Positions 1 through 64,000 of a stretch of 64,000 nt of DNA are shown here, piece after piece; positions within the stretch are counted from its first letter, which is position 1, and each line of letters starts with the position of its first letter. The stretch comes from Hydractinia symbiolongicarpus (Eukaryota > Cnidaria > Hydrozoa > Anthoathecata > Hydractiniidae): the NCBI RefSeq assembly GCF_029227915.1, contig NC_079885.1, positions 10,469,001 through 10,533,000 of the forward strand, in the 5' to 3' direction. A program made the translations under genes and the position numbers. The notes under the pieces are model-generated. The model was not told where the DNA came from and did not search any database. It worked only from the letters and a program-made list of their open reading frames with translations.

Positions 1-291
1 CTTTGGCTCTTTAGGATTTTGTTTATATACGTGGACAACCTTGCATGATTGAGCGTATGTCCTAGCAGCATCGCGCGTGCAAAAGTGCAGTAGACAAGAC
101 CCCTAAGTATGCCATTAAATCCTTAACGAATGGGTCTTGTTAAAAATCTTGCTTCAGGGCATCCACACTGTCGAGTTGAACAAAATTGTTCACATTCATT
201 TTGAGTAGAGCTTATCGACGGATGCCTCTTTAGAACTCATTGCTTCTACAGGAGTATCGACTACATCAAAGACTTGTGCGGGTTCACTCAT
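1..291 (-). pseudogene. Decayed coding relic of unknown family, unit I
   Basis: Read on the minus strand, an ATG at 291 opens a 31-residue frame beginning MSEPAQVFDVVDTPVEAMSS and stopping at 196-198. The stop overlaps a second ATG in the next frame. Further down, a third frame toward base 1 reads ARTYAQSCKVVHVYKQNP and then a lysine- and glutamate-rich tail. Pieces in shifting frames with fairly natural composition suggest one former gene of about 110 codons. The 31-residue frame is identical in all three units, whereas the tail carries several amino-acid changes in unit II. I do not recognise the family. It could also be a short uORF-like segment of a transposon. Confidence 0.35.
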
Positions 292-689
292 GTTTATTGT
301 AACCTTTCGGTATTTAATAAAGCACCATAATATCTATTGGCGCTAGAAATCATCAGAGAATTCTTTCAACACAAATTTTATATATGTAGATACTTTTTAC
401 TGATCAAACTAACTTTTACAATAATAAGACAATTATATACAAAATTATTACAATAAGTTAATAAAGGGTTTTCATGTCTAGTGAGGTCTTCTTAACAAAT
501 GAGTGATTAAGGGTTTCCGCGCAGCGTGTTCTCCTCCGCCTTGCTGCCGTAAATGTATAGCAACTTTCGACCCGTCTCTTTGCGTACATTGTGTGTTTCC
601 GAAGCAACAATGTCACAAAACCTAAAGAAAGAATGCGTGAGCAAAATCCGCGTGTAGATAATCGTCAGGACTACGTACACTGTCATTTA

Positions 690-1260
690 ATAGAAGTTTA
701 TTGATGTGACACATTTGATTATTCTGAAACGTAAAGGTTACCCTCGGACATGTTTTTGTTGCTCACATAGGGTTGGTATTGGTATAGTGTAGTCGTTTGA
801 CTACTTCCTCAAGTGATGAAGATGCACCATTTTCTCGATACAAGTGATGGCAATGTGCCACTCTTTGCCATAATTAATCCAAGACATACCTTCAGTGAAC
901 TGTGCTTCAATGCGCTCTTGTAGCGTTTTTGTCTTGCAGCCTAGATAGTCTTGAGAATTTAGTTTCTTGTCATGCCTAATGGCCTGGTATGGCCTAACAC
1001 GAACGCCATGCGCAAGGTGTTTTATAGGATTACAAATAGGGCACTAATATTTTATCTTACCACAAGGACAAAAACTACTTCTTTCATGCTCAGCCCGAAA
1101 TAAAGTTTCTCGCAGGAGAAAAAAGCACCACCGCTATGCTCCCTGCAGGTATTTTTCTACTTACCGCAAGAACACAGTTAACCGCCACTATGGTCCTACA
1201 CCTACATTGTCTACAGGGCACTTCAGACGTTTCTCTCACGCTCTTTTAATTTCAAGACAT
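690..1260 (-). pseudogene. Relic of zinc-ribbon repeat plus HNH endonuclease protein, unit I
   Basis: The minus strand reads FTEGMSWINYGKEWHI around 835-885. This matches the ...EGM(S/T)W.N(Y/H)G.WHIDHI... core of HNH nucleases known from phages, large DNA viruses and some eukaryotes. About 50 nt further on comes HYTNTNP, equivalent to the family's second conserved block (usually YTNLQPLW...N..KG). Ahead of the core are LGCKTKTLQERIEAQ, typical of the region before HNH, and then C..EH.....C..C and CPCGK/CPIC pieces at about 1,040-1,250 that look like tandem zinc-ribbon repeats. The reading is broken: the WHIDH histidine and aspartate are altered, there is a stop in place of the conserved Trp, and frames shift. 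It is dead as read. Confidence 0.55.
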
Positions 1261-2834
1261 TCAGCACATTGCCACTACTACGTTTGCTCACCCTGAAATT
1301 AACTAGAGAGCATTGTCTTTCCATGTCCTTTTGTGATTGGCTACAGGTTAGAAACAAAACCTTGAACTATTTTCGAAACAAAACCCACGTATGGGAATCT
1401 CTCAAGAACTTTGATTTTTGTTGTTGGTGTTGTTGTTGTTTATGCGCAATTTTCCTCGAGAGGTTTTTTGATTCAACCTCGAGTATCCCACACAAAGCCT
1501 TTGGTTTTCCATATCCATGATAGTATAGTATTAGTATGAAGGTAAGAACTTCCAAGGGTCGTTCCTACGCAGACATTTGGCACAAATTTTTGACTGACAT
1601 TTGGCACAATTTTACCGGCATGGCACAAGTGGTAAAAGCTGGGACGAGACAGCTCGGCTCACAATATTAATGCACTCGTTCGCGCATAACATATATTACT
1701 ACTGCTCCACCACGAATATAGTATACTTTAAAGTTAGTATATGCTCTTTTAATGTTATCTCTTCTTACACAATTCTATATGCATGTCAAAATTTATACAA
1801 AAAAAATCTCACTTATTCAACGAGGTGTGCACATATTTGAACAGTTTGTTTGAATAGCAGAGTTTTGTACTGGTGGAGCAAATTGGATCTTGTATATACT
1901 GCGTCATTAATGATTTCTATTGCTTTATAATAGATTACTTGCGTCATAATTATGTTAAATTGCATATTTAAATGCTAAAAAATTCACAAGGGGTCCTGTG
2001 CAAATACCGTCCTCTAAAACTTTACGTTTGTCATGGAACGCTGGAAGGCCTCGCTTTATTTTTAAAAAAACTAAAAAAAATTCATATTACCAATAACACG
2101 AAATTTTATTAAGGCGCGGTTCCTACTAAATCAAAATTGCCCAGAGTGATTGATCTGTAAGATTGTGCAACAATTCTCACTGTAGGAATAAACAGATTAG
2201 GATAATAAGCGTTGTAATTATAGAAAATTTGAGCTTATGTAAAATTAATTATTTGATGCAATGCAAAGGATGAGAATTGTAAATTGTTCATTTCAACTGT
2301 GGCAGTGTTGTGTACAGATCGAAAAATTGTGTAGTGTCTCTCAAAATATATCTACCTTTAGAAACAAATCACAATATGATGCATAGAGCTTTATCTAAAT
2401 GTTATTCCTTTGCACTTCGATCAAACATCAGGGTAAGGTTACGTTTTTATGAATCATTTAATGTAGTCATACTAAATCATCTTCTCAAGTACTTCATAGA
2501 TGATGGAAATTCATGGGAATAAAACCCACTCGATCCATCATCTTTGCAGCACTTGGGAAGCTAATGCCCAGCTTTACTTACAGTACTATCACTTATCATA
2601 TGGTTAAGTTCTTCTCGCACTGTGATTGGCTAATCTACACGAAATATTTGCTATATCGTATGCCCCCATGTTTCGATGACATGGTCAAATCATACTTTTA
2701 ATAAAAAGAACTCTCGATATTACGAAGCGCCTTAATATATTATCTCGATTAAATTAACAAACTGAATTATGTCACTCATTCTTAAGGATACTATAGTCCC
2801 TTTATTTGTACGTTCAAAAGCCATGTTTCCTTAA
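1261..2834. other. AT-rich unit sequence without recognisable gene
   Basis: Only short chance frames are present on either strand. The same sequence, with small differences such as an extra TTG run and a roughly 25-bp segment near 31,980-32,010, recurs at 31,261-32,854 in unit II. It is missing from unit III, where a deletion joins about 30,620-equivalent sequence directly to about 33,085-equivalent sequence. I see no domain, RNA gene or transposon end here. Confidence 0.6.
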
Positions 2835-3552
2835 TCTATATAATAATACGCCAGTTCCGTGTCTCTGTGACAGGCAAAGTGGATGTATTGTTTTTACTAA
2901 AGAAACAGCTGCGGTAACATGTCACTTTTGCTAAACTTTATTTTTATTCTGTCTTTTGTGTGCTTTTTCAAATTGATTTAAAATTTTTGTTTTAAGAAAG
3001 TCATGGTTAATTTATTTTATTGTTCTCATAAAAACTTTTGTGTAATGATGTAAAACTTTATTACACAAGTCACAGGTAATTAATTTTTATTATTCCCTTA
3101 ATATTGGTTTTATCTATTCCCGCTTGAATGGAATTAACAACAAAATGTTTTGACGAAAAGAGCAATGCTAGGTTAAAACGAATCATGTGATAAAATAAAG
3201 TGATTTCATTACTTAGGAATTTTATTGCATGCGAAATTAAATTTACCTTAACGGGAGCTTTGTTATAAATTGTTATACGAGTAAAGTCACAGGTAATTAA
3301 TGTTGTTATTATAGTTGTCAATTTCGGTCAAAAGTGATAGTTTCTTGCGTCTTTAAAATGAAACTGACAACAAATGATTTTGTGATAAGAAACATAGAAT
3401 AAATTTTAAATGTTTATAACCTTTTATATCTCCACGGGATTTTGTTTAAAACGTTTCTTTTTCAGCCTTCTTAATAAAACTATCAACAAAATTTTTTTGT
3501 GATAAGAAGCACAACAAATTTAAGTGGATTATTCCACGGGTTTAAATAACTA
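2835..3552 (+). mobile_element. Non-autonomous Helitron-like element 1 of tandem array
   Basis: It starts with TCTATATAATAATACGCC after AA, the 5' signature shared by all members here. It ends after the hairpin GTGGATTATTCCACGGG with ACTA joined directly to the next element's TCTCTATAATAATAGCC. Canonical Helitrons start with TC, end with a hairpin followed by CTRR, and insert between A and T. The terminal G of CTAG appears lost. No coding capacity is visible, so movement would depend on a Rep/helicase supplied elsewhere. Confidence 0.6.
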
Positions 3553-3673
3553 TCTCTATAATAATAGCCGTATTTTGTCTGTGTGTCTGTCTGTCACGCA
3601 AAATGGCAGAAACACGCAATGCGGTATAAAAAAGACGGGCGAACCCGTGGATTTTCCACGGGCTAACGACTAG
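3553..3673 (+). mobile_element. 121-bp Helitron-like element 2 of tandem array
   Basis: It begins TCTCTATAATAATAGCCG and ends with the perfect hairpin CCCGTGGATTTTCCACGGG followed by CTAACGACTAG, immediately followed by T of the next element. At 121 bp it is little more than the two ends fused. Other members of the array carry longer bodies between the same ends. Confidence 0.65.
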
Positions 3674-4242
3674 TCTCTTATAATAATACGGAGCTTCTGT
3701 CTGTGACTTTTGCAAAGTGGATAAAATTTCTTTGATAAATTCTATAAAACATCGCTTATAAATTTGTTTTGTAAATTAGCAAACTTTGACGTTAGAGCAA
3801 TATTGACGTCAAAGGAAAGAATAATAAGATTAGTGAAGCTACTGCATTGCACTTTTAAATTTAAGGCTAAATAACTTGGAAACGGGTGGAAATAACTGAC
3901 GTCATCTCCTGCGTGGGTAACTAGGCACTACCTGGGACCAATTTGGGTAAGTTTTCCAAACCTGGGTCACCAAATCCGTTTCGGAATGGACGGGTTAATG
4001 ACGTCATAAAAAACCTTTAAACCCTAATATCTCTGCATCCGTTTGTCACAAGTACACGATCCTATACATTTTCTTGATCAGCGTTTCAAGATCTATACGA
4101 TAAAGGCAACAGGCATACACATTTCTAAAAAAAAAATTTTGTGTTCTGACACGTCTCTGCTGACGTCATCAAAATTTAAATGACGGTTGTTTTTCTCTGT
4201 TATCCTGCCTAAGTGGATTTTTCCACGGGCCTTATCGACTAG
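3674..4242 (+). mobile_element. Helitron-like element 3 of tandem array
   Basis: The 5' end is TCTCTTATAATAATACGG. The 3' end is GTGGATTTTTCCACGGGCC followed by TTATCGACTAG. The body (3,850-4,090) contains several GACGTCA-type motifs and is clearly related to the body of the next element at 4,430-4,690, so elements 3 and 4 are members of one subfamily sitting side by side. Confidence 0.65.
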
Positions 4243-4980
4243 TCTATATAATAATACGCTAAGTGTGTCTGTCTGTGTGTCTGTGACAGGCAAAGTGGAT
4301 GTCTTCATTTTCCTTTGATGTTGCCGAAAAATGCATGTCTAATATGCTAAAAGTTCTGACATTACGGCGCGACGTCAATAAAACTACTTTAACGTCAATA
4401 TCCTATATTAAATTAATGAAACCATTACAGTGCACCCAAAACTTTAAGGCCAAATAACTTGGAAACGAGGTGGTGACGTCAATGATTTTTCACCGCGTGG
4501 GTAACTAGGGACCACCTAGGACCAATTTGGGTGATTTTCCCAAACCTGGATCCCTGAATCCGTTTCGGAATCGACGGGTTAATGACGTCATCAAAAACCT
4601 TGAAATCCTAATATCTCTGCAACCGTTTGTCAAAAGTACATGATTCTATACATTTTCTTGATCAGCGTTTCAAGATCTATACGATAAAGATATTAGATAT
4701 ATAAAATTTGGGAATTTTTTTGTTTGTTTTTGCGGGTCTTTGCTGACGTCAGCAAGATTTTCAAACCCCTATATTTCCTTATACGTTCGTCGAAAACCCT
4801 CGGTCCTATACATTTTTCTCATCAGCGTTTTAACCTCTACACATTACAGGCAACGAATACACTAAACTTCGCTAAATTTTTTTTGTATCTACACTGCTGA
4901 CGTCAGCAAGAAATCTGAAACAACCTATTTTTAATTGTCCTTCTGACTAAGTGGACTTCTCCACGGGCCTTATCGACTAG
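4243..4980 (+). mobile_element. Helitron-like element 4 of tandem array
   Basis: It starts TCTATATAATAATACGCT directly after the previous CTAG and ends GTGGACTTCTCCACGGGCC plus TTATCGACTAG. The body repeats a block ending in GCTGACGTCAGCAAGA-type sequence. It shares its body with element 3 but is longer, because part of the block is repeated. Confidence 0.65.
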
Positions 4981-5438
4981 TCCCTGTAATAATACGCCAG
5001 TTCCGTGTGTCTGTGACAGGCAAAGTGGATGTGTTGCTTTTTCTAAAGAAACAGCCGCGGTAACATGTCACTTTTGCTAAACTTTTTTATTTTTATTCTG
5101 TCCTTTGTGTGCGATTTCAAATTGATTCAAAAATTTTTGTTTAAAAAAGTCACGGTTAATTTATTTTATTGTTCTTATTAAAACCTTTGTGTAAATGATG
5201 TAAACTTTATGACACAAAGGTCACGGGTAATTAATTTTTATCATTCCCTTAAGCACGTGATTACTGTTAAACTGTTAAATGAAAAAGATATTGGTTTTAT
5301 TTATTCCCGCTTGAATGGAATTAATAACAAAACGTTTTGACGAAAAAAACAATGAATTTTATGGTTAATTTCGCTCACTATTTCGTTGTTTTTTTATTCG
5401 GTATCTATAGTGGATTATTCCACGGGACTAAATACTAG
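4981..5438 (+). mobile_element. Helitron-like element 5 of tandem array
   Basis: It begins TCCCTGTAATAATACGCC and ends with the GTGGATTATTCCACGGG hairpin and ATACTAG. Its body is the same as the body of element 1 (2,835-3,552) and of the single long element in unit II (32,855-33,311). Unit II therefore lacks what corresponds to 3,553-4,980, as recombination between elements 1 and 5 would produce. Confidence 0.65.
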
Positions 5439-5617
5439 TCTCTTTAATAATAGCCGTATTCCGTCTGTCTGTCTCTGCGCAGAACCCTCCACTGAGTTAG
5501 AAAATCATGCTGCAGAAACACGAATATCAAATGCGATATATTTCTTATCCACTTTGTTGCATTGGGTAAATATAATGGACGGGCGAACCTGTGGATTTTT
5601 CCACAGGCAACGACTAG
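5439..5617 (+). mobile_element. Helitron-like element 6 of tandem array
   Basis: This 179-bp element starts TCTCTTTAATAATAGCCG and ends with hairpin CCTGTGGATTTTTCCACAGG and CAACGACTAG. The hairpin carries a compensating change relative to its neighbours (CCTGTGG paired with CCACAGG), which suggests the stem itself is maintained. The unit II counterpart is 33,312-33,490. Confidence 0.65.
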
Positions 5618-5789
5618 TCTTTATAATAATAGCCGTATTCCGTCTGTCTGTTTCTGCGCGGACCCCCCGCTAAGTTAGAAAATGATGTTACAGAAAATAT
5701 CAAAGGCGATATATTTTTATCCACTTTGTTGCGACGGGTAAATATAAAGGACGGGAGAACCCGTGGATTTTTCCACGGGCAACGACTAG
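5618..5789 (+). mobile_element. Helitron-like element 7 of tandem array
   Basis: This 172-bp element starts TCTTTATAATAATAGCCG and ends CCGTGGATTTTTCCACGG, GCAACGACTAG, then T. It is the last of the array and is present in all three units (33,491-33,662 and 54,967-55,138), nearly identical each time. The following 300 bp to the transposon at 6,101 is plain AT-rich flank. Confidence 0.7.
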
Positions 5790-6152
5790 TATAATAATAA
5801 TAGAATAAATGCGCTCAAAAATATTGAAATATGTAACAAGAACATAAAAACACTCAAAAATATTGCCGAGATTTTTCTCGGCACTGTGCGATAACTAGTA
5901 GTTTTCGAAAATTTACGTTTGAAGATATACAGGTTAATGGACTTGGAAATAATGTAACAATGATAATGGTTATTTTCTGAACATTAATATTTTAACCAGA
6001 GCTGCTCCTCACAACTTGATAATATTTGAGATTACATATAAGATTACATATAAGCTATTTTGATGGATCATGGTGTGTGGTACACATAAGTACAAAAGTA
6101 CGGAGCGTCATATCTGTCAAAAAAAGCACCACTACTTTCACTGTTTCTTTAT

Positions 6153-6380
6153 GACGTCCTGCGGATCTGTAGGACGTCCTACGGGTGTCTAGGACGTCCT
6201 GCAAACTTCTAGCACGTCCTAAAAATCTGTAGGACGTCCTGCAGCCCTCTAGGACCTCCTAAACACCTCCAGGACGTCCTAAATACCTCTAGGACGTCCT
6301 GAAGATCTCTAGGACGTCCTACGGATCTCTAGGACGTCCTAAATACCTCCAGGACGTCCTTAAGATCTCTAGGACGTCCT
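6153..6380. repeat. Left subterminal array of AGGACGTCCT palindromes
   Basis: There are twelve copies of GACGTCCT-type units at an exact 20-bp spacing, each unit ending TCTAG, TGTAG or TCCAG so that AGGACGTCCT (a perfect 10-bp palindrome) recurs every two helical turns on one DNA face. Spacers vary while the palindrome is kept. The array runs from inside the terminal repeat to about 90 bp before the transposase start. It could be a transposase binding array, a promoter element (the core ACGTC resembles bZIP sites), or both. Confidence 0.8.
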
Positions 6381-6473
6381 GTCACGTGGAACCAGGTTTA
6401 AAGTATAGCATTTTAGCTTTCGACCAAAGGGGATATTATCGGCAGTGCGTTTTGTCTGTTATGTCGACATTGA

Positions 6474-7752
6474 ATGTGGATTTTGACTAATGTAAAAGAA
6501 TTTAGGAAGAAGGACTTGCAAGGAACGGATTGTGGTGAGTGGCTTTTCATGATTTTTCCCGTTTCTTTTCTTCATTCAGTAAATGTATCATTTGTATTTT
6601 CTTTATCTTTAGACTTGGGAGACATTGTCACTTATTTTTTTCGTTGTGGATATCAGTATAAAGACATTTTAGAACTCTTGCGCCGGTACCACGATATTTC
6701 AATCAGTATGAGAACTTTGCATCGCTTTTTAAAGGAATATGGCCTAAAGCGAAAGTGTGCTGATGTATCAACATCCACGATATTAGACAAGGTCAGACAA
6801 GAGAGTCAGGAAGTTGGAGAAAACCGTGGATACCGTAGTATATATCAGCATTTGTTAGAAAAAGGAATACAAATACCAACCAGGTTAGTTAGAGCAGCTT
6901 TAAAAGAGCTAGACCCATCTGGTGTTGAAAGGAGAACAAAGCATCGATTGAAAAGAAGGGTATATAGAACAAATGGTCCGAACGATGTCTGGTACATTGA
7001 CGGGAACGATTAATTGAAACCCTTCGGGCTTTGTATCCACAGTGGAATCGACGGTTTCAGTCGTAAAATTATTTGGCTAGCTGTTTCAGACACAAACAAG
7101 AACCCATTTATTATAGCTCACTATTATACTAGTGCAGTGAAGACTTTATGTGCCGTGCCAAAATTAATTAGAGGGGATAGGGGGACAGAAAATCCAACGA
7201 CTCCTTTGAAGAAATCATCATGATTCATGGAGTGGTTGGATCAGTTTCAAGCACGGAAAATATGTATCAAATCAACGAATAGAGCAGTGGTGGTCATATT
7301 TGAAAAGAAATACCACTCAGTCTTGGATAGATTATTTAAAAGACCTGCGAGAACAGGGACTATATGACGACAGCAATAACATTGATGTTGAAGCATTGAA
7401 GTTTTGTTACTACGGTCTCATTCAGTTACATTTAGATCAAGTTAAACATACTTGGAATCACCACAAGATAAGAAGTACAAAATATTCAGAAAGCCCATCT
7501 GGAAGACCTGACTTAATGTTTTTTCTACCACACAACTACAATGCCATAGATTGTGCATTCGTATTCAATGCAGACGAGCTCGAATTGGCTGAATCCATGT
7601 ATTAAAAAAAACCTCGAGCTATTCCTTGTCAGAATGAGTTTATAGAACTATCAAATATTTTGATGGAAGAGCAGAATTTGCAGCATCCGCGTTCACGCGA
7701 AGAGGCTGAACATATTCATTTATACCTTGTATCGACAATAGAAATGTTGTAA
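6474..7752 (+). pseudogene. DDE integrase-like transposase, broken (copy I)
   Basis: The gene encodes an integrase-core (RNase H fold) protein of the kind scattered in cnidarian and fish genomes. A likely 78-bp intron lies at 6,535-6,612 (GTGAGT...TTTAG, frame kept). The N-terminal part has a helix-turn-helix-like segment (DILELLRRYHDISISMRTL). Then come WYIDGND with the first catalytic Asp, the GIDGFSRKIIWL strand, RGDRGTEN with the second Asp, and a region encoding NQRIEQWW with the candidate Glu. Breaks relative to copy II are a Lys-to-stop at 7,011-7,013, a 17-bp deletion near 7,195 that shifts frame, and a Ser-to-stop at 7,603-7,605. The palindrome array lies just upstream. Confidence 0.8.
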
Positions 7753-8372
7753 TTTTAAATTTTATTTCTAAAATTTGTGTGAAATAGAAATGAAAAATAC
7801 GTACAATTTTATATCTTAAAAAACTGTACTTCAGTAGTAAAAAGAACAAAAACAAAATGATACAATATAAATCACGTCAGAACTTAACAAACATATATTT
7901 AACAAAACACAACTGAGTCTTATTAAACCACGTAACCTTATTGTGTACTTTTGGATCTTGTCGGTGATGACTCAACCACAAGAAATGTCACAAGTTAAAG
8001 GGGTCATAGCCAAAAAAGGAAAGCAAATTTTGAAAAATTTCTTCGAAACCAACAAGAATAATCTATCGTTATAAAAAAATACACATTCAAAAATAAAACA
8101 AAAATAGAATATACTTCCAAAAATACGCTGTTTCATTTTGCTAAAACTATTTCCTTTCAAAATAAGGTAAAAATACTACACAATGTGTCAAGCAAATATT
8201 TAAACCTATGTATGAAAATTTAAACAAATAAATGTTAAAGACTAAAAAATAACATACTCTTTTCCGTAAGTTAACAAAAAGATTCCTAAAAGACTAAAAA
8301 GATATTGTCTAAATAAGAACAAAAAGTGTGTTCACATAAACAGAGTGTATCTAAAAAGTATGAAATTCAAAA
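7753..8372. other. Intergenic region between convergent transposon genes
   Basis: This is AT-rich spacer between the 3' ends of the transposase and the SAM-HECT gene, and it holds their presumed 3' UTRs and polyadenylation signals. It is shared with 35,142-35,760. No open frame of note is present. Confidence 0.6.
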
Positions 8373-9290
8373 TCAATCAAGAATACTTAAACCATCATAC
8401 ACAGACCAATGGCCATTGCTGTTGAAATGGACATTCAAACTGGTTTGAAATTGCGTAAATGATCGAAATTGACGTGGTAGGATTAAAATTTTGAAGCATG
8501 TTTTCGCTAGAGGATACAAGCATTTTGGATTCTGATCAACAAATTCAACTTTTATTGAAGACGTAGGTAACAATTTTGACGATCCTGTTATAAATCTAAC
8601 CAATAAAAGCAACTCTGATTTTGTACAACTTCTAATATAGCGATTAAGATATGTGCTGATTATTCGGTCCTGTGGGCATGTTTCATTAAAAAAAATCTGT
8701 TCAATTAGTGATTCTGCAGTTGGAGTACAAGTTGAATAAAGTGAATCAATCATACTTTCACTCAATTTCTGCAAAAATGACCCCATACCTTCAACAATAT
8801 ATTTCATTGGTAGATATGGTCTGTTTATCAAAGCAGTTTTTGCAGCTTTCAAACATAATGCCAATACGTTATTTGGTTTTGGCTTATCGAAAACGTTATA
8901 ACTGTAAAGGACGTCGACTAAAGGTTGATTACTTGTCTCTTCTTCTTTGGAAAATTGCAATATTGTTTCTGTCTCATATGGTGTGACAAAATTGAGAAAG
9001 GAACATAGTAATTGTTGTTTATCAACACGATCAAACAAAAGTTTCTTCACAGTGCTTTTACACAGTTGCAAAGGGAAAATAGCATACTGAATGAAAGCAT
9101 GGTTTACAATACTTCCAATTATTTCCAACTCCTCTTCATCAACACAGTCATCAAGTGGTACTTTTTCCATAACACCGTTCATTTTCTCAAAAAGTTTTTT
9201 ATAAAACTCAGCATAACAATCCTTTCCAACACCATCTCCATAAGCTTCCTCGCCACTAAATCTAAATGCAGCTTTATGTGAAATAGTTCC

Positions 9291-10766
9291 ACGCTTTTTG
9301 TAAATATCAATTAACTTTTGGTACACATTATCTCTGGAAATATCAAAATACAAAGTAGAGTTATTTAGCTTTGATAGTTCATTTGCACGAAAGTCTTGCA
9401 GGCTATCAAACTCTTTTTTAGATTCACCAGATTTGTATTCCAACAACATTTCTGACTGAAGATTTCTATTTTCAACAAGATTATCATTCACATAATTCTT
9501 TTGTTCAGCAACAGTTGGTGGAACAACATCGTCATCATCTGATACAGTGATTGTAGCATAACCACGAAACCCAACTGTTCCACCTGGTGTCATAGGTGTT
9601 GGTGTTTCCTCTTCATTAACATTAAATATGCCAGAGAATACTTTTTCATCTGGAGAAACTTTGTGTCGATCAAAATTGATTAGGGTAAAATGTTCTGGCT
9701 GCAAAGATAGTCCTCCAACCCAATCATACTCCTGAGTAAATTTAGCAGTATCATGAAATAGACGTGCTTTATTTCCTATAACAGGATGGCGTATGGATAT
9801 TGTGACATGTGCCTCACTAAGATCAGGTTCTGGCATGACTCGATTCTTTCTTATGTTCATAATATCAATTAACCGACGTTCTTTTACTGCTACAGTATCC
9901 TCTATTTCTTCAGTTTCATTTAACAATGATTGTGGTTGTTTATTTTCGTTTTTAACATCACCTTTCTTTTTATCGGCCTCTAGTGACGTATTATAAGCTT
10001 CATCAATTTCATCTCTCAATCTTTTGCGTTCTACGGATGAACCTAACAGAATAGGACGGTTATTATCTTCATCACCAACTAAATTAATATTAGCAACTTT
10101 ATGAGTATTGAAAGGACTTTCAAATAAAACATCGTCGTCTTGGTCATCCTCAAAGATATTGCTCTTTAACTTTGTGAACAAACTGGACAAAATGGATTTC
10201 TTTTTTATTTTGAGATAAATGCGAATATGTTTCAGATTATGTTCTTTAACATAACTCTCTAATGTCAAATCATCACTTAGCTTGTCACCAGAGAAACTAC
10301 CAACATAAGTTTCAAACAGTGACAATGAACCCAAAACTGGATTGTTATCCTTTGGAAAAAAGGTTTTATGCAATTGTTCTTTTATACCACTCATAGTAAT
10401 GTCCCGAGGTAAGGAAAGTTTACTGGATCCACCAGTGCATTTCACATAAGAATATTTTTTTAATCTCTCATTAAAGTTCTGCAAACCAACATTTACAGTA
10501 AATGAAAGTTTATTTGGTTTCTCCATTGCATGACCATTTCTAATGGCAGCAGCTAATTCAGCCTTAACTTTATCTTTTTTACAGTCAGATAATTTGGCTT
10601 TACCATGTTTTGTATAAGCTCTGACGGCAAGGATATCTCCTAATGCTGTCAAACCCATTGATTTCATCATTTCGTCAGTGGATGCATTAATAGCTTTGTT
10701 CTGCCCAATCTTAAAACGAGCCCCGTCTTAAGACTGGCCAGGCCAATCTTCTGACAGTGATAAATG
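9291..10766 (-). repeat. Lower copy of 1,476-bp tandem duplication in the SAM-HECT gene
   Basis: It matches 10,772-12,247 at a constant offset of 1,481 bp with about one noticed substitution (near 9,465/10,946). A 5-bp filler, CTACA, separates the copies. The unit includes about 90 bp of the left end of the MITE at 12,178, so the duplication happened after the MITE insertion. Unit II does not have it. Confidence 0.9.
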
Positions 10767-10771
10767 CTACA

Positions 10772-12247
10772 ACGCTTTTTGTAAATATCAATTAACTTTT
10801 GGTACACATTATCTCTGGAAATATCAAAATACAAAGTAGAGTTATTTAGCTTTGATAGTTCATTTGCACGAAAGTCTTGCAGGCTATCAAACTCTTTTTT
10901 AGATTCACCAGATTTGTATTCCAACAACATTTCTGACTGAAGATTCCTATTTTCAACAAGATTATCATTCACATAATTCTTTTGTTCAGCAACAGTTGGT
11001 GGAACAACATCGTCATCATCTGATACAGTGATTGTAGCATAACCACGAAACCCAACTGTTCCACCTGGTGTCATAGGTGTTGGTGTTTCCTCTTCATTAA
11101 CATTAAATATGCCAGAGAATACTTTTTCATCTGGAGAAACTTTGTGTCGATCAAAATTGATTAGGGTAAAATGTTCTGGCTGCAAAGATAGTCCTCCAAC
11201 CCAATCATACTCCTGAGTAAATTTAGCAGTATCATGAAATAGACGTGCTTTATTTCCTATAACAGGATGGCGTATGGATATTGTGACATGTGCCTCACTA
11301 AGATCAGGTTCTGGCATGACTCGATTCTTTCTTATGTTCATAATATCAATTAACCGACGTTCTTTTACTGCTACAGTATCCTCTATTTCTTCAGTTTCAT
11401 TTAACAATGATTGTGGTTGTTTATTTTCGTTTTTAACATCACCTTTCTTTTTATCGGCCTCTAGTGACGTATTATAAGCTTCATCAATTTCATCTCTCAA
11501 TCTTTTGCGTTCTACGGATGAACCTAACAGAATAGGACGGTTATTATCTTCATCACCAACTAAATTAATATTAGCAACTTTATGAGTATTGAAAGGACTT
11601 TCAAATAAAACATCGTCGTCTTGGTCATCCTCAAAGATATTGCTCTTTAACTTTGTGAACAAACTGGACAAAATGGATTTCTTTTTTATTTTGAGATAAA
11701 TGCGAATATGTTTCAGATTATGTTCTTTAACATAACTCTCTAATGTCAAATCATCACTTAGCTTGTCACCAGAGAAACTACCAACATAAGTTTCAAACAG
11801 TGACAATGAACCCAAAACTGGATTGTTATCCTTTGGAAAAAAGGTTTTATGCAATTGTTCTTTTATACCACTCATAGTAATGTCCCGAGGTAAGGAAAGT
11901 TTACTGGATCCACCAGTGCATTTCACATAAGAATATTTTTTTAATCTCTCATTAAAGTTCTGCAAACCAACATTTACAGTAAATGAAAGTTTATTTGGTT
12001 TCTCCATTGCATGACCATTTCTAATGGCAGCAGCTAATTCAGCCTTAACTTTATCTTTTTTACAGTCAGATAATTTGGCTTTACCATGTTTTGTATAAGC
12101 TCTGACGGCAAGGATATCTCCTAATGCTGTCAAACCCATTGATTTCATCATTTCGTCAGTGGATGCATTAATAGCTTTGTTCTGCCCAATCTTAAAACGA
12201 GCCCCGTCTTAAGACTGGCCAGGCCAATCTTCTGACAGTGATAAATG
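10772..12247 (-). repeat. Upper copy of 1,476-bp tandem duplication in the SAM-HECT gene
   Basis: This copy is directly joined to the gene's own upstream exons and MITE. Its coding frame (12,151 to 10,667) covers SAM end and linker up to the start of the HECT domain, then reads into the MITE fragment and ends after about 30 unrelated residues. It therefore encodes a truncated protein without the catalytic lobe. Confidence 0.9.
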
Positions 12248-12928
12248 GGCGGCCAGTCTTAAGACTGGACTGCCCAATCTACGGACGTACATGTCCACTC
12301 GTAGAACGAATGTGGAAGACAAAAAAAAGAATAAAACATTTTGACTGTAGCTACAGGAACTTTAGAATGAAACTTTTCCTGCAAATCAAAAGGCTAAAAA
12401 ATTATACCATGTAAACTATTAAAACATATTAGCTAGCTAGCTAGCTAAACTTCTCATCCAATGAAGTTACCAGCTAGCTAACTAACTAAATATGGTTAAA
12501 TAAGATTTATCTGACTCTTCATATATAAACATTTTTCAAAACTTGGCTACAACAAACTGTATGAAAATGCTAAATGTATAATAGGTGCTATAGCCACACA
12601 GTTAGTTGGCTAGCTACGATTTTTATTGTGTCCAAAAACTGGCCTGGTCAATTCAACAGTACTGGCAAATTCGTTTTTTGTGGTGTAGCTAAATACTCCA
12701 AATATGATTTTTTAATGTGCTTAAAAATGTTTGTTGGATCTTGGAAATAACAGAGCTTGTGTGGCACATCCCTTCTTTAGAATCTAAAAGGCGTCTGAAA
12801 ATGGGCCTTACATGGTCTCCTGCCTAATCTTGTGAGGCACTGCCCAGTCTTAAGACTGGCCGGCTAGTCTTTAGACTGGGCATTTTTATGTCCAAAGATT
12901 GGGCAGTGTCCTAAGATTGGGCAGAACA
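12178..12928. mobile_element. MITE with GCTT target duplication inserted in the SAM exon
   Basis: The terminal inverted repeats are TGTTCTGCCCAATCTTA on the left and its complement on the right. The four bases GCTT flank both sides (12,174-12,177 and 12,929-12,932). Removing the element and one GCTT rejoins the SAM coding frame exactly (minus strand ...GATGGTGAAGC/TATTAATGC...). The interior has further palindromes of the form CCAGTCTTAAGACTGG near both ends (about 12,255 and 12,845). No coding sequence is visible, so it is non-autonomous. Confidence 0.85.
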
Positions 12929-13487
12929 GCTTCACCATCCATCTGAAACAGACAATAGAAATAATAATAAAATGTTTGGATATATTATTATCTATCTATC
13001 TACCAAGTGGTAAGAAAATAAAATTATTAGTAACTAATACCTTGTTGGTTCTCAAAGTATCTACTGTAGGATTGTCCACACCTCTTTTATTCAGAAATTG
13101 GCAGATCTATAAAAAAACAAAAAAGTCGGGGATCAGACAGAACAGTTTAGCTAGCTAAACTTTTCAGTTTTGATAGCTATGCAGCTAGCTACAAAGTAAA
13201 TCACAAGATTTGGATATCTCAATACGGAAATGACACACTTTATATCCTTAATTACTTACTTCTTCGACTGACACTGTTGCCATAATCAATATAGTCCTTT
13301 CTGCGTCCGTGTCAAAGGAAAGCAATATCTTGTTAAAATCAATTTGTCACAATGTCATTATTCAAAATCGCAGCCATTAGAGCAAATACGACATTAGTAT
13401 TAAAAAATATAAGCTTAAAAAATCTTCTTTGCTTCTTCTAATATTATTAGTTATACGTAGACGCCACAAAACCATGTGGATATTCCC

Positions 13488-13978
13488 TAGGACGTCCTAG
13501 CGATCTCTAGGACGTCCTAGAGCCCGTAGGACGTCCTAGATATTCCTAGGACGTCCTAGAGAACCTGTAGGACGTCGTAGAGACCCTTAGGACGTCCTAG
13601 AGAACCTGTAGGACGTCCTAGAGCCCCGTAGGACGTCCTAGATATTCCTAGGACGTCCTAGAGAACCTGTAGGACGTCGTAGAGACCCTTAGGACGTCCT
13701 AGAGAACCTGTAGGACGTCCTAGAGCCCCGTAGGACGTTCTAGATATTCCTAGGACGTCCTAGAGAATCTGTAGGACGTCCTAGATATTCTTAGGACGTC
13801 TTAGATTCACTTAGGACGTCCTAGAGGCCCGTAGGACGTCCTAGAGTCCCGTAGGTCATCCTAGACACCCTGTAGGACGTCCTAGCGCCCCGTAGGACGT
13901 CCTAGAGTCCCGTAGGTCATCCTAGACACCCTGTAGGACGTCCTAGAGGACTGCAGGACGTCCTAGAGATTTTTAGGA
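13488..13978. repeat. Right subterminal array of AGGACGTCCT palindromes
   Basis: About 24 units of GACGTCCTAG plus a 9-11-bp spacer ending TAG follow one another, with periods of 19-21 bp. A block of five units (about 102 bp) is repeated in succession near 13,530-13,735, showing expansion by unequal exchange. A few units are mutated (GACGTCGT, GTCATCCT). The array lies about 200 bp upstream of the SAM-HECT start, mirroring the left array's place before the transposase. Confidence 0.85.
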
Positions 13979-14386
13979 CACTAGAATTTTAAAGGCATGC
14001 TATAAGAGCACATTTAAAGCGTGCTTAATAATGTGAACGCATTTTTGCTTTATTAAAATGTCTTTCAAATTATGTTTACTTGCTTTAAACATGTTTTAAA
14101 TGAAGCAAAAATAAAGAGTGCTTCGAGGCACTCTTTATTTTTGCTTTAGCTGCTATAAGTGCATAAAACAATAGAATGAAAATTATGCACAAATATTTGA
14201 GTATTAAAAGTAAGGATTTTGAGCGGGTATTATGAAAGTGAAAGTTCATTCGTATGTGAGAAAAACAACAACATGAACGTTCTGTTTTAAATTTTGTTTA
14301 TAAATCTCCCTTTGATGTTACAGGCAACTTGCTTTAGTCAAAGCATGCTTCATTTTTATACTAAGCATGCTTTATTCTAGTGTGAA
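13979..14386. mobile_element. Possible short element with CACTAGAA ends and central hairpin
   Basis: CACTAGAATTTTAAAGGCATGCT at the left and, inverted, AGCATGCTTTATTCTAGTG at the right resemble terminal inverted repeats. A hairpin lies between them. Only the right part is shared with units II and III (38,615-38,658 and 56,225-56,268), so the left part came with, or after, the loss of the transposon's right end. The target duplication is not clear. Confidence 0.3.
14103..14146. repeat. Perfect 19-bp-stem hairpin
   Basis: AAGCAAAAATAAAGAGTGC is followed by the loop TTCGAG and the exact complement GCACTCTTTATTTTTGCTT. It is unique to unit I. It may be the centre of a palindromic miniature element; nothing suggests a gene. 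Confidence 0.8.
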
Positions 14387-15300
14387 CCCCCCCCCCCCCC
14401 CCCTAAAGTATAATGTTATACTTTCCTTTTATATACTGTTCCTTTTAATATTTATTTTTTTATTGCCATCGTTTTTATTTGTACGTTTAGAAGCCATGTT
14501 TCACATTTATCAATACAAATTTTTAACTTACTTGTTTGTTTGAAAAAATTTTTCTCCGTTCCAGTTTTTTTTTTCACAAATTTATTTTCTTATATACTCG
14601 TAGGGAATTTATCAATGTTTTATAATATATAAAAATGTTTCAAAAAAGGGACATGTTGAGGAGATACTTTGAATATACTGAACATGTGTCAAAAGGGTCT
14701 ACCATATCTTTAAATATCTTCGTAATATACCAAACAATTTTGCTACCAATATACGGCAAGAGTTTATTATTATTTACTATTATTATATATATTATTTTTT
14801 ATTTTTAGCCACATGCTGAATGTAAACATTTTAAATGATCATATGAGTGATTTTAATTGATTAATAGAAAATATGTGTCAAAAATGTGATGCAACAACCT
14901 GCAGAGGATGGCAACACAATAAAACGTTTAAAAAAAATGTTGCTAGCACAAAATTTGTTTAATTTTTTTTTTCCTGCAGCAAAATAGAATGGATTTGTTT
15001 TGTCCACGTGTTGCAGCAACAATTCTTTTGTACCTAAGAAATTGTTGCTTATGGGCCACAACGGGTCTTTTACATGCGAGTGCAATGTACCATGTTGCAT
15101 TTCATGCACAGGAAAAGAATACCTCGTAACGCCCTAGCTTAAGAAACGATATGAGTTACAATTAATTGGCATATTTTTTATTGAAGCCGCAAAGTTGCTA
15201 AAAAGACTTATGCTTGCCATTTTTAATGCTTTTTTATAGCGACAAGCGACTTTCCTTGAATTTTTAATGACTTTAATGACTTTTTAGTTAATTATTTCAG
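14387..15300. other. Sequence upstream of GATM copy I exon 2
   Basis: It starts with a run of 17 C (14,387-14,403) that is 9 C in unit II and 11 C in unit III, a fast-changing homopolymer. The rest is AT-rich and shared by all three units. It should hold part of GATM intron 1 and perhaps the exon for the mitochondrial presequence, but I could not identify an ATG exon with a convincing donor. Frames here differ between units and look like chance. Confidence 0.5.
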
Positions 15301-18300
15301 ACTTCATCGTTTCGTCAATATTCAACTCCAGTGGTAAACTCTCACAATGACTGGGATCCCCTGGAAGAAGTTATTGTTGGTAGGGCAGACAATGCATGTA
15401 TACCAGTACTTACACCAGAAGTAAAAGCTTGCACAGGTGAAACACAGTGGGACTACTTAAGAAAGCATGGCGGGCAAAAATACCCTCAGGAGTTAATCAA
15501 TAAGATGAACGCGGAAGTCGAAATACTTTGTGATATTTTGCGCCAGGAGGGCGTTATTGTCAGACGCCCCGATATCGTCGATCATCAAAAAGTAAGAACC
15601 GTCATCGTTGCTTACATTGTCAGTCGCAGATTGTTTTTGTTTGTTTTGTTGTTGTTGTGTCATGGTATCATGTACTGTCGTGTATTATTCTTTATAGGTA
15701 TCTATCGTTGCCTGTTGTTTTTTTGTGTTTTTGTTTGTTGTCTGTTTGTATCGTCTATTGTTGTTCATTTTTTTCTATGGAAATCTGAAGTTATCAGTTT
15801 ATTTAGTTTGTTGTTACCGTTGTTATCTGTCTCTTGTTTCTGTTGTCGTGTTTCTGTTTAGATCAACTGTTGTCGTATATGGTTAAGTCTTCCGTAATTT
15901 CTTGTTTTCATTGTCGATGTGTACATTTTTTTCTGTTGTTTTTTGTTGCTGTCTGCTGTTGCTTCCTATGATTTTCTTTGGCAATGTGGATGTATGACAA
16001 TTATAAATGCATGTTGCAGTTTATTCACCTCTATTGGCACCTGCTTTTGCCAGATGTTATATGCTGTTGTCGTCGCAGAGAAATACATAACAGATTGTTG
16101 TGCATCTTTAGGAATTTAGTACACCAGATTTTACTTCAATTGGATTGGAAGCAGCTATGCCTCGTGACTTTCTTTTAGCCGTCGGAAATGAATTAATTGA
16201 ATCACCTATGGCATGGAGAAACCGTTTCTTTGAATATCGTGCATACCGAACATTAATAAAGGAATATTTTTCGAGAGGTGCTAAATGGACAACGGCACCA
16301 AAAGCTACTATGTCAGACGAGCTGTATGATCCAGTAAATATAATGATTTATTTCTTTAATTTTTGATAGATTTTGTTTGCTTAATCACCTTAATACATGA
16401 CACTATAATACATCCATAAATTTTGCAATATTAGGAATATCAAATAAAATCTACGAAGGACAGACATGAATTAGCAGCTCAGGGTAGATTTGTGACAACT
16501 GAATACGAGCCATGCTTCGATGCCGCTGATTTTATGAGAGTTGGAAAAGATATTTTCGTGCAAAGAAGCCAGGTATGGAAGTTATTTAAGTTTATTTTTA
16601 GTCATTTTTACTTGAAAGGGAGCCATTAAAGTACCAGTCTAATGAAACGGTACGGAAATCATAGTTGTCTTGTCAATAGAACCGCCTTAACAAGGTACAA
16701 AAATGTTTCACAAACCATTTTGTATTAATACTTTGAATTTAGTTAGATTTGCTGATACCAACTATTAACGATTCCTTGTGAAACAAAGAGGATCAGGGAT
16801 TCAGTAGAATGAAAATATTATGTTGCAAACGAAGACATGCTAAAGCGAGAACTGAAATGTGGACTGCGATTCCACATATTTTGTTGTCATAGAAATTTTT
16901 AACTCCCTCAAATTATGACTCGCCAGTCACTGTAAACTGTATAAATTAACTCGCCAGTTATAATTTGCTAATGAATATTAAATGTTTAGCTATTTTAAAT
17001 TAGCAATTAGCAGTTAGGAAAGACTCCTTGGATCCACTTAGCAAGCAATGACTTCCTAAGTGGATTGTGGCTTAAATTTATAAACTAAAAATGCCAGTCA
17101 GAATATACAACAACAATTTTTTCCGGATTAATACAAACCTCATTTTAGATAAGCACTATTTTGAAATGTTAAGCTGTTTAGATTCTTTCTTAAAACGCCC
17201 CAAATGTGTTTATTTTTTGGTATAGAATTTTTTTACGTAAAATTCTCAATATGTCATCCCTTTTCGCGATTGTGAGGAAAAAATAAGTTTTTCCCCTAGT
17301 AATTCCTTATGACTTGGATAGGAATTTTTTTTTTTAAAAAACAGAATAAAAAATACAGTTATTTCTTGTGAAATCTATCAATTATATAAAATCTTTATAA
17401 CATGAAAAATCGAGCAAGATTCGTGATTGATAATTTGCCGTCCAAAATTTCTTTAATACGACTCAATTTTGCTATACAAACAGAAAGACCGACAACATAG
17501 ATAATAAGAACAGATTAATAAATTGTTTTATTGGATTTGCTTACTCTTCCAGCTTTTTTTAATCCCAAATATCCAGACTTTTATTCAAATCATTAGTTGG
17601 AGAAGGTTGTTCACAAACTGATATTGTTAATATTCCATTTTTGAGGCCTGAAATATAGGCGCGTCACTTGACCGGTGCGGTGCACGGTAAACTGCAAACA
17701 TTTTACTTTGTCGACCAGCACGTCCAGTAACCAAGATCAAAGGTGCGCTAGCTGTGCTTTCTACAATATCCTCATTTTGGAGGAACGCGCTCTACGACTC
17801 GGAAAAATAAGCCTGAAAAATCAGCAGCAAAATAGCACCATTTAAGATTTGGGACCTAACCAAGTGAGATCAGAAGTACTAAAGCTGTAAACATTTAAAA
17901 GTGAGTGTGAGCTTTACCTCGTTTGCAGTGCAGTTACTTACATAGAAGCGGCTTTTCAATTGCTTGTGGTCATACGCGTCATTTTATTTCATTTCCCATC
18001 TGTAATAAATACTGTCTTCAAAGGATGTGTGGTTCTAATGAAAGGAACGAGGTGAATTTTCCGAATTTCTTTTATAATGGGCGTAGGGGCAGTAGGGGAA
18101 GGGGTGGTTATTAAATCGAAATGAGTGGTGAAACTTTCGTGATTTTGGTGTCCCTTTTTACAAGTCTTTAAATCTCACCTTTCTCACATGCCATGATATT
18201 AATCTGCTCTTCGTAATATTTTTTATTAAAAATTTACCCTGCATTTCTAATCTAAAGTCTCACTTTTTCCGTATGCCACATTTTCGTGATGTGGATTTTC

Positions 18301-20825
18301 ATGGAACTCGAATATGAATTGCTTGTAAGCGGTTTAAGTTGTTTTCATTGTTATGTTTCGTGTATTTTACTCTCGTTATTGGGAATTCTTTTGCCATATT
18401 TGCGCGCATGCAGCTACTCCAACACACACTCATGCGTTAGCATTCTGGTAGAAGTCTACAACAGAACTTTTTGCTACAATGTAGTTGTTGTGTATGCAAT
18501 GTATGCAATGTAGCAGTTTAATTTCTTTTATTACATGTTTGTTTCAGGTGACAAATATGATGGGTATTGAATGGATGAGACGCCATCTTGGTGAAAAGTA
18601 TAACCTTCATGTTTTGTCCTTCTCGCCTCCAGGTAGCATGCATATTGACGCAACAATTAACACAGTTAGAGAAGGCTTAGTGATCGTTAACCCTGACAGG
18701 CCATGCAATGAGCTAGATATCTTTCAAAAAGCAGGCTGGAAAATAGTGGAAGCACCTAGACCTGCTAAACCTGACTCGCATATTTTGCGGATAAGTAGCC
18801 CTTGGATAAGTATAAATGTGTTATTGTTGGATGACAAAAGAGTAATCGTGGAGAGTTCGGAAGTACCAACACAAAAAGTATGTTTTCTACCTTTTTTAAT
18901 AATTAGTCGTAAGCCAGTGGAAATTCTCAGGAATTAACCTGCCATTACTTTCCGTTAGCATCTTTGGGTATCATAATATAGACAGTAGTCGTGATTCGTG
19001 AAAGAATTCACGGGGTCGCCTGCCAGTAAATTATACACTCTGAAAGGAAACCAGAATAAAACTGCGCCCAATCATTTTGCACAAAATATGGCTTTTATTA
19101 CAAAGACTAGCTGACTAGCCAATATTATTTATTTTGCGTTTCCTTGAATGTCCAAAACTTAATCGTAACAGCGGGCTGAGCTCTTAGTATATACAGTTCA
19201 ACCGTGTGACCAATCCATAAAGGCGTAGTACCCTTTTTTAGAAAAACTTTATCACAGCTTCAGTTTAAATTGAATTATAGGAAACAGTCTGTTTTCTAAC
19301 AGCAGGTGAATGGCTTAGTACAGGTAAACCGTGTACCACATGTATAGCTATGGGTGTAACACCCTTTTTCCAAAAAAAAATTTATCACAACTTCAGTTTA
19401 AATAAAAACACAGGTAACAGCCTGCCGTTACTCGTCTACCTAAAAAATCACACAGCGATTTTATTTTCTAGAATAAATTTTCACGACAGTAATAAAAGGT
19501 GAACCTAACTGCATTAAGCGTAAGGATTACTAATTAAGAAATTTGTTTTGTCAAACTTCATTTTACTATTTTCACTTTTCAGCCAGATGCAGCTAATAAA
19601 GAGCTATCTAGATAGCCACATCTCCAACATAAAAATATACAATAATATAACTAGCTGAATAAAAAATTTAAAACAATAGGAATAAATAAGAATAGCTATA
19701 CCTAGCTAACTGGCTTCAGCAGTACACTGCTTCGAGATCTACGTTTGTAGCTAAAATCATAAAACTGATTGGTTTAAGGTTTTACATGGTTAGAGAGCAT
19801 GATGATATATTCATCTTAACATATAAAAACGCACAGACAATAAATATTCCTATAGATACAAAATATAGAGAAGAGGAGATCCGCAAACCTCATACCATAA
19901 ATTTTCAATCAAAATGGCCCTCGTGAGCCTAATTAATTAGCTTAATCAGGCATATCTCTTGTTTCTTCATAAACGCGTGCTCTAAGTCCAGTTGGAAGAT
20001 AGCTATCCGAACTTTCAAATGTATTGCAAATAAGTACTTACCCTATATTTCTATTTTTATTTATATTTATTTCTATTTTCATTTATAATTTAGTAATTGC
20101 CGCAAATAATCACGAGTTGTTCAATATTTTTGTTTCAAGGTTATTTACTTAGGAAAATAAAGAAGACTGCTGAAATTGCAGTCAACTTATCTTTTTCATA
20201 TAGGGATAGGTAAACCTAAAGGGAGGGGGTTTCCACGAAGCGAATTAAACGGTGAATTCGCCGGCGAATTGTATCTGTGTGTGCATAGTTTTGTTTGTTA
20301 TGATTTTGCTTCACAAAATTTGCTTTGGCGTGAAGTTTCTAAACAGTTTCTAATCTTTAGCGGCGAAATATTTCTCTCTAAACTTTTAACCAATTAAAAC
20401 GCAATATTCAGTGTTTATTCTAAAAAAAAATAATTATTGAAAAGAAATTAACAAGAGTGTTTACATTCAGTATTTTAAATTCCTCTCATGCTTTTTGTTT
20501 CTCGTGGAAATCAAAAAGATGTTTCGCTTTGTACAAAATGTAAAATTCGAATTTTGCGAGAATTAATGTTCGCCAACACCGAGTTTCGCAAAAACCCACG
20601 ATTTTCAGAAAATTGTTTCCATTAAGGTACCAATTGTATAATGATGTAAAGAAAATGCAAATGAGTAAGCCGATGATTTAGTACTACTTCTCTTTTCAGA
20701 TGTTTGAATCACTTGGTTTTACCTGCATTAAAGTAAATATGGAGCATGCTAATGTGCTAGGAGGAAGTTTTCACTGCTGGACATGTGATGTAAGAAGAAC
20801 AGGAGAATTGAAGAGTTATTTTTAG
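15301..20825 (+). CDS. GATM: Glycine amidinotransferase, copy I (exons 2-6, all open)
   Basis: The product transfers the amidino group of arginine to glycine, making guanidinoacetate for creatine, in the mitochondrial intermembrane space of animals. Exons are 15,301-15,591, 16,112-16,333, 16,435-16,572, 18,548-18,877 and 20,700-20,825, all phase 0 with GT/AG borders. They give 368 codons against about 423 in the human enzyme. The first exon with the import signal is not found. Landmarks are [47 protein letters not shown] (active-site Asp), [11 protein letters not shown] (His) and [12 protein letters not shown] (nucleophile Cys). The second half of intron 5 and exon 6 appear to lie in Helitron-derived DNA. 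This is the only copy here without a visible defect. Confidence 0.92.
17991..18524. mobile_element. 534-bp insertion specific to GATM copy I intron 4
   Basis: Units II and III read CATTTTATTTC directly into TTTTATTACATG (near 42,230 and 59,850). In unit I, 534 bp intervene, flanked by TTTATTTC and the similar TTAATTTC, a possible 8-bp target duplication with one mismatch. The right end has a short GTATGCAAT repeat. I see no terminal inverted repeats or coding domain, so the class is unknown. Confidence 0.55.
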
Positions 20826-22235
20826 ATTCGTCATTATTTTTTAACTTATTTAACATACCAGTTAATTAAAAAAGATATGGAGTGAGAGATGAGTGTTTTT
20901 TTTTATGTCAAGGATTTTCTGTTTACATTTATAACATATGTAACATTTTTATGCCAGTGTAAGATAAATTGTGTCATTTTTTTTGGTGTTTTTTTCTTTA
21001 TCTCTTACATAACTTGGATACCATTGCAATTGCGACAGTTAAAAAAATTTTGTAGCCATAATGGTCATGAACTTCTAAAAAAACTGTGGCTTTTTTAATG
21101 GTGACCAAGCACGTAGTATTGTATGTTGCGCTTAATATCCAGGTCTTGATTAAAATTAGCTTGTTTGCTGTTAACATAAGCCTTTTCCAATGCAAGAAAG
21201 GACTCCAATGAGGAAATAAAAGTGTGCCAAAGTAGGGATTTGAAATCGCCAAAAACAATGTCGACTCTAAGTGAGATTTGGAGGTGACGAAAATTTAGGC
21301 TATAGCGTCTTTGTTTTTCTTTAATTTTTTGCACATCATACAGTTATGATATGTTGTGCAAAATATTTTACTTTCGACAGCATTTTCTGCTGCAGAGCAT
21401 GCTACCCAAGAATCTTTCATAAAAAAATTCTTAGTGTTGAAAAATATGACTGTTTTGTGCTTCCCATGTGCCAAATCTTTCTGAAAAAACATGCATTAGC
21501 ATTTTGTGATGCATAAACATATAAAAATGCGGTAAAACTCTATTATAAAGTTCAAGGACATCTTCATGTGCACACATAACAACTTCTCACCATCTTTTAA
21601 ATCTTTTTTCAAAGCATGTAATTTAACACCCTTGCAAACTAATCTTGTTTAACAGAAGCAGATTGACCAGGTGACAAATTAGTAACAATTTCTGCCCATT
21701 CTGGGTTAAAGTTAAAGTTAAGGTAATCCACCAGTCCTTGTTAGGACTCTGTTCGAAGCTTGTTTTGATTTCAACAAATAAATGCAGGCCCTTGGCCTTA
21801 CAACTGGGAAAGCCGATGTTTAACTACAGTTGCATGCTCTCTGACATCGGCCATATTTTTGTCTCAAGTAGGCTCATCGCTACGTAATAAAATGAGAGAC
21901 ATCATCACAATGAGATCAATATTGCACAATATATAATGAGTTTGCGGCAAAGATTAACATATATCCTAAAACTGGGAGGTCTATAGCCTGCTGGTGGTCT
22001 TAAGGTTGCCGACGAAAAAGCAAAACTAAATGCATTATTGTATACCCTAATATACCCTTTTACTTGAGATGAATTCCTGCTTGATAATTCACGTACTTCA
22101 GTAGAAAATTCTGCTAATGCAGAGACATTGTGACAACACTTAACATAGCTGTGATTATTAAATTTATTCCATAAAATTCACATACAATATTAAAAGGTTT
22201 GCTCTACGGCGGACATTTGCTCACTCATACAAAAA
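19111..22235 (-). mobile_element. Helitron-derived segment enclosing GATM exon 6, unit I
   Basis: On the minus strand a Helitron Rep relic (22,200-21,540) is followed by non-coding Helitron body and then the 3' side in GATM intron 5. Units II and III keep the 3' end (CTAG preceded by a GC-rich hairpin); here the last 270 bp or so are deleted, leaving GACTAGCTGACTAGCC at 19,105-19,120. The body from the 3' end to about 19,930 is shared with the complete Helitron at 53,542-54,966. GATM exon 6 lies between that body and the Rep relic, antisense to Rep. Confidence 0.5.
21540..22200 (-). pseudogene. Helitron Rep (HUH) N-terminal relic, unit I
   Basis: The minus strand reads IRVYNNAFSFAFSS near 22,050, then, in broken frames, the equivalents of GYPDFTYLLLETQ and DRPDFVARVFKLHA seen intact in the inverted copy. 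Next is ELYNRVLPHFYM near 21,560-21,530, aligning with the H.H-containing HUH motif of rolling-circle Reps (usual form RGLPHAH). Frameshifts and stops are frequent and the helicase part is absent. A following 65-residue frame (21,492-21,295, KDSWVACSAAENAVESKIFC...) is conserved between units and may be more of the same protein, but I cannot name it. Confidence 0.6.
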
Positions 22236-22236
22236 A

Positions 22237-22450
22237 ATCTTTCACTGAAGGTATGTCTTGTAGTTAATATGGTTAAGAGTGGGATATTGACATCACAGGA
22301 TCCTTTTATGTATCGAGAAAATGGTTAGTCCCCTGTACTTGATGAGCAAAACTACTGCACTATACCAATATGAACCCTATGTGGTCAACAGGAAATATGT
22401 CCAAGGGTAACGTCTTAGAATAATCCAAAGTACCCGATCGTTAAAATTTC
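22237..22450 (+). pseudogene. HNH endonuclease relic, plus strand, right end of unit I
   Basis: FTEGMS then YG.EWDIDI.GSF at about 22,241-22,310, and HYTNMNPMWSTGNMSKGN at about 22,360-22,411, are the two conserved blocks of the same HNH family as the minus-strand relic at 690-1,260. This copy keeps the ID of WHIDH and the NP.W..N..KGN block better, but has stops and a frame change between them. It directly abuts the divergent Helitron Rep relic. Confidence 0.6.
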
Positions 22451-22565
22451 AATGAATGACAATGTACGTAATTATGGCTATCATGTCCACGCTGATTCTG
22501 CTCACGCATCTTGTTTCAGGTTTTGTGATATTGTTGTGCTATAATAAATACTGCAAGGCTATAAT

Positions 22566-23090
22566 TAGCATAAGTTAACCCACCCTTCTACAACTAGAAA
22601 TTAAAAAAAAGGTTGCGAAGCATTAAGCAAGTTGCAAGCAAAATTGAAACCAGCCAATAGTTGTCCCTAGTGCTTCTTGTTTCTCTTTGATACAATACGG
22701 CGAGGTGCTAACATCTTCATGCTGCTGATATATGGGAATGCCACAAAACTGATATCATAGACGTAGAAACAATTCTGGGGACGAGGTTGTGAATAAAATC
22801 ACCGCGGAACAACAAAATTTCGTTGCGCTAAAGTAGTGATTTTTTGGCGAAAATTCAACATGCGCGGAATATTTCTTTTCAGAAGGTGCGAGAAAATTAG
22901 ATCGCGCGAAACTAAACAAAAACGGTTACTGAGAAATTTATTTCCATATTGTCAGTATTGGTAACGTAAATTCAAAATTGATGAAGCTGTTAGCGTCAAT
23001 AATTCATGCAAAGTTATACTTTATAAAGTTAAAACCCTTATTCTAAAGGATATGCAATACATTGAGTTGTACAACCCGTAGTGTGCGAAA
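22566..23090. other. Start of unit-specific DNA, no gene seen
   Basis: Similarity to the HNH relic flank ends near 22,565. The stretch after it has no notable frame, repeat or domain. Confidence 0.5.
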
Positions 23091-23402
23091 ATGTCACGAA
23101 TTAAAGGGATGCGCGTCGTAAGGTCGCCATATCAACCGGAAGTTAATACTCGTGTCGAAGGTAATGTTATAGAGATTTTCGCGTTAACGATTTCGGAGAT
23201 GAGAAGACGAACGAAGCAGCTTGTGGTGTTCCTTTCATGTAAAAATACCGGCACTAGTTATGAAAATCAATTTCTTGAAGCCACGGAATCTGTTGCAATG
23301 AATTTAAAAAACTTACGGGAAACAATAAAAACAAACAATCTACAGAAACGAAAACAATTTATTAACTTTATCAAGATTTATAGAACAGCTTCACATTTTT
23401 GA
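23091..23402 (+). CDS. Hypothetical 103-residue frame
   Basis: ATG at 23,091 opens MSRIKGMRVVRSPYQPEVNT and runs to TGA at 23,402. The composition is charged and natural-looking in the first 80 residues (VEGNVIEIFALTISEMRRRT, LEATESVAMNLKNLRETI) and less so at the end. I recognise no family. There is no second copy in the window. It could be a single exon of a larger gene or a transposon fragment. Confidence 0.3.
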   Translation: MSRIKGMRVVRSPYQPEVNTRVEGNVIEIFALTISEMRRRTKQLVVFLSCKNTGTSYENQFLEATESVAMNLKNLRETIKTNNLQKRKQFINFIKIYRTASHF

Positions 23403-23708
23403 CAAAAAAACAATTACAACGCAGTTTGAGATTTCGCTTTCTTCTTTTTATCTCACATATTGAAAGATAACATCTCTCACCCAATTGTACACAGTCTAAA
23501 AGGAAAAAGAAAATTTTTTTGTAGTAAAGTTTCTAAATACATTAAAATCCAGTGCCTTTGAGGGGCAATACTTAGAGTTAACCTTCTAAACTGCAAATAT
23601 ATATCATTTGTTGGGACAGAGTTCTCAAAAGGTGTTTATTAGATACAATATGCTTGATATTATAAATGAAGTCATGCACCTCTGTTTACTTTCAGGGTTG
23701 TCTTCTTT

Positions 23709-23860
23709 TGGGGATTGGTAGTTCAGTTGGCAGAGTGTTTACTGCATATTCATATGGGTTTAATCCCACATAACAGTTGCGGTTTGTTGAACAGAAATTT
23801 AAAATTTAAATCTAGAACTGCCTTTGTTGTCCTGGAAAAAAATTGACAGGGTAAATTTAT
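23709..23860 (+). mobile_element. tRNA-derived SINE-like head
   Basis: GGTAGTTCAGTTGGCAGAG at 23,717-23,735 matches the Pol III A box of a tRNA D-arm. GGGTTTAATCCCA at about 23,757-23,769 resembles a B box (T-arm). The spacing is short and no acceptor stem closes, so it is not a functional tRNA. The following AT-rich body containing TTGTCCTGG is typical of SINE tails. No second copy is seen in the window to confirm the end. Confidence 0.5.
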
Positions 23861-24951
23861 TAGAATTAATAAGGCTAACCACATAAAATATAGATCACCA
23901 CTTTTTTAGGCCAAGACAACAAAATTGAAAGCACTGCTTTTTATTTGGAAAGCACAAATTGTATAAATTTAAAATTTTGCTTAAGCTTGCCCTCATACTT
24001 ATGGCTTTTCTGACCAGTTGACAAATTCATAACAATCAAATCCTTATTTTTCCTTTTAGCCAGGTGAACATAAATATAAATATATGATATTAAAGTCATT
24101 TAGGCGCCAAATAAAAGATTGCTTAGTCCATCAGTGAGTAAAAACTAAAAAATTAGGCAATTTTAGTAATCCTTAAATGAAAAGTTCCAACCATACCAAC
24201 AAAGGTGCTGGCAGTTTCCGAATCTGGTCAAATCTTTCTAAAAGTGTTTTTTTTAAGGATTTGATTGACGCAAGGTCAAGAGAAATTAAATCACAGTTTT
24301 CAGTCCTAGACGTAATCAAAAACACATGCAGAAAAATGTCATTATATATATATATATTATATGTTATTTTTTCAACCAACATTTATCAAATCAGGCAGGG
24401 GAAACTATACATGTCTTGCATAATCCTTAAATTAAGGTGCAACACAAAATTTTTCATAAGACTAACACAAATACAAAAATATGTCCTTAACTTCATCCTG
24501 GGACTTAATTCACTTCTTTGGTAAGGCAAACCAGGTCAAGCGTATTTTGCAATCACACCATTTTGAAAACTATGCCGAAAGACGTCTTTCATTATAAAAT
24601 AGCACGATCGGATAAAAAGAGGATAAAAGAAAATTCTGTGTTTAATGAAGAAAATGATTGTCAAATGGCTTATAGTATATATAAAAGTAAAATGAAAATT
24701 TTTACATTAATTTTCTATAATTTAAAAAAAACAAAATTTTCAAATGCATGTTTGCAGTGGACAAGAAACTGTAATTTAATTTTCCTTGGACTAATATTAC
24801 GAGAAAAGTGTCAAACAGTTCTGAAAACGCACACAAATTTTAAAGGACAGGTGCGGCTTTGGCTTCCTTGGAGCTCTGTTAAAATTAGAGTTTCGCACAT
24901 CGCAGGAACCTGAGGCTACCATATTATTTTCTGGTAAAGAATTATTTCTAG
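23861..24951. other. AT-rich DNA without supported gene
   Basis: It contains a TA microsatellite (about 24,345-24,360) and two chance frames at 24,177-24,913 lacking any recognisable domain or coding-like composition. Confidence 0.5.
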
Positions 24952-25311
24952 CTAGTCGATAAGGCCCGTGGAGAGATCCACTTAGGCAGATGTGTATGGT
25001 ACACCAAAGTCACATTAATACAGTTATCTTAAGATAACAAATGTTATCTTAAGATAACTCTATTAATGTAACTTTGGAATGCGTGCATATTCACATTAAT
25101 GTCCTGAATGTAAGATAATTCGAGTAATCTATAATATTTTTTCCCTCGCTTAAAATTTTTTTTCTGGCTGCCTTGAAATAGTTTTTTGTTCGCCTCCCCT
25201 TTAATAACAAATACTCGAACATACATCAAATATTGTTAGACGAGATATTTTCCTATAAGTAATGGAAAAAAGTATAATTTTGACTAAGAAATATTAATAA
25301 ATTATTATAGA
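24952..25311 (-). mobile_element. 360-bp non-autonomous Helitron, minus strand
   Basis: Read on minus it starts TCTATAATAATTTATT (at 25,311) and ends with hairpin GTGGATCTCTCCACGGG, then CCTTATCGACTAG at 24,952. These are the same 3' end and a similar 5' end to the tandem-array elements, but here the element stands alone, in opposite orientation and with a different interior that includes a long inverted repeat. Confidence 0.6.
25004..25077. repeat. Near-perfect inverted repeat with nested palindromes
   Basis: CCAAAGTCACATTAATACA is followed by the palindrome GTTATCTTAAGATAAC (25,023-25,038), AAAT, the same palindrome again (25,043-25,058), and then the complement ending TATTAATGTAACTTTGG. 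The whole folds into a stem of about 35 bp, and each 16-bp palindrome is also self-complementary. Confidence 0.85.
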
Positions 25312-25735
25312 GTACACAATGAAAAGGAAAACAAAGGGCCGAAAGAGAAGAAAACAAAAAGTAAAAAAGCATGATTTACAGCAAGACTAAGTAATGTAAG
25401 TATTCAAACATTTAATTGAAGTTACTAATGACGATTCGAAAACGTTATGTAACAACGTAAATTCGATTTTGTTCTAAATATTTCTGTCGGTGTGAATAAA
25501 AATATTCCAGAGGGGTACAACTACATTCCATCAATGCAACAAATGAACATTAGCTGCTGGATGATTTCCATTCATTTCAAAGAATCTTTTGAGTTTTATT
25601 TAAGGTATATATATCCTTATCTGGTTAAAATGATGGATGAACTGAACAATTAACTACCTAGAGGACATAAATTAATGCTGATATAAAAAAATGCGTCAAT
25701 AATATTTGCAATGTAGTTTGCGTATTAGACCAAAA

Positions 25736-25848
25736 GCAAAATTAAATGTCGCAAATTTAAATGTCGCAAAATTAAATGTCCCAAAATTAAATGTCGCAAA
25801 ATTAAATGTCGCAAAATTAAGTGTCGCAAAATTAAATGTCGCAAAAGA
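25736..25848 (+). repeat. 15-bp tandem repeat
   Basis: About seven copies of GCAAAATTAAATGTC in succession, with single-base variants (CCC for CGC, AAGTGTC). No gene is associated; it looks like an ordinary minisatellite. Confidence 0.85.
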
Positions 25849-26157
25849 TCAGGTGGGTACCTAAATCGCAAACATTAATGTCGGAAAATGTTGGGATCCC
25901 GACAAAAAATTAGATAGTCATAGCGGAAGAAACATATTTGAAATATTAGATGACAGGTCGAATTTCTCAAAACCGTGAAAACAATAAACATGTCCATATA
26001 ATTCCACACATTTATGTCGCAAAATTTATTCTTTTTTAACATTTATGACACATTCTTTTATACAAGCATTTAAGTGCTTTAAAAAGCAATAATCGGGAAA
26101 AAGGAAATTTAAAAAAAAAAATAAAAAAAATAAATAAAAAAAAAAGTAAAAAATTGT

Positions 26158-27102
26158 TCAGTTGCATCCACATTATAAGTATCTTGGTACTGTTTTGGAT
26201 CCATCTTTGAACATGAACGAAAACTTCAACACGATTTACAAAAGAGCTTCGAACAAGCTACGTTTGTTAAGTTCACTCAAAATGGGTCTTACTGCGGATG
26301 CTGTTAGAAAGATCTACACAGCTATTATTTTACCAGGATTATCCTATTGCAGTAACGTTCAGCTCAAATTCAGTGATACTCAAATAAAAAGACTCGAATC
26401 CATTGACAATCGTGCTAGAATTCTGACTCAACAAAATGTTCCTGAGATCAGAAAAGAAATTGAAAAACGAGCTGTGCTGTTTGTTAAAAAATGTTTGGAT
26501 GGTAATGTCTGTGATAACTTTCAAGACTACTTCACTGTGAAGCGTCATCAAAGAACAACAAGAAACAACGGTTTTCTTTTATTTATACCTAAAGTGAAAT
26601 TAGAATTTGCAAAGGGAAGCTTCTTTTCAATGGGTGTGAGTTTATTCAACTCTTTACCCATTGGAATTAGGCAATGTGAAATTTTTGAGGAATTTAAAGC
26701 TTTGTGTCAAGCACATTTTGTTTGATAAGTGTATTTGTGAGTGTATTTGTGAGTGTGTTTTCCATACAGCCTGGTTTAGCTTTTGACACAATCTTTTTGA
26801 GTTTTGTGTTAACATTCTTTTTCAACTGAGGACTCTATAGTGCACCGTTTTGTGACAGTTTCTTAGTTTGTTTCCCTGTTTTTCTCGATATAGTCTTTCT
26901 CTCTTTTTATCTCTCATTTTATTCCGTACAAATATACATAATCTTCACATTACATATTTACTTTTTATCTATTGTATATAACCATTTTAAATGAATATTA
27001 ATATTTTTAACATTTTATTTTCAGGACGCATATTTATAACAGTGTTTTATATACTGACATGCAAATCCTGTATAAACATTCGTTAAATAAATAAATAAAT
27101 TA
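26158..27102 (+). mobile_element. 5'-truncated LINE (CR1/Jockey-like), 3' end
   Basis: The frame 26,162-26,725 encodes the region after the reverse-transcriptase active site. YKYLGTVLDPSLN is the typical thumb-side block of CR1/Jockey-type LINEs, followed by the basic C-terminal part ending SLFNSLPIGIRQCEIFEEF. The element ends in TAAATAAATAAATAAATTAA at 27,083-27,102, a short-repeat tail usual for CR1/L2 clades. The catalytic FADD region and everything upstream are missing. An A-rich stretch lies at 26,108-26,155 just before it. Confidence 0.8.
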
Positions 27103-27269
27103 AGGGCCGTCGACAAAATATTTCTGTCACGAAAAAACGGACTTTGTTCATTTAGGTCCAGACTCCCCCCCCCATATGTCAAAATGTACCACTAAAAAAT
27201 ATTCATAGAACACTTTTTATTGAAACATTTTATCGCTGGCGGGTGGTTTTTCGCTCAATCCTTCACTAC

Positions 27270-27560
27270 TACCATACAGGGTGCAACATTGAGGACATAA
27301 ACGTCGAAAAGCTAGTGTTAGACGACCCCATCTTAGCAAACAATGGAAAAACCACGAAATATGCGACTGGATATCTTACCCAGAACAAAAATCACCACTA
27401 TTAATAAAGACACCCATAAACATATTCTCTCATTGAGTCTTGGAGTATAACAAGGGTTCCTCGTTAACCCTGTCTTTTGATTTGGAAAATTCCGTAGAGT
27501 GATTGATAAGGTATATGGTGATATGGAAAAAGGTGGAAAAGCTAACTTTTAACAGCTTCG
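27270..27560 (+). pseudogene. Relic of unknown coding sequence, possibly from a large DNA element
   Basis: GCNIEDINVEKLVLDDPILA and NGKTTKYATGYLTQNKN read on plus from about 27,289. A shifted frame then gives PLLIKTPINIFSH and, past a stop, SSLTLSFDLENS. Composition and continuity look like a real protein with two or three lesions. The layout recalls beta-rich proteins of large DNA viruses and Maverick-type elements, but this is a weak resemblance from memory. It is far too broken to be active. Confidence 0.25.
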
Positions 27561-28439
27561 ATTCTGAATTAGTTAAAAATGTCTGAGAAGCTTGAGCAAT
27601 GGAAAGACATTATACGTACCAATTCACAAGAAGGAGGTGCCACATAATCTTTGCCAGTGCAGCGCGATCCTTTTTGACAGAACGTTTAACAACGACTGAG
27701 TAATGGACTAACCTTACACAATACTTAAAGCTGATGGAACTGGAAATACCTTCTCCTCAGTTAATATATTGTATGGTAGCTTTCACACCCTAAAACATTT
27801 TAATAAATCAGCAAAGGCATAAGTATTGTCAAGAAGGCTGTTATTGACATCTTACTAGGCCGACCAGGGCAGGTAAAACAAGAGCTAGCCATATCCGGTC
27901 GGTATAAAAAGCATAGCCTGTGATTATTAACGTAGTCATATACTGCTCTCCTTAAAAACCTTTCAGAAGAAGCAACTATTTCTGTGGTGTCCTTACCAGA
28001 CGCTGGACATTAAGCTTATTTATGAAGAAACATATATGACTGAGTAACGGCAGAATGTCAAGCCCCAGCTCAACAAAACAAAAAGTACATGCTTGTTTGT
28101 GAAACTTGAACATCCGAGAAGTGATAGTATTCTAGAGTGAGGCTATAATGGCTGGTATGCTCAGAGAGATTTTTGGGGATAAAAAAAGTTAAAAATGTGG
28201 CAATACCCGCAATTTTTCCAGCCACCAGATCCGAATTGGTAGGGGGCCATCCTATGTCACCCCCCCTTCCTTGGATGGGACAAAAATTATTTGTTAATTT
28301 AGATGTCGCTTGAAGATAACACATTGCTTTAAAACATCAAAGGCTGTAGAGCTTATACAATAGCTAGTAAGGAAAACTGTAGAAAAACTGTAGGATAAGG
28401 TTAAGACATTCGTGAGCTAAACGATGATCGGTAGCCACT

Positions 28440-28800
28440 AAAGAAAAAGACGGAGCCTTTGCGGTCCTTTGGGATGAACTCGATGGTAGAGATGGCCCAC
28501 GTCTGCGCTAGGAAATTGAACAACTGTATCCGCACCACGTACCCCACCGAGTTCTTATCTATACAGTGGTATGTCTAGTGGATAACAACAATCCTCACAA
28601 GCACAAAAGAGGCGAGAGACACAATCACGACATGGTCAAATGTCGGCGGAAAGAACTCACGAAGAGACTAAATGCCCTAAGAGCGTGGTACCCCTATATT
28701 ATAGTAAGAGAACTAGAATGTGACGATACTTTGACCGCAACCACTCAACACTACCTGATGAAGATACGCGTAAGCGTTTCGAAGAGATGTTTAACATCAA
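28440..28800 (+). pseudogene. Possible nuclease-domain relic of a PolB-type element
   Basis: The open frame from 28,566 contains HNHDMVKCRRKELTKRL and WYPYIIVRELECD. These resemble the R..T......L...GY.V...WE(C/D) block of the endonuclease-like region found near protein-primed DNA polymerase in Maverick-type elements and relatives. Preceding residues do not align convincingly. Together with the relic at 27,270 it hints at a decayed large element between 27.2 and 28.9 kb. A chance resemblance remains quite possible. Confidence 0.25.
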
Positions 28801-29765
28801 TATGGCATGAGACGGCAAACGCCACTTTTGCTAATTTGTAAGTCTGATGCCTTACAAAGGCAATAGCATTCGATGAACCTCGTCACTGTTGCACTTATTT
28901 TTGAGGTATCTTTACATCCTCTGGAACAATTCTTCAATGACAAAACTACACCAAAATCAGGCTCCACAGGGTAGTATAGGACACATTTGATAAGTTCTAT
29001 GATAATACGATCCAGTCATACATTTTCTCACTACAAAAGGCAATTTAATTGTTTATTGCCGAATCCAATGATGTTTTGGTTGATGCCTGGATTTGCGCTG
29101 CCTGTAATTGCACAATAGCTTTATATTTCCCTCATTTTTCAACGTCATCATGTCCTGATAGTCTACCGAAAATAAAGTTAAAGCAGAAGAAAGCTTATGC
29201 ATTGAAGGCTGTTCCTTTATTCTGGTAGCATGCATGTGTTTGTTTAAAACCCTGTATCGCTACATGCGCTTTGTTTGTTCTAAATTCTAATTTTGGTATC
29301 AGGGACGTTTATGCAATTCTTGTTTTATTGTGTAATCATCGAACAAGATGACACCTGTCGTATCCACTGGCCAATTTAAGTGCCTTTTTTGCTCCTCCCT
29401 TTGCACGCAGTAAAAATGGATAAATTGTCAGGTGTGTCACATCGCAGAGCCGAGATTTCGGTAGGTTTTGTGTTCGCCCCGGACTGATCTCTGCTCTTTG
29501 AGCCTTCGGTCTCTGAGGATCGCGCAAACTTATACCATACGTCAGGGCCAATCGCAGGTAGGGCTAAAGCTTCCGCTCCTCAAAGATATACAGCTCTGGA
29601 TTGTGAAGTAATGTGTACAGTAGAGGCTGTGACTGAAGACTTTACAGTGTTGATGTTCTGCTTAAGATCTTCGTCCTTCTTCTTTTTTGGTGCCGCTAAC
29701 TTGTGACCTTGGGCTACTCCCTCTGGACGATTATTATACGCTCTTTTTTCTCGCGCATTTATTTT
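28801..29765. other. Unit-specific DNA without assigned gene
   Basis: It contains short frames on minus (29,551-29,336 and others). One minus reading near 29,740-29,600 gives NNRPEGVAQGHKLAAPKKKK, which looks protein-like but is short. I see no domain, splice structure or repeat that would support a gene. Confidence 0.4.
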
Positions 29766-29948
29766 CTAGACGAAACCCTCTAAAAATTCTTGCTAGCCTT
29801 ACAGGGTTCATATATTTGCTCGTTGCCGTTAGAAAACTAATTTATTAAATCAATGTGATAATGCTCATCTGAGAGTTGGCGAAAGCTCGCTTGCAAAAAA
29901 ATAAAATATATGAATTGTGGAGTTTTCATTTTATTTAACATCAATCAT

Positions 29949-30281
29949 TTAGATAGCTTCAGCAGACAATTCCCCATCTTCTTGTTCTTTCTCTGGCTCT
30001 TTAGGATTTTGTTTATATACATGGACAATCTTGCATGATTGAACGTATGTCCTAGCAGCATCGCGCGTGCAAAAGTGCAGTAGACAAGACCCCTAAGTAT
30101 GCCATTAAATCCTTAACGAATGGGTCTTGTTAAAAATCTTGCTTCAGGGCATCCACACCGTCGAGTTGAACAAAATTGTTCACATTCATTTTGAGTAGAG
30201 CTTATCGACGGATGCCTCTTTAGAACTCATTGCTTCTACAGGAGTATCGACTACATCAAAGACTTGTGCGGGTTCACTCAT
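29949..30281 (-). pseudogene. Decayed coding relic of unknown family, unit II
   Basis: This is the same relic as in the other units, here complete. The 31-residue frame starts at 30,281 and the basic/acidic tail ends GELSAEAI with TAA at 29,949-29,951, followed by AATAAA on the minus strand. Relative to unit I the tail has substitutions such as Ala to Val and Lys to Glu, while the first 31 codons are unchanged. Confidence 0.35.
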
Positions 30282-30719
30282 GTTTATTGTAACCTTTCGG
30301 TATTTAATAAAGCACCATTAATATCTATTGGCGCTAGAAATCATCAGAGAATTCTTTCAACACAAATTTTATATATGTAGATACTTCTTACTGATCAAAC
30401 TAACTTTTACAATAATAAGACAATTATATACAAAATTATTACAATAAGTTAATAAAGGGTTTTCATGTCTAGTGAGGTCTTCTTAACAAATGAGTGATTA
30501 AGGGTTTCCGCGCAGCGTGTTCTCCTCCGCCTTGCTGCCGTAAATGTATAGCAACTTTCGACGCGTCTCTTTGCGTACATTGTGTGTTGCCGAAGCAACA
30601 ATGTCACAAAACCTAAAGCAAGAATGCGTGAGCAAAATCCGCGTGTACATAATCGTCAGGACTACGTGCATTGTCATTTAATAGAAGTTTATTGATGTAA
30701 CACATTTGATTATTCTGAA

Positions 30720-31260
30720 ACGTAAAGGTTACCCTCGGACATGTTTTTGTTGCTCACATAGGGTTGGTATTGGTATAGTGTAGTCGTTTGACTACTTCCT
30801 CAAGTGATGAAGATGCACCATTTTCTCGATACAAGTGATGACAATGTGCCACTCTTTGCCATAATTAATCCAAGACATACCTTCAGTGAACTGTGCTTCA
30901 ATGCGCTCTTGTAGCGTCTTTGTATTGCAGCCTAGATACTCTTGAGAATTTAGTTTCTTGTCATGCCTAATGGCCTGGTATGACCTAACACGAACGCCAT
31001 GCGCAAGGTGTTTTATAGGATTACAAATAGGGCACTAATATTTTATCTTACCACAAGGACAAAAACTACTTCTTTCATGCTCAGCCCTAAATAAAGTTTC
31101 TCGCAGGAGAAAAAAGCACAACCGCTATGCTCCCTGCAGGTATTTTTCTACTTACCGCAAGGACACAGTTAACCGCCACTATGGTCCTACACCTACATTG
31201 TCTACAGGGCACTTCAGACGTTTCTCTCACGCTCTTTTAATTTCAAGACATTCAGCACAT
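30720..31260 (-). pseudogene. Zinc-ribbon plus HNH relic, unit II
   Basis: It corresponds to the relic at 690-1,260. The core reads GMSWINYGKEWHI followed by VIT rather than the usual DHI, and the stop replacing the second-block Trp is shared with unit I, so inactivation preceded the duplication. The region upstream of the core keeps the C..EH...C..C-like pieces. Confidence 0.5.
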
Positions 31261-32854
31261 TGCCACTACTGCGTTTGCTCACCCTAAAATTACCTAGAGA
31301 GCATTGTCCTTCCATGTCCTTTTGTGATTGGCTACAGGTTAGAAACAAAACTTTGAACATCTATTTTCGAAACAAAACCCACGTATGGGAATCTCTCAAG
31401 AACTTTGATTTTTGTTGTTGTTGTTGTTGTTGTTTATGCGCAATTTTCCTCGAGAGGTTTTTTGATTCAACTTCGAGTATCCCACACAAAGCCTTTGGTT
31501 TTCCATATCCATGATAGTATAGTATTAGTATCAAGGTAAGAACTTCCAGGGGTCGTTCCTACGCAGACATTTGGCACAAATTTTTGACTGACATTTGGCA
31601 CAATTTTACCGGCATGGCACAAGTGGTAAAAGCTGGGACGAGACAGCTCGGCTCACAATACTAATGCACTCGTTCGCGCATAACATATATTACTACTGCT
31701 CCACCACGAATATAGTATACTTTAAAGTTAGTATATACTCTTTTAATGTTATCTCTTCTTACACAATTCTATATGCATGTCAAAATTTATACAAAAAATC
31801 TCACTTATTCAACGAGGTGTGCACATATTTGAACAGTTTGTTTGAATAGCAGAGTTTTGTACTGGTGGAGCAAATTTGATCTTGTATATACTGCGTCATT
31901 AATGATTTCTATTGCTTTATAATTGATTACTTGCGTCATAATTATGTTGAATTGCATATTTAAATGCTAAAAAATTCACACGGTTTCGTTTTTGTTCTTA
32001 AATTGCAAAGGGGTCCTGTGCAAATACCGTCCTCTAAAACTTTACGTTTGTTATGGAACGCTGGAAGGCCTCGCTTTATTTTTAAAAAAACTAAAAAAAA
32101 TTCATATTACCAATAACACGAAATTTTATTAAGGCGCGGCTCCTACTAAATCAAAATTGCCCAGAGTGATTGATCTGTAAGATTGTGCAGCAATTCTCAC
32201 TGTAGGAATAAACAGATTAGGATAATAAGCGTTGTAATTATAGAAAATTTGAGCTTATGTAAAATTAATTATTTGATGCAATGCAAAGGATGAGAATTGT
32301 AAATTGTTCATTTCAACTGTGGCAGTGTTGTGTACGGATCGAAAAATTGTGTAGTGTCTCTCAAAATATATCTACCTTTAGAAACAAATCACAATATGAT
32401 GCATAGAGCTTTATCTAAATGTTATTCCTTTGCACTTCGATCAAACATCAGGGTAAGGTTACGTTTTTATGAATCATTTAATGTAGTCATACTAAATCAT
32501 CTTCTCAAGTACTTCATAGATGATGGAAATTCATGGAAATAAAACCCACTCGATCCATCATCTTTGCAGCACTTGGGAAGCTAATGCCCAGCTTTACTTA
32601 CAGTACTATCACTTATCATATGGTTAAGTTCTTCTCGCACCGTGATTGGCTAATCTACACGAAATATTTGCTATATCGTATGCACCCATGTTTCGATGAC
32701 ATGGTCAAATCATACTTTTAATAAAAAGAACTCTCGATATTACGAAGCGCCTTAATATATTATCTCGATTAAATTAACAAACTGAATTATGTCACTCATT
32801 CTTAAGGATACTATAGTCCCTTTATTTGTACGTTCAAAAGCCATGTTTCCTTAA
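31261..32854. other. Unit II sequence without recognisable gene
   Basis: It is collinear with 1,261-2,834, including a TTG-repeat variant (31,412-31,434). Nothing codes convincingly. Confidence 0.6.
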
Positions 32855-33311
32855 TCTATATAATAATACGCCAGTTCCGTGTCTCTGTGACAGGCAAAGT
32901 GGATGTATTGTTTTTACTAAAGAAACAGCTGCGGTAACATGTCACTTTTGCTAAACTTTTTTTTTTATTCTGTCTTTTGTGTGCTTTTTCAAATTGATTC
33001 AAAAATTTTTGTTTAAAAAAGTCACGGTTAATTTATTTTATTGTTCTCATTAAAAACCTTTGTGTAAATGATGTAAACTTTATGACACAAAGGTCACGGG
33101 TAATTAATTTTTATCATTCCCTTAAGCACGTGTCTACTGTTAAACTGTTAAATGAAAAAGATATTGGTTTTATTTATTCCCGCTTGAATGGAATTAATAA
33201 CAAAACGTTTTGACGAAAAAAACAATGAATTTTATGGTTAATTTCGCTCACTATTTCGTTGTTTTTTTATTCGGTATCTATAGTGGATTTTTCCACGGGA
33301 CTAAATACTAG
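32855..33311 (+). mobile_element. Helitron-like element, unit II array, first
   Basis: The 5' end is TCTATATAATAATACGCC as in unit I element 1, and the 3' part is as in element 5 (hairpin GTGGATTTTTCCACGGG, ATACTAG). It is a recombinant of those two or the ancestral single element. At 457 bp it matches element 5 in length. Confidence 0.65.
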
Positions 33312-33490
33312 TCTCTTTAATAATAACCGTATTCCGTCTGTCTGTCTCTGCGCAGACCCCTCCGCTGAGTTAGAAAATCATGCTGCAGAAACACGAATAT
33401 CAAATGCGATATATTTTTTATCCACTTTGTTGCATTGGGTAAATATAATGGACGGGCGAACCTGTGGATTTTTCCACGGGCAACGACTAG
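33312..33490 (+). mobile_element. Helitron-like element, unit II array, second
   Basis: This is the 179-bp counterpart of 5,439-5,617, with 5' TCTCTTTAATAATAACCG and 3' CAACGACTAG. Its hairpin is CTGTGGATTTTTCCACGG, with one stem change relative to unit I. Confidence 0.65.
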
Positions 33491-33662
33491 TCTTTATAAT
33501 AATAGCCGTATTCCGTCTGTCTGTTTCTGCGCGGACCCCCCGCTAAGTTAGAAAATGATGTTACGGAAAATATCAAAGGCGATATATTTTTATCCACTTT
33601 GTTGCGACGGGTAAATATAAAGGACGGGAGAACCCGTGGATTTTTCCACGGGCAACGACTAG
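33491..33662 (+). mobile_element. Helitron-like element, unit II array, third
   Basis: This is the 172-bp counterpart of 5,618-5,789, starting TCTTTATAATAATAGCCG and ending CCGTGGATTTTTCCACGG and CAACGACTAG. Confidence 0.7.
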
Positions 33663-34026
33663 TATAATAATAATAGAATAAATGCGCTCAAAAATATTGA
33701 AATATGTAACAAGAACATAAAAACACTCAAAAATATTGCCGAAATTTTTTCTCGGCACTGTGCGATAACTAGTAGTTTTCGAAAATTTACGTTTGAAGAT
33801 ATACAGGTTAATGGACCTGGAAATAATGTAACAATGATAATGGTTTTTTTCTGAACATTAATATTTTAACCAGAGCTGCTCCTCACAACTTGATAATATT
33901 TGAGATTACATATAAGATTACATATAAGCTATTTTGATGGATCATGTTGTGTGGTACACATAAGTACAAAAGTACGGAGCGTCATATCTGTCAAAAAAAG
34001 CACCACTACTTTCACGGTTTCTTTAT

Positions 34027-34274
34027 GACGTCCTGCGGATCTGTAGGACGTCCTACGGGTGTCTAGGACGTCCTGCAAATTTCTAGCACGTCCTAAAAAT
34101 CTGTAGGACGTCCTGCAGCCCTCTAGGACCTCCTAAATACCTCCAGGACGTCCTAAATACCTCTAGGACGTCCTGAAGATCTCTAGGACGTCCTACGGGT
34201 CTCTAGGACGTCCTAAATACCTCTAGGACGTCCTGTAGACCTCTAGGACGTCCTTAAGATCTCTAGGACGTCCT
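34027..34274. repeat. Left palindrome array, unit II transposon
   Basis: About thirteen AGGACGTCCT-type units stand at 20-bp spacing. It has one more unit (ending GTAGACCTCT) than the unit I array and a few spacer changes, so unit number evolves while spacing is kept. Confidence 0.8.
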
Positions 34275-34338
34275 GTCAGGTGGAACCAGGTTTAAAGTAT
34301 ACCATTTTAGTGCATTTTGTCTGTTATGTCGACATTGA

Positions 34339-35141
34339 ATGTGGATTGGTCCGAACGATGTCTGGCACATTGACGGGAACGATAAATTGAAACCCTTCGG
34401 GTTTTGTATCCACGGTGGAATCGACGGTTTCAGTCGTAAAATTATTTGGCTAGCTGTTTTAGACACAAACAAGAACCCATTTATCATAGCTCACTATTAT
34501 ACTAGTGCAGTGAAGACTTTATGTGCCGTGCCAAAATTAATTAGAGGGGATAGGGGACAGAAAATGTGAATGTATGTGGCATCCAACGACTCCTTCGAAG
34601 AAATCATCATGATTCATGGAGTGGTTGGATCAGTTTCAAGCACGGACAATATGTATCAAATCAACGAATAGAGCAGTGGTGGTCATATTTGAAAAGAAAT
34701 ACCACTCAGTCTTGGATAGATTATTTTAAAGACCTGCGAGACCAGGGACTATATGACGACAGCAATAACATTGATTTTGAAGCATTGAAGTTTTGTTACA
34801 ACGGTCTCATTCAGTTACATTTAGATCAAGTTAAACATACTTAGAATCACCACAAGATAAGAAGTACAAAATATTCAGAAAGCCCATCTGGAAGACCTGA
34901 CTTAATGTTTTTTCTACCACACAACTACAATGCCATAGATTGTGCATTCGTATTCAATGCAGACGAGCTCGAATTGGCTGAATCCATGTATTCAAAAAAA
35001 CCTCGAGCTATTCCTTGTCAGAATGAGTTTATAGAACTATCAAATATTTTGATGGAAGAGCAGAATTTGCAGCATCCGCGTTCACGCGAAGAGGCTGAAC
35101 ATATTCATTTATACCTTGTATCGACAATAGAAATGTTGTAA
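34339..35141 (+). pseudogene. DDE integrase-like transposase, 5'-deleted and frameshifted (copy II)
   Basis: A deletion joins the start region (GTGGATT at about 34,340) to GGTCCGAACGATG, removing the N-terminal 160 or so codons including the intron. Remaining are HIDGND (first Asp), GGIDGFSRKIIWLAV, RGDRG (second Asp), a frame starting at 34,566 with NVCGIQRLLRRNHHDSW and NQRIEQWW (candidate Glu), and the C-terminal part to EML at 35,138. One G is missing from a G-run near 34,555, shifting frame, and TGG became TAG at 34,842-34,844. The defects are independent of those in copy I. Confidence 0.75.
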
Positions 35142-35760
35142 TTTTAAATTTTATTTATAAAATTTGTGTGAAATAGAAATGAAAAATACGTACAATTTAT
35201 ATCTTAAAAAACTGTATTTCAGTAGTAAAAAGAACAAAAACAAAATGATACAATATAAATCACGTCAGAACTTAACAAACATATATTTAACAAAACACAA
35301 CTGAGTCTTATTAAACCACGTAACCTTATTGTGTACTTTTGAATCTTGTCGGTGATGACTCAACCACAAGAAATATCACAAGTTAAAGAGGTCATAGCCA
35401 AAAAAGGAAAGCAAATGTTGAAAAATTTCTTCGAAACCAACAAGAATAATCTATCGTTATAAAATCATACACATTCAAAAATAAAACAAAAATAGAATAT
35501 ACTTCCAAAAATACGCTGTTTCATTTTGCTAAAACTATTTCCTTTCAAAATAAGGTAAAAATACTACACAATGTGTCAAGCAAATATTTAAACCTATGTA
35601 TGAAAATTTAAACAAATAAATGTTAAAGACTAAAAAATAACATACTCTTTTCCGTAAGTTAACAAAAAGATTCGTAAAAGACTAAAAAGATATTGTCTAA
35701 ATAAGAAGAAAAAGTGTGTTCACATAAACAGAGTGTATCCAAAAAGTATGAAATTCAAAA

Positions 35761-37553
35761 TCAATCAAGAATACTTAAACCATCATACACAGACCAATGG
35801 CCATTGCTGTTGAAATGGACATTCAAACTGGTTTGAAATTGCGTAAATGATTGAAATTGACGTGGTAGGATTAAAATTTTGAAGCATGTTTTCGCTAGAG
35901 GATACAAGCATTTTGGATTCTGATCAACAAATTCAACTTTTATTGAAGACGTAGGTAACAAACTTGACGATCCTGTTATAAATCTAACCAATAAAAGCAA
36001 CTCTGATTTTGTACAACTTCTAATATAGCAATTAAGATATGTGCTGATTATTCGGTCCTGTGGGCATGTTTCATTAAAAAAAATCTGTTCAATTAGTGAT
36101 TCTGCAGTTGGAGTACAAGTTGAATAAAGTGAATCAATCATACTTTCACTCAATTTCTGCAAAAATGACCCCATACCTTCAACAATATATTTCATTGGTA
36201 GATATGGTCTGTTTATCAAAGCAGTTTTTGCAGCTTTCAAACATAATGCCAATACGTTATTTGGTTTTGGCTTATCGAAAACGTTATAACTGTAAATGAC
36301 GTCGACTAAAGGTTGATTACTTGTCTCTTCTTCTTTGGAAAATCGCAATATTGTTTCTGTCTCATATGGTGTGACAAAATTGAGAAAGGAACATAGTAAT
36401 TGTTGTTTATCAACACGATCAAACAAAAGTTTTTTCACAGTGCTTTTACACAGTTGCAAAGGGAAAATAGCATACTGAATGAAAGCATGGTTTACAATAC
36501 TTCCAATTATTTCCAACTCCTCTTCATCAACACAGTCATCAAGTGGTACTTTTTTCATAACACCGTCCATTTTCTCAAAAAGTTTTTTATAAAACTCAGC
36601 ATAACAATCCTTTGTAACACCATCTCCATAAGCTTCCTCGCCACTAAATCTAAATGCAGCTTTATGTGAAATAGTTCCACGCTTTTTGTAAATATCAATT
36701 AACTCTTGGTACACATTATCTCTGGAAATATCAAAATACAAAGTAGAGTTATTTAGCTTTGATAGTTCATTTGCACGAAAGTCTTGCAGGCTATCAAACT
36801 CTTTTTTAGATTCACCAGATTTGTATTCCAACAACATTTCTGACTGAAGATTCCTATTTTCAACAAGATTATCATTCACATAATTCTTTTGTTCAGCAAC
36901 AGTTGGTGAAACAACATCGTCATCATCTGATACAGTCATTGTAGCATAACCACGAAACCCAACTGTTCCACCTGGTGTCATAGGTGTTGGTGTTTCCTCT
37001 TCATTAACATTAAATATGCCAGAGAATACTTTTTCATCTGGAGAAACTTTGTGTCGATCAAAATTGATTAGGGTAAAATGTTCTGGCTGCAAAGATAGTC
37101 CTCCAACCCAATCATACACCTGAGTACATTTAGCAGTATCATGAAATAGACGTGCTTTATTTCCTATAACAGGATGGCGTATGGATATTGTGACATGTGC
37201 CTCACTAAGATCAGGTTCTGGCATGACTCGATTCTTTCTTATGTTCATAATATCAATTAACCGACGTTCTTTTACTGCTACAGTATCTTCTATTTCTTCA
37301 GTTTCATTTAACAATGATTGTGGTTGTTTATTTTCGTTTTTAACATCACTTTTTTTTTTATCGGCCTCTAGTGACGCATTATAAGCTTCATCAATTTCAT
37401 CTCTCAATCTTTTGCGTTCTACGGATGAACCTAACAGAATAGGACGGTTATTATCTTCATCACCAACTAAATTAATATTAGCAACTTTATGAGTATTGAA
37501 AGGACTTTCAAATAAAACATCGTCGTCTTGGTCATCCTCAAAGATACTGCTCT
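35761..37553 (-). pseudogene. SAM-HECT gene, N-terminally deleted (copy II)
   Basis: The minus frame is open from about 37,553 to the TGA before 35,761. It retains the linker and complete HECT domain (FSGEEAYGDGVTKDC..., YPLAKTCFKILILPRQF with the catalytic Cys). The first exons, SAM domain and about 190 codons are missing: coding sequence runs directly into the palindrome array at about 37,553, with a few bases of shared CTAG-type sequence at the joint. There is no tandem duplication or MITE. Without a start or promoter region it is probably dead, although the remaining frame is intact. Confidence 0.8.
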
Positions 37554-37773
37554 AGAGGCCCGTAGGACGTCCTAGAGTCCCGTAGGTCATCCTAGACACA
37601 CTGTAGGACATCCTAGAGCCCCGTAGGACGTCCTAGAGTCCCGTAGGTCATCCTAGACACCCTGTAGGACGTCCTAGAGGACTGCAGGACGTCCTAGAGA
37701 TTTTTAGGACGTGCTAGAAGTTTGCAGGACGTCCTAGACACCCGTAGGACGTCCTACAGCTCCGCAGGACGTC
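37554..37773. repeat. Right palindrome array, unit II transposon
   Basis: About eleven AGGACGTCCT-type units remain, followed by the right terminal repeat. The first units match 13,820-13,980 of the unit I array in order, spacers included; the last three are the ones missing from unit I. Confidence 0.8.
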
Positions 37774-37835
37774 ATAAAGAAACTGTGAAAGTAGTGGTGC
37801 GATTTTTGGCAGATATGACGCTCCGTACAAAAGTA

Positions 37836-39545
37836 TAAAAATATAATACCTACTTCCTTAACAAACAAATAATACCTAGTGTGAAGTGACAGGGTAATGA
37901 GAAGTGCGTAAGATTTGTTCAAGTTAACTTAAAAACGCAAACTAAGTTTTTTTAATAAACAGCTAAAAAAAGGAGGATAAGAGCAGGAAGAGAGAAAAAG
38001 CAATATTTGTTTATCAAGAAGACGTCTAAACGTTGGATTTGTTCTAAAGAGCAGAACTTCCAGGCATTCCGTCATCCAATTCAGTTTAATTTAAAAATGC
38101 ACTCCACTTAAAATGTCAAAATAGTGCTATAAAGCGAGGACGACACGATTTTTTTTCATGCGCATGCAAAGGGACTTGTTTCATTTCATGCTCCTGAACA
38201 TGTTGCGCATGTAGCTACCACAAAAACTAACAAACCTTTTTTACAAACGAAACAAGGAAAGATAGAATCACGTAACGGCTTTGTCGACCGAGAAGATGTA
38301 TCTGAAACGTGATAGCGGGCTCTTTGTGCGAAAACGTACCATCTAAAAGTTGGTTGCCATTAAGAATACGATAGCCCCTTAGAATTGAAATTATCAAAAT
38401 TTTTTTATTTTTTTTTACGGATGTAACTTCTATGCTAAGTTTCTAGTAAGTTTAAGAAAAATTATTCTATAAAAATGTTATTTTGATGGGATAAAACAGA
38501 AAAAATTTCTTTATAACATTATCTTGCCCCGAATATGAGTCACGAATTTTTTTTTTTTTAAACACACACACTCTGTATGAAAATTAAAGACTTTAAGTCA
38601 AAGACTTTTAGTCAAAGCATGCTTCATTTTTATACTAAGCATGCTTTATTCTAGTGTGACCCCCCCCCTAAAGTATAATGTTATACTTTCTTTTTATATA
38701 CTGTTCTTTTTAATATTTATTTTTTTATTGCCATCGTTTTTATTTGTACGTTTAGAAGCCATGTTTCACATTTATCAATACAAATTTTTAACTTACTTGT
38801 TTGTTTGAAAAAATTTTTCTCCGTTCCAGTTCTTTTTTTCACAAATTTATTTTCTTATATACTCGTAGAGAATTTATCAATGTTTTATAATATATAAAAA
38901 TGTTTTTAAAAGGGGACATGTTAAGGAGATACTTTGAATATACTGAACATGTGTCAAAAGGGTCTACCATATCTTTAAATATCTTCGTAATATACCAAAC
39001 AATTTTGCTACCAATATACGGCAAGAGTTTACGGTTTATATTATAAATGAGCGTAACTATTTTTAGCCACATGCTGAATGTAAACATTTTAAATGTGGGT
39101 GATGTTAATTGATTAATAGAAAATATGTGTCAAAAATGTGTTGTAACAACCTGCAGAGAATGGCAACACAATAAAACGTTTAAAAAAAATGTTGCTAGCA
39201 CAAAATTTGTTTATGCAACAAAATTTGTTCCTGCAGCAAAATAGAATGGATCTGTGTTGCAGCAACAATTTTTTTGTACCTAAGAAATTGTTGCTTATGG
39301 GCCACAACGGGTCTTTTACATGCGAGTGCAATGTATCATGTTGCATTTCATACACAGGAAAAGAATACCTCGTAACGCCCTAGCTTAAGAAACGATATGA
39401 GTTACAATTAATTGGCATATTTTTTATTGAAGCCGCAAAGTTGCTAAAAAGACTTATGCTTGCCATTTTTAATGCTTTTTTATAGCAACAAGCGACTTTC
39501 CTTGAATTTTTCACAAGTTAATGACTTTTTAGTTAATTATTTCAG
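37836..39545. other. Sequence upstream of GATM copy II exon 2
   Basis: Bases 37,836-38,600 are shared with unit III (55,450-56,210) and absent from unit I, where they were lost with the transposon's right end. They may hold the GATM promoter and first exon. A run of 9 C lies at 38,660-38,668. No certain exon was found. Confidence 0.5.
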
Positions 39546-42500
39546 ACTTCATCGTTTCGTCAATATTCAACTCCAGTGGTAAACTCTCACAATGACTGGG
39601 ATCCTCTAGAAGAAGTTATTGTTGGTAGGGCAGACAATGCATGTATACCAGTACTTACACCAGAAGTAAAAGCTTGCACAGGTGAAACACAGTGGGACTA
39701 CTTAAGAAAGCATGGCGGGCAAAAATACCCTCAGGAGTTAATCAATAAGATGAACGCGGAAGTCGAAATACTTTGTGATATTTTGCGTCAGGAGGGCGTT
39801 ATTGTCAGACGCCCCGATATCGTCGATCATCAAAAAGTAAGAACCGTCATCGTTGCTTACATTGTCAGTCGCAGATTGTTTTTGTTTGTTTTGTTGTTGT
39901 TGTGTCAGGGTATCATTTACTGTCGTGTATTATTCTTTATAGGTATCTATCGTTGCCTGTTGTTTCTTTGTGTTTTTGTTTGTTGTCTGTTTGTATCGTC
40001 TGTTGTTGTTCATTTTTTTCTATGGAAATCTGAAGTTATCAGTTTATTTAGTTTGTTGTTACCGTTGTTATCTGTCTCTTGTTTCTGTTGTCGTGTTTCT
40101 GTTTAGATCATCTGTTGTCGTATATGTTTAAGTCTTCCGTAATTTTTTGTTTCTATCGTCGATCGCTGTCTGTTTTTATGTGTAAATCTTTTTTCTGTTG
40201 TTTTTTGTTGCTGTCTGCTGTTGCTTCCTATGATTTTCTTTGGCAGTGTGGATGTATGACAATTATAAATGCATGTTGCAGTTTATTCACCTCCATTGGC
40301 ACCTGCTTTTGCCAGATGTTATATGCTGTTGTCGTCGCAGAGAAATACATAACAGATTGTTGTGCATTTTTAGGAATTTAGTACACCAGATTTTACTTCA
40401 ATTGGATTGGAAGCAGCTATGCCTCGTGACTTTCTTTTAGCCGTCGGAAATGAATTAATTGAATCACCTATGGAGAAACCGTTTCTTTGAATATCGTGCA
40501 TACCGAACATTAATAAAGGAATATTTTTCGAGAGGTGCTAAATGGACAGCGGCACCAAAAGCTACTATGTCAGACGAGCTGTATGATCCAGTAAATATAA
40601 TGATTTATTTCTTTAATTTTCGATAGATTTTGTTTGCTTAATCACCTTAATACATGACACCATAATACATCCATAAATTTTGCAATATTAGGAATATCAA
40701 ATAAAATCTACGAAGGACAGACACGAATTAGCAGCTCAGGGTAGATTTGTGACAACTGAATACGAGCCATGCTTCGATGCCGCTGATTTTATGAGAGTTG
40801 GAAAAGATATTTTCGTGCAAAGAAGCCAGGTATGGAAATTATTTAAGTTTAATTTTAGTCTTGAAAGGGAGCCATTAAAGTACCGGTCTAATGAAACGGT
40901 ACGGAAATCATAGTTGTCTTGTCAATAGAACCGCCTTAACAAGGTACAAAAATGTTTTACAAACCATTTTGTATTAATACTTTGAATTTAGTTAGATTTG
41001 CTGATACCAACTATTAACGATTCCTTGTGAAACAAAAAGGATCAGGGATTCAGTAAAATGAAAATATTATGTTGCAAACGAAAACATGCTAAAGCAAAAA
41101 CTGAAATGTGGACTGCGATTCCACATATTTTGTTGTCATAGAAATTTTTAACTCCCTCAAATTATGACTCGCCAGTCACTGTAAACTGTATAAATTAACT
41201 CGCCGGTTATAATTTGCTAATGAATATTAAATGTTCCGCTATTTTAAATTAGCAATTAGCAATTAGGAAAGGCCCCTTGGATCCACTTAGCAAGCAATGA
41301 CTTCCTTAGTGGATTGTGGCTTCAATTTATAAACTAAAAATGCCAGTCAGAATAAACAACAACAATTTTTTCCGGATTAATACAAACCTTATTTTAGATG
41401 AGCACTATTTTGAAATGTTAAGCTGTTTAGATTCTTTCTTAAAACGCCCCAAATGTGTTTATTTTTTGGTATAGAATTTTTTTACGTGAAATTCTCAATA
41501 TCTCATCCCTTTTTGCGATTGTGAGGAATAATTAAGTTTTTCCTCTGGTAATTCCTTATGACTTGGATAGGAATTTTTTTTAAAAAAACAGAATAAAAAT
41601 ACAGTTTTTTCTTGTGAAATCTATCAATTATATAAAATCTTTATAACATGAAAAATCGAGCAAGATTCGTGATTGATAATTTGCCGTCCAAAATTTCTTT
41701 AACACGACTCAATATTGCTATACAAACAGAAAGACCGACAAAATAGATAATAAGAACAGATTAAAAAGTTGTTTTATTGGATTTGCTTACTCTTCCAGCT
41801 TTTTTTAATCCCAATTATCCAGATTTTTATTCAAATCATTAGTTGGAGAAGGTGTTCACAAACTGATAATGGGTAAATTTCCATTTTTGAGGCCTGAAAT
41901 ATAGGCGCGTCACTAGGCTGGTGCGGTGCACCCGGTAAACTGCAAACATTTTACTTTGTCGACCAGCACGTCTAGTAACCAAGATCAAAGGTGCGCTAGC
42001 TGTGCTTTCTACAATATCCTCATTTTGGAGGAACGCGCTCTACGACTCGGAAAAAAAGGCCTGAAAAATCAGCAGCAAAAATAGCACCATTTAAGATTTG
42101 GGACCTAACCAAGTGAGATCAGAAGTACTAAAGCTCTGAACATTTAGAAGTGAGTGTAAGCTTTACCTCGTTTGCAGTGCGGTTACTTACATAGAAGCGG
42201 CTTTTCAATTGCTTCTGGTCATACGCGTCATTTTATTTCTTTTATTACATGTTTGTTTCAGGTGACAAATATGATGGGTATTGAATGGATGAGACGCCAT
42301 CTTGGTGAAATGTATAACCTTCATGTTTTGTCCTTCTCGCCTCCAGGTAGCATGCATATTGACGCAACAATTAACACAGTTAGAGAAGGCTTAGTGATCG
42401 TTAACCCTGACAGGCCATGCAATGAGCTAGATATCTTTCAAAAAGCAGGCTGGAAAATAGTGGAAGCACCTAGAACTGCTAAACCTGACTCGCATATTTT

Positions 42501-44821
42501 GCGGATAAGTAGCCCTTGGATAAGTATAAATGTGTTATTGTTGGATGACAAAAGAGTAATCGTGGAGAGTTCGGAAGTACCAACACAAAAAGTATGTTTT
42601 CTACCTTTTTTAATAATTAGTCGTAAGCCAGTGGAAATTCTCAGGAATTAACCTGCCATTACTTTCCGTTAGCATCTTTGGGTATCATAATATAGACAGT
42701 AGTCGTGATTCGTGAAAGAATTCACGGGGTCGCCTGCCAGTAAATTATACACTCTGAAAGGAAACCAGAATAAAACTGCGCCCAATCATTTTGCACAAAA
42801 TATGGCTTTTATTACAAAGACTAGCTGGGGGACCCGCGCCAAAACGCCGGGTTAAGCCACAAGTAACTGTGTGAGCCAGTGTTTAGCGCCACATGAGCGA
42901 TTTAGAATAACGCACTTTATAAAGCCGTAAACTGTGCAGCACATCCCGATGGAGCACTTCAGAACAGGTATGCAGTATGGCGAAAATCGAGTGAAATGTG
43001 TGAATAGTGTTTAGGCTGTAACATATTTTTCGAAAAATAATTTTGTCACAACTTTAGCTAAAAAAAGAAAATCACAGTTTACAAACAGTTAGCCAATATT
43101 ATTTATTTTGCGTTTCCTTGAATGTTCAAAACTTAATCTTGACAGCGGGCTGAGCTCTTAGTATATACAGTTCAACCGTGTGACCAATCCATAAAAGCGT
43201 AGTACCCTTTTTTAGAAAAACTTTATCACAGCTTCAGTTTAAATTAAATTATAGGAAACAGTCTGTTTTTTAACAGCAGGTGAATGGCTTAGTACAGGTA
43301 AACCGTGTTCCACATGCATAGCTATGGGTGTAACACCCTTTTTCCAAAAAAAACTTTATCACAACTTCAGTTTAAATAAAAACACAGGAAACGGCCGTCG
43401 TTACTCGTCCACCTAAAAAAATTTATTTTCTAGAATAATTTCTCATGTCAGTAATAAAAGGTGCAGCCACCTAACTGCATTAAGCGTAAGGATTACTAAT
43501 TAAGAAATTTGTTTTGTCAAACTTCATTTTACTGCTTTCACTTTTTAGCCAGATGCAGCTAATAAAGAGCTAGCTAGATAGCCACAACTCCAACATAAAA
43601 ATATACAATAATATAACAAACTGAATAAAAAAGTTAAAACGATAGGAATAAATAAGAATAGCTATACCTAGCTAGCTGGCTTCAGCAGTATACTGCCTCG
43701 AGATCTACGTTTGTAGCTAAAATCATAAAACTGATTGGTTTAAGGTTTTGCATGGTTAGAGAGCATAATGATATATTCATCTTAACATATAAAAACGCAC
43801 AGACAATAAATATTCCTATAGATACAAAATATAGAGAAGAGGAGATCCGCAAACCTCATACCATAACTTTTCAATCAAAATGGCCCTCGTGAGCTTAATT
43901 AATTAGCTTAATCAGGCATATCTCTTGTTTCTTCATAAATGCGTGCTCTAAGTCCAGTTGGAAGATAGCTATCCGAACTTTCAAATGTATTTCCAGAAAT
44001 AATATTCTTTTTAAAATGCTGCAAATAAGTACTTCCCCTATATTTCTATTTTTATTTATATTTATTTCTATTTTTATTTATAATTTAGTAATTGCCGCAA
44101 ATAATCACGAGTTGTTCAATATTTCTGTTTCAAGGTTATTTACTTAGGAAAATAAAGAAGACTGCTGAAATTGCAGTCAACTTATCTCTTTCATATAGGG
44201 ATAGGTAAACCTAAAGGGAGGGGGGTTTCCGCGAAGCGAATTAAACGGTGAATTCGCCGGCGAATTGTATCTGTGTGTGCATAGTTTTGTTTGTTATGAT
44301 TTTGCTTCAAAAAATTTGCTTTGGCGTGAAGTTTCTAAACAGTTTCTAATCTTTAGCGGCGAAATATTTCCCTCTAAACTTTTAAACAATTAAAACGCAA
44401 TATTCAGGGTTTATTCTAAAAAAAAATAATTATTGAATAGAAATTAACATGAGTGTTTACATTCAGTATTTTAAATTCATCTCATACTTTTTGTTTCTCG
44501 TGGAAATCAAAAAGATGTTTCGCTTCGTACAAAATAAAAAATTCGAATTTTGCGAGAATTAATGTTCGCCAACACCGAGTTGCGCAAAAACCCACGATTT
44601 TCAAAAAATTATTTCCATTAAGGTACCAATTGTATAATGATGTAAAGAAAATGCAAACGAGTAAGCCAATGATTTAGTACTACTTCTCTTTACAGATGTT
44701 TGAATCACTTGGTTTCACCTGCATTAAAGTAAATATGGAGCATGCTAATGTCCTAGGAGGAAGTTTTCACTGCTGGACATGCGATGTAAGAAGAACAGGA
44801 GAATTGAAGAGTTATTTTTAG
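39546..44821 (+). pseudogene. GATM: Glycine amidinotransferase, copy II, frameshifted
   Basis: Exons correspond one to one with copy I: 39,546-39,836, 40,374-40,590, 40,692-40,829, 42,262-42,591 and 44,696-44,821. All splice dinucleotides are kept. Exon 3 has lost 5 bp at about 40,471 (CCTATGGAGAAACC where copies I and III have CCTATGGCATGG), so [12 protein letters not shown] becomes SPMEKPFL and stops. That removes the catalytic Asp, His and Cys. Two further changes in exon 5 are Lys to Met (GEMYNLHV) and Pro to Thr. The other exons are open, which suggests recent loss. Confidence 0.88.
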
Positions 44822-46250
44822 ATTCGTCATTATTTTTTGACTTATTTAACATACCAGTTAATTAAAGAAGATATGGAGTGAGAGATGAGTGTTTTTTTCA
44901 TATGTCAAGGATTTTCTGTTTACAATTATAACATATGTAACATTTCTATGCCAGTGTAAGATAAATTGTGTCATTTATTTTGGTGTTTTTTTCTTTATCT
45001 CTTACATAACTTGGATACCATTGCAATTGCGACAGTTAAAAAATTTTTGTAGCCATAATGGTCATGAACTTCTAAAAAACTGTGGTTTTTTAATGGCGAC
45101 CAAGCACGTAGTATTGTATGTTGCACTTAATATCCAGGTCTTGATTAAAATTAGCTTGTTTGCTGTTAACATAAGCCTTTTCCAATGCAAGAAAGGACTC
45201 CAATGAGGAAATAAAAGTGTGCCAAAGTAGGGACTTGAAATCGCCAAAAACAATGTCGACTCTAAGTGAGATTTCGGAGGTGACGAAAATTTAGGCTATA
45301 GCGTCTTCGTTTTTCTTTAATTTTTTGCACATCATACAGTTATGATATGTTGTGCAAAATATTTTACTTTCGACAGCATTTTCTGCTGCAGAGCATGCTA
45401 CCCAAGAATCTTTCATAAAAAAATTCTTATTGTTGAAAAATATGAATGCTTTGTGCTTCCCATGTGCCAAATCTTTCTGAAAAAACATGCATTAGCATTT
45501 TGTGATTTAAACTCTCATTTTACAGATGCATGAACATATAAAAATGCGGTAAAACTCTATTATAAAGTTCAATGACATCTTCATGTGCACACATAACACC
45601 TTTTCACCATCTTTTAAATCTTTTTTCAAAGCATGTAATTTAACACCCTTGCAATCAAATCTTGTTTAACAGAAGCAGATTGACCAGGTGACAAATTAGT
45701 AACAATTTCTGCCCATTCTGGGTTAAAGGTAAAGTTAAGGTAATCCATCAGTCCTTGTTAAGACTCTGTTCGAAGCTTGTTTTGATTTCAACAAATAAAT
45801 GCAGGCCCTTGGCCTTACAACTAAGAAAGCCGATGTTTAACTACAGTTGCATGCTCCCTGACATCGGCCATTTTTTTGTCCCAAGTAGGCTCATCGCTAC
45901 GTAATAAAATGAGAGACATCATCACAATGAGATCAATATTGCACAATATATAATGAGTTTGCGGCAAAGATTAACATATATCCTAAAACTGGGAGGTCTA
46001 TAGCCTGCTGGTGGTCTTAAGGTTGCCGACGAAAAACCAAAACTAAATGCATTATTGCATACCCTAATATACTTTTTTACTTGAGATGAATTCCTGCTTG
46101 ATAATTCACGTACTTCAGTAGAAAATTCTACTAATGCAGAGACATTGTGACAACACTTAACATAGCTGTGATTATTAAATTTATTCCATAAAATTCACAT
46201 ACAATATTAAAAGGTTTGCTCTACGGCGGGCATTTGCTCACTCATACAAA
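42821..46250 (-). mobile_element. Helitron-derived segment enclosing GATM exon 6, unit II
   Basis: The 3' end is seen on minus as GGCTTAACCCGGCGTTTTGG, then CGCGGGTCCCCCAGCTAG at 42,821, a GC-rich hairpin region followed by CTAG. The complete element at 53,542-54,966 has the same end. Beyond it on minus stands TCTTTGTAATAAAAGCC, itself like a Helitron 5' end. Exon 6 (44,696-44,821) is internal, and the Rep relic is at 45,590-46,200. The Helitron 3' end sits only 230 bp downstream of exon 5. Confidence 0.5.
45590..46200 (-). pseudogene. Helitron Rep relic, unit II
   Basis: This is the same relic as in unit I, with EFSTEVRELSS and IRVYNN readable near 46,060-46,130 on minus and the DRPDF/ARVF block decayed. 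The conserved 65-residue frame KDSWVACSAAENAVESKIFC lies downstream on minus at 45,488-45,291. No helicase part is present. Confidence 0.55.
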
Positions 46251-46256
46251 AAAATC

Positions 46257-47470
46257 TTTAACTTAGCGGTAAAGTCTTTTGTGTCAATTTCTGAACGTAT
46301 ATCAAGTGGAAGTTTATTATAGTTCTGTGCAGCATTGATGAAAAAAGCCTTTTTCGTCGATTCGAACTCTGGGAGATAAAGAAGGTGTTAGTGTTTGCTT
46401 GTCCCGATCTTATAACAATCACCTCAAAATACTCTTCAAAATTAGGAACGTTACTTAGTAAACATTTATGCACGGTGGTACAGAGCTTTCTCATCTGATA
46501 ATTATGAATTGCTGTAGTGTTAGTGCTGTATCGGATGATACTATGCGCTCTGCTGTCTAGTAACTTCAACATATGTATTCTGTATGGCTGGTGGAAGTAA
46601 TTTGTAAGTGAAAATTATGTTTTGCTCGGTTCGATCATAGCCTGGTAGATACACAGTTGTGCGGTAGCTATTAGATGAGATCTAATTTTACGTAACAGTC
46701 GAAGTCTCCCATATATTTTCTTGTGTACAGACTTGAAATGATTAACCAGAGTTACTTATAAATCCAGGTTGATTCTAAATACTTGTATCTTTCAGTATTG
46801 TTAAATTTATCTAGGCGATACAAAATGCTGATGTTTTGGTTTTGTCTTGTAAGTCGTGATTGTGTCCCAAAAAGCATGACATCTGTTTTTCCTTGTTTAA
46901 GGTTCAAGATTAGCGCATTTTCTTCTAACCAGTCCGATAAATTCTTTGAGCCATTGGTGAGTGCATGTTCGATTGAAGAGATATTGTTAAAATGAAAAAT
47001 AAAAAATAGTAAATGAGTATGGCGTCGGCGTGCATTATAATTTCAAAGTTCTTTAGTTACTTTTCAGTCTGTTAAAATAGAGCAAAAAAAGCAGCGGATC
47101 CAGTATTAATCCTTGAGGGACGCCACAAAATACGGTTGACTCGAACATAGGTGATGTTGTAGGAAACGTGCTGCCAACGGCTAAACAAGTAATCAGTAAA
47201 AAATTGCTTTTCATGATCGAGAATGCCATAATTCAGGAGTTTATTCAGAATGGCGGTATGACTTATGGTATCGAAAGCCATGCTAAGATCGATAAAAATG
47301 GCGTTAGTTAGTTGTGATTTATTCATTGCTTTGTGAATGTCATTCAAGAACAAAGTTGCAGGAGTTTCAGTTGATCTATGCTTACGGAACCCAAACTGTT
47401 TTGATGACAAAAGATTATTTGATTCCATGTATTTTGAAAGTTGTTGATGAACACATTTCTCGAGTATCTT
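46257..47470 (-). mobile_element. LINE fragment with reverse-transcriptase domain
   Basis: On minus, 47,428-47,072 reads SKQFGFRKHRSTETPATLFL and NAIFIDLSMAFDTISHTAIL, the RT blocks around the first catalytic Asp. The next part (47,000-46,780) reads LSDWLEENALILNLKQGKTD, the block after the active site, and 46,572-46,258 is the C-terminal region. Frames are broken between these blocks. The end at 46,257 interrupts unit II exactly where units I and III continue into the plus-strand HNH relic. It is the same broad type as the LINE at 26,158 but a different family. Confidence 0.75.
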
Positions 47471-48268
47471 TTATATGATTGGTAACACCTTGATTGGCCG
47501 ATAGAATCACAATTAATTTTGCAAATTTTACGAAAACCGATCCTACAAAATAAAATTATTGTTCTCTTGCTTTAGCCGGTAGAACTTTAAGATGGACTTC
47601 TTCTTTATCTCCGTTTTTACTACCGAGACCACCGAAGCACGGAAGAATACCAGTCTAGTGTAGCGGTACGTGAATTATTAGTTTGTTGAGTGCTGAAAAC
47701 AGAACTAACTTGTTGAACGGTACAAAAGGTACAAAACCAAAAAAAAACCCTATTATTTTAGCAAGTAAATGATTTACCATTATTATTTTATGCTTAGTTG
47801 GTTTCGCCAATTTCATCAAGCTACAGCAGTCGTTTGTTATCTTTTTTTTTTTTTTTGTGATGTGAAATTTAATAAAGCTTACGAGAGTTTTAACAGGCTA
47901 AAATTCTGTTTAAAAAACGAAATAAATCCAAAATAGTTGGTTTTATTGACTTTTATGTTTCATCTAGGTTTCATAAAAGCTTAAACTCATTTTTTTATTG
48001 AAGATATTATTTCGGTTTGTCTGTTCAGTATTCATATTACTGTGGAAAGTTTATCATGATAGTTTAGTAGGCGACGTTTCGGGAGATCCTTCTCCCATTT
48101 TTTTACTTACATATTTTTTATCGTCGCTTGGTGTGCCAGTAAAAATAATTAATTATTAATCACAACATACTGTAACTTGTATTTTTGGGACGATTTTTTC
48201 TGCACTTAAGTGCTTAACATGACGTTCACCCTTTTTTTTACTGTGTCTGTGCTGAGGTTACCGACTAG
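47471..48268. other. DNA between LINE and inverted Helitron
   Basis: Bases 47,645-47,830 are a diverged match to GATM intron 4 (about 16,635-16,790; shared TACCAGTCTA..GCGGTACG and the following GGTACAAAA and GGTTTCGCCAA-like parts), so this piece is a dispersed repeat. GGGAGATCCTTCTCCC at about 48,080 is a small hairpin. No gene is seen. Confidence 0.45.
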
Positions 48269-48839
48269 TCTCTTTGATAATAAATGTATTCTGTGTGTTC
48301 AAAATGTTTGCGCGCAGCTTTATCTTTTGAATTCAAGGAGAGCCCAAGGTTTTTAGTTTTCGACTCAGCTTTTGTTTGAAGAAAATAACAGAAATAAACA
48401 AGGAGACGAGCAAAGTGGAAGCAAGTGAATGAAGAGGTAAATTTCTGAATTAAGGAAGCATCTCATTTAGTTGGTCTGAGTACTTTGTTCTGTTTGCTAC
48501 TTGTGAGAAAACATGTTTACTTTGTTTGCTTGTTCTGAGAGCACTCTCGTGGTTAGCCAGATCACTTAGTTGCCTTTCATTTTGTTCTAATTTTTGTTAA
48601 TTGTTTACAAAGGAACACGTAGCTATTTTTGAATATTTTTCCTCTACCCATTTTCTATTTCAGCATAGCTATTTCCCACCTGCAATTGCAAATAATAATG
48701 TTTAATTTTAAGCGCATAACTATGCACATTGTCTTTCTGGCCTACGAAATGATGCAGATGTTAATAGTTCTCATCTTGAATAACAAAGGCAACATCATGA
48801 TTCACCAGGTAATTGAAATATTCTCAACGAGGCTAGGGA

Positions 48840-49905
48840 AGAAAATGCTCTGCAATTAAATGTAAGACGTGCTAATAAAAATGTTGGACTGGCAAATGCC
48901 CGGTGTAGATCAGACTTTTTGCGTCATCAAACTAGGCCTCCACAATGTTTAATTTTTTCTCGACATAGTGATAAGATTATGTTTCCTCCTTTAAATTCTG
49001 CAGGTGATTTTAATATTGCATGTCAATTTAATGGATTAAATTTAATAATGAAAACTATTTTAAGTGTTGTCACAATGTCCCTGCCTTAATAGAGTTTTCT
49101 ACTGAAGTACGTGAATTATCAAGCAGCAACTCTTCTCAAGTAAAAAAGTATATTAGGGTATACAATAATGGATTTAGTTTCGCTTTTTCGTCGGCAACCT
49201 TTAGACCACCAGCAGGCTATGGACCTCCAAGTCTTAGGATATATGTAAATCAATCTTTGCCGAAAATTCCTTATATATTGTGAAATATTAATCTCATTTT
49301 TATGATGTCCCTCATTTTATTACCTCGTGGTGAGCCTAGTTGAGACCAAAAATGGCCCATGTTAAGGAGCATGCAACTGTAGATAGTAATAGGCTTACCC
49401 AGTTAGAATGAATGCCCTTCATTTAGCAAAGGAATTGTTTTAGCCATTCTTAGTAGGCGCATATGTTAAAGGTAAAGGCTTATTATTTATTCGTCGAAAT
49501 CAAAACCAGCTTCGAGCGAGTCCTAACAAGGACTTATGGATTACCTGGAAAATACTGCACATCAACGTAACGTGCAGGTAGTATTGTTGTCTTGCCTCCT
49601 ACCTTTTCTAGCTCACCACGTAACATACATCAGATGTACCTTGATGCAATTGCATCGGTTTCAAAGAAAGGTTACCCAGATTTTACTTATCTTCTACTTG
49701 AAACCCAAAATAAGCCAAAAATTGTTATTAATTTGTTACCTGGTCAATCTGCTTCTGATAGACCAGATTTCGTTGCAAGGGTGTTTAAATTACATGCTTT
49801 GAAAAAAGATTTAAAAGATGATGAGAAGGTGTTATGTGTGCACATGTAGATGTCATTGAACTTTATAATAGAGTTTTACAGCATGTTCATATGTTTCATA
49901 TGCAT
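48840..49905 (+). pseudogene. Helitron Rep N-terminal relic, best-preserved copy
   Basis: Readable blocks in order are NVGLANARCRSD (the basic N-terminal region typical of Helitron Reps), EFSTEVRELSS, IRVYNNGFSFAFSS, FRPPAGYGPPSLRIYV, then DAIASVSKKGYPDFTYLLLE (49,620-49,700), SASDRPDFVARVFKLHALKK (49,749-49,805) and VDVIELYNRVLQHVHM (49,853-49,900). The last corresponds to the HUH nuclease motif (usual RGLPHAH). Frames change between blocks and the tyrosine motif and helicase domain are absent, so it is inactive. Confidence 0.7.
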
Positions 49906-50675
49906 CTGCAGAACAAGTTTAAATCATGAAATGCTGATCCAGGCTTTTTCAGGACATGCGCATCACAAGGCACAAGTCAATCATTTTTTCAAGCGATAGG
50001 ATTTTTTACTTTTTATTATAAAAGATTATTGATTGGTATCTTTTGCTGTAGAAAACGCTGTCGAAAGTAAAATGTCGAAAATAAAATTACTTTTGCACAA
50101 CATGTCATAACTGTATGATGTGCAAAAAATGTAAAAAAAAAACTTAAACGCTATAAAAAGTTGATCCAAGTTTTCTTCACCTCCGAAACCTCACTTAGAA
50201 TCAGCTTTATTTTGGGCGATTTTGAGTCCCTACTTTCATACATTTTTATTTCTCCATTGGAGTCATTTGTTGCATTTGAAAAGGCTTATCTTACCAGCAA
50301 GCAAGCTAATTTTAATCAAGAGCTGGACATTATAATGTAGCGCAACATACAGTACTACGCGCTTGGTTGGCATTAAAAAATTCAATCCCTTTTTTTAAAA
50401 TTTCATGACCATCATGGCTGCCAAAGATGTTTTTCAAAGAATAGGATAATAACTGCCGTAATTACAATGGTAGCCATTTAGGTGAAAGATAAAGAAAAAA
50501 CACTGAAATAAATGGCACAATTTATGTTATACTAGGGTGCGTAAAAGCATAAACGTAACATATGTTATAAGTATAACCAGAAAATCTTTGACATAGGAAA
50601 AAACACTCATCTATCACTCCATCTCTTCTTTAATTATCTGGCATGTTAAATAGGTCGAAAAAATAATGAAGAATC

Positions 50676-50801
50676 TTAAAAATAACTCTTTAATTCTCCT
50701 GTTTTTCTTACATCGCATGTCCAGCAGTGAAAACTTCCTCCTAGGACATTAGCATGCTCCATCTTTACTTTAATGCAGGTGAAACCAAGCGATTCAAACA
50801 T
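50676..50801 (-). pseudogene. GATM: GATM exon 6, isolated inverted copy IV
   Basis: The minus strand has acceptor TTTTACAG then [20 protein letters not shown] through [20 protein letters not shown] and a TAA stop (TAG in the other copies). It carries the catalytic Cys motif HCWTC. The 126-bp length is unchanged and the frame is open, with Asn to Lys and Arg to Lys changes. No other GATM exon is present in this inverted segment, so it cannot make the enzyme. Confidence 0.9.
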
Positions 50802-51351
50802 CTGTAAAAGAAGTAGTGCTGAATCATTCGCTTACTCATTTGCAATTTCTTTACACATTATGAATTTGGTACATTAACTGGTACATTTTCTGAATTTCGT
50901 GGGTTTTTGCAAATTTATAATAATTTTATAATACATTCAGTATTTTAAACTTAAACACTGGTTTGGGTATTGAAACAAGGCAGTTATGTTGAATTCATTT
51001 CAGTAATGAATTTTTCTAAGAACAAACACTAAAATTTGCGTTCTAATTGGTGAAAAGTTTAGAACGAAGCATTTTGCCAATAAAAATTAAAAAATGTTTG
51101 GCTACTTCACGCCAAAGAAAATTTTTTGAAAGAAAATCAAAACAAACAAAACTACGCACACATAGATACAATTCGCCCGGCGAATTCACCGTCCAATTCG
51201 CTTGGTGGAAACCCACCCCCTTTAGGTTTACCTATCCTTATGGGAAATAGATAAGTTGACTGCAATTTCAGCAGTCTTCTTTATTTTTCTAAGTAAAATC
51301 CCTTTGAAACTCAACAACTCATGATCATTTTGCGACAATTACTAAAACATA

Positions 51352-51560
51352 AAGATAAATAGAAATAAGTAGAAATAAGTAGAAATAAATAGAAATAAAT
51401 AGAAATAAATAGAAATAAATAGAAATAAATAGAAATAAATAGAAATAAATAGAAATAAATAGAAATAAATAGAAATAAATAGAAATAAATAGAAATAAAT
51501 AGAGATAAATAGAAATAAATAGAAATAAATAGACATAAATAGACATAAATAGAAATTAAT
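51352..51560 (+). repeat. 10-bp microsatellite (AGAAATAAAT)n
   Basis: About twenty near-perfect copies of AGAAATAAAT are present, degrading after 51,540 to AGAAATTAAT and then AGTAAAG-type runs to about 51,640. Units I-III have only a short seed (for example 20,045-20,085, other strand), so expansion occurred in this copy alone. The Tyr/Leu/Phe-rich minus frames across it are artefacts. Confidence 0.9.
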
Positions 51561-52650
51561 AGAAATTAATAGAAATTAAAAGTAAAGAGAAGTAAAGAGA
51601 AGTAAAAAGAAGAAAAGAGAAGTAAAGTGAAATAAAGAGAAATATGAAGGAAGTATTTATTTGCATAATTCCAAAAATAAAATCATTTCTGGAAGTACTG
51701 TTGAAAGTTCGGATTGCTCCCTTCCCAGTGGACTTACGTGTTTTGAGCAAACAAGAGATATGCTTGAAGGTGGTTTAAAATAATTCGAAATTAAAGAGAT
51801 TAATTTAGAAAAAAAAGCTCACGAGGCCACTTTTTGTTAGGAAGTGATGGTTTGAGGTTTGAAGGTTTCCTCTTCTCTTCTAAATAATTTGTATCTATAG
51901 GGATATTTATTTGCTGTATGTTTTAAAATGTTAAGATGAATATACTTTTGAATATACATCACACTTTTTAGCCATGTAGAAATCTTATACAAACTAATTT
52001 AAAGATTTTACCTAAAAACGTAGATTTGGAGGCAGTATCTTGCTGAAACCAGCTGGCTAGGTATAGCTATTCTTATTTATTCCTATTGTTTTTTTTTTAA
52101 TTTTTTATTCATTTTGTTATGTTATTATTCGGGCCACATAGTTCAACTGTATATACTAAGCGCTGAAAATGCTGTCACGTTTTAAACATTCACGGAAAAT
52201 GATTTCGCAAAATAAATAAAATTGGCTAACTGATTGTAAACTGTAATTTTTTTTTTAGGTAAATTTGTTAGAAAAAACAAAAACATGTTACACTCCAAAT
52301 ACTATTCACACGCTTTAATCGATTTTCGACATACTGTATACCTGTTTGAAATTGCTCCACCTTGATGTGCTACCCAGTTTACGGCTTTATGAAGCGTTTT
52401 ATTGCTAAACGCACATTGTGGCGTTAAACACTGGGTCACGCAGTTATTTGTGGTTTGATCCAGCGTTAATAATAGACGAAACCCTCTAAAAATTCTTGCT
52501 AGCCTTACAGGGTTCATATATTTGCTCGTTGCCGTTAGAAAATTTTTTAAATCAATGTGATCATGCTCATCTGAGGGTTGGCGAAAGCTCGCTTGCAAAA
52601 AAATAAAATATATGAATAGTGGAATTTTCATTTTATTTAACATCAATCCT

Positions 52651-52983
52651 TTAGATAGCTTCAGCAGACAATTCCCCATCTTCTTGTTTTTTCTTTGGCT
52701 CTTTAGGATTTTGTTTATATACGTGGACAACCTTGCATGATTGAGCGTATGTCCTAGCAGCATCGCGCGTGCAAAAGTGCAGTAGACAAGACCCCTCAGT
52801 ATGCCATTAAATCCTTAACGAATGGGTCTTGTTAAAAATCTTGCTTCAGGGCATCCACACTGTCGAGTTGAACAAAATTGTTCACATTCATTTTGAGTAG
52901 AGCTTATCGACGGATGCCTCTTTAGAACTCATTGCTTCTACAGGAGTATCGACTACATCAAAGACTTGTGCGGGTTCACTCAT
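52651..52983 (-). pseudogene. Decayed coding relic of unknown family, unit III
   Basis: This is the third copy of the relic at 1-291. It again has the identical 31-residue frame (start at 52,983) and the tail ending GELSAEAI with TAA at 52,651. The tail here matches unit I more than unit II. Confidence 0.35.
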
Positions 52984-53309
52984 GTTTATTGTAACCTTTC
53001 AGTATTTAATAAAGCACCATAAATATCTATTGGTGCTAGAAATCATCAGAGAATTCTTTCAACACAAATTTTATATATGGAGATACTTCTTACTGATCAA
53101 ACTAACTTATATATACAATTATATACAAAATTATTACAATAAGTTAATAAAGGGTTTTCATGTCTAGTGAGGTCTTCTTAACAAATGAGTGATTAAGGGT
53201 TTCCGCGCAGCGTGTTCTCCTCCGCCTTGCTGCCGAAAATGTATAGCAACTTTCGACGCGTCTCTTGGCGTACATTGTGTGTTGCCGAAGCAACAATGTC
53301 ACAAAACAC

Positions 53310-53541
53310 ATTGTGACACAAAGGTCACGGGTAATTAATTTTTATTATTCCCTTAAGCACGTGTCCATTGTCTACTGTTATATGAAAAAGATATTGGTTT
53401 TATTTATTCTTGCTTGAATGGAATTAACAACAAAACGTTTTAAGGAAAAGAAAAATGAATTTTATGGTTAATTTCGTTCACTATTTCGCTGTTTTTTTAT
53501 TCGGTATCTATAGTGGATTTTTCCACGGGACTAAATACTAG
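53310..53541 (+). mobile_element. 3' part of a Helitron-like element, unit III
   Basis: It corresponds to the end of 32,855-33,311, with hairpin GTGGATTTTTCCACGGG and ATACTAG at 53,538-53,541. The 5' end is missing because the 2.5-kb deletion ends inside it. Confidence 0.6.
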
Positions 53542-54966
53542 TCTCTTTAATAATAGCCTTATTTTGTCTGTCTGTCCGCGAAAGAGGCGTCCCGTAACGG
53601 AAACACGAAATTTTTAATATGCGCATGAATATCAAATGCGATATATTTTTACCGACTTTGTTTTGACCGCTCGCGCATGGAATACCATTCACAACGCCTG
53701 ATTCTTTAAAAAAAAACAAAATTTTCGCGACCAGAAAGAATCCAAGATCTTCGCGGAACGAAGGCCATTTTGATAATGGTCGTGTTTGTGGTCAGTGTGT
53801 GAGGTTTGTAGGCCTGTTTGACTTTTTTATCTTCTAAAAGCCTTATATATTTGTAATATTTGTTTTCTGTTTGTTTTCAATGTTAGGATAAATATATTGT
53901 CACGTTTTTTAGCCACGTACAGATCTTAAACGCACGAGTTTTAGGATGTTTGGCTAGGAACGAAGATTAGCTAGCTATAGCTACTAGCTAGCTAGAGCCT
54001 CACTTATTGCTATTCTGTTTGGTATAAGAGCTTTTTATCCTAGCCAACATTTATTTTTATGTTGAGGCTGTGGCTATTTAGCTAGCTCCTTAAAAAGTGA
54101 AAGTATAAAAATGCAGTTTGGCTACAACAATATTCTTAAGCAATATATAATTTTTATGCTAAATGCAGTTAGCTAGCTAGGTATAGCTACATATTTTATT
54201 ATTTTTCTGCAAACTTTTTCTGCAAATGAAATGGCTGAGCGATTGTTTTGGCTGGACGAGTAACGACAGGCTGTTCCCTGTGTTTTTATTTAAACCGAAG
54301 TTGCAATGAACATTTTTGGAAAAGGGTAATACGCCTTATGCGCCTGTTCAACTGTGTTTAACTGTACTAAGCGGTTAGCCCAGTGTTAAAAACAGACTGT
54401 TTTTTGTAAAAGGCTGTTACGCCTATGGGCATGTGCAACACCGTTTACCTGTATATACTAAGGTCAGCCCACCACTGTGACAATTAATTTTTAAACTTTC
54501 TTGGGAATCACGCCTGGACTAACCGCTCAGCCCTGTGTCTGCGAGAAAGTTTTTTTCAAAAGGGTATTATTACTATACGCTGTACAACACGGTTTAACTG
54601 TACTAAGCGCTCAGCCCAGTGTCACGATTAAATTTTCAACTTTTAAAAAGACTTTTCCACAAAATAAAATAATATTGACCGATTGTTTTTGCTATGATGG
54701 AGTAACAACACTTTGTAAACTCTGTTTTTATATCAGTTATCGTTGTGGGAAAGTTATTTTTTGAAAAATATGTTACAGTCGCACACTATAATGTTGTATG
54801 CGCTTCAAATGATTAACGACATACTGTATACCTGTACTAAAGCGCTCCACCTGATCGTGTGGGACAGTTTACAGCTCTTATTAAGCGCTCCACAGAGTGT
54901 TCAATGCCGGATCACACCTTTACTTGTGGCTTAACCCGGCGTTTCGACGCCGGGTTTCCCGGCTAG
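53542..54966 (+). mobile_element. Complete 1.4-kb Helitron of the GATM-associated family
   Basis: It starts TCTCTTTAATAATAGCC right after CTAG and ends with hairpin GGCGTTTCGACGCC, then GGGTTTCCCGGCTAG at 54,966, followed at once by the next element's TCTTTATAATAATAG. In units I and II a 179-bp element occupies this slot. Its 3' 1.1 kb matches, in opposite orientation, GATM intron 5 (42,821 to about 43,880), including TAGCTAGC-rich stretches and three or four roughly 130-bp repeats containing ACTGTACTAAGCGCTCAGCC-like sequence. No coding sequence is visible. Confidence 0.65.
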
Positions 54967-55138
54967 TCTTTATAATAATAGCCGTATTCCGTCTGTCTGT
55001 CTCTGCGCGGACCCCCCGCTGAGTTAGAAAATGATGTTACGGAAAATATCAAAGGCGATATATTTTTATCCACTTTGTTGCGACGGGTAAATAAAAAGGA
55101 CGGGAGAACCCGTGGATTTTTCCACGGGCAACGACTAG
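54967..55138 (+). mobile_element. 172-bp Helitron-like element, unit III
   Basis: Third copy of the element at 5,618-5,789 and 33,491-33,662, with the same ends (TCTTTATAATAATAGCCG ... CAACGACTAG). Confidence 0.7.
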
Positions 55139-55439
55139 TATAATAATAATAGAATAAATGCGCTCAAAAATATTGAAATATGTAACAAGAACATAAAAAC
55201 ACTCAAAAATATTGCCGAGATTTTTCTCGGCACTGTGCGATAACTAGTAGTTTTCGAAAATTTACGTTTGAAGATATACAGGTTAATGGACCTGGAAATA
55301 ATGTAACAATGATAATGGTTTTTTTCTGAACATTAATATTTTAACCAGAGCTTCTCCTCACAACTTGATAATATTTGAGATTGCATATAAGATTACATAT
55401 AAGCTATTTTGATGGATCATGGTGTGTGGTACACATAAG

Positions 55440-55449
55440 TACAAAAGTA
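55440..55449. other. Empty target site of the SAM-HECT transposon
   Basis: TACAAAAGTA occurs once here between flanks (ACACATAAG and TAAAAATATAAT) that border the element on both sides in unit II. Its single occurrence shows that unit III never received the transposon or lost it precisely. Confidence 0.85.
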
Positions 55450-57158
55450 TAAAAATATAATATCTCGTTCCTTAACAAATAATACCTAGTGGGAAGTGAC
55501 AGGGTAATGAGAAGTGCGTAAGATTTGTTCAAGTTAACTTAAAAACGCAAACTAAGTTTTTTTAATAATTAGCTAAAAAAAAGGAGGATAAGAGCAGGAA
55601 AAGAGGAAAAGCAATATTTGTTTATCAAGAAGACGTCTAAACGTTGGATTTGTTCTAAAGAGCAGAACTTCCAGGCATTCCGTCATCCAATTCAGTTTAA
55701 TTTGAAAATGCACTACACTTAAAATGTCAAAATAGTGCTATAAAGCGAGGACGACACGATTTTTTTTCATGCGCATGCAAAGGGACTTGTTTCATTTCAT
55801 GCTCCTGAACATGTTGCGCATGTAGCTACCACAAAAACTAACAAACCTTTTTTACAAACGAAACAAGGAAAGATAGAATCACGTAACGGCTTTGTCGACC
55901 GAGAAGATGTATCTGAAACGTGATAGCGGGCTCTTTGTGCGAAAACGTACCATCTAAAAGTTGGTTGCCATTAAGAATACGATAGCCCCTTAGAATTGAA
56001 ATTATCAAATTTTTTTTATTTTTTTTTACGGATGTAACTTCTATGCTAAGTTTCTAGTAAGTTTAAGAAAAATTATTCTATAAAAATGTTATTTTGGTGG
56101 GATAAAACAGAAAAAATTTCTTTATAACATTATCTTGCCCCGAATATGAGTCACGAATTTTATTTTTTTTAAACACACACACTCTGTATGAAAATTAAAG
56201 ACTTTAAGTCAAAGACTTTTAGTCAAAGTATGCTTCATTTTTATACTAAGCATGCTTTATTCTAGTGTGACCCCCCCCCCCTAAAGTATAATGTTATACT
56301 TTCTTTTTATATACTGTTCTTTTTAATATTTATTTTTTTATTGCCATCGTTTTTATTTGTACGTTTAGAAGCCATGTTTCACATTTATCAATACAAATTT
56401 TTAACTTACTTGTTTGTTTGAAAAAATTTTTCTCCGTTCCAGTTCTTTTTTTCACAAATTTATTTTCTTATATACTCGTAGAGAATTTATCAATGTTTTA
56501 TAATATATAAAAATGTTTTTAAAAGGGGACATGTTAAGGAGATACTTTGAATATACTGAACATGTGTCAAAAGGGTCTACCATATCTTTAAATATCTTCG
56601 TAATATACCAAACAATTTTGCTACCAATATACGGCAAGAGTTTACGGTTTATATTATAAATGAGCGTAACTATTTTTAGCCACATGCTGAATGTAAACAT
56701 TTTAAATGTGGGTGATTTTAATTGATTAATAGAAAATATGTGTCAAAAATGTGTTGTAACAACCTGCAGAGAATGGCAACACAATAAAACGTTTAAAAAA
56801 AATGTTGCTAGCACAAAATTTGTTTATGCAACAAAATTTGTTCCTGCAGCAAAATAGAATGGATCTGTGTTGCAGCAACAATTTTTTTGTACCTAAGAAA
56901 TTGTTGCTTATGGGCCACAACGGGTCTTTTACATGCGAGTGCAATGTATCATGTTGCATTTCATACACAGGAAAAGAATACCGCGTAACGCCCTAGCTTA
57001 AGAAACGATATGAGTTACAATTAATTGGCATATTTTTTATTAAAGCCACAAAGTTGCTAAAAAGACTTATGCTTGCCATTTTTAATGCTTTTTTATAGCA
57101 ACAAGCGACTTTCCTTGAATTTTTCACAAGTTAATGACTTTTTAGTTAATTATTTCAG
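55450..57158. other. Sequence upstream of GATM copy III exon 2
   Basis: Collinear with 37,836-39,545. This is the least disturbed version, because no transposon interrupts it, and so the best place to look for the GATM promoter and presequence exon. I could not identify one with confidence. A run of 11 C lies at 56,271-56,281. Confidence 0.5.
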
Positions 57159-60100
57159 ACTTCATCGTTTCGTCAATATTCAACTCCAGTGGTAAACTCT
57201 CACAATGACTGGGATCCTCTAGAAGAAGTTATTGTTGGTAGGGCAGACAATGCATGTATACCAGTACTTACACCAGAAGTAAAAGCTTGCACAGGTGAAA
57301 CACAGTGGGACTACTTAAGAAAGCATGGCGGGCAAAAATACCCTCAGGAGTTAATCAATAAGATGAACGCGGAAGTCGAAATACTTTGTGATATTTTGCG
57401 CCAGGAGGGCGTTATTGTCAGACGCCCCGATATCGTCGATCATCAAAAAGTAAGAACCGTCATCGTTGCTTACATTGTCAGTCGCAGATTGTTTTTGTTT
57501 GTTTTGTTGTTGTTGTGTCAGGGTATCATGTACTGTCGTGTATTATTCTTTATAGGTATCTATCGTTGCCTGTTGTTTCTTTGTGTTTTTGTTTGTTGTC
57601 TGTTTGTATCGTCTGTTAATGTTCATTTTTTTCTATGGAAATCTGAAGTTATCAGTTTATTTAGTTTGTTGTTACCGTTGTTATCTGTCTCTTGTTTCTG
57701 TTGTCGTGTTTCTGTTTAGATCATCTGTTGTCGTATATGTTTAAGTCTTCCGTAATTTTTTGTTTCTATCGTCGATCGCTGTCTGTTTTTATGTGTAAAT
57801 CTTTTTTCTGTTGTTTTTTGTTGCTGTCTGCTGTTGCTTCCTATGATTTTCTTTGGCAATGTGGATGTATGACAATTATAAATGCATGTTGCAGTTTATT
57901 CACCTCCATTGGCACCTGCTTTTGCCAGATGTTATATGCTGTTGTCGTCGCAGAGAAATACATAACAGATTGTTGTGCATTTTTAGGAATTTAGTACACC
58001 AGATTTTACTTCAATTGGATTGGAAGCAGCAATGCCTCGTGACTTTCTTTTAGCCGTCGGAAATGAATTAATTGAATCACCTATGGCATGGAAAAACCGT
58101 TTCTTTGAATATCGTGCATACCGAACATTAATAAAGGAATATTTTTCGAGAGGTGCTAAATGGACAGCGGCACCAAAAGCTACTATGTCAGACAAGCTGT
58201 ATGATCCAGTAAATATAATGATTTATTTCTTTAATTTTCGATAGATTTTGTTTGCTTAATCACCTTAATACATGACACCATAATACATCCATAAATTTTG
58301 CAATATTAGGAATATCAAATAAAATCTACGAAGGACAGACACGAATTAGCAGCTCAGGGTAGATTTGTGACAACTGAATACGAGCCATGCTTCGATGCCG
58401 CTGATTTTATGAGAGTTGGAAAAGATATTTTCGTGCAAAGAAGCCAGATATGGAAATTATTTAAGTTTAATTTTAGTCTTGAAAGGGAGCCATTAAAGTA
58501 CCGGTCTAATGAAACGGTACGGAAATCATAGTTGTCTTGTCAATAGAACCGCCTTAACAAGGTACAAAAATGTTTTACAAACCATTTTGTATTAATACTT
58601 TGAATTTAGTTAGATTTGCTGATACCAACTATTAACGATTCCTTGTGAAACAAAAAGGATCAGGGATTCAGTAGAATGAAAATATTATGTTGCAAACGAA
58701 AACATGCTAAAGCAAAAACTGAAATGTGGACTGCGATTCCACATATTTTGTTGTCATAGAAATTTTTAACTCCCTCAAATTATGACTCGCCAGTCACTGT
58801 AAACTGTATAAATTAACTCGCCGGTTATAATTTGCTAATGAATATTAAATGTTCCGCTATTTTAAATTAGCAATTAGCAATTAGGAAAGGCCCCTTGGAT
58901 CCACTTAGCAAGCAATGACTTCCTTAGTGGATTGTGGCTTCAATTTATAAACTAAAAATGCCAGTCAGAATAAACAACAACAATTTTCTCCGGATTAATA
59001 CAAACCTTATTTTAGATGAGCACTATTTTGAAATGTTAAGCTGTTTAGATTCTTTCTTAAAACGCCCCAAATGTGTTTATTTTTTGGTATAGAATTTTTT
59101 TACGTGAAATTCTCAATATCTCATCCCTTTTTGCGATTGTGAGGAATAATTAAGTTTTTCCTCTGGTAATTCCTTATGACTTGGATAGGAATTTTTTTTA
59201 AAAAAACGGAATAAAAATACAGTTATTTCTTGTGAAATCTATCAATTATATAAAATCTTTATAACATGAAAAATCGAGCAAGATTCGTGATTGATAATTT
59301 GCCGTCCAAAATTTCTTTAACACGACTCAATATTGCTATACAAACAGAAAGACCGACAAAATAGATAATAAGAACAGATTAAAAAGTTGTTTTATTGGAT
59401 TTGCTTACTCTTCCAGCTTTTTTTAATCCCAATTATCCAGACTGTTATTCAAATCATTAGTTGGAGAAGGTGTTCACAAACTGATAATGGGTAAATTTCC
59501 ATTTTTGAGGCCTGAAATATAGGCGCGTCACTTGGCTGGTGCGGTGCAGCCGGTAAACTGCAAACATTTTACTTTGTCGACCAGCCCGTCTAGTAACCAA
59601 GATCAAAGGTGCGCTAGCTGTGCTTTCTACAATATCCTCATTTTGGAGGAACGCGCTCTACGACTCGGAAAAAAAGGCCTGAAAAATCAGCAGCAAAAAT
59701 AGCACCATTTAAGATTTAGGACCTAACCAAGTGAGATCAGAAGTACTAAAGCTCTGAACATTTAGAAGTGAGTGTGAGCTTTACCTCGTTTGCAGTGCGG
59801 TTACTTACATAGAAGCGGCTTTTCAATTGCTTCTGGTCATACGCGTCATTTTATTTCTTTTATTACATGTTTGTTTCAGGTGACAAATATGATGGGTATT
59901 GAATGGATGAGACGCCATCTTGGTGAAAAGTATAACCTTCATGTTTTGTCCTTCTCGCCTCCAGGTAGCATGCATATTGACGCAACAATTAACACAGTTA
60001 GAGAAGGCTTAGTGATCGTTAACCCTGACAGGCCATGCAATGAGCTAGATATCTTTCAAAAAGCAGGCTGGAAAATAGTGGAAGCACCTAGACCTGCTAA

Positions 60101-62406
60101 ACCTGACTCGCATATTTTGCGGATAAGTAGCCCTTGGATAAGTATAAATGTGTTATTGTTGGATGACAAAAGAGTAATCGTGGAGAGTTCGGAAGTACCA
60201 ACACAAAAAGTATGTTTTCTACCTTTAATAATTAGTCGTAAGCCAGTGGAAATTCTCAGAAATTAACCTGCCATTACTTTCCGTTAGCATCTTTGGGTAT
60301 CATAATATAGACAGTAGTCGTGATTCGTGAAAGAATTCACGGGGTCGCCTGCCAGTAAATTATACACTCTGAAAGGAAACCAGAATAAAACTGCGCCCAA
60401 TCATTTTGCACAAAATATGGCTTTTATTACAAAGACTAGCTGGGGGACCCGCGCCAAAACGCCGGGTTAAGCCACAAGTAACTGTGTGAGCCAGTGTTTA
60501 GCGCCACATGAGCGATTTAGAATAACGCACTTTATAAAGCCGTAAACTGTGCAGCACATCCCGATGGAGCACTTCAGAACAGGTATGCAGTATGGCGAAA
60601 ATCGAGTGAAATGTGTGAATAGTGTTTAGGCTGTAACATATTTTTCGAAAAATAATTTTGTCACAACTTTAGCTAAAAAAAGAAAATCACAGTTTACAAA
60701 CAGTTAGCCAATATTATTTATTTTGCGTTTCCTTGAATGTTCAAAACTTAATCTTGACAGCGGGCTGAGCTCTTAGTATATACAGTTCAACCGTGTGACC
60801 AATCCATAAAAGCGTAGTACCCTTTTTTAGAAAAACTTTATCACAGCTTCAGTTTAAATTAAATTATAGGAAACAGTCTGTTTTTTAACAGCAGGTGAAT
60901 GGCTTAGTACAGGTAAACCGTGTTCCACATGCATAGCTATGGGTGTAACACCCTTTTTCCAAAAAAAACTTTATCACAACTTCAGTTTAAATAAAAACAC
61001 AGGAAACGGCCGTCGTTACTCGTCCACCTAAAAAAATTTATTTTCTAGAATAATTTCTCATGTCAGTAATAAAAGGTGCAGCCACCTAACTGCATTAAGC
61101 GTAAGGATTACTAATTAAGAAATTTGTTTTGTCAAACTTCATTTTACTGCTTTCACTTTTTAGCCAGATGCAGCTAATAAAGAGCTAGCTAGATAGCCAC
61201 AACTCCAACATAAAAATATACAATAATATAATAAACTGAATAAAAAAGTTAAAACGATAGGAATAAATAAGAATAGCTATACCTTGCTAACTGGCTTCAG
61301 CAGTACACTGCTTCGAGATCTACGTTTGTAGCTAAAATCATAAAACTGATTGGTTTAAGGTTTTACATGGTTAGAGAGCATGATGATATATTCATCTTAA
61401 CATATAAAAACGCACAGACAATAAATATTCCTATAGATACAAAATATAGAGAAGAGGAGATCCGCAAACCTCATACCATAAATTTTCAATCAAAATGGCC
61501 CTCGTGAGCCTAATTAATTAGCTTAATCAGGCATATCTCTTGTTTCTTCATAAACGCGTGCTCTAAGTCCAGTTGGAAGATAGCTATCCGAACTTTCAAA
61601 TGTATTGCAAATAAGTACTTCCCCTATATTTCTATTTTTATTTATATTTATTTCTATTTTCATTTATAATTTAGTAATTGCCGGAAATAATCACGAGTTG
61701 TTCAATATTTTTGTTTCAAGGTTATTTACTTAGGAAAATAAAGAAGACTGCTGAAATTGCAGTCAACTTATCTCTTTCATATAGGGATGGGTAAACCTAA
61801 AGGGAGGGGGGTTTCCACGAAGCGAATTAAACGGTGACATCCCCGGCGAATTGTATCTGTGTGTGCATAGTTTTGTTTGTTATGATTTTGCTTCAAAAAA
61901 ATTGCTTTGGCGTGAAGTTTCTAAACAGTTTCTAATCGTTAGTGGCGAAATATTTCCCTCTAAACTTTTAACCAATTAAAACGCAATATTCAGTGTTTAT
62001 TCTAAAAAAAAATAATTATTGAAAAGAAATTAACTTTAGTGTTTACATTCAGTATTTTAAATTCATCTCATGCTTTTTTTTCTCGTGGAAATCAAAAAGA
62101 TGTTTCGCTTTGTACAAAATTTAAAATTCGAATTTTGCGAGAATTAATGTTCGCCAACACCGAGTTGCGCAAAAACCTACGATTTTCAGAAAATTGTTTC
62201 CATTAAGATACCAATTGTATAATGATGTAAAGAAAATGCAAATGAGTAAGCCGATGATTTAGTACTACTTCTCTTTACAGATGTTTGAATCACTTGGTTT
62301 TACCTGCATTAAAGTAAATATGGAGCATGCTAATGTGCTAGGAGGAAGTTTTCACTGCTGGACATGTGATGTAAGAAGAACAGGAAAATTGAAGAGTTAT
62401 TTTTAG
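57159..62406 (+). pseudogene. GATM: Glycine amidinotransferase, copy III, exon 4 donor lost
   Basis: Exons are 57,159-57,449, 57,987-58,208, 58,310-58,447, 59,880-60,209 and 62,281-62,406, and all are open. After exon 4 the donor reads CAG/ATATGG instead of CAG/GTATGG in copies I and II, so normal splicing should fail (the sequence is not a U12 AT-AC donor). Missense differences are Arg to Lys in MAWKNRF, Glu to Lys in MSDKLYDP and Glu to Lys in TGKLKSYF. Catalytic motifs DAADF, MHIDAT and HCWTC are kept. It may be a very young pseudogene, or use a cryptic donor with an altered product. Confidence 0.8.
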
Positions 62407-63828
62407 ATTCGTCATTATTTTTTAACTTATTTAACATACCAGTTAATTAAAAAAGATATGGAGTGAGAGATGAGTGTGTTTTTTTATGTCAAGGATTTTC
62501 TGTTTACATTTATAACATATGTAACATTTCTATGCCAGTGTAAGATAAATTGTGTCATTTTTTTGGTGTTTTTTTCTTTATCTCTTACATAACTTGGATA
62601 CTATTGCAATTGCGACAGTTAAAAAAATTTTGTAGCCATAATGGTCATGAACTTCTAAAAAAACTGTGGCTTTTTTTAATGGTGACCAAGCACGTAGTAT
62701 TGTATGTTGCGCTTAATATCCAGGTCTTGATTAAAATTAGCTTGTTTGCTGTTAACATAAGCCTTTTTCAATGCAACAAAGGACTCTAATGAGGAAATAA
62801 AAGTGTGCCAAAGTAGGGACTTGAAATCGCCAAAAACAATGTCGACTCTAAGTAAGATTTCGGAGGTGACGAAAATTTAGGCTATAGCGTCTTCGTTTTT
62901 CTTTAGTTTTTTGCACATCATACAGTTATGATATGTTGTGCAAAATATTTTACTTTCGACAGCATTTTCTGCTGCAGAGAATGCTACCCAAGAATCTTTC
63001 ATAAAAAAATTCTTAGTGTTGAAAAATATGAATGCTTTGTGCTTCCCATGTGCCAAATCTTTCTGAAAAAACATGCATTAGCATTTTGTGATTTAAACTC
63101 TCATTTTACGCATAAACATATAAAAATGCGGTAAAACTCTATTATAAAGTTCAATGACATCTTCATGTGCACACATAACAACTTCTCACCATCTTTTAAA
63201 TCTTTTTTCAAAGCATGTAATTTAACACCCTTGCAAACTAATCTTGTTTAACAGAAGCAGATTGACCAGGTGACAAATTAGTAACAATGTCTGCCCATTC
63301 TGGGTTAAAGTTAAAGTTAAGGTAATCCACCAGTCCTTGTTAGGACTCTGTTCGAAGCTTGTTTTGATTTCAACAAATAAATGCAGGCCCTTGGCCTTAC
63401 AACTGGGAAAGCCGATGTTTAACTACAGTTGCATGCTCTCTGACATCGGCCATATTTTTGTCTCAAGTAGGCTCATCGCTACGTAATAAAATGAGAGACA
63501 TCATCACAATCAATATTGCACAATATATAAGGATTTTGCGGCAAAGATTAACATATATCCCAAAACTGGGAGGTCTATAGCCTGCTGGTGGTCTAAAGTT
63601 TGCCGACGAAAAAGCAAAACTAAATTCATTACTGTATACCCTAATATACTTTTTTACTTGAGAAGAACTGCTGCTTAATAACTCACGTACTTCAGTAGAA
63701 AATTCTATTAAGGCAGGGACATTGTGACAACACTTAACATAGCTGTGATTATTAAATTTATTCCATAAAATTCACATACAATATTAAAAGGTTTGCTCTA
63801 CGGCGGACATTTGCTCACTCATACAAAA
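60436..63828 (-). mobile_element. Helitron-derived segment enclosing GATM exon 6, unit III
   Basis: The 3' end (CCCCCAGCTAG on minus) is at 60,436, and the Rep relic lies at 63,170-63,780. Exon 6 is inside. The sequence matches unit II up to about 61,250 and unit I afterwards. Confidence 0.5.
63170..63780 (-). pseudogene. Helitron Rep relic, unit III
   Basis: Same relic as at 21,540-22,200. The 65-residue frame with KDSWVAFSAAENAVESKIFC lies at 63,074-62,877, and the Rep block with EFSTEVRELLS-like reading lies near 63,680. It is broken by stops and shifts. Confidence 0.55.
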
Positions 63829-64000
63829 AAATCTTTCACTGAAGGTATGTCTTGTAGTTACTATAGTTAAGAGTGGGATATTGACATCACAGGATCCTTT
63901 TATGTATCGAGAAAATGGTTAGTCCCCTGTACTTGATGAGCAAAACTACTGCACTATACCAATATGAACCCTATGTGGTCAACAGGAAATATGTCCAAGG
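63829..64000 (+). pseudogene. HNH endonuclease relic, cut by window end
   Basis: Same plus-strand relic as at 22,237-22,450: FTEGMS, EWDIDI.GSF, then TNMNPMWSTGNMSKG running off the window. It carries the same stops as unit I. Confidence 0.55.

Follow-up and report, generated by a model that had tools for sequence, protein, structure and literature searches.

Accessory genes of DNA transposons reveal how these elements deal with their hosts. IS3EU elements share TA..TA termini, a 6 bp target-site duplication (TSD) and a transposase of the DDE integrase type, as far as the accessible text of the sources goes, and the TA..TA rule for IS3EU/GingerRoot elements is given in that of PMC10045372. 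In fungi, TET+ IS3EU elements carry accessory genes for an alpha-kinase and TET/JBP enzymes; the available part of PMC12730594 gives them TAYGG..CCRTA termini, a 6 bp TSD and an accessory enzyme gene opposite to the transposase, which the locus described here has in common with them. Convergent transposase and accessory genes within terminal inverted repeats (TIRs) are also a feature of the RAG-like (RAGL) transposons, in the portion of PMC7204232 that was available. While accessory genes of IS3EU elements are already known, the HECT type reported here is apparently new as far as our searches went: the literature covered (titles and beginnings of abstracts) yielded no transposon-encoded HECT ligase and no paper that brings HECT together with IS3EU, an earlier description in Repbase or in subscription sources being possible.

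A decayed IS3EU/GingerRoot transposon

This locus of Hydractinia symbiolongicarpus holds a DNA transposon of IS3EU/GingerRoot type that has decayed; the window (the whole stretch of 64,000 nucleotides that was analysed) contains two copies of it, both broken. Two convergent genes lie between the TIRs of the element, encoding a DDE transposase on the plus strand and a SAM-UBX-HECT protein on the minus strand, and the inner parts of the TIRs are palindrome arrays with 20 bp spacing, one at each end. Copy 1 opens with CAAAAG (6093-6098) and the left TIR tip (6099-6148, plus strand; read as TACGGAGCGTCATATCTG...), followed by the left array (6150-6381) of 12 units of TAGGACGTCCTA, all spaced by 20 bp (at most two mismatches; TRF). 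Folded as single-stranded DNA, this array gives a z value of -12.3 (segment 6140-6385). The right array (13488-13970) contains 24 units (13488-13965) spaced by 19-21 bp, and the outer TIR beyond it is missing. Each gene of copy 1 has an array directly upstream, as the first-pass annotation had stated; its span of 6101-13978 for the element is to be corrected, with the true start at the TA terminus (6099) and the array stopping at about 13970.

Copy 2 is a whole, internally deleted insertion of 3,855 bp (33973-37827) with both TIRs, its arrays comprising 13 units (34024-34275) and 11 units (37563-37776). Its termini, TACGG...CCGTA, are the TA..TA ends of IS3EU/GingerRoot elements, and the hexamer CAAAAG on its left (33967-33972) and right (37828-37833) provides the corresponding 6 bp TSD, the sequence also being compatible with other end cuts (4, 8 or 10 bp), while the length that goes with TA termini is 6 bp. 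The proposal that both genes sit in one pair of inverted repeats thus stands as regards their convergent arrangement inside TIRs; both ends and the TSD are found only in copy 2. Across the whole window, 61 sites match TAGGACGTCCTA with no more than two mismatches, and 60 of them lie within the four arrays; 20 shuffled versions of the window contained 1.9 such sites on average and never more than 5.

The transposase gene of copy 1 (6474-7752, plus strand) encodes an IS3EU-type DDE integrase that matches Pfam rva_4 with an E value of 1.2e-32 when stops are read through as X. It is broken by stops near 7012, 7208 and 7604 and by a small deletion with a frame shift near 7190. An intron is predicted at 6535-6612, and the predicted first exon differs from the N-terminus of the full-length relative P0004. 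The residues Asp138, Asp197 and Glu238 are invariant in the 19 aligned transposase sequences. In copy 2 the gene survives as a remnant (34347-35141, plus strand) from which the N-terminal part is deleted. A profile search of the PDB gave three weak rows only, and among viral contigs ten stretches matched a pattern, none of which was confirmed. From 20 stretches, the search of genome contigs left one locus. This is a 3,811 bp contig from the MAG of a sponge symbiont, which carries part of a transposase at 49%; its open reading frames of at least 60 residues, inspected by eye, included nothing HECT-like.

The SAM-UBX-HECT protein and its possible role

The second gene of copy 1 runs on the minus strand from an ATG at 13283 to a stop at 8373 and is also broken. 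The SAM exons read by the first-pass annotation are present with GT/AG borders: exon 1 (MATVSVEE, 13260-13283), exon 2 (beginning ICQF; ICQFLNKRGVDNPTVDTLRTNK, 13041-13106) and the start of exon 3 (MDGEA..., 12929-12942), all on the minus strand and read from the sequence. Exon 3 is cut by a MITE-like insert of 751 bp (12178-12928) with TIRs TGTTCTGCCCAATCTT...AAGATTGGGCAGAACA and a 4 bp flank duplication, GCTT; this interruption is absent from the relative P0001, the HECT protein of H. symbiolongicarpus. The gene further carries an internal tandem duplication of 1,476 bp (9291-12247, minus strand), whose halves, 9291-10766 and 10772-12247, are identical at 1475 of 1476 positions. Copy 2 retains a remnant with 596 residues open (35761-37551, minus strand), which has lost the SAM domain together with the first beta-grasp-like region, spanning approximately residues 68-169 in P0001.

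Judged by its sequence, the encoded protein is a fusion of a SAM domain, a FAF1-like helix-UBX segment and a HECT domain. With the exons joined manually, SAM_2 scores 26.7 bits (E value 6.3e-6) over a curated cut-off of 20.5, and SAM_1 (19.7 against 23) and SAM_4 (16.3 against 23.6) stay below theirs. The HECT domain (8373-9443, minus strand; start approximate, from the model range) matches Pfam HECT with an E value of 2.1e-6 and has a catalytic-type cysteine in KTCFKILILPRQF. The TCF cysteine recognized at first pass is confirmed by alignment of the profile to the TCF of AREL1 and by its retention, at 34-68% identity, in all 16 family sequences long enough to include it; P0127, the last of the 17, stops short of this position. 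Two sequences, P0139 (E value 2.5e-14, 22% identity) and P0003, were excluded from the family alignment as too distant. Among viral contigs, 58 stretches matched a pattern of the HECT profile and none was confirmed.

The helix and UBX region (9591-10049, minus strand) matches FAF1 in a PDB profile search (E value 1.3e-6), and its model, with a mean pLDDT of 85.7, has the FAF1 UBX domain as the top Foldseek match (E value 1.2e-4). A second structural search with the whole model effectively covered residues 422-765, a PDB search with one 96-residue UBX piece gave no match and Pfam UBX reaches 12.9 bits in P0002, under its cut-off of 21. The β1 arginine of UBX domains, by the rule in the accessible text of PMC10641518, corresponds through the FAF1 alignment to Arg92, invariant in seven of seven sequences; the canonical p97-binding FPR tripeptide of the S3/S4 loop occurs in none of the seven. 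The segment points to the p97 pathway, though it lacks the canonical FPR loop.

The element most likely encodes an E3 ligase for a DNA-bound protein, which we infer to be either the transposase complex of the element itself or a repressor from the host. In an intact element, the gene would produce a functioning HECT ligase that encounters its partner on DNA, most likely the transposase, which would remain clamped to the ends once strand transfer is over, or alternatively a host repressor sitting on the arrays. The arrays, which present the same helical face every two turns, could be a docking platform for the transposase or the partner. The HECT protein would ubiquitinate the bound partner and its FAF1-like helix-UBX segment would promote unfolding by Ufd1-Npl4-p97, so that removal clears the DNA for repair and re-expression. 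We regard this course of events as possible, if somewhat short of an even chance. Its most specific form, a self-contained ubiquitin-p97 extraction machine in which the second protein ubiquitinates the clamped transposase complex and passes it to Ufd1-Npl4-p97 via the FAF1-like strut, is unlikely on present evidence. ClpX acts on the phage Mu transpososome, and such a machine in animals would match that role.

Two other functions deserve consideration. The target of the HECT protein may instead be a factor with which the host silences the element, such as a piRNA or chromatin component or a repressor bound to the arrays, and the protein would then serve against silencing in a role comparable to that of TET/JBP. 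Accessory genes of fungal IS3EU elements are thought to counter silencing, according to the available part of PMC12730594, and the SAM domain is a possible partner-binding module; we consider this function rather doubtful. Somewhat less probable is a brake or dose control, in which the protein sends its own transposase to the proteasome and keeps both copy number and harm to the host in check, with no extraction by p97. Placement in the same convergent unit, hence a similar dose, the conserved catalytic cysteine and the missing FPR loop, which speaks against a role of p97, agree with such a brake, which would however leave the conserved FAF1-like helix and UBX fold without obvious reason.

Duplication of the insertion and probable association of the two genes

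The element was inserted once with a 6 bp target duplication and was then multiplied by segmental duplication. Of 488 positions in the left flanks, 483 agree between copies 1 and 2, and a third segmental unit has an empty site with a single CAAAAG (55432-55455); the two copies are therefore one insertion. The first-pass annotation had taken the region 33,975-37,825 as a recurrence of the same architecture, but it is the same insertion duplicated with its surroundings, which rules it out as independent evidence for the two-gene arrangement. The segmental units are 96.6-99.7% identical in aligned segments and their relation is mosaic: units 1 and 2 tend to pair in two segments on the left (six sites against three and two; nine against five and three), units 2 and 3 go together in the body beyond the right end of the insertion (107 sites against 15 and 9), and no grouping emerges from another two segments (2, 1 and 1 sites; 49, 45 and 39 sites). 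This identity and mosaicism would also suit uncollapsed alleles or an assembly artefact in place of a tandem segmental triplication. That reading is improbable given three units rather than two, with differing indels and repeats between them; it would leave the interpretation of the element unchanged, an empty-site allele being equally good evidence of insertion.

Indirect support for the two-gene arrangement comes instead from other genomes. The second- and fourth-best transposase relatives lie on contigs identical in size (32,612 bp for the pair P0005 and P0124, 8,858 bp for P0007 and P0129) to those of two HECT relatives; two exact size matches among 17 HECT contigs and the 117 transposase contigs listed compare with 0.083 expected. 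Equal sizes imply that both genes occur together in two other genomes, and the expectation that the HECT gene accompanies the integrase within inverted repeats elsewhere is to that extent indirectly supported, with 15 of the 17 HECT contigs having no size match among the transposases listed. These pairs, and the position of the HECT gene inside the TIRs, support the first proposal that it is part of the transposon, and we hold with good confidence that it is a regular part of the lineage rather than a local passenger. A passively carried captured host gene, or a resident host gene beside an IS3EU insertion, is the least probable reading, for although SAM, UBX and HECT are host-type modules, the copies in the window are broken and six HECT contigs longer than 10 kb match no listed transposase contig, the gene lies within TIRs, it arrived with the insertion as the empty site shows, equal contig sizes tie both genes in two other genomes and the catalytic cysteine is conserved among divergent relatives.

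The best explanation as a whole is a decayed IS3EU element with a HECT gene of its lineage, whose ligase would clear a DNA-bound partner; we advance it tentatively, and those six unmatched contigs temper our confidence both in it and in the regularity of the HECT gene. The apparent association of relatives of both genes elsewhere suggests that the lineage employs protein tagging to aid its own movement. Such a gene would make it possible to test whether, in transposition, ubiquitination and possibly p97 free the DNA of transposase or of a repressor from the host. For annotation, a SAM-UBX-HECT gene in a hydrozoan may belong to a transposon instead of coding for a host ligase and, were the extraction machine real, further SAM, UBX or HECT genes of aquatic animals might be transposon cargo.

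Comparison with known systems

A transposon-borne HECT ligase with a p97-adapter-like segment would be a new type of accessory gene. The SAM-UBX-HECT gene and the end arrays of 11-24 palindromes set the element apart from IS3EU elements as described in the accessible sources, and other IS3EU families may have either. The fungal TET+ elements belong to another kingdom, and their accessory enzymes, in the available part of PMC12730594, are an alpha-kinase and TET/JBP, in contrast to the ubiquitin ligase here. RAGL transposons, from the portion of PMC7204232 at hand, have an unrelated transposase, a 5 bp TSD and a kelch/PHD accessory protein; their E3 activity is of the RING type and fused in the transposase, RAG1 bearing a RING domain with E3 activity according to the accessible part of PMC4411706. 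The p97 accessory adapters FAF1 and FAF2 (PMC12965308, available text) share the E-DEAY..SLEAD..K helix followed by a UBX fold, whereas the transposon protein has no Pfam match to UBA or UAS, lacks the FPR loop and is fused to SAM and HECT domains. With the HECT E3 ligases UBR5, HUWE1 and AREL1 it has in common the HECT fold and the catalytic TCF cysteine, and it differs from them in being transposon-borne, in its N-terminal domains and in an identity of 14-18% (Foldseek).

The insertion and its duplicated copies

The window contains three tandem segmental units (1-22400, 29767-46263 and 52473-64000), marked by an ORF that recurs at 15292, 39537 and 57150. The transposon copy in unit 2 (copy 2) occupies 33,973-37,827 (3,855 bp), starts with TACGGAGCGTCATATCTG and closes in its complement, and the first 163 bp of its two ends align without gaps. 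CAAAAG borders this insertion on either side, and unit 3 retains the insertion site without the element and with a single CAAAAG. The copy in unit 1 (copy 1) has the same left end, at 6099, and self-comparison of the window places the same flank to the left of both copies. Its right end stops inside a palindrome array near 13970 and is followed by other DNA up to 14333, where the match between the units resumes. Because of the common left flank, the same left end and the empty site in unit 3, copies 1 and 2 are a single insertion event that was subsequently duplicated and decayed in different ways. The first-pass annotation had described the architecture as recurring at 33,975-37,825; the copy there has to be counted instead as the same event, duplicated later. 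A further palindrome-rich stretch (13980-14385; CTAGAATTTTAAAGGCATGC ... GCATGCTTTATTCTAG) lies where copy 1 has lost its right end and the adjoining flank.

Each copy carries two palindrome arrays, with 12 and 24 units in copy 1 and 13 and 11 in copy 2. The unit, TAGGACGTCCTA, recurs every 20 bp (19-21 bp in the right arrays) and has a single match in the window outside the arrays. The equal helical phase of the units suggests that the arrays may form a row of candidate protein-binding sites. Folded as single-stranded DNA, the left array gives a z of -12.3, a low value owing to its composition of repeats of a palindrome.

An amidinotransferase-like ORF is present in each segmental unit, and the first of the three (15292) matches L-arginine:glycine amidinotransferase in the PDB (E 1.6e-26). 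The relationships among the units in the window comparison are mosaic, which suggests that unit 2 and unit 3 have exchanged sequence by gene conversion. By self-comparison, an unnamed repeat at 49008-52126 has inverted copies of 71-85% identity at 19641-22195, 43607-46212 and 61222-63789 and is common to the units. A reverse transcriptase fragment (47072-47470; RVT_1, E 1.5e-11) is probably from a non-LTR element.

The transposase and SAM-HECT genes

The two genes proposed in the first-pass annotation, a DDE integrase and a protein with SAM exons followed by HECT, are both borne out. The transposase is encoded on the + strand. Its copy 1 sequence, read through, hits rva_4, the Pfam integrase core, with an E value of 1.2e-32, and an alignment of 19 relatives shows no variation at the three catalytic positions. 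It matches 684 proteins, and the closest relative among the best 120 of these, which were listed, is a full-length protein of 393 aa with 91% identity. A fragmentary IS3EU-like transposase was also found at 1622-2520 of L001, a 3,811-bp contig of a sponge-symbiont MAG, and is probably host DNA in the bin.

The HECT gene lies on the - strand. Its exons MATVSVEE, ICQF... and MDGEA..., once joined, together form the SAM domain, which is followed by a long region with the HECT domain at its end. The best match is P0001, a 777-aa protein of H. symbiolongicarpus with 96% identity, which points to Hydractinia or a near relative as the source of the window. Identity to P0001 is 34-68% across the HECT alignment, and the HECT cysteine is kept in all 16 sequences that reach the site. 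Both genes of copy 2 are missing their start. In copy 1 the HECT gene carries a 1,476-bp tandem duplication, and a MITE-like insert of 751 bp (12178-12928), with 16-bp TIRs (TGTTCTGCCCAATCTT) and a 4-bp duplication (GCTT), interrupts the SAM exon; part of this insert was included in the tandem duplication, which came later. Two distant HECT proteins, P0003 and P0139, the former with a similar beta-grasp-like region, hint at a wider HECT family with a putative link to transposons.

The HECT gene as a probable part of the transposon lineage

Membership of the HECT gene in the transposon lineage is supported mainly by indirect evidence. The HECT profile search returned 18 proteins. The longest contigs reported for two of them, P0124 and P0129, are 32,612 and 8,858 bp in size, which are also the sizes reported for P0005 and P0007, ranked second and fourth among the transposase matches listed. 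With chance agreement estimated from a smoothed density of contig sizes, 0.083 exact size matches are expected in total (0.0001 at 32,612 bp and 0.0014 at 8,858 bp), compared with the two observed. The HECT protein and the transposase show the same order of divergence. Counting against such membership, the other 15 of the 17 HECT contig sizes have no match among the transposase relatives listed (the best 120 of 684); eight of these contigs are under 6 kb and six are over 10 kb. We consider it likely from these comparisons that the HECT gene is a regular gene of this transposon lineage.

The element would then supply its own enzyme set, a transposase and an E3 ligase. Tentatively, the HECT protein, with its SAM-UBX-HECT organization, might act on a DNA-bound protein with the help of the p97 pathway, a reading to which we give rather less than even weight. 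Its main rivals are that the HECT protein simply controls the dose of transposase and that it attacks a host repressor.

Comparison with known elements

In a literature search that covered sources other than Repbase, no IS3EU-type element was described as carrying a HECT gene. The ends and target-site duplication of the Hydractinia element fit those of IS3EU/GingerRoot (PMC10045372). Accessory genes are described in two other groups: in fungal TET+ IS3EU elements an alpha-kinase gene is oriented opposite to the transposase and a TET/JBP gene lies between the two (PMC12730594), and RAG-like elements contain convergent transposase and accessory genes within their TIRs (PMC7204232).
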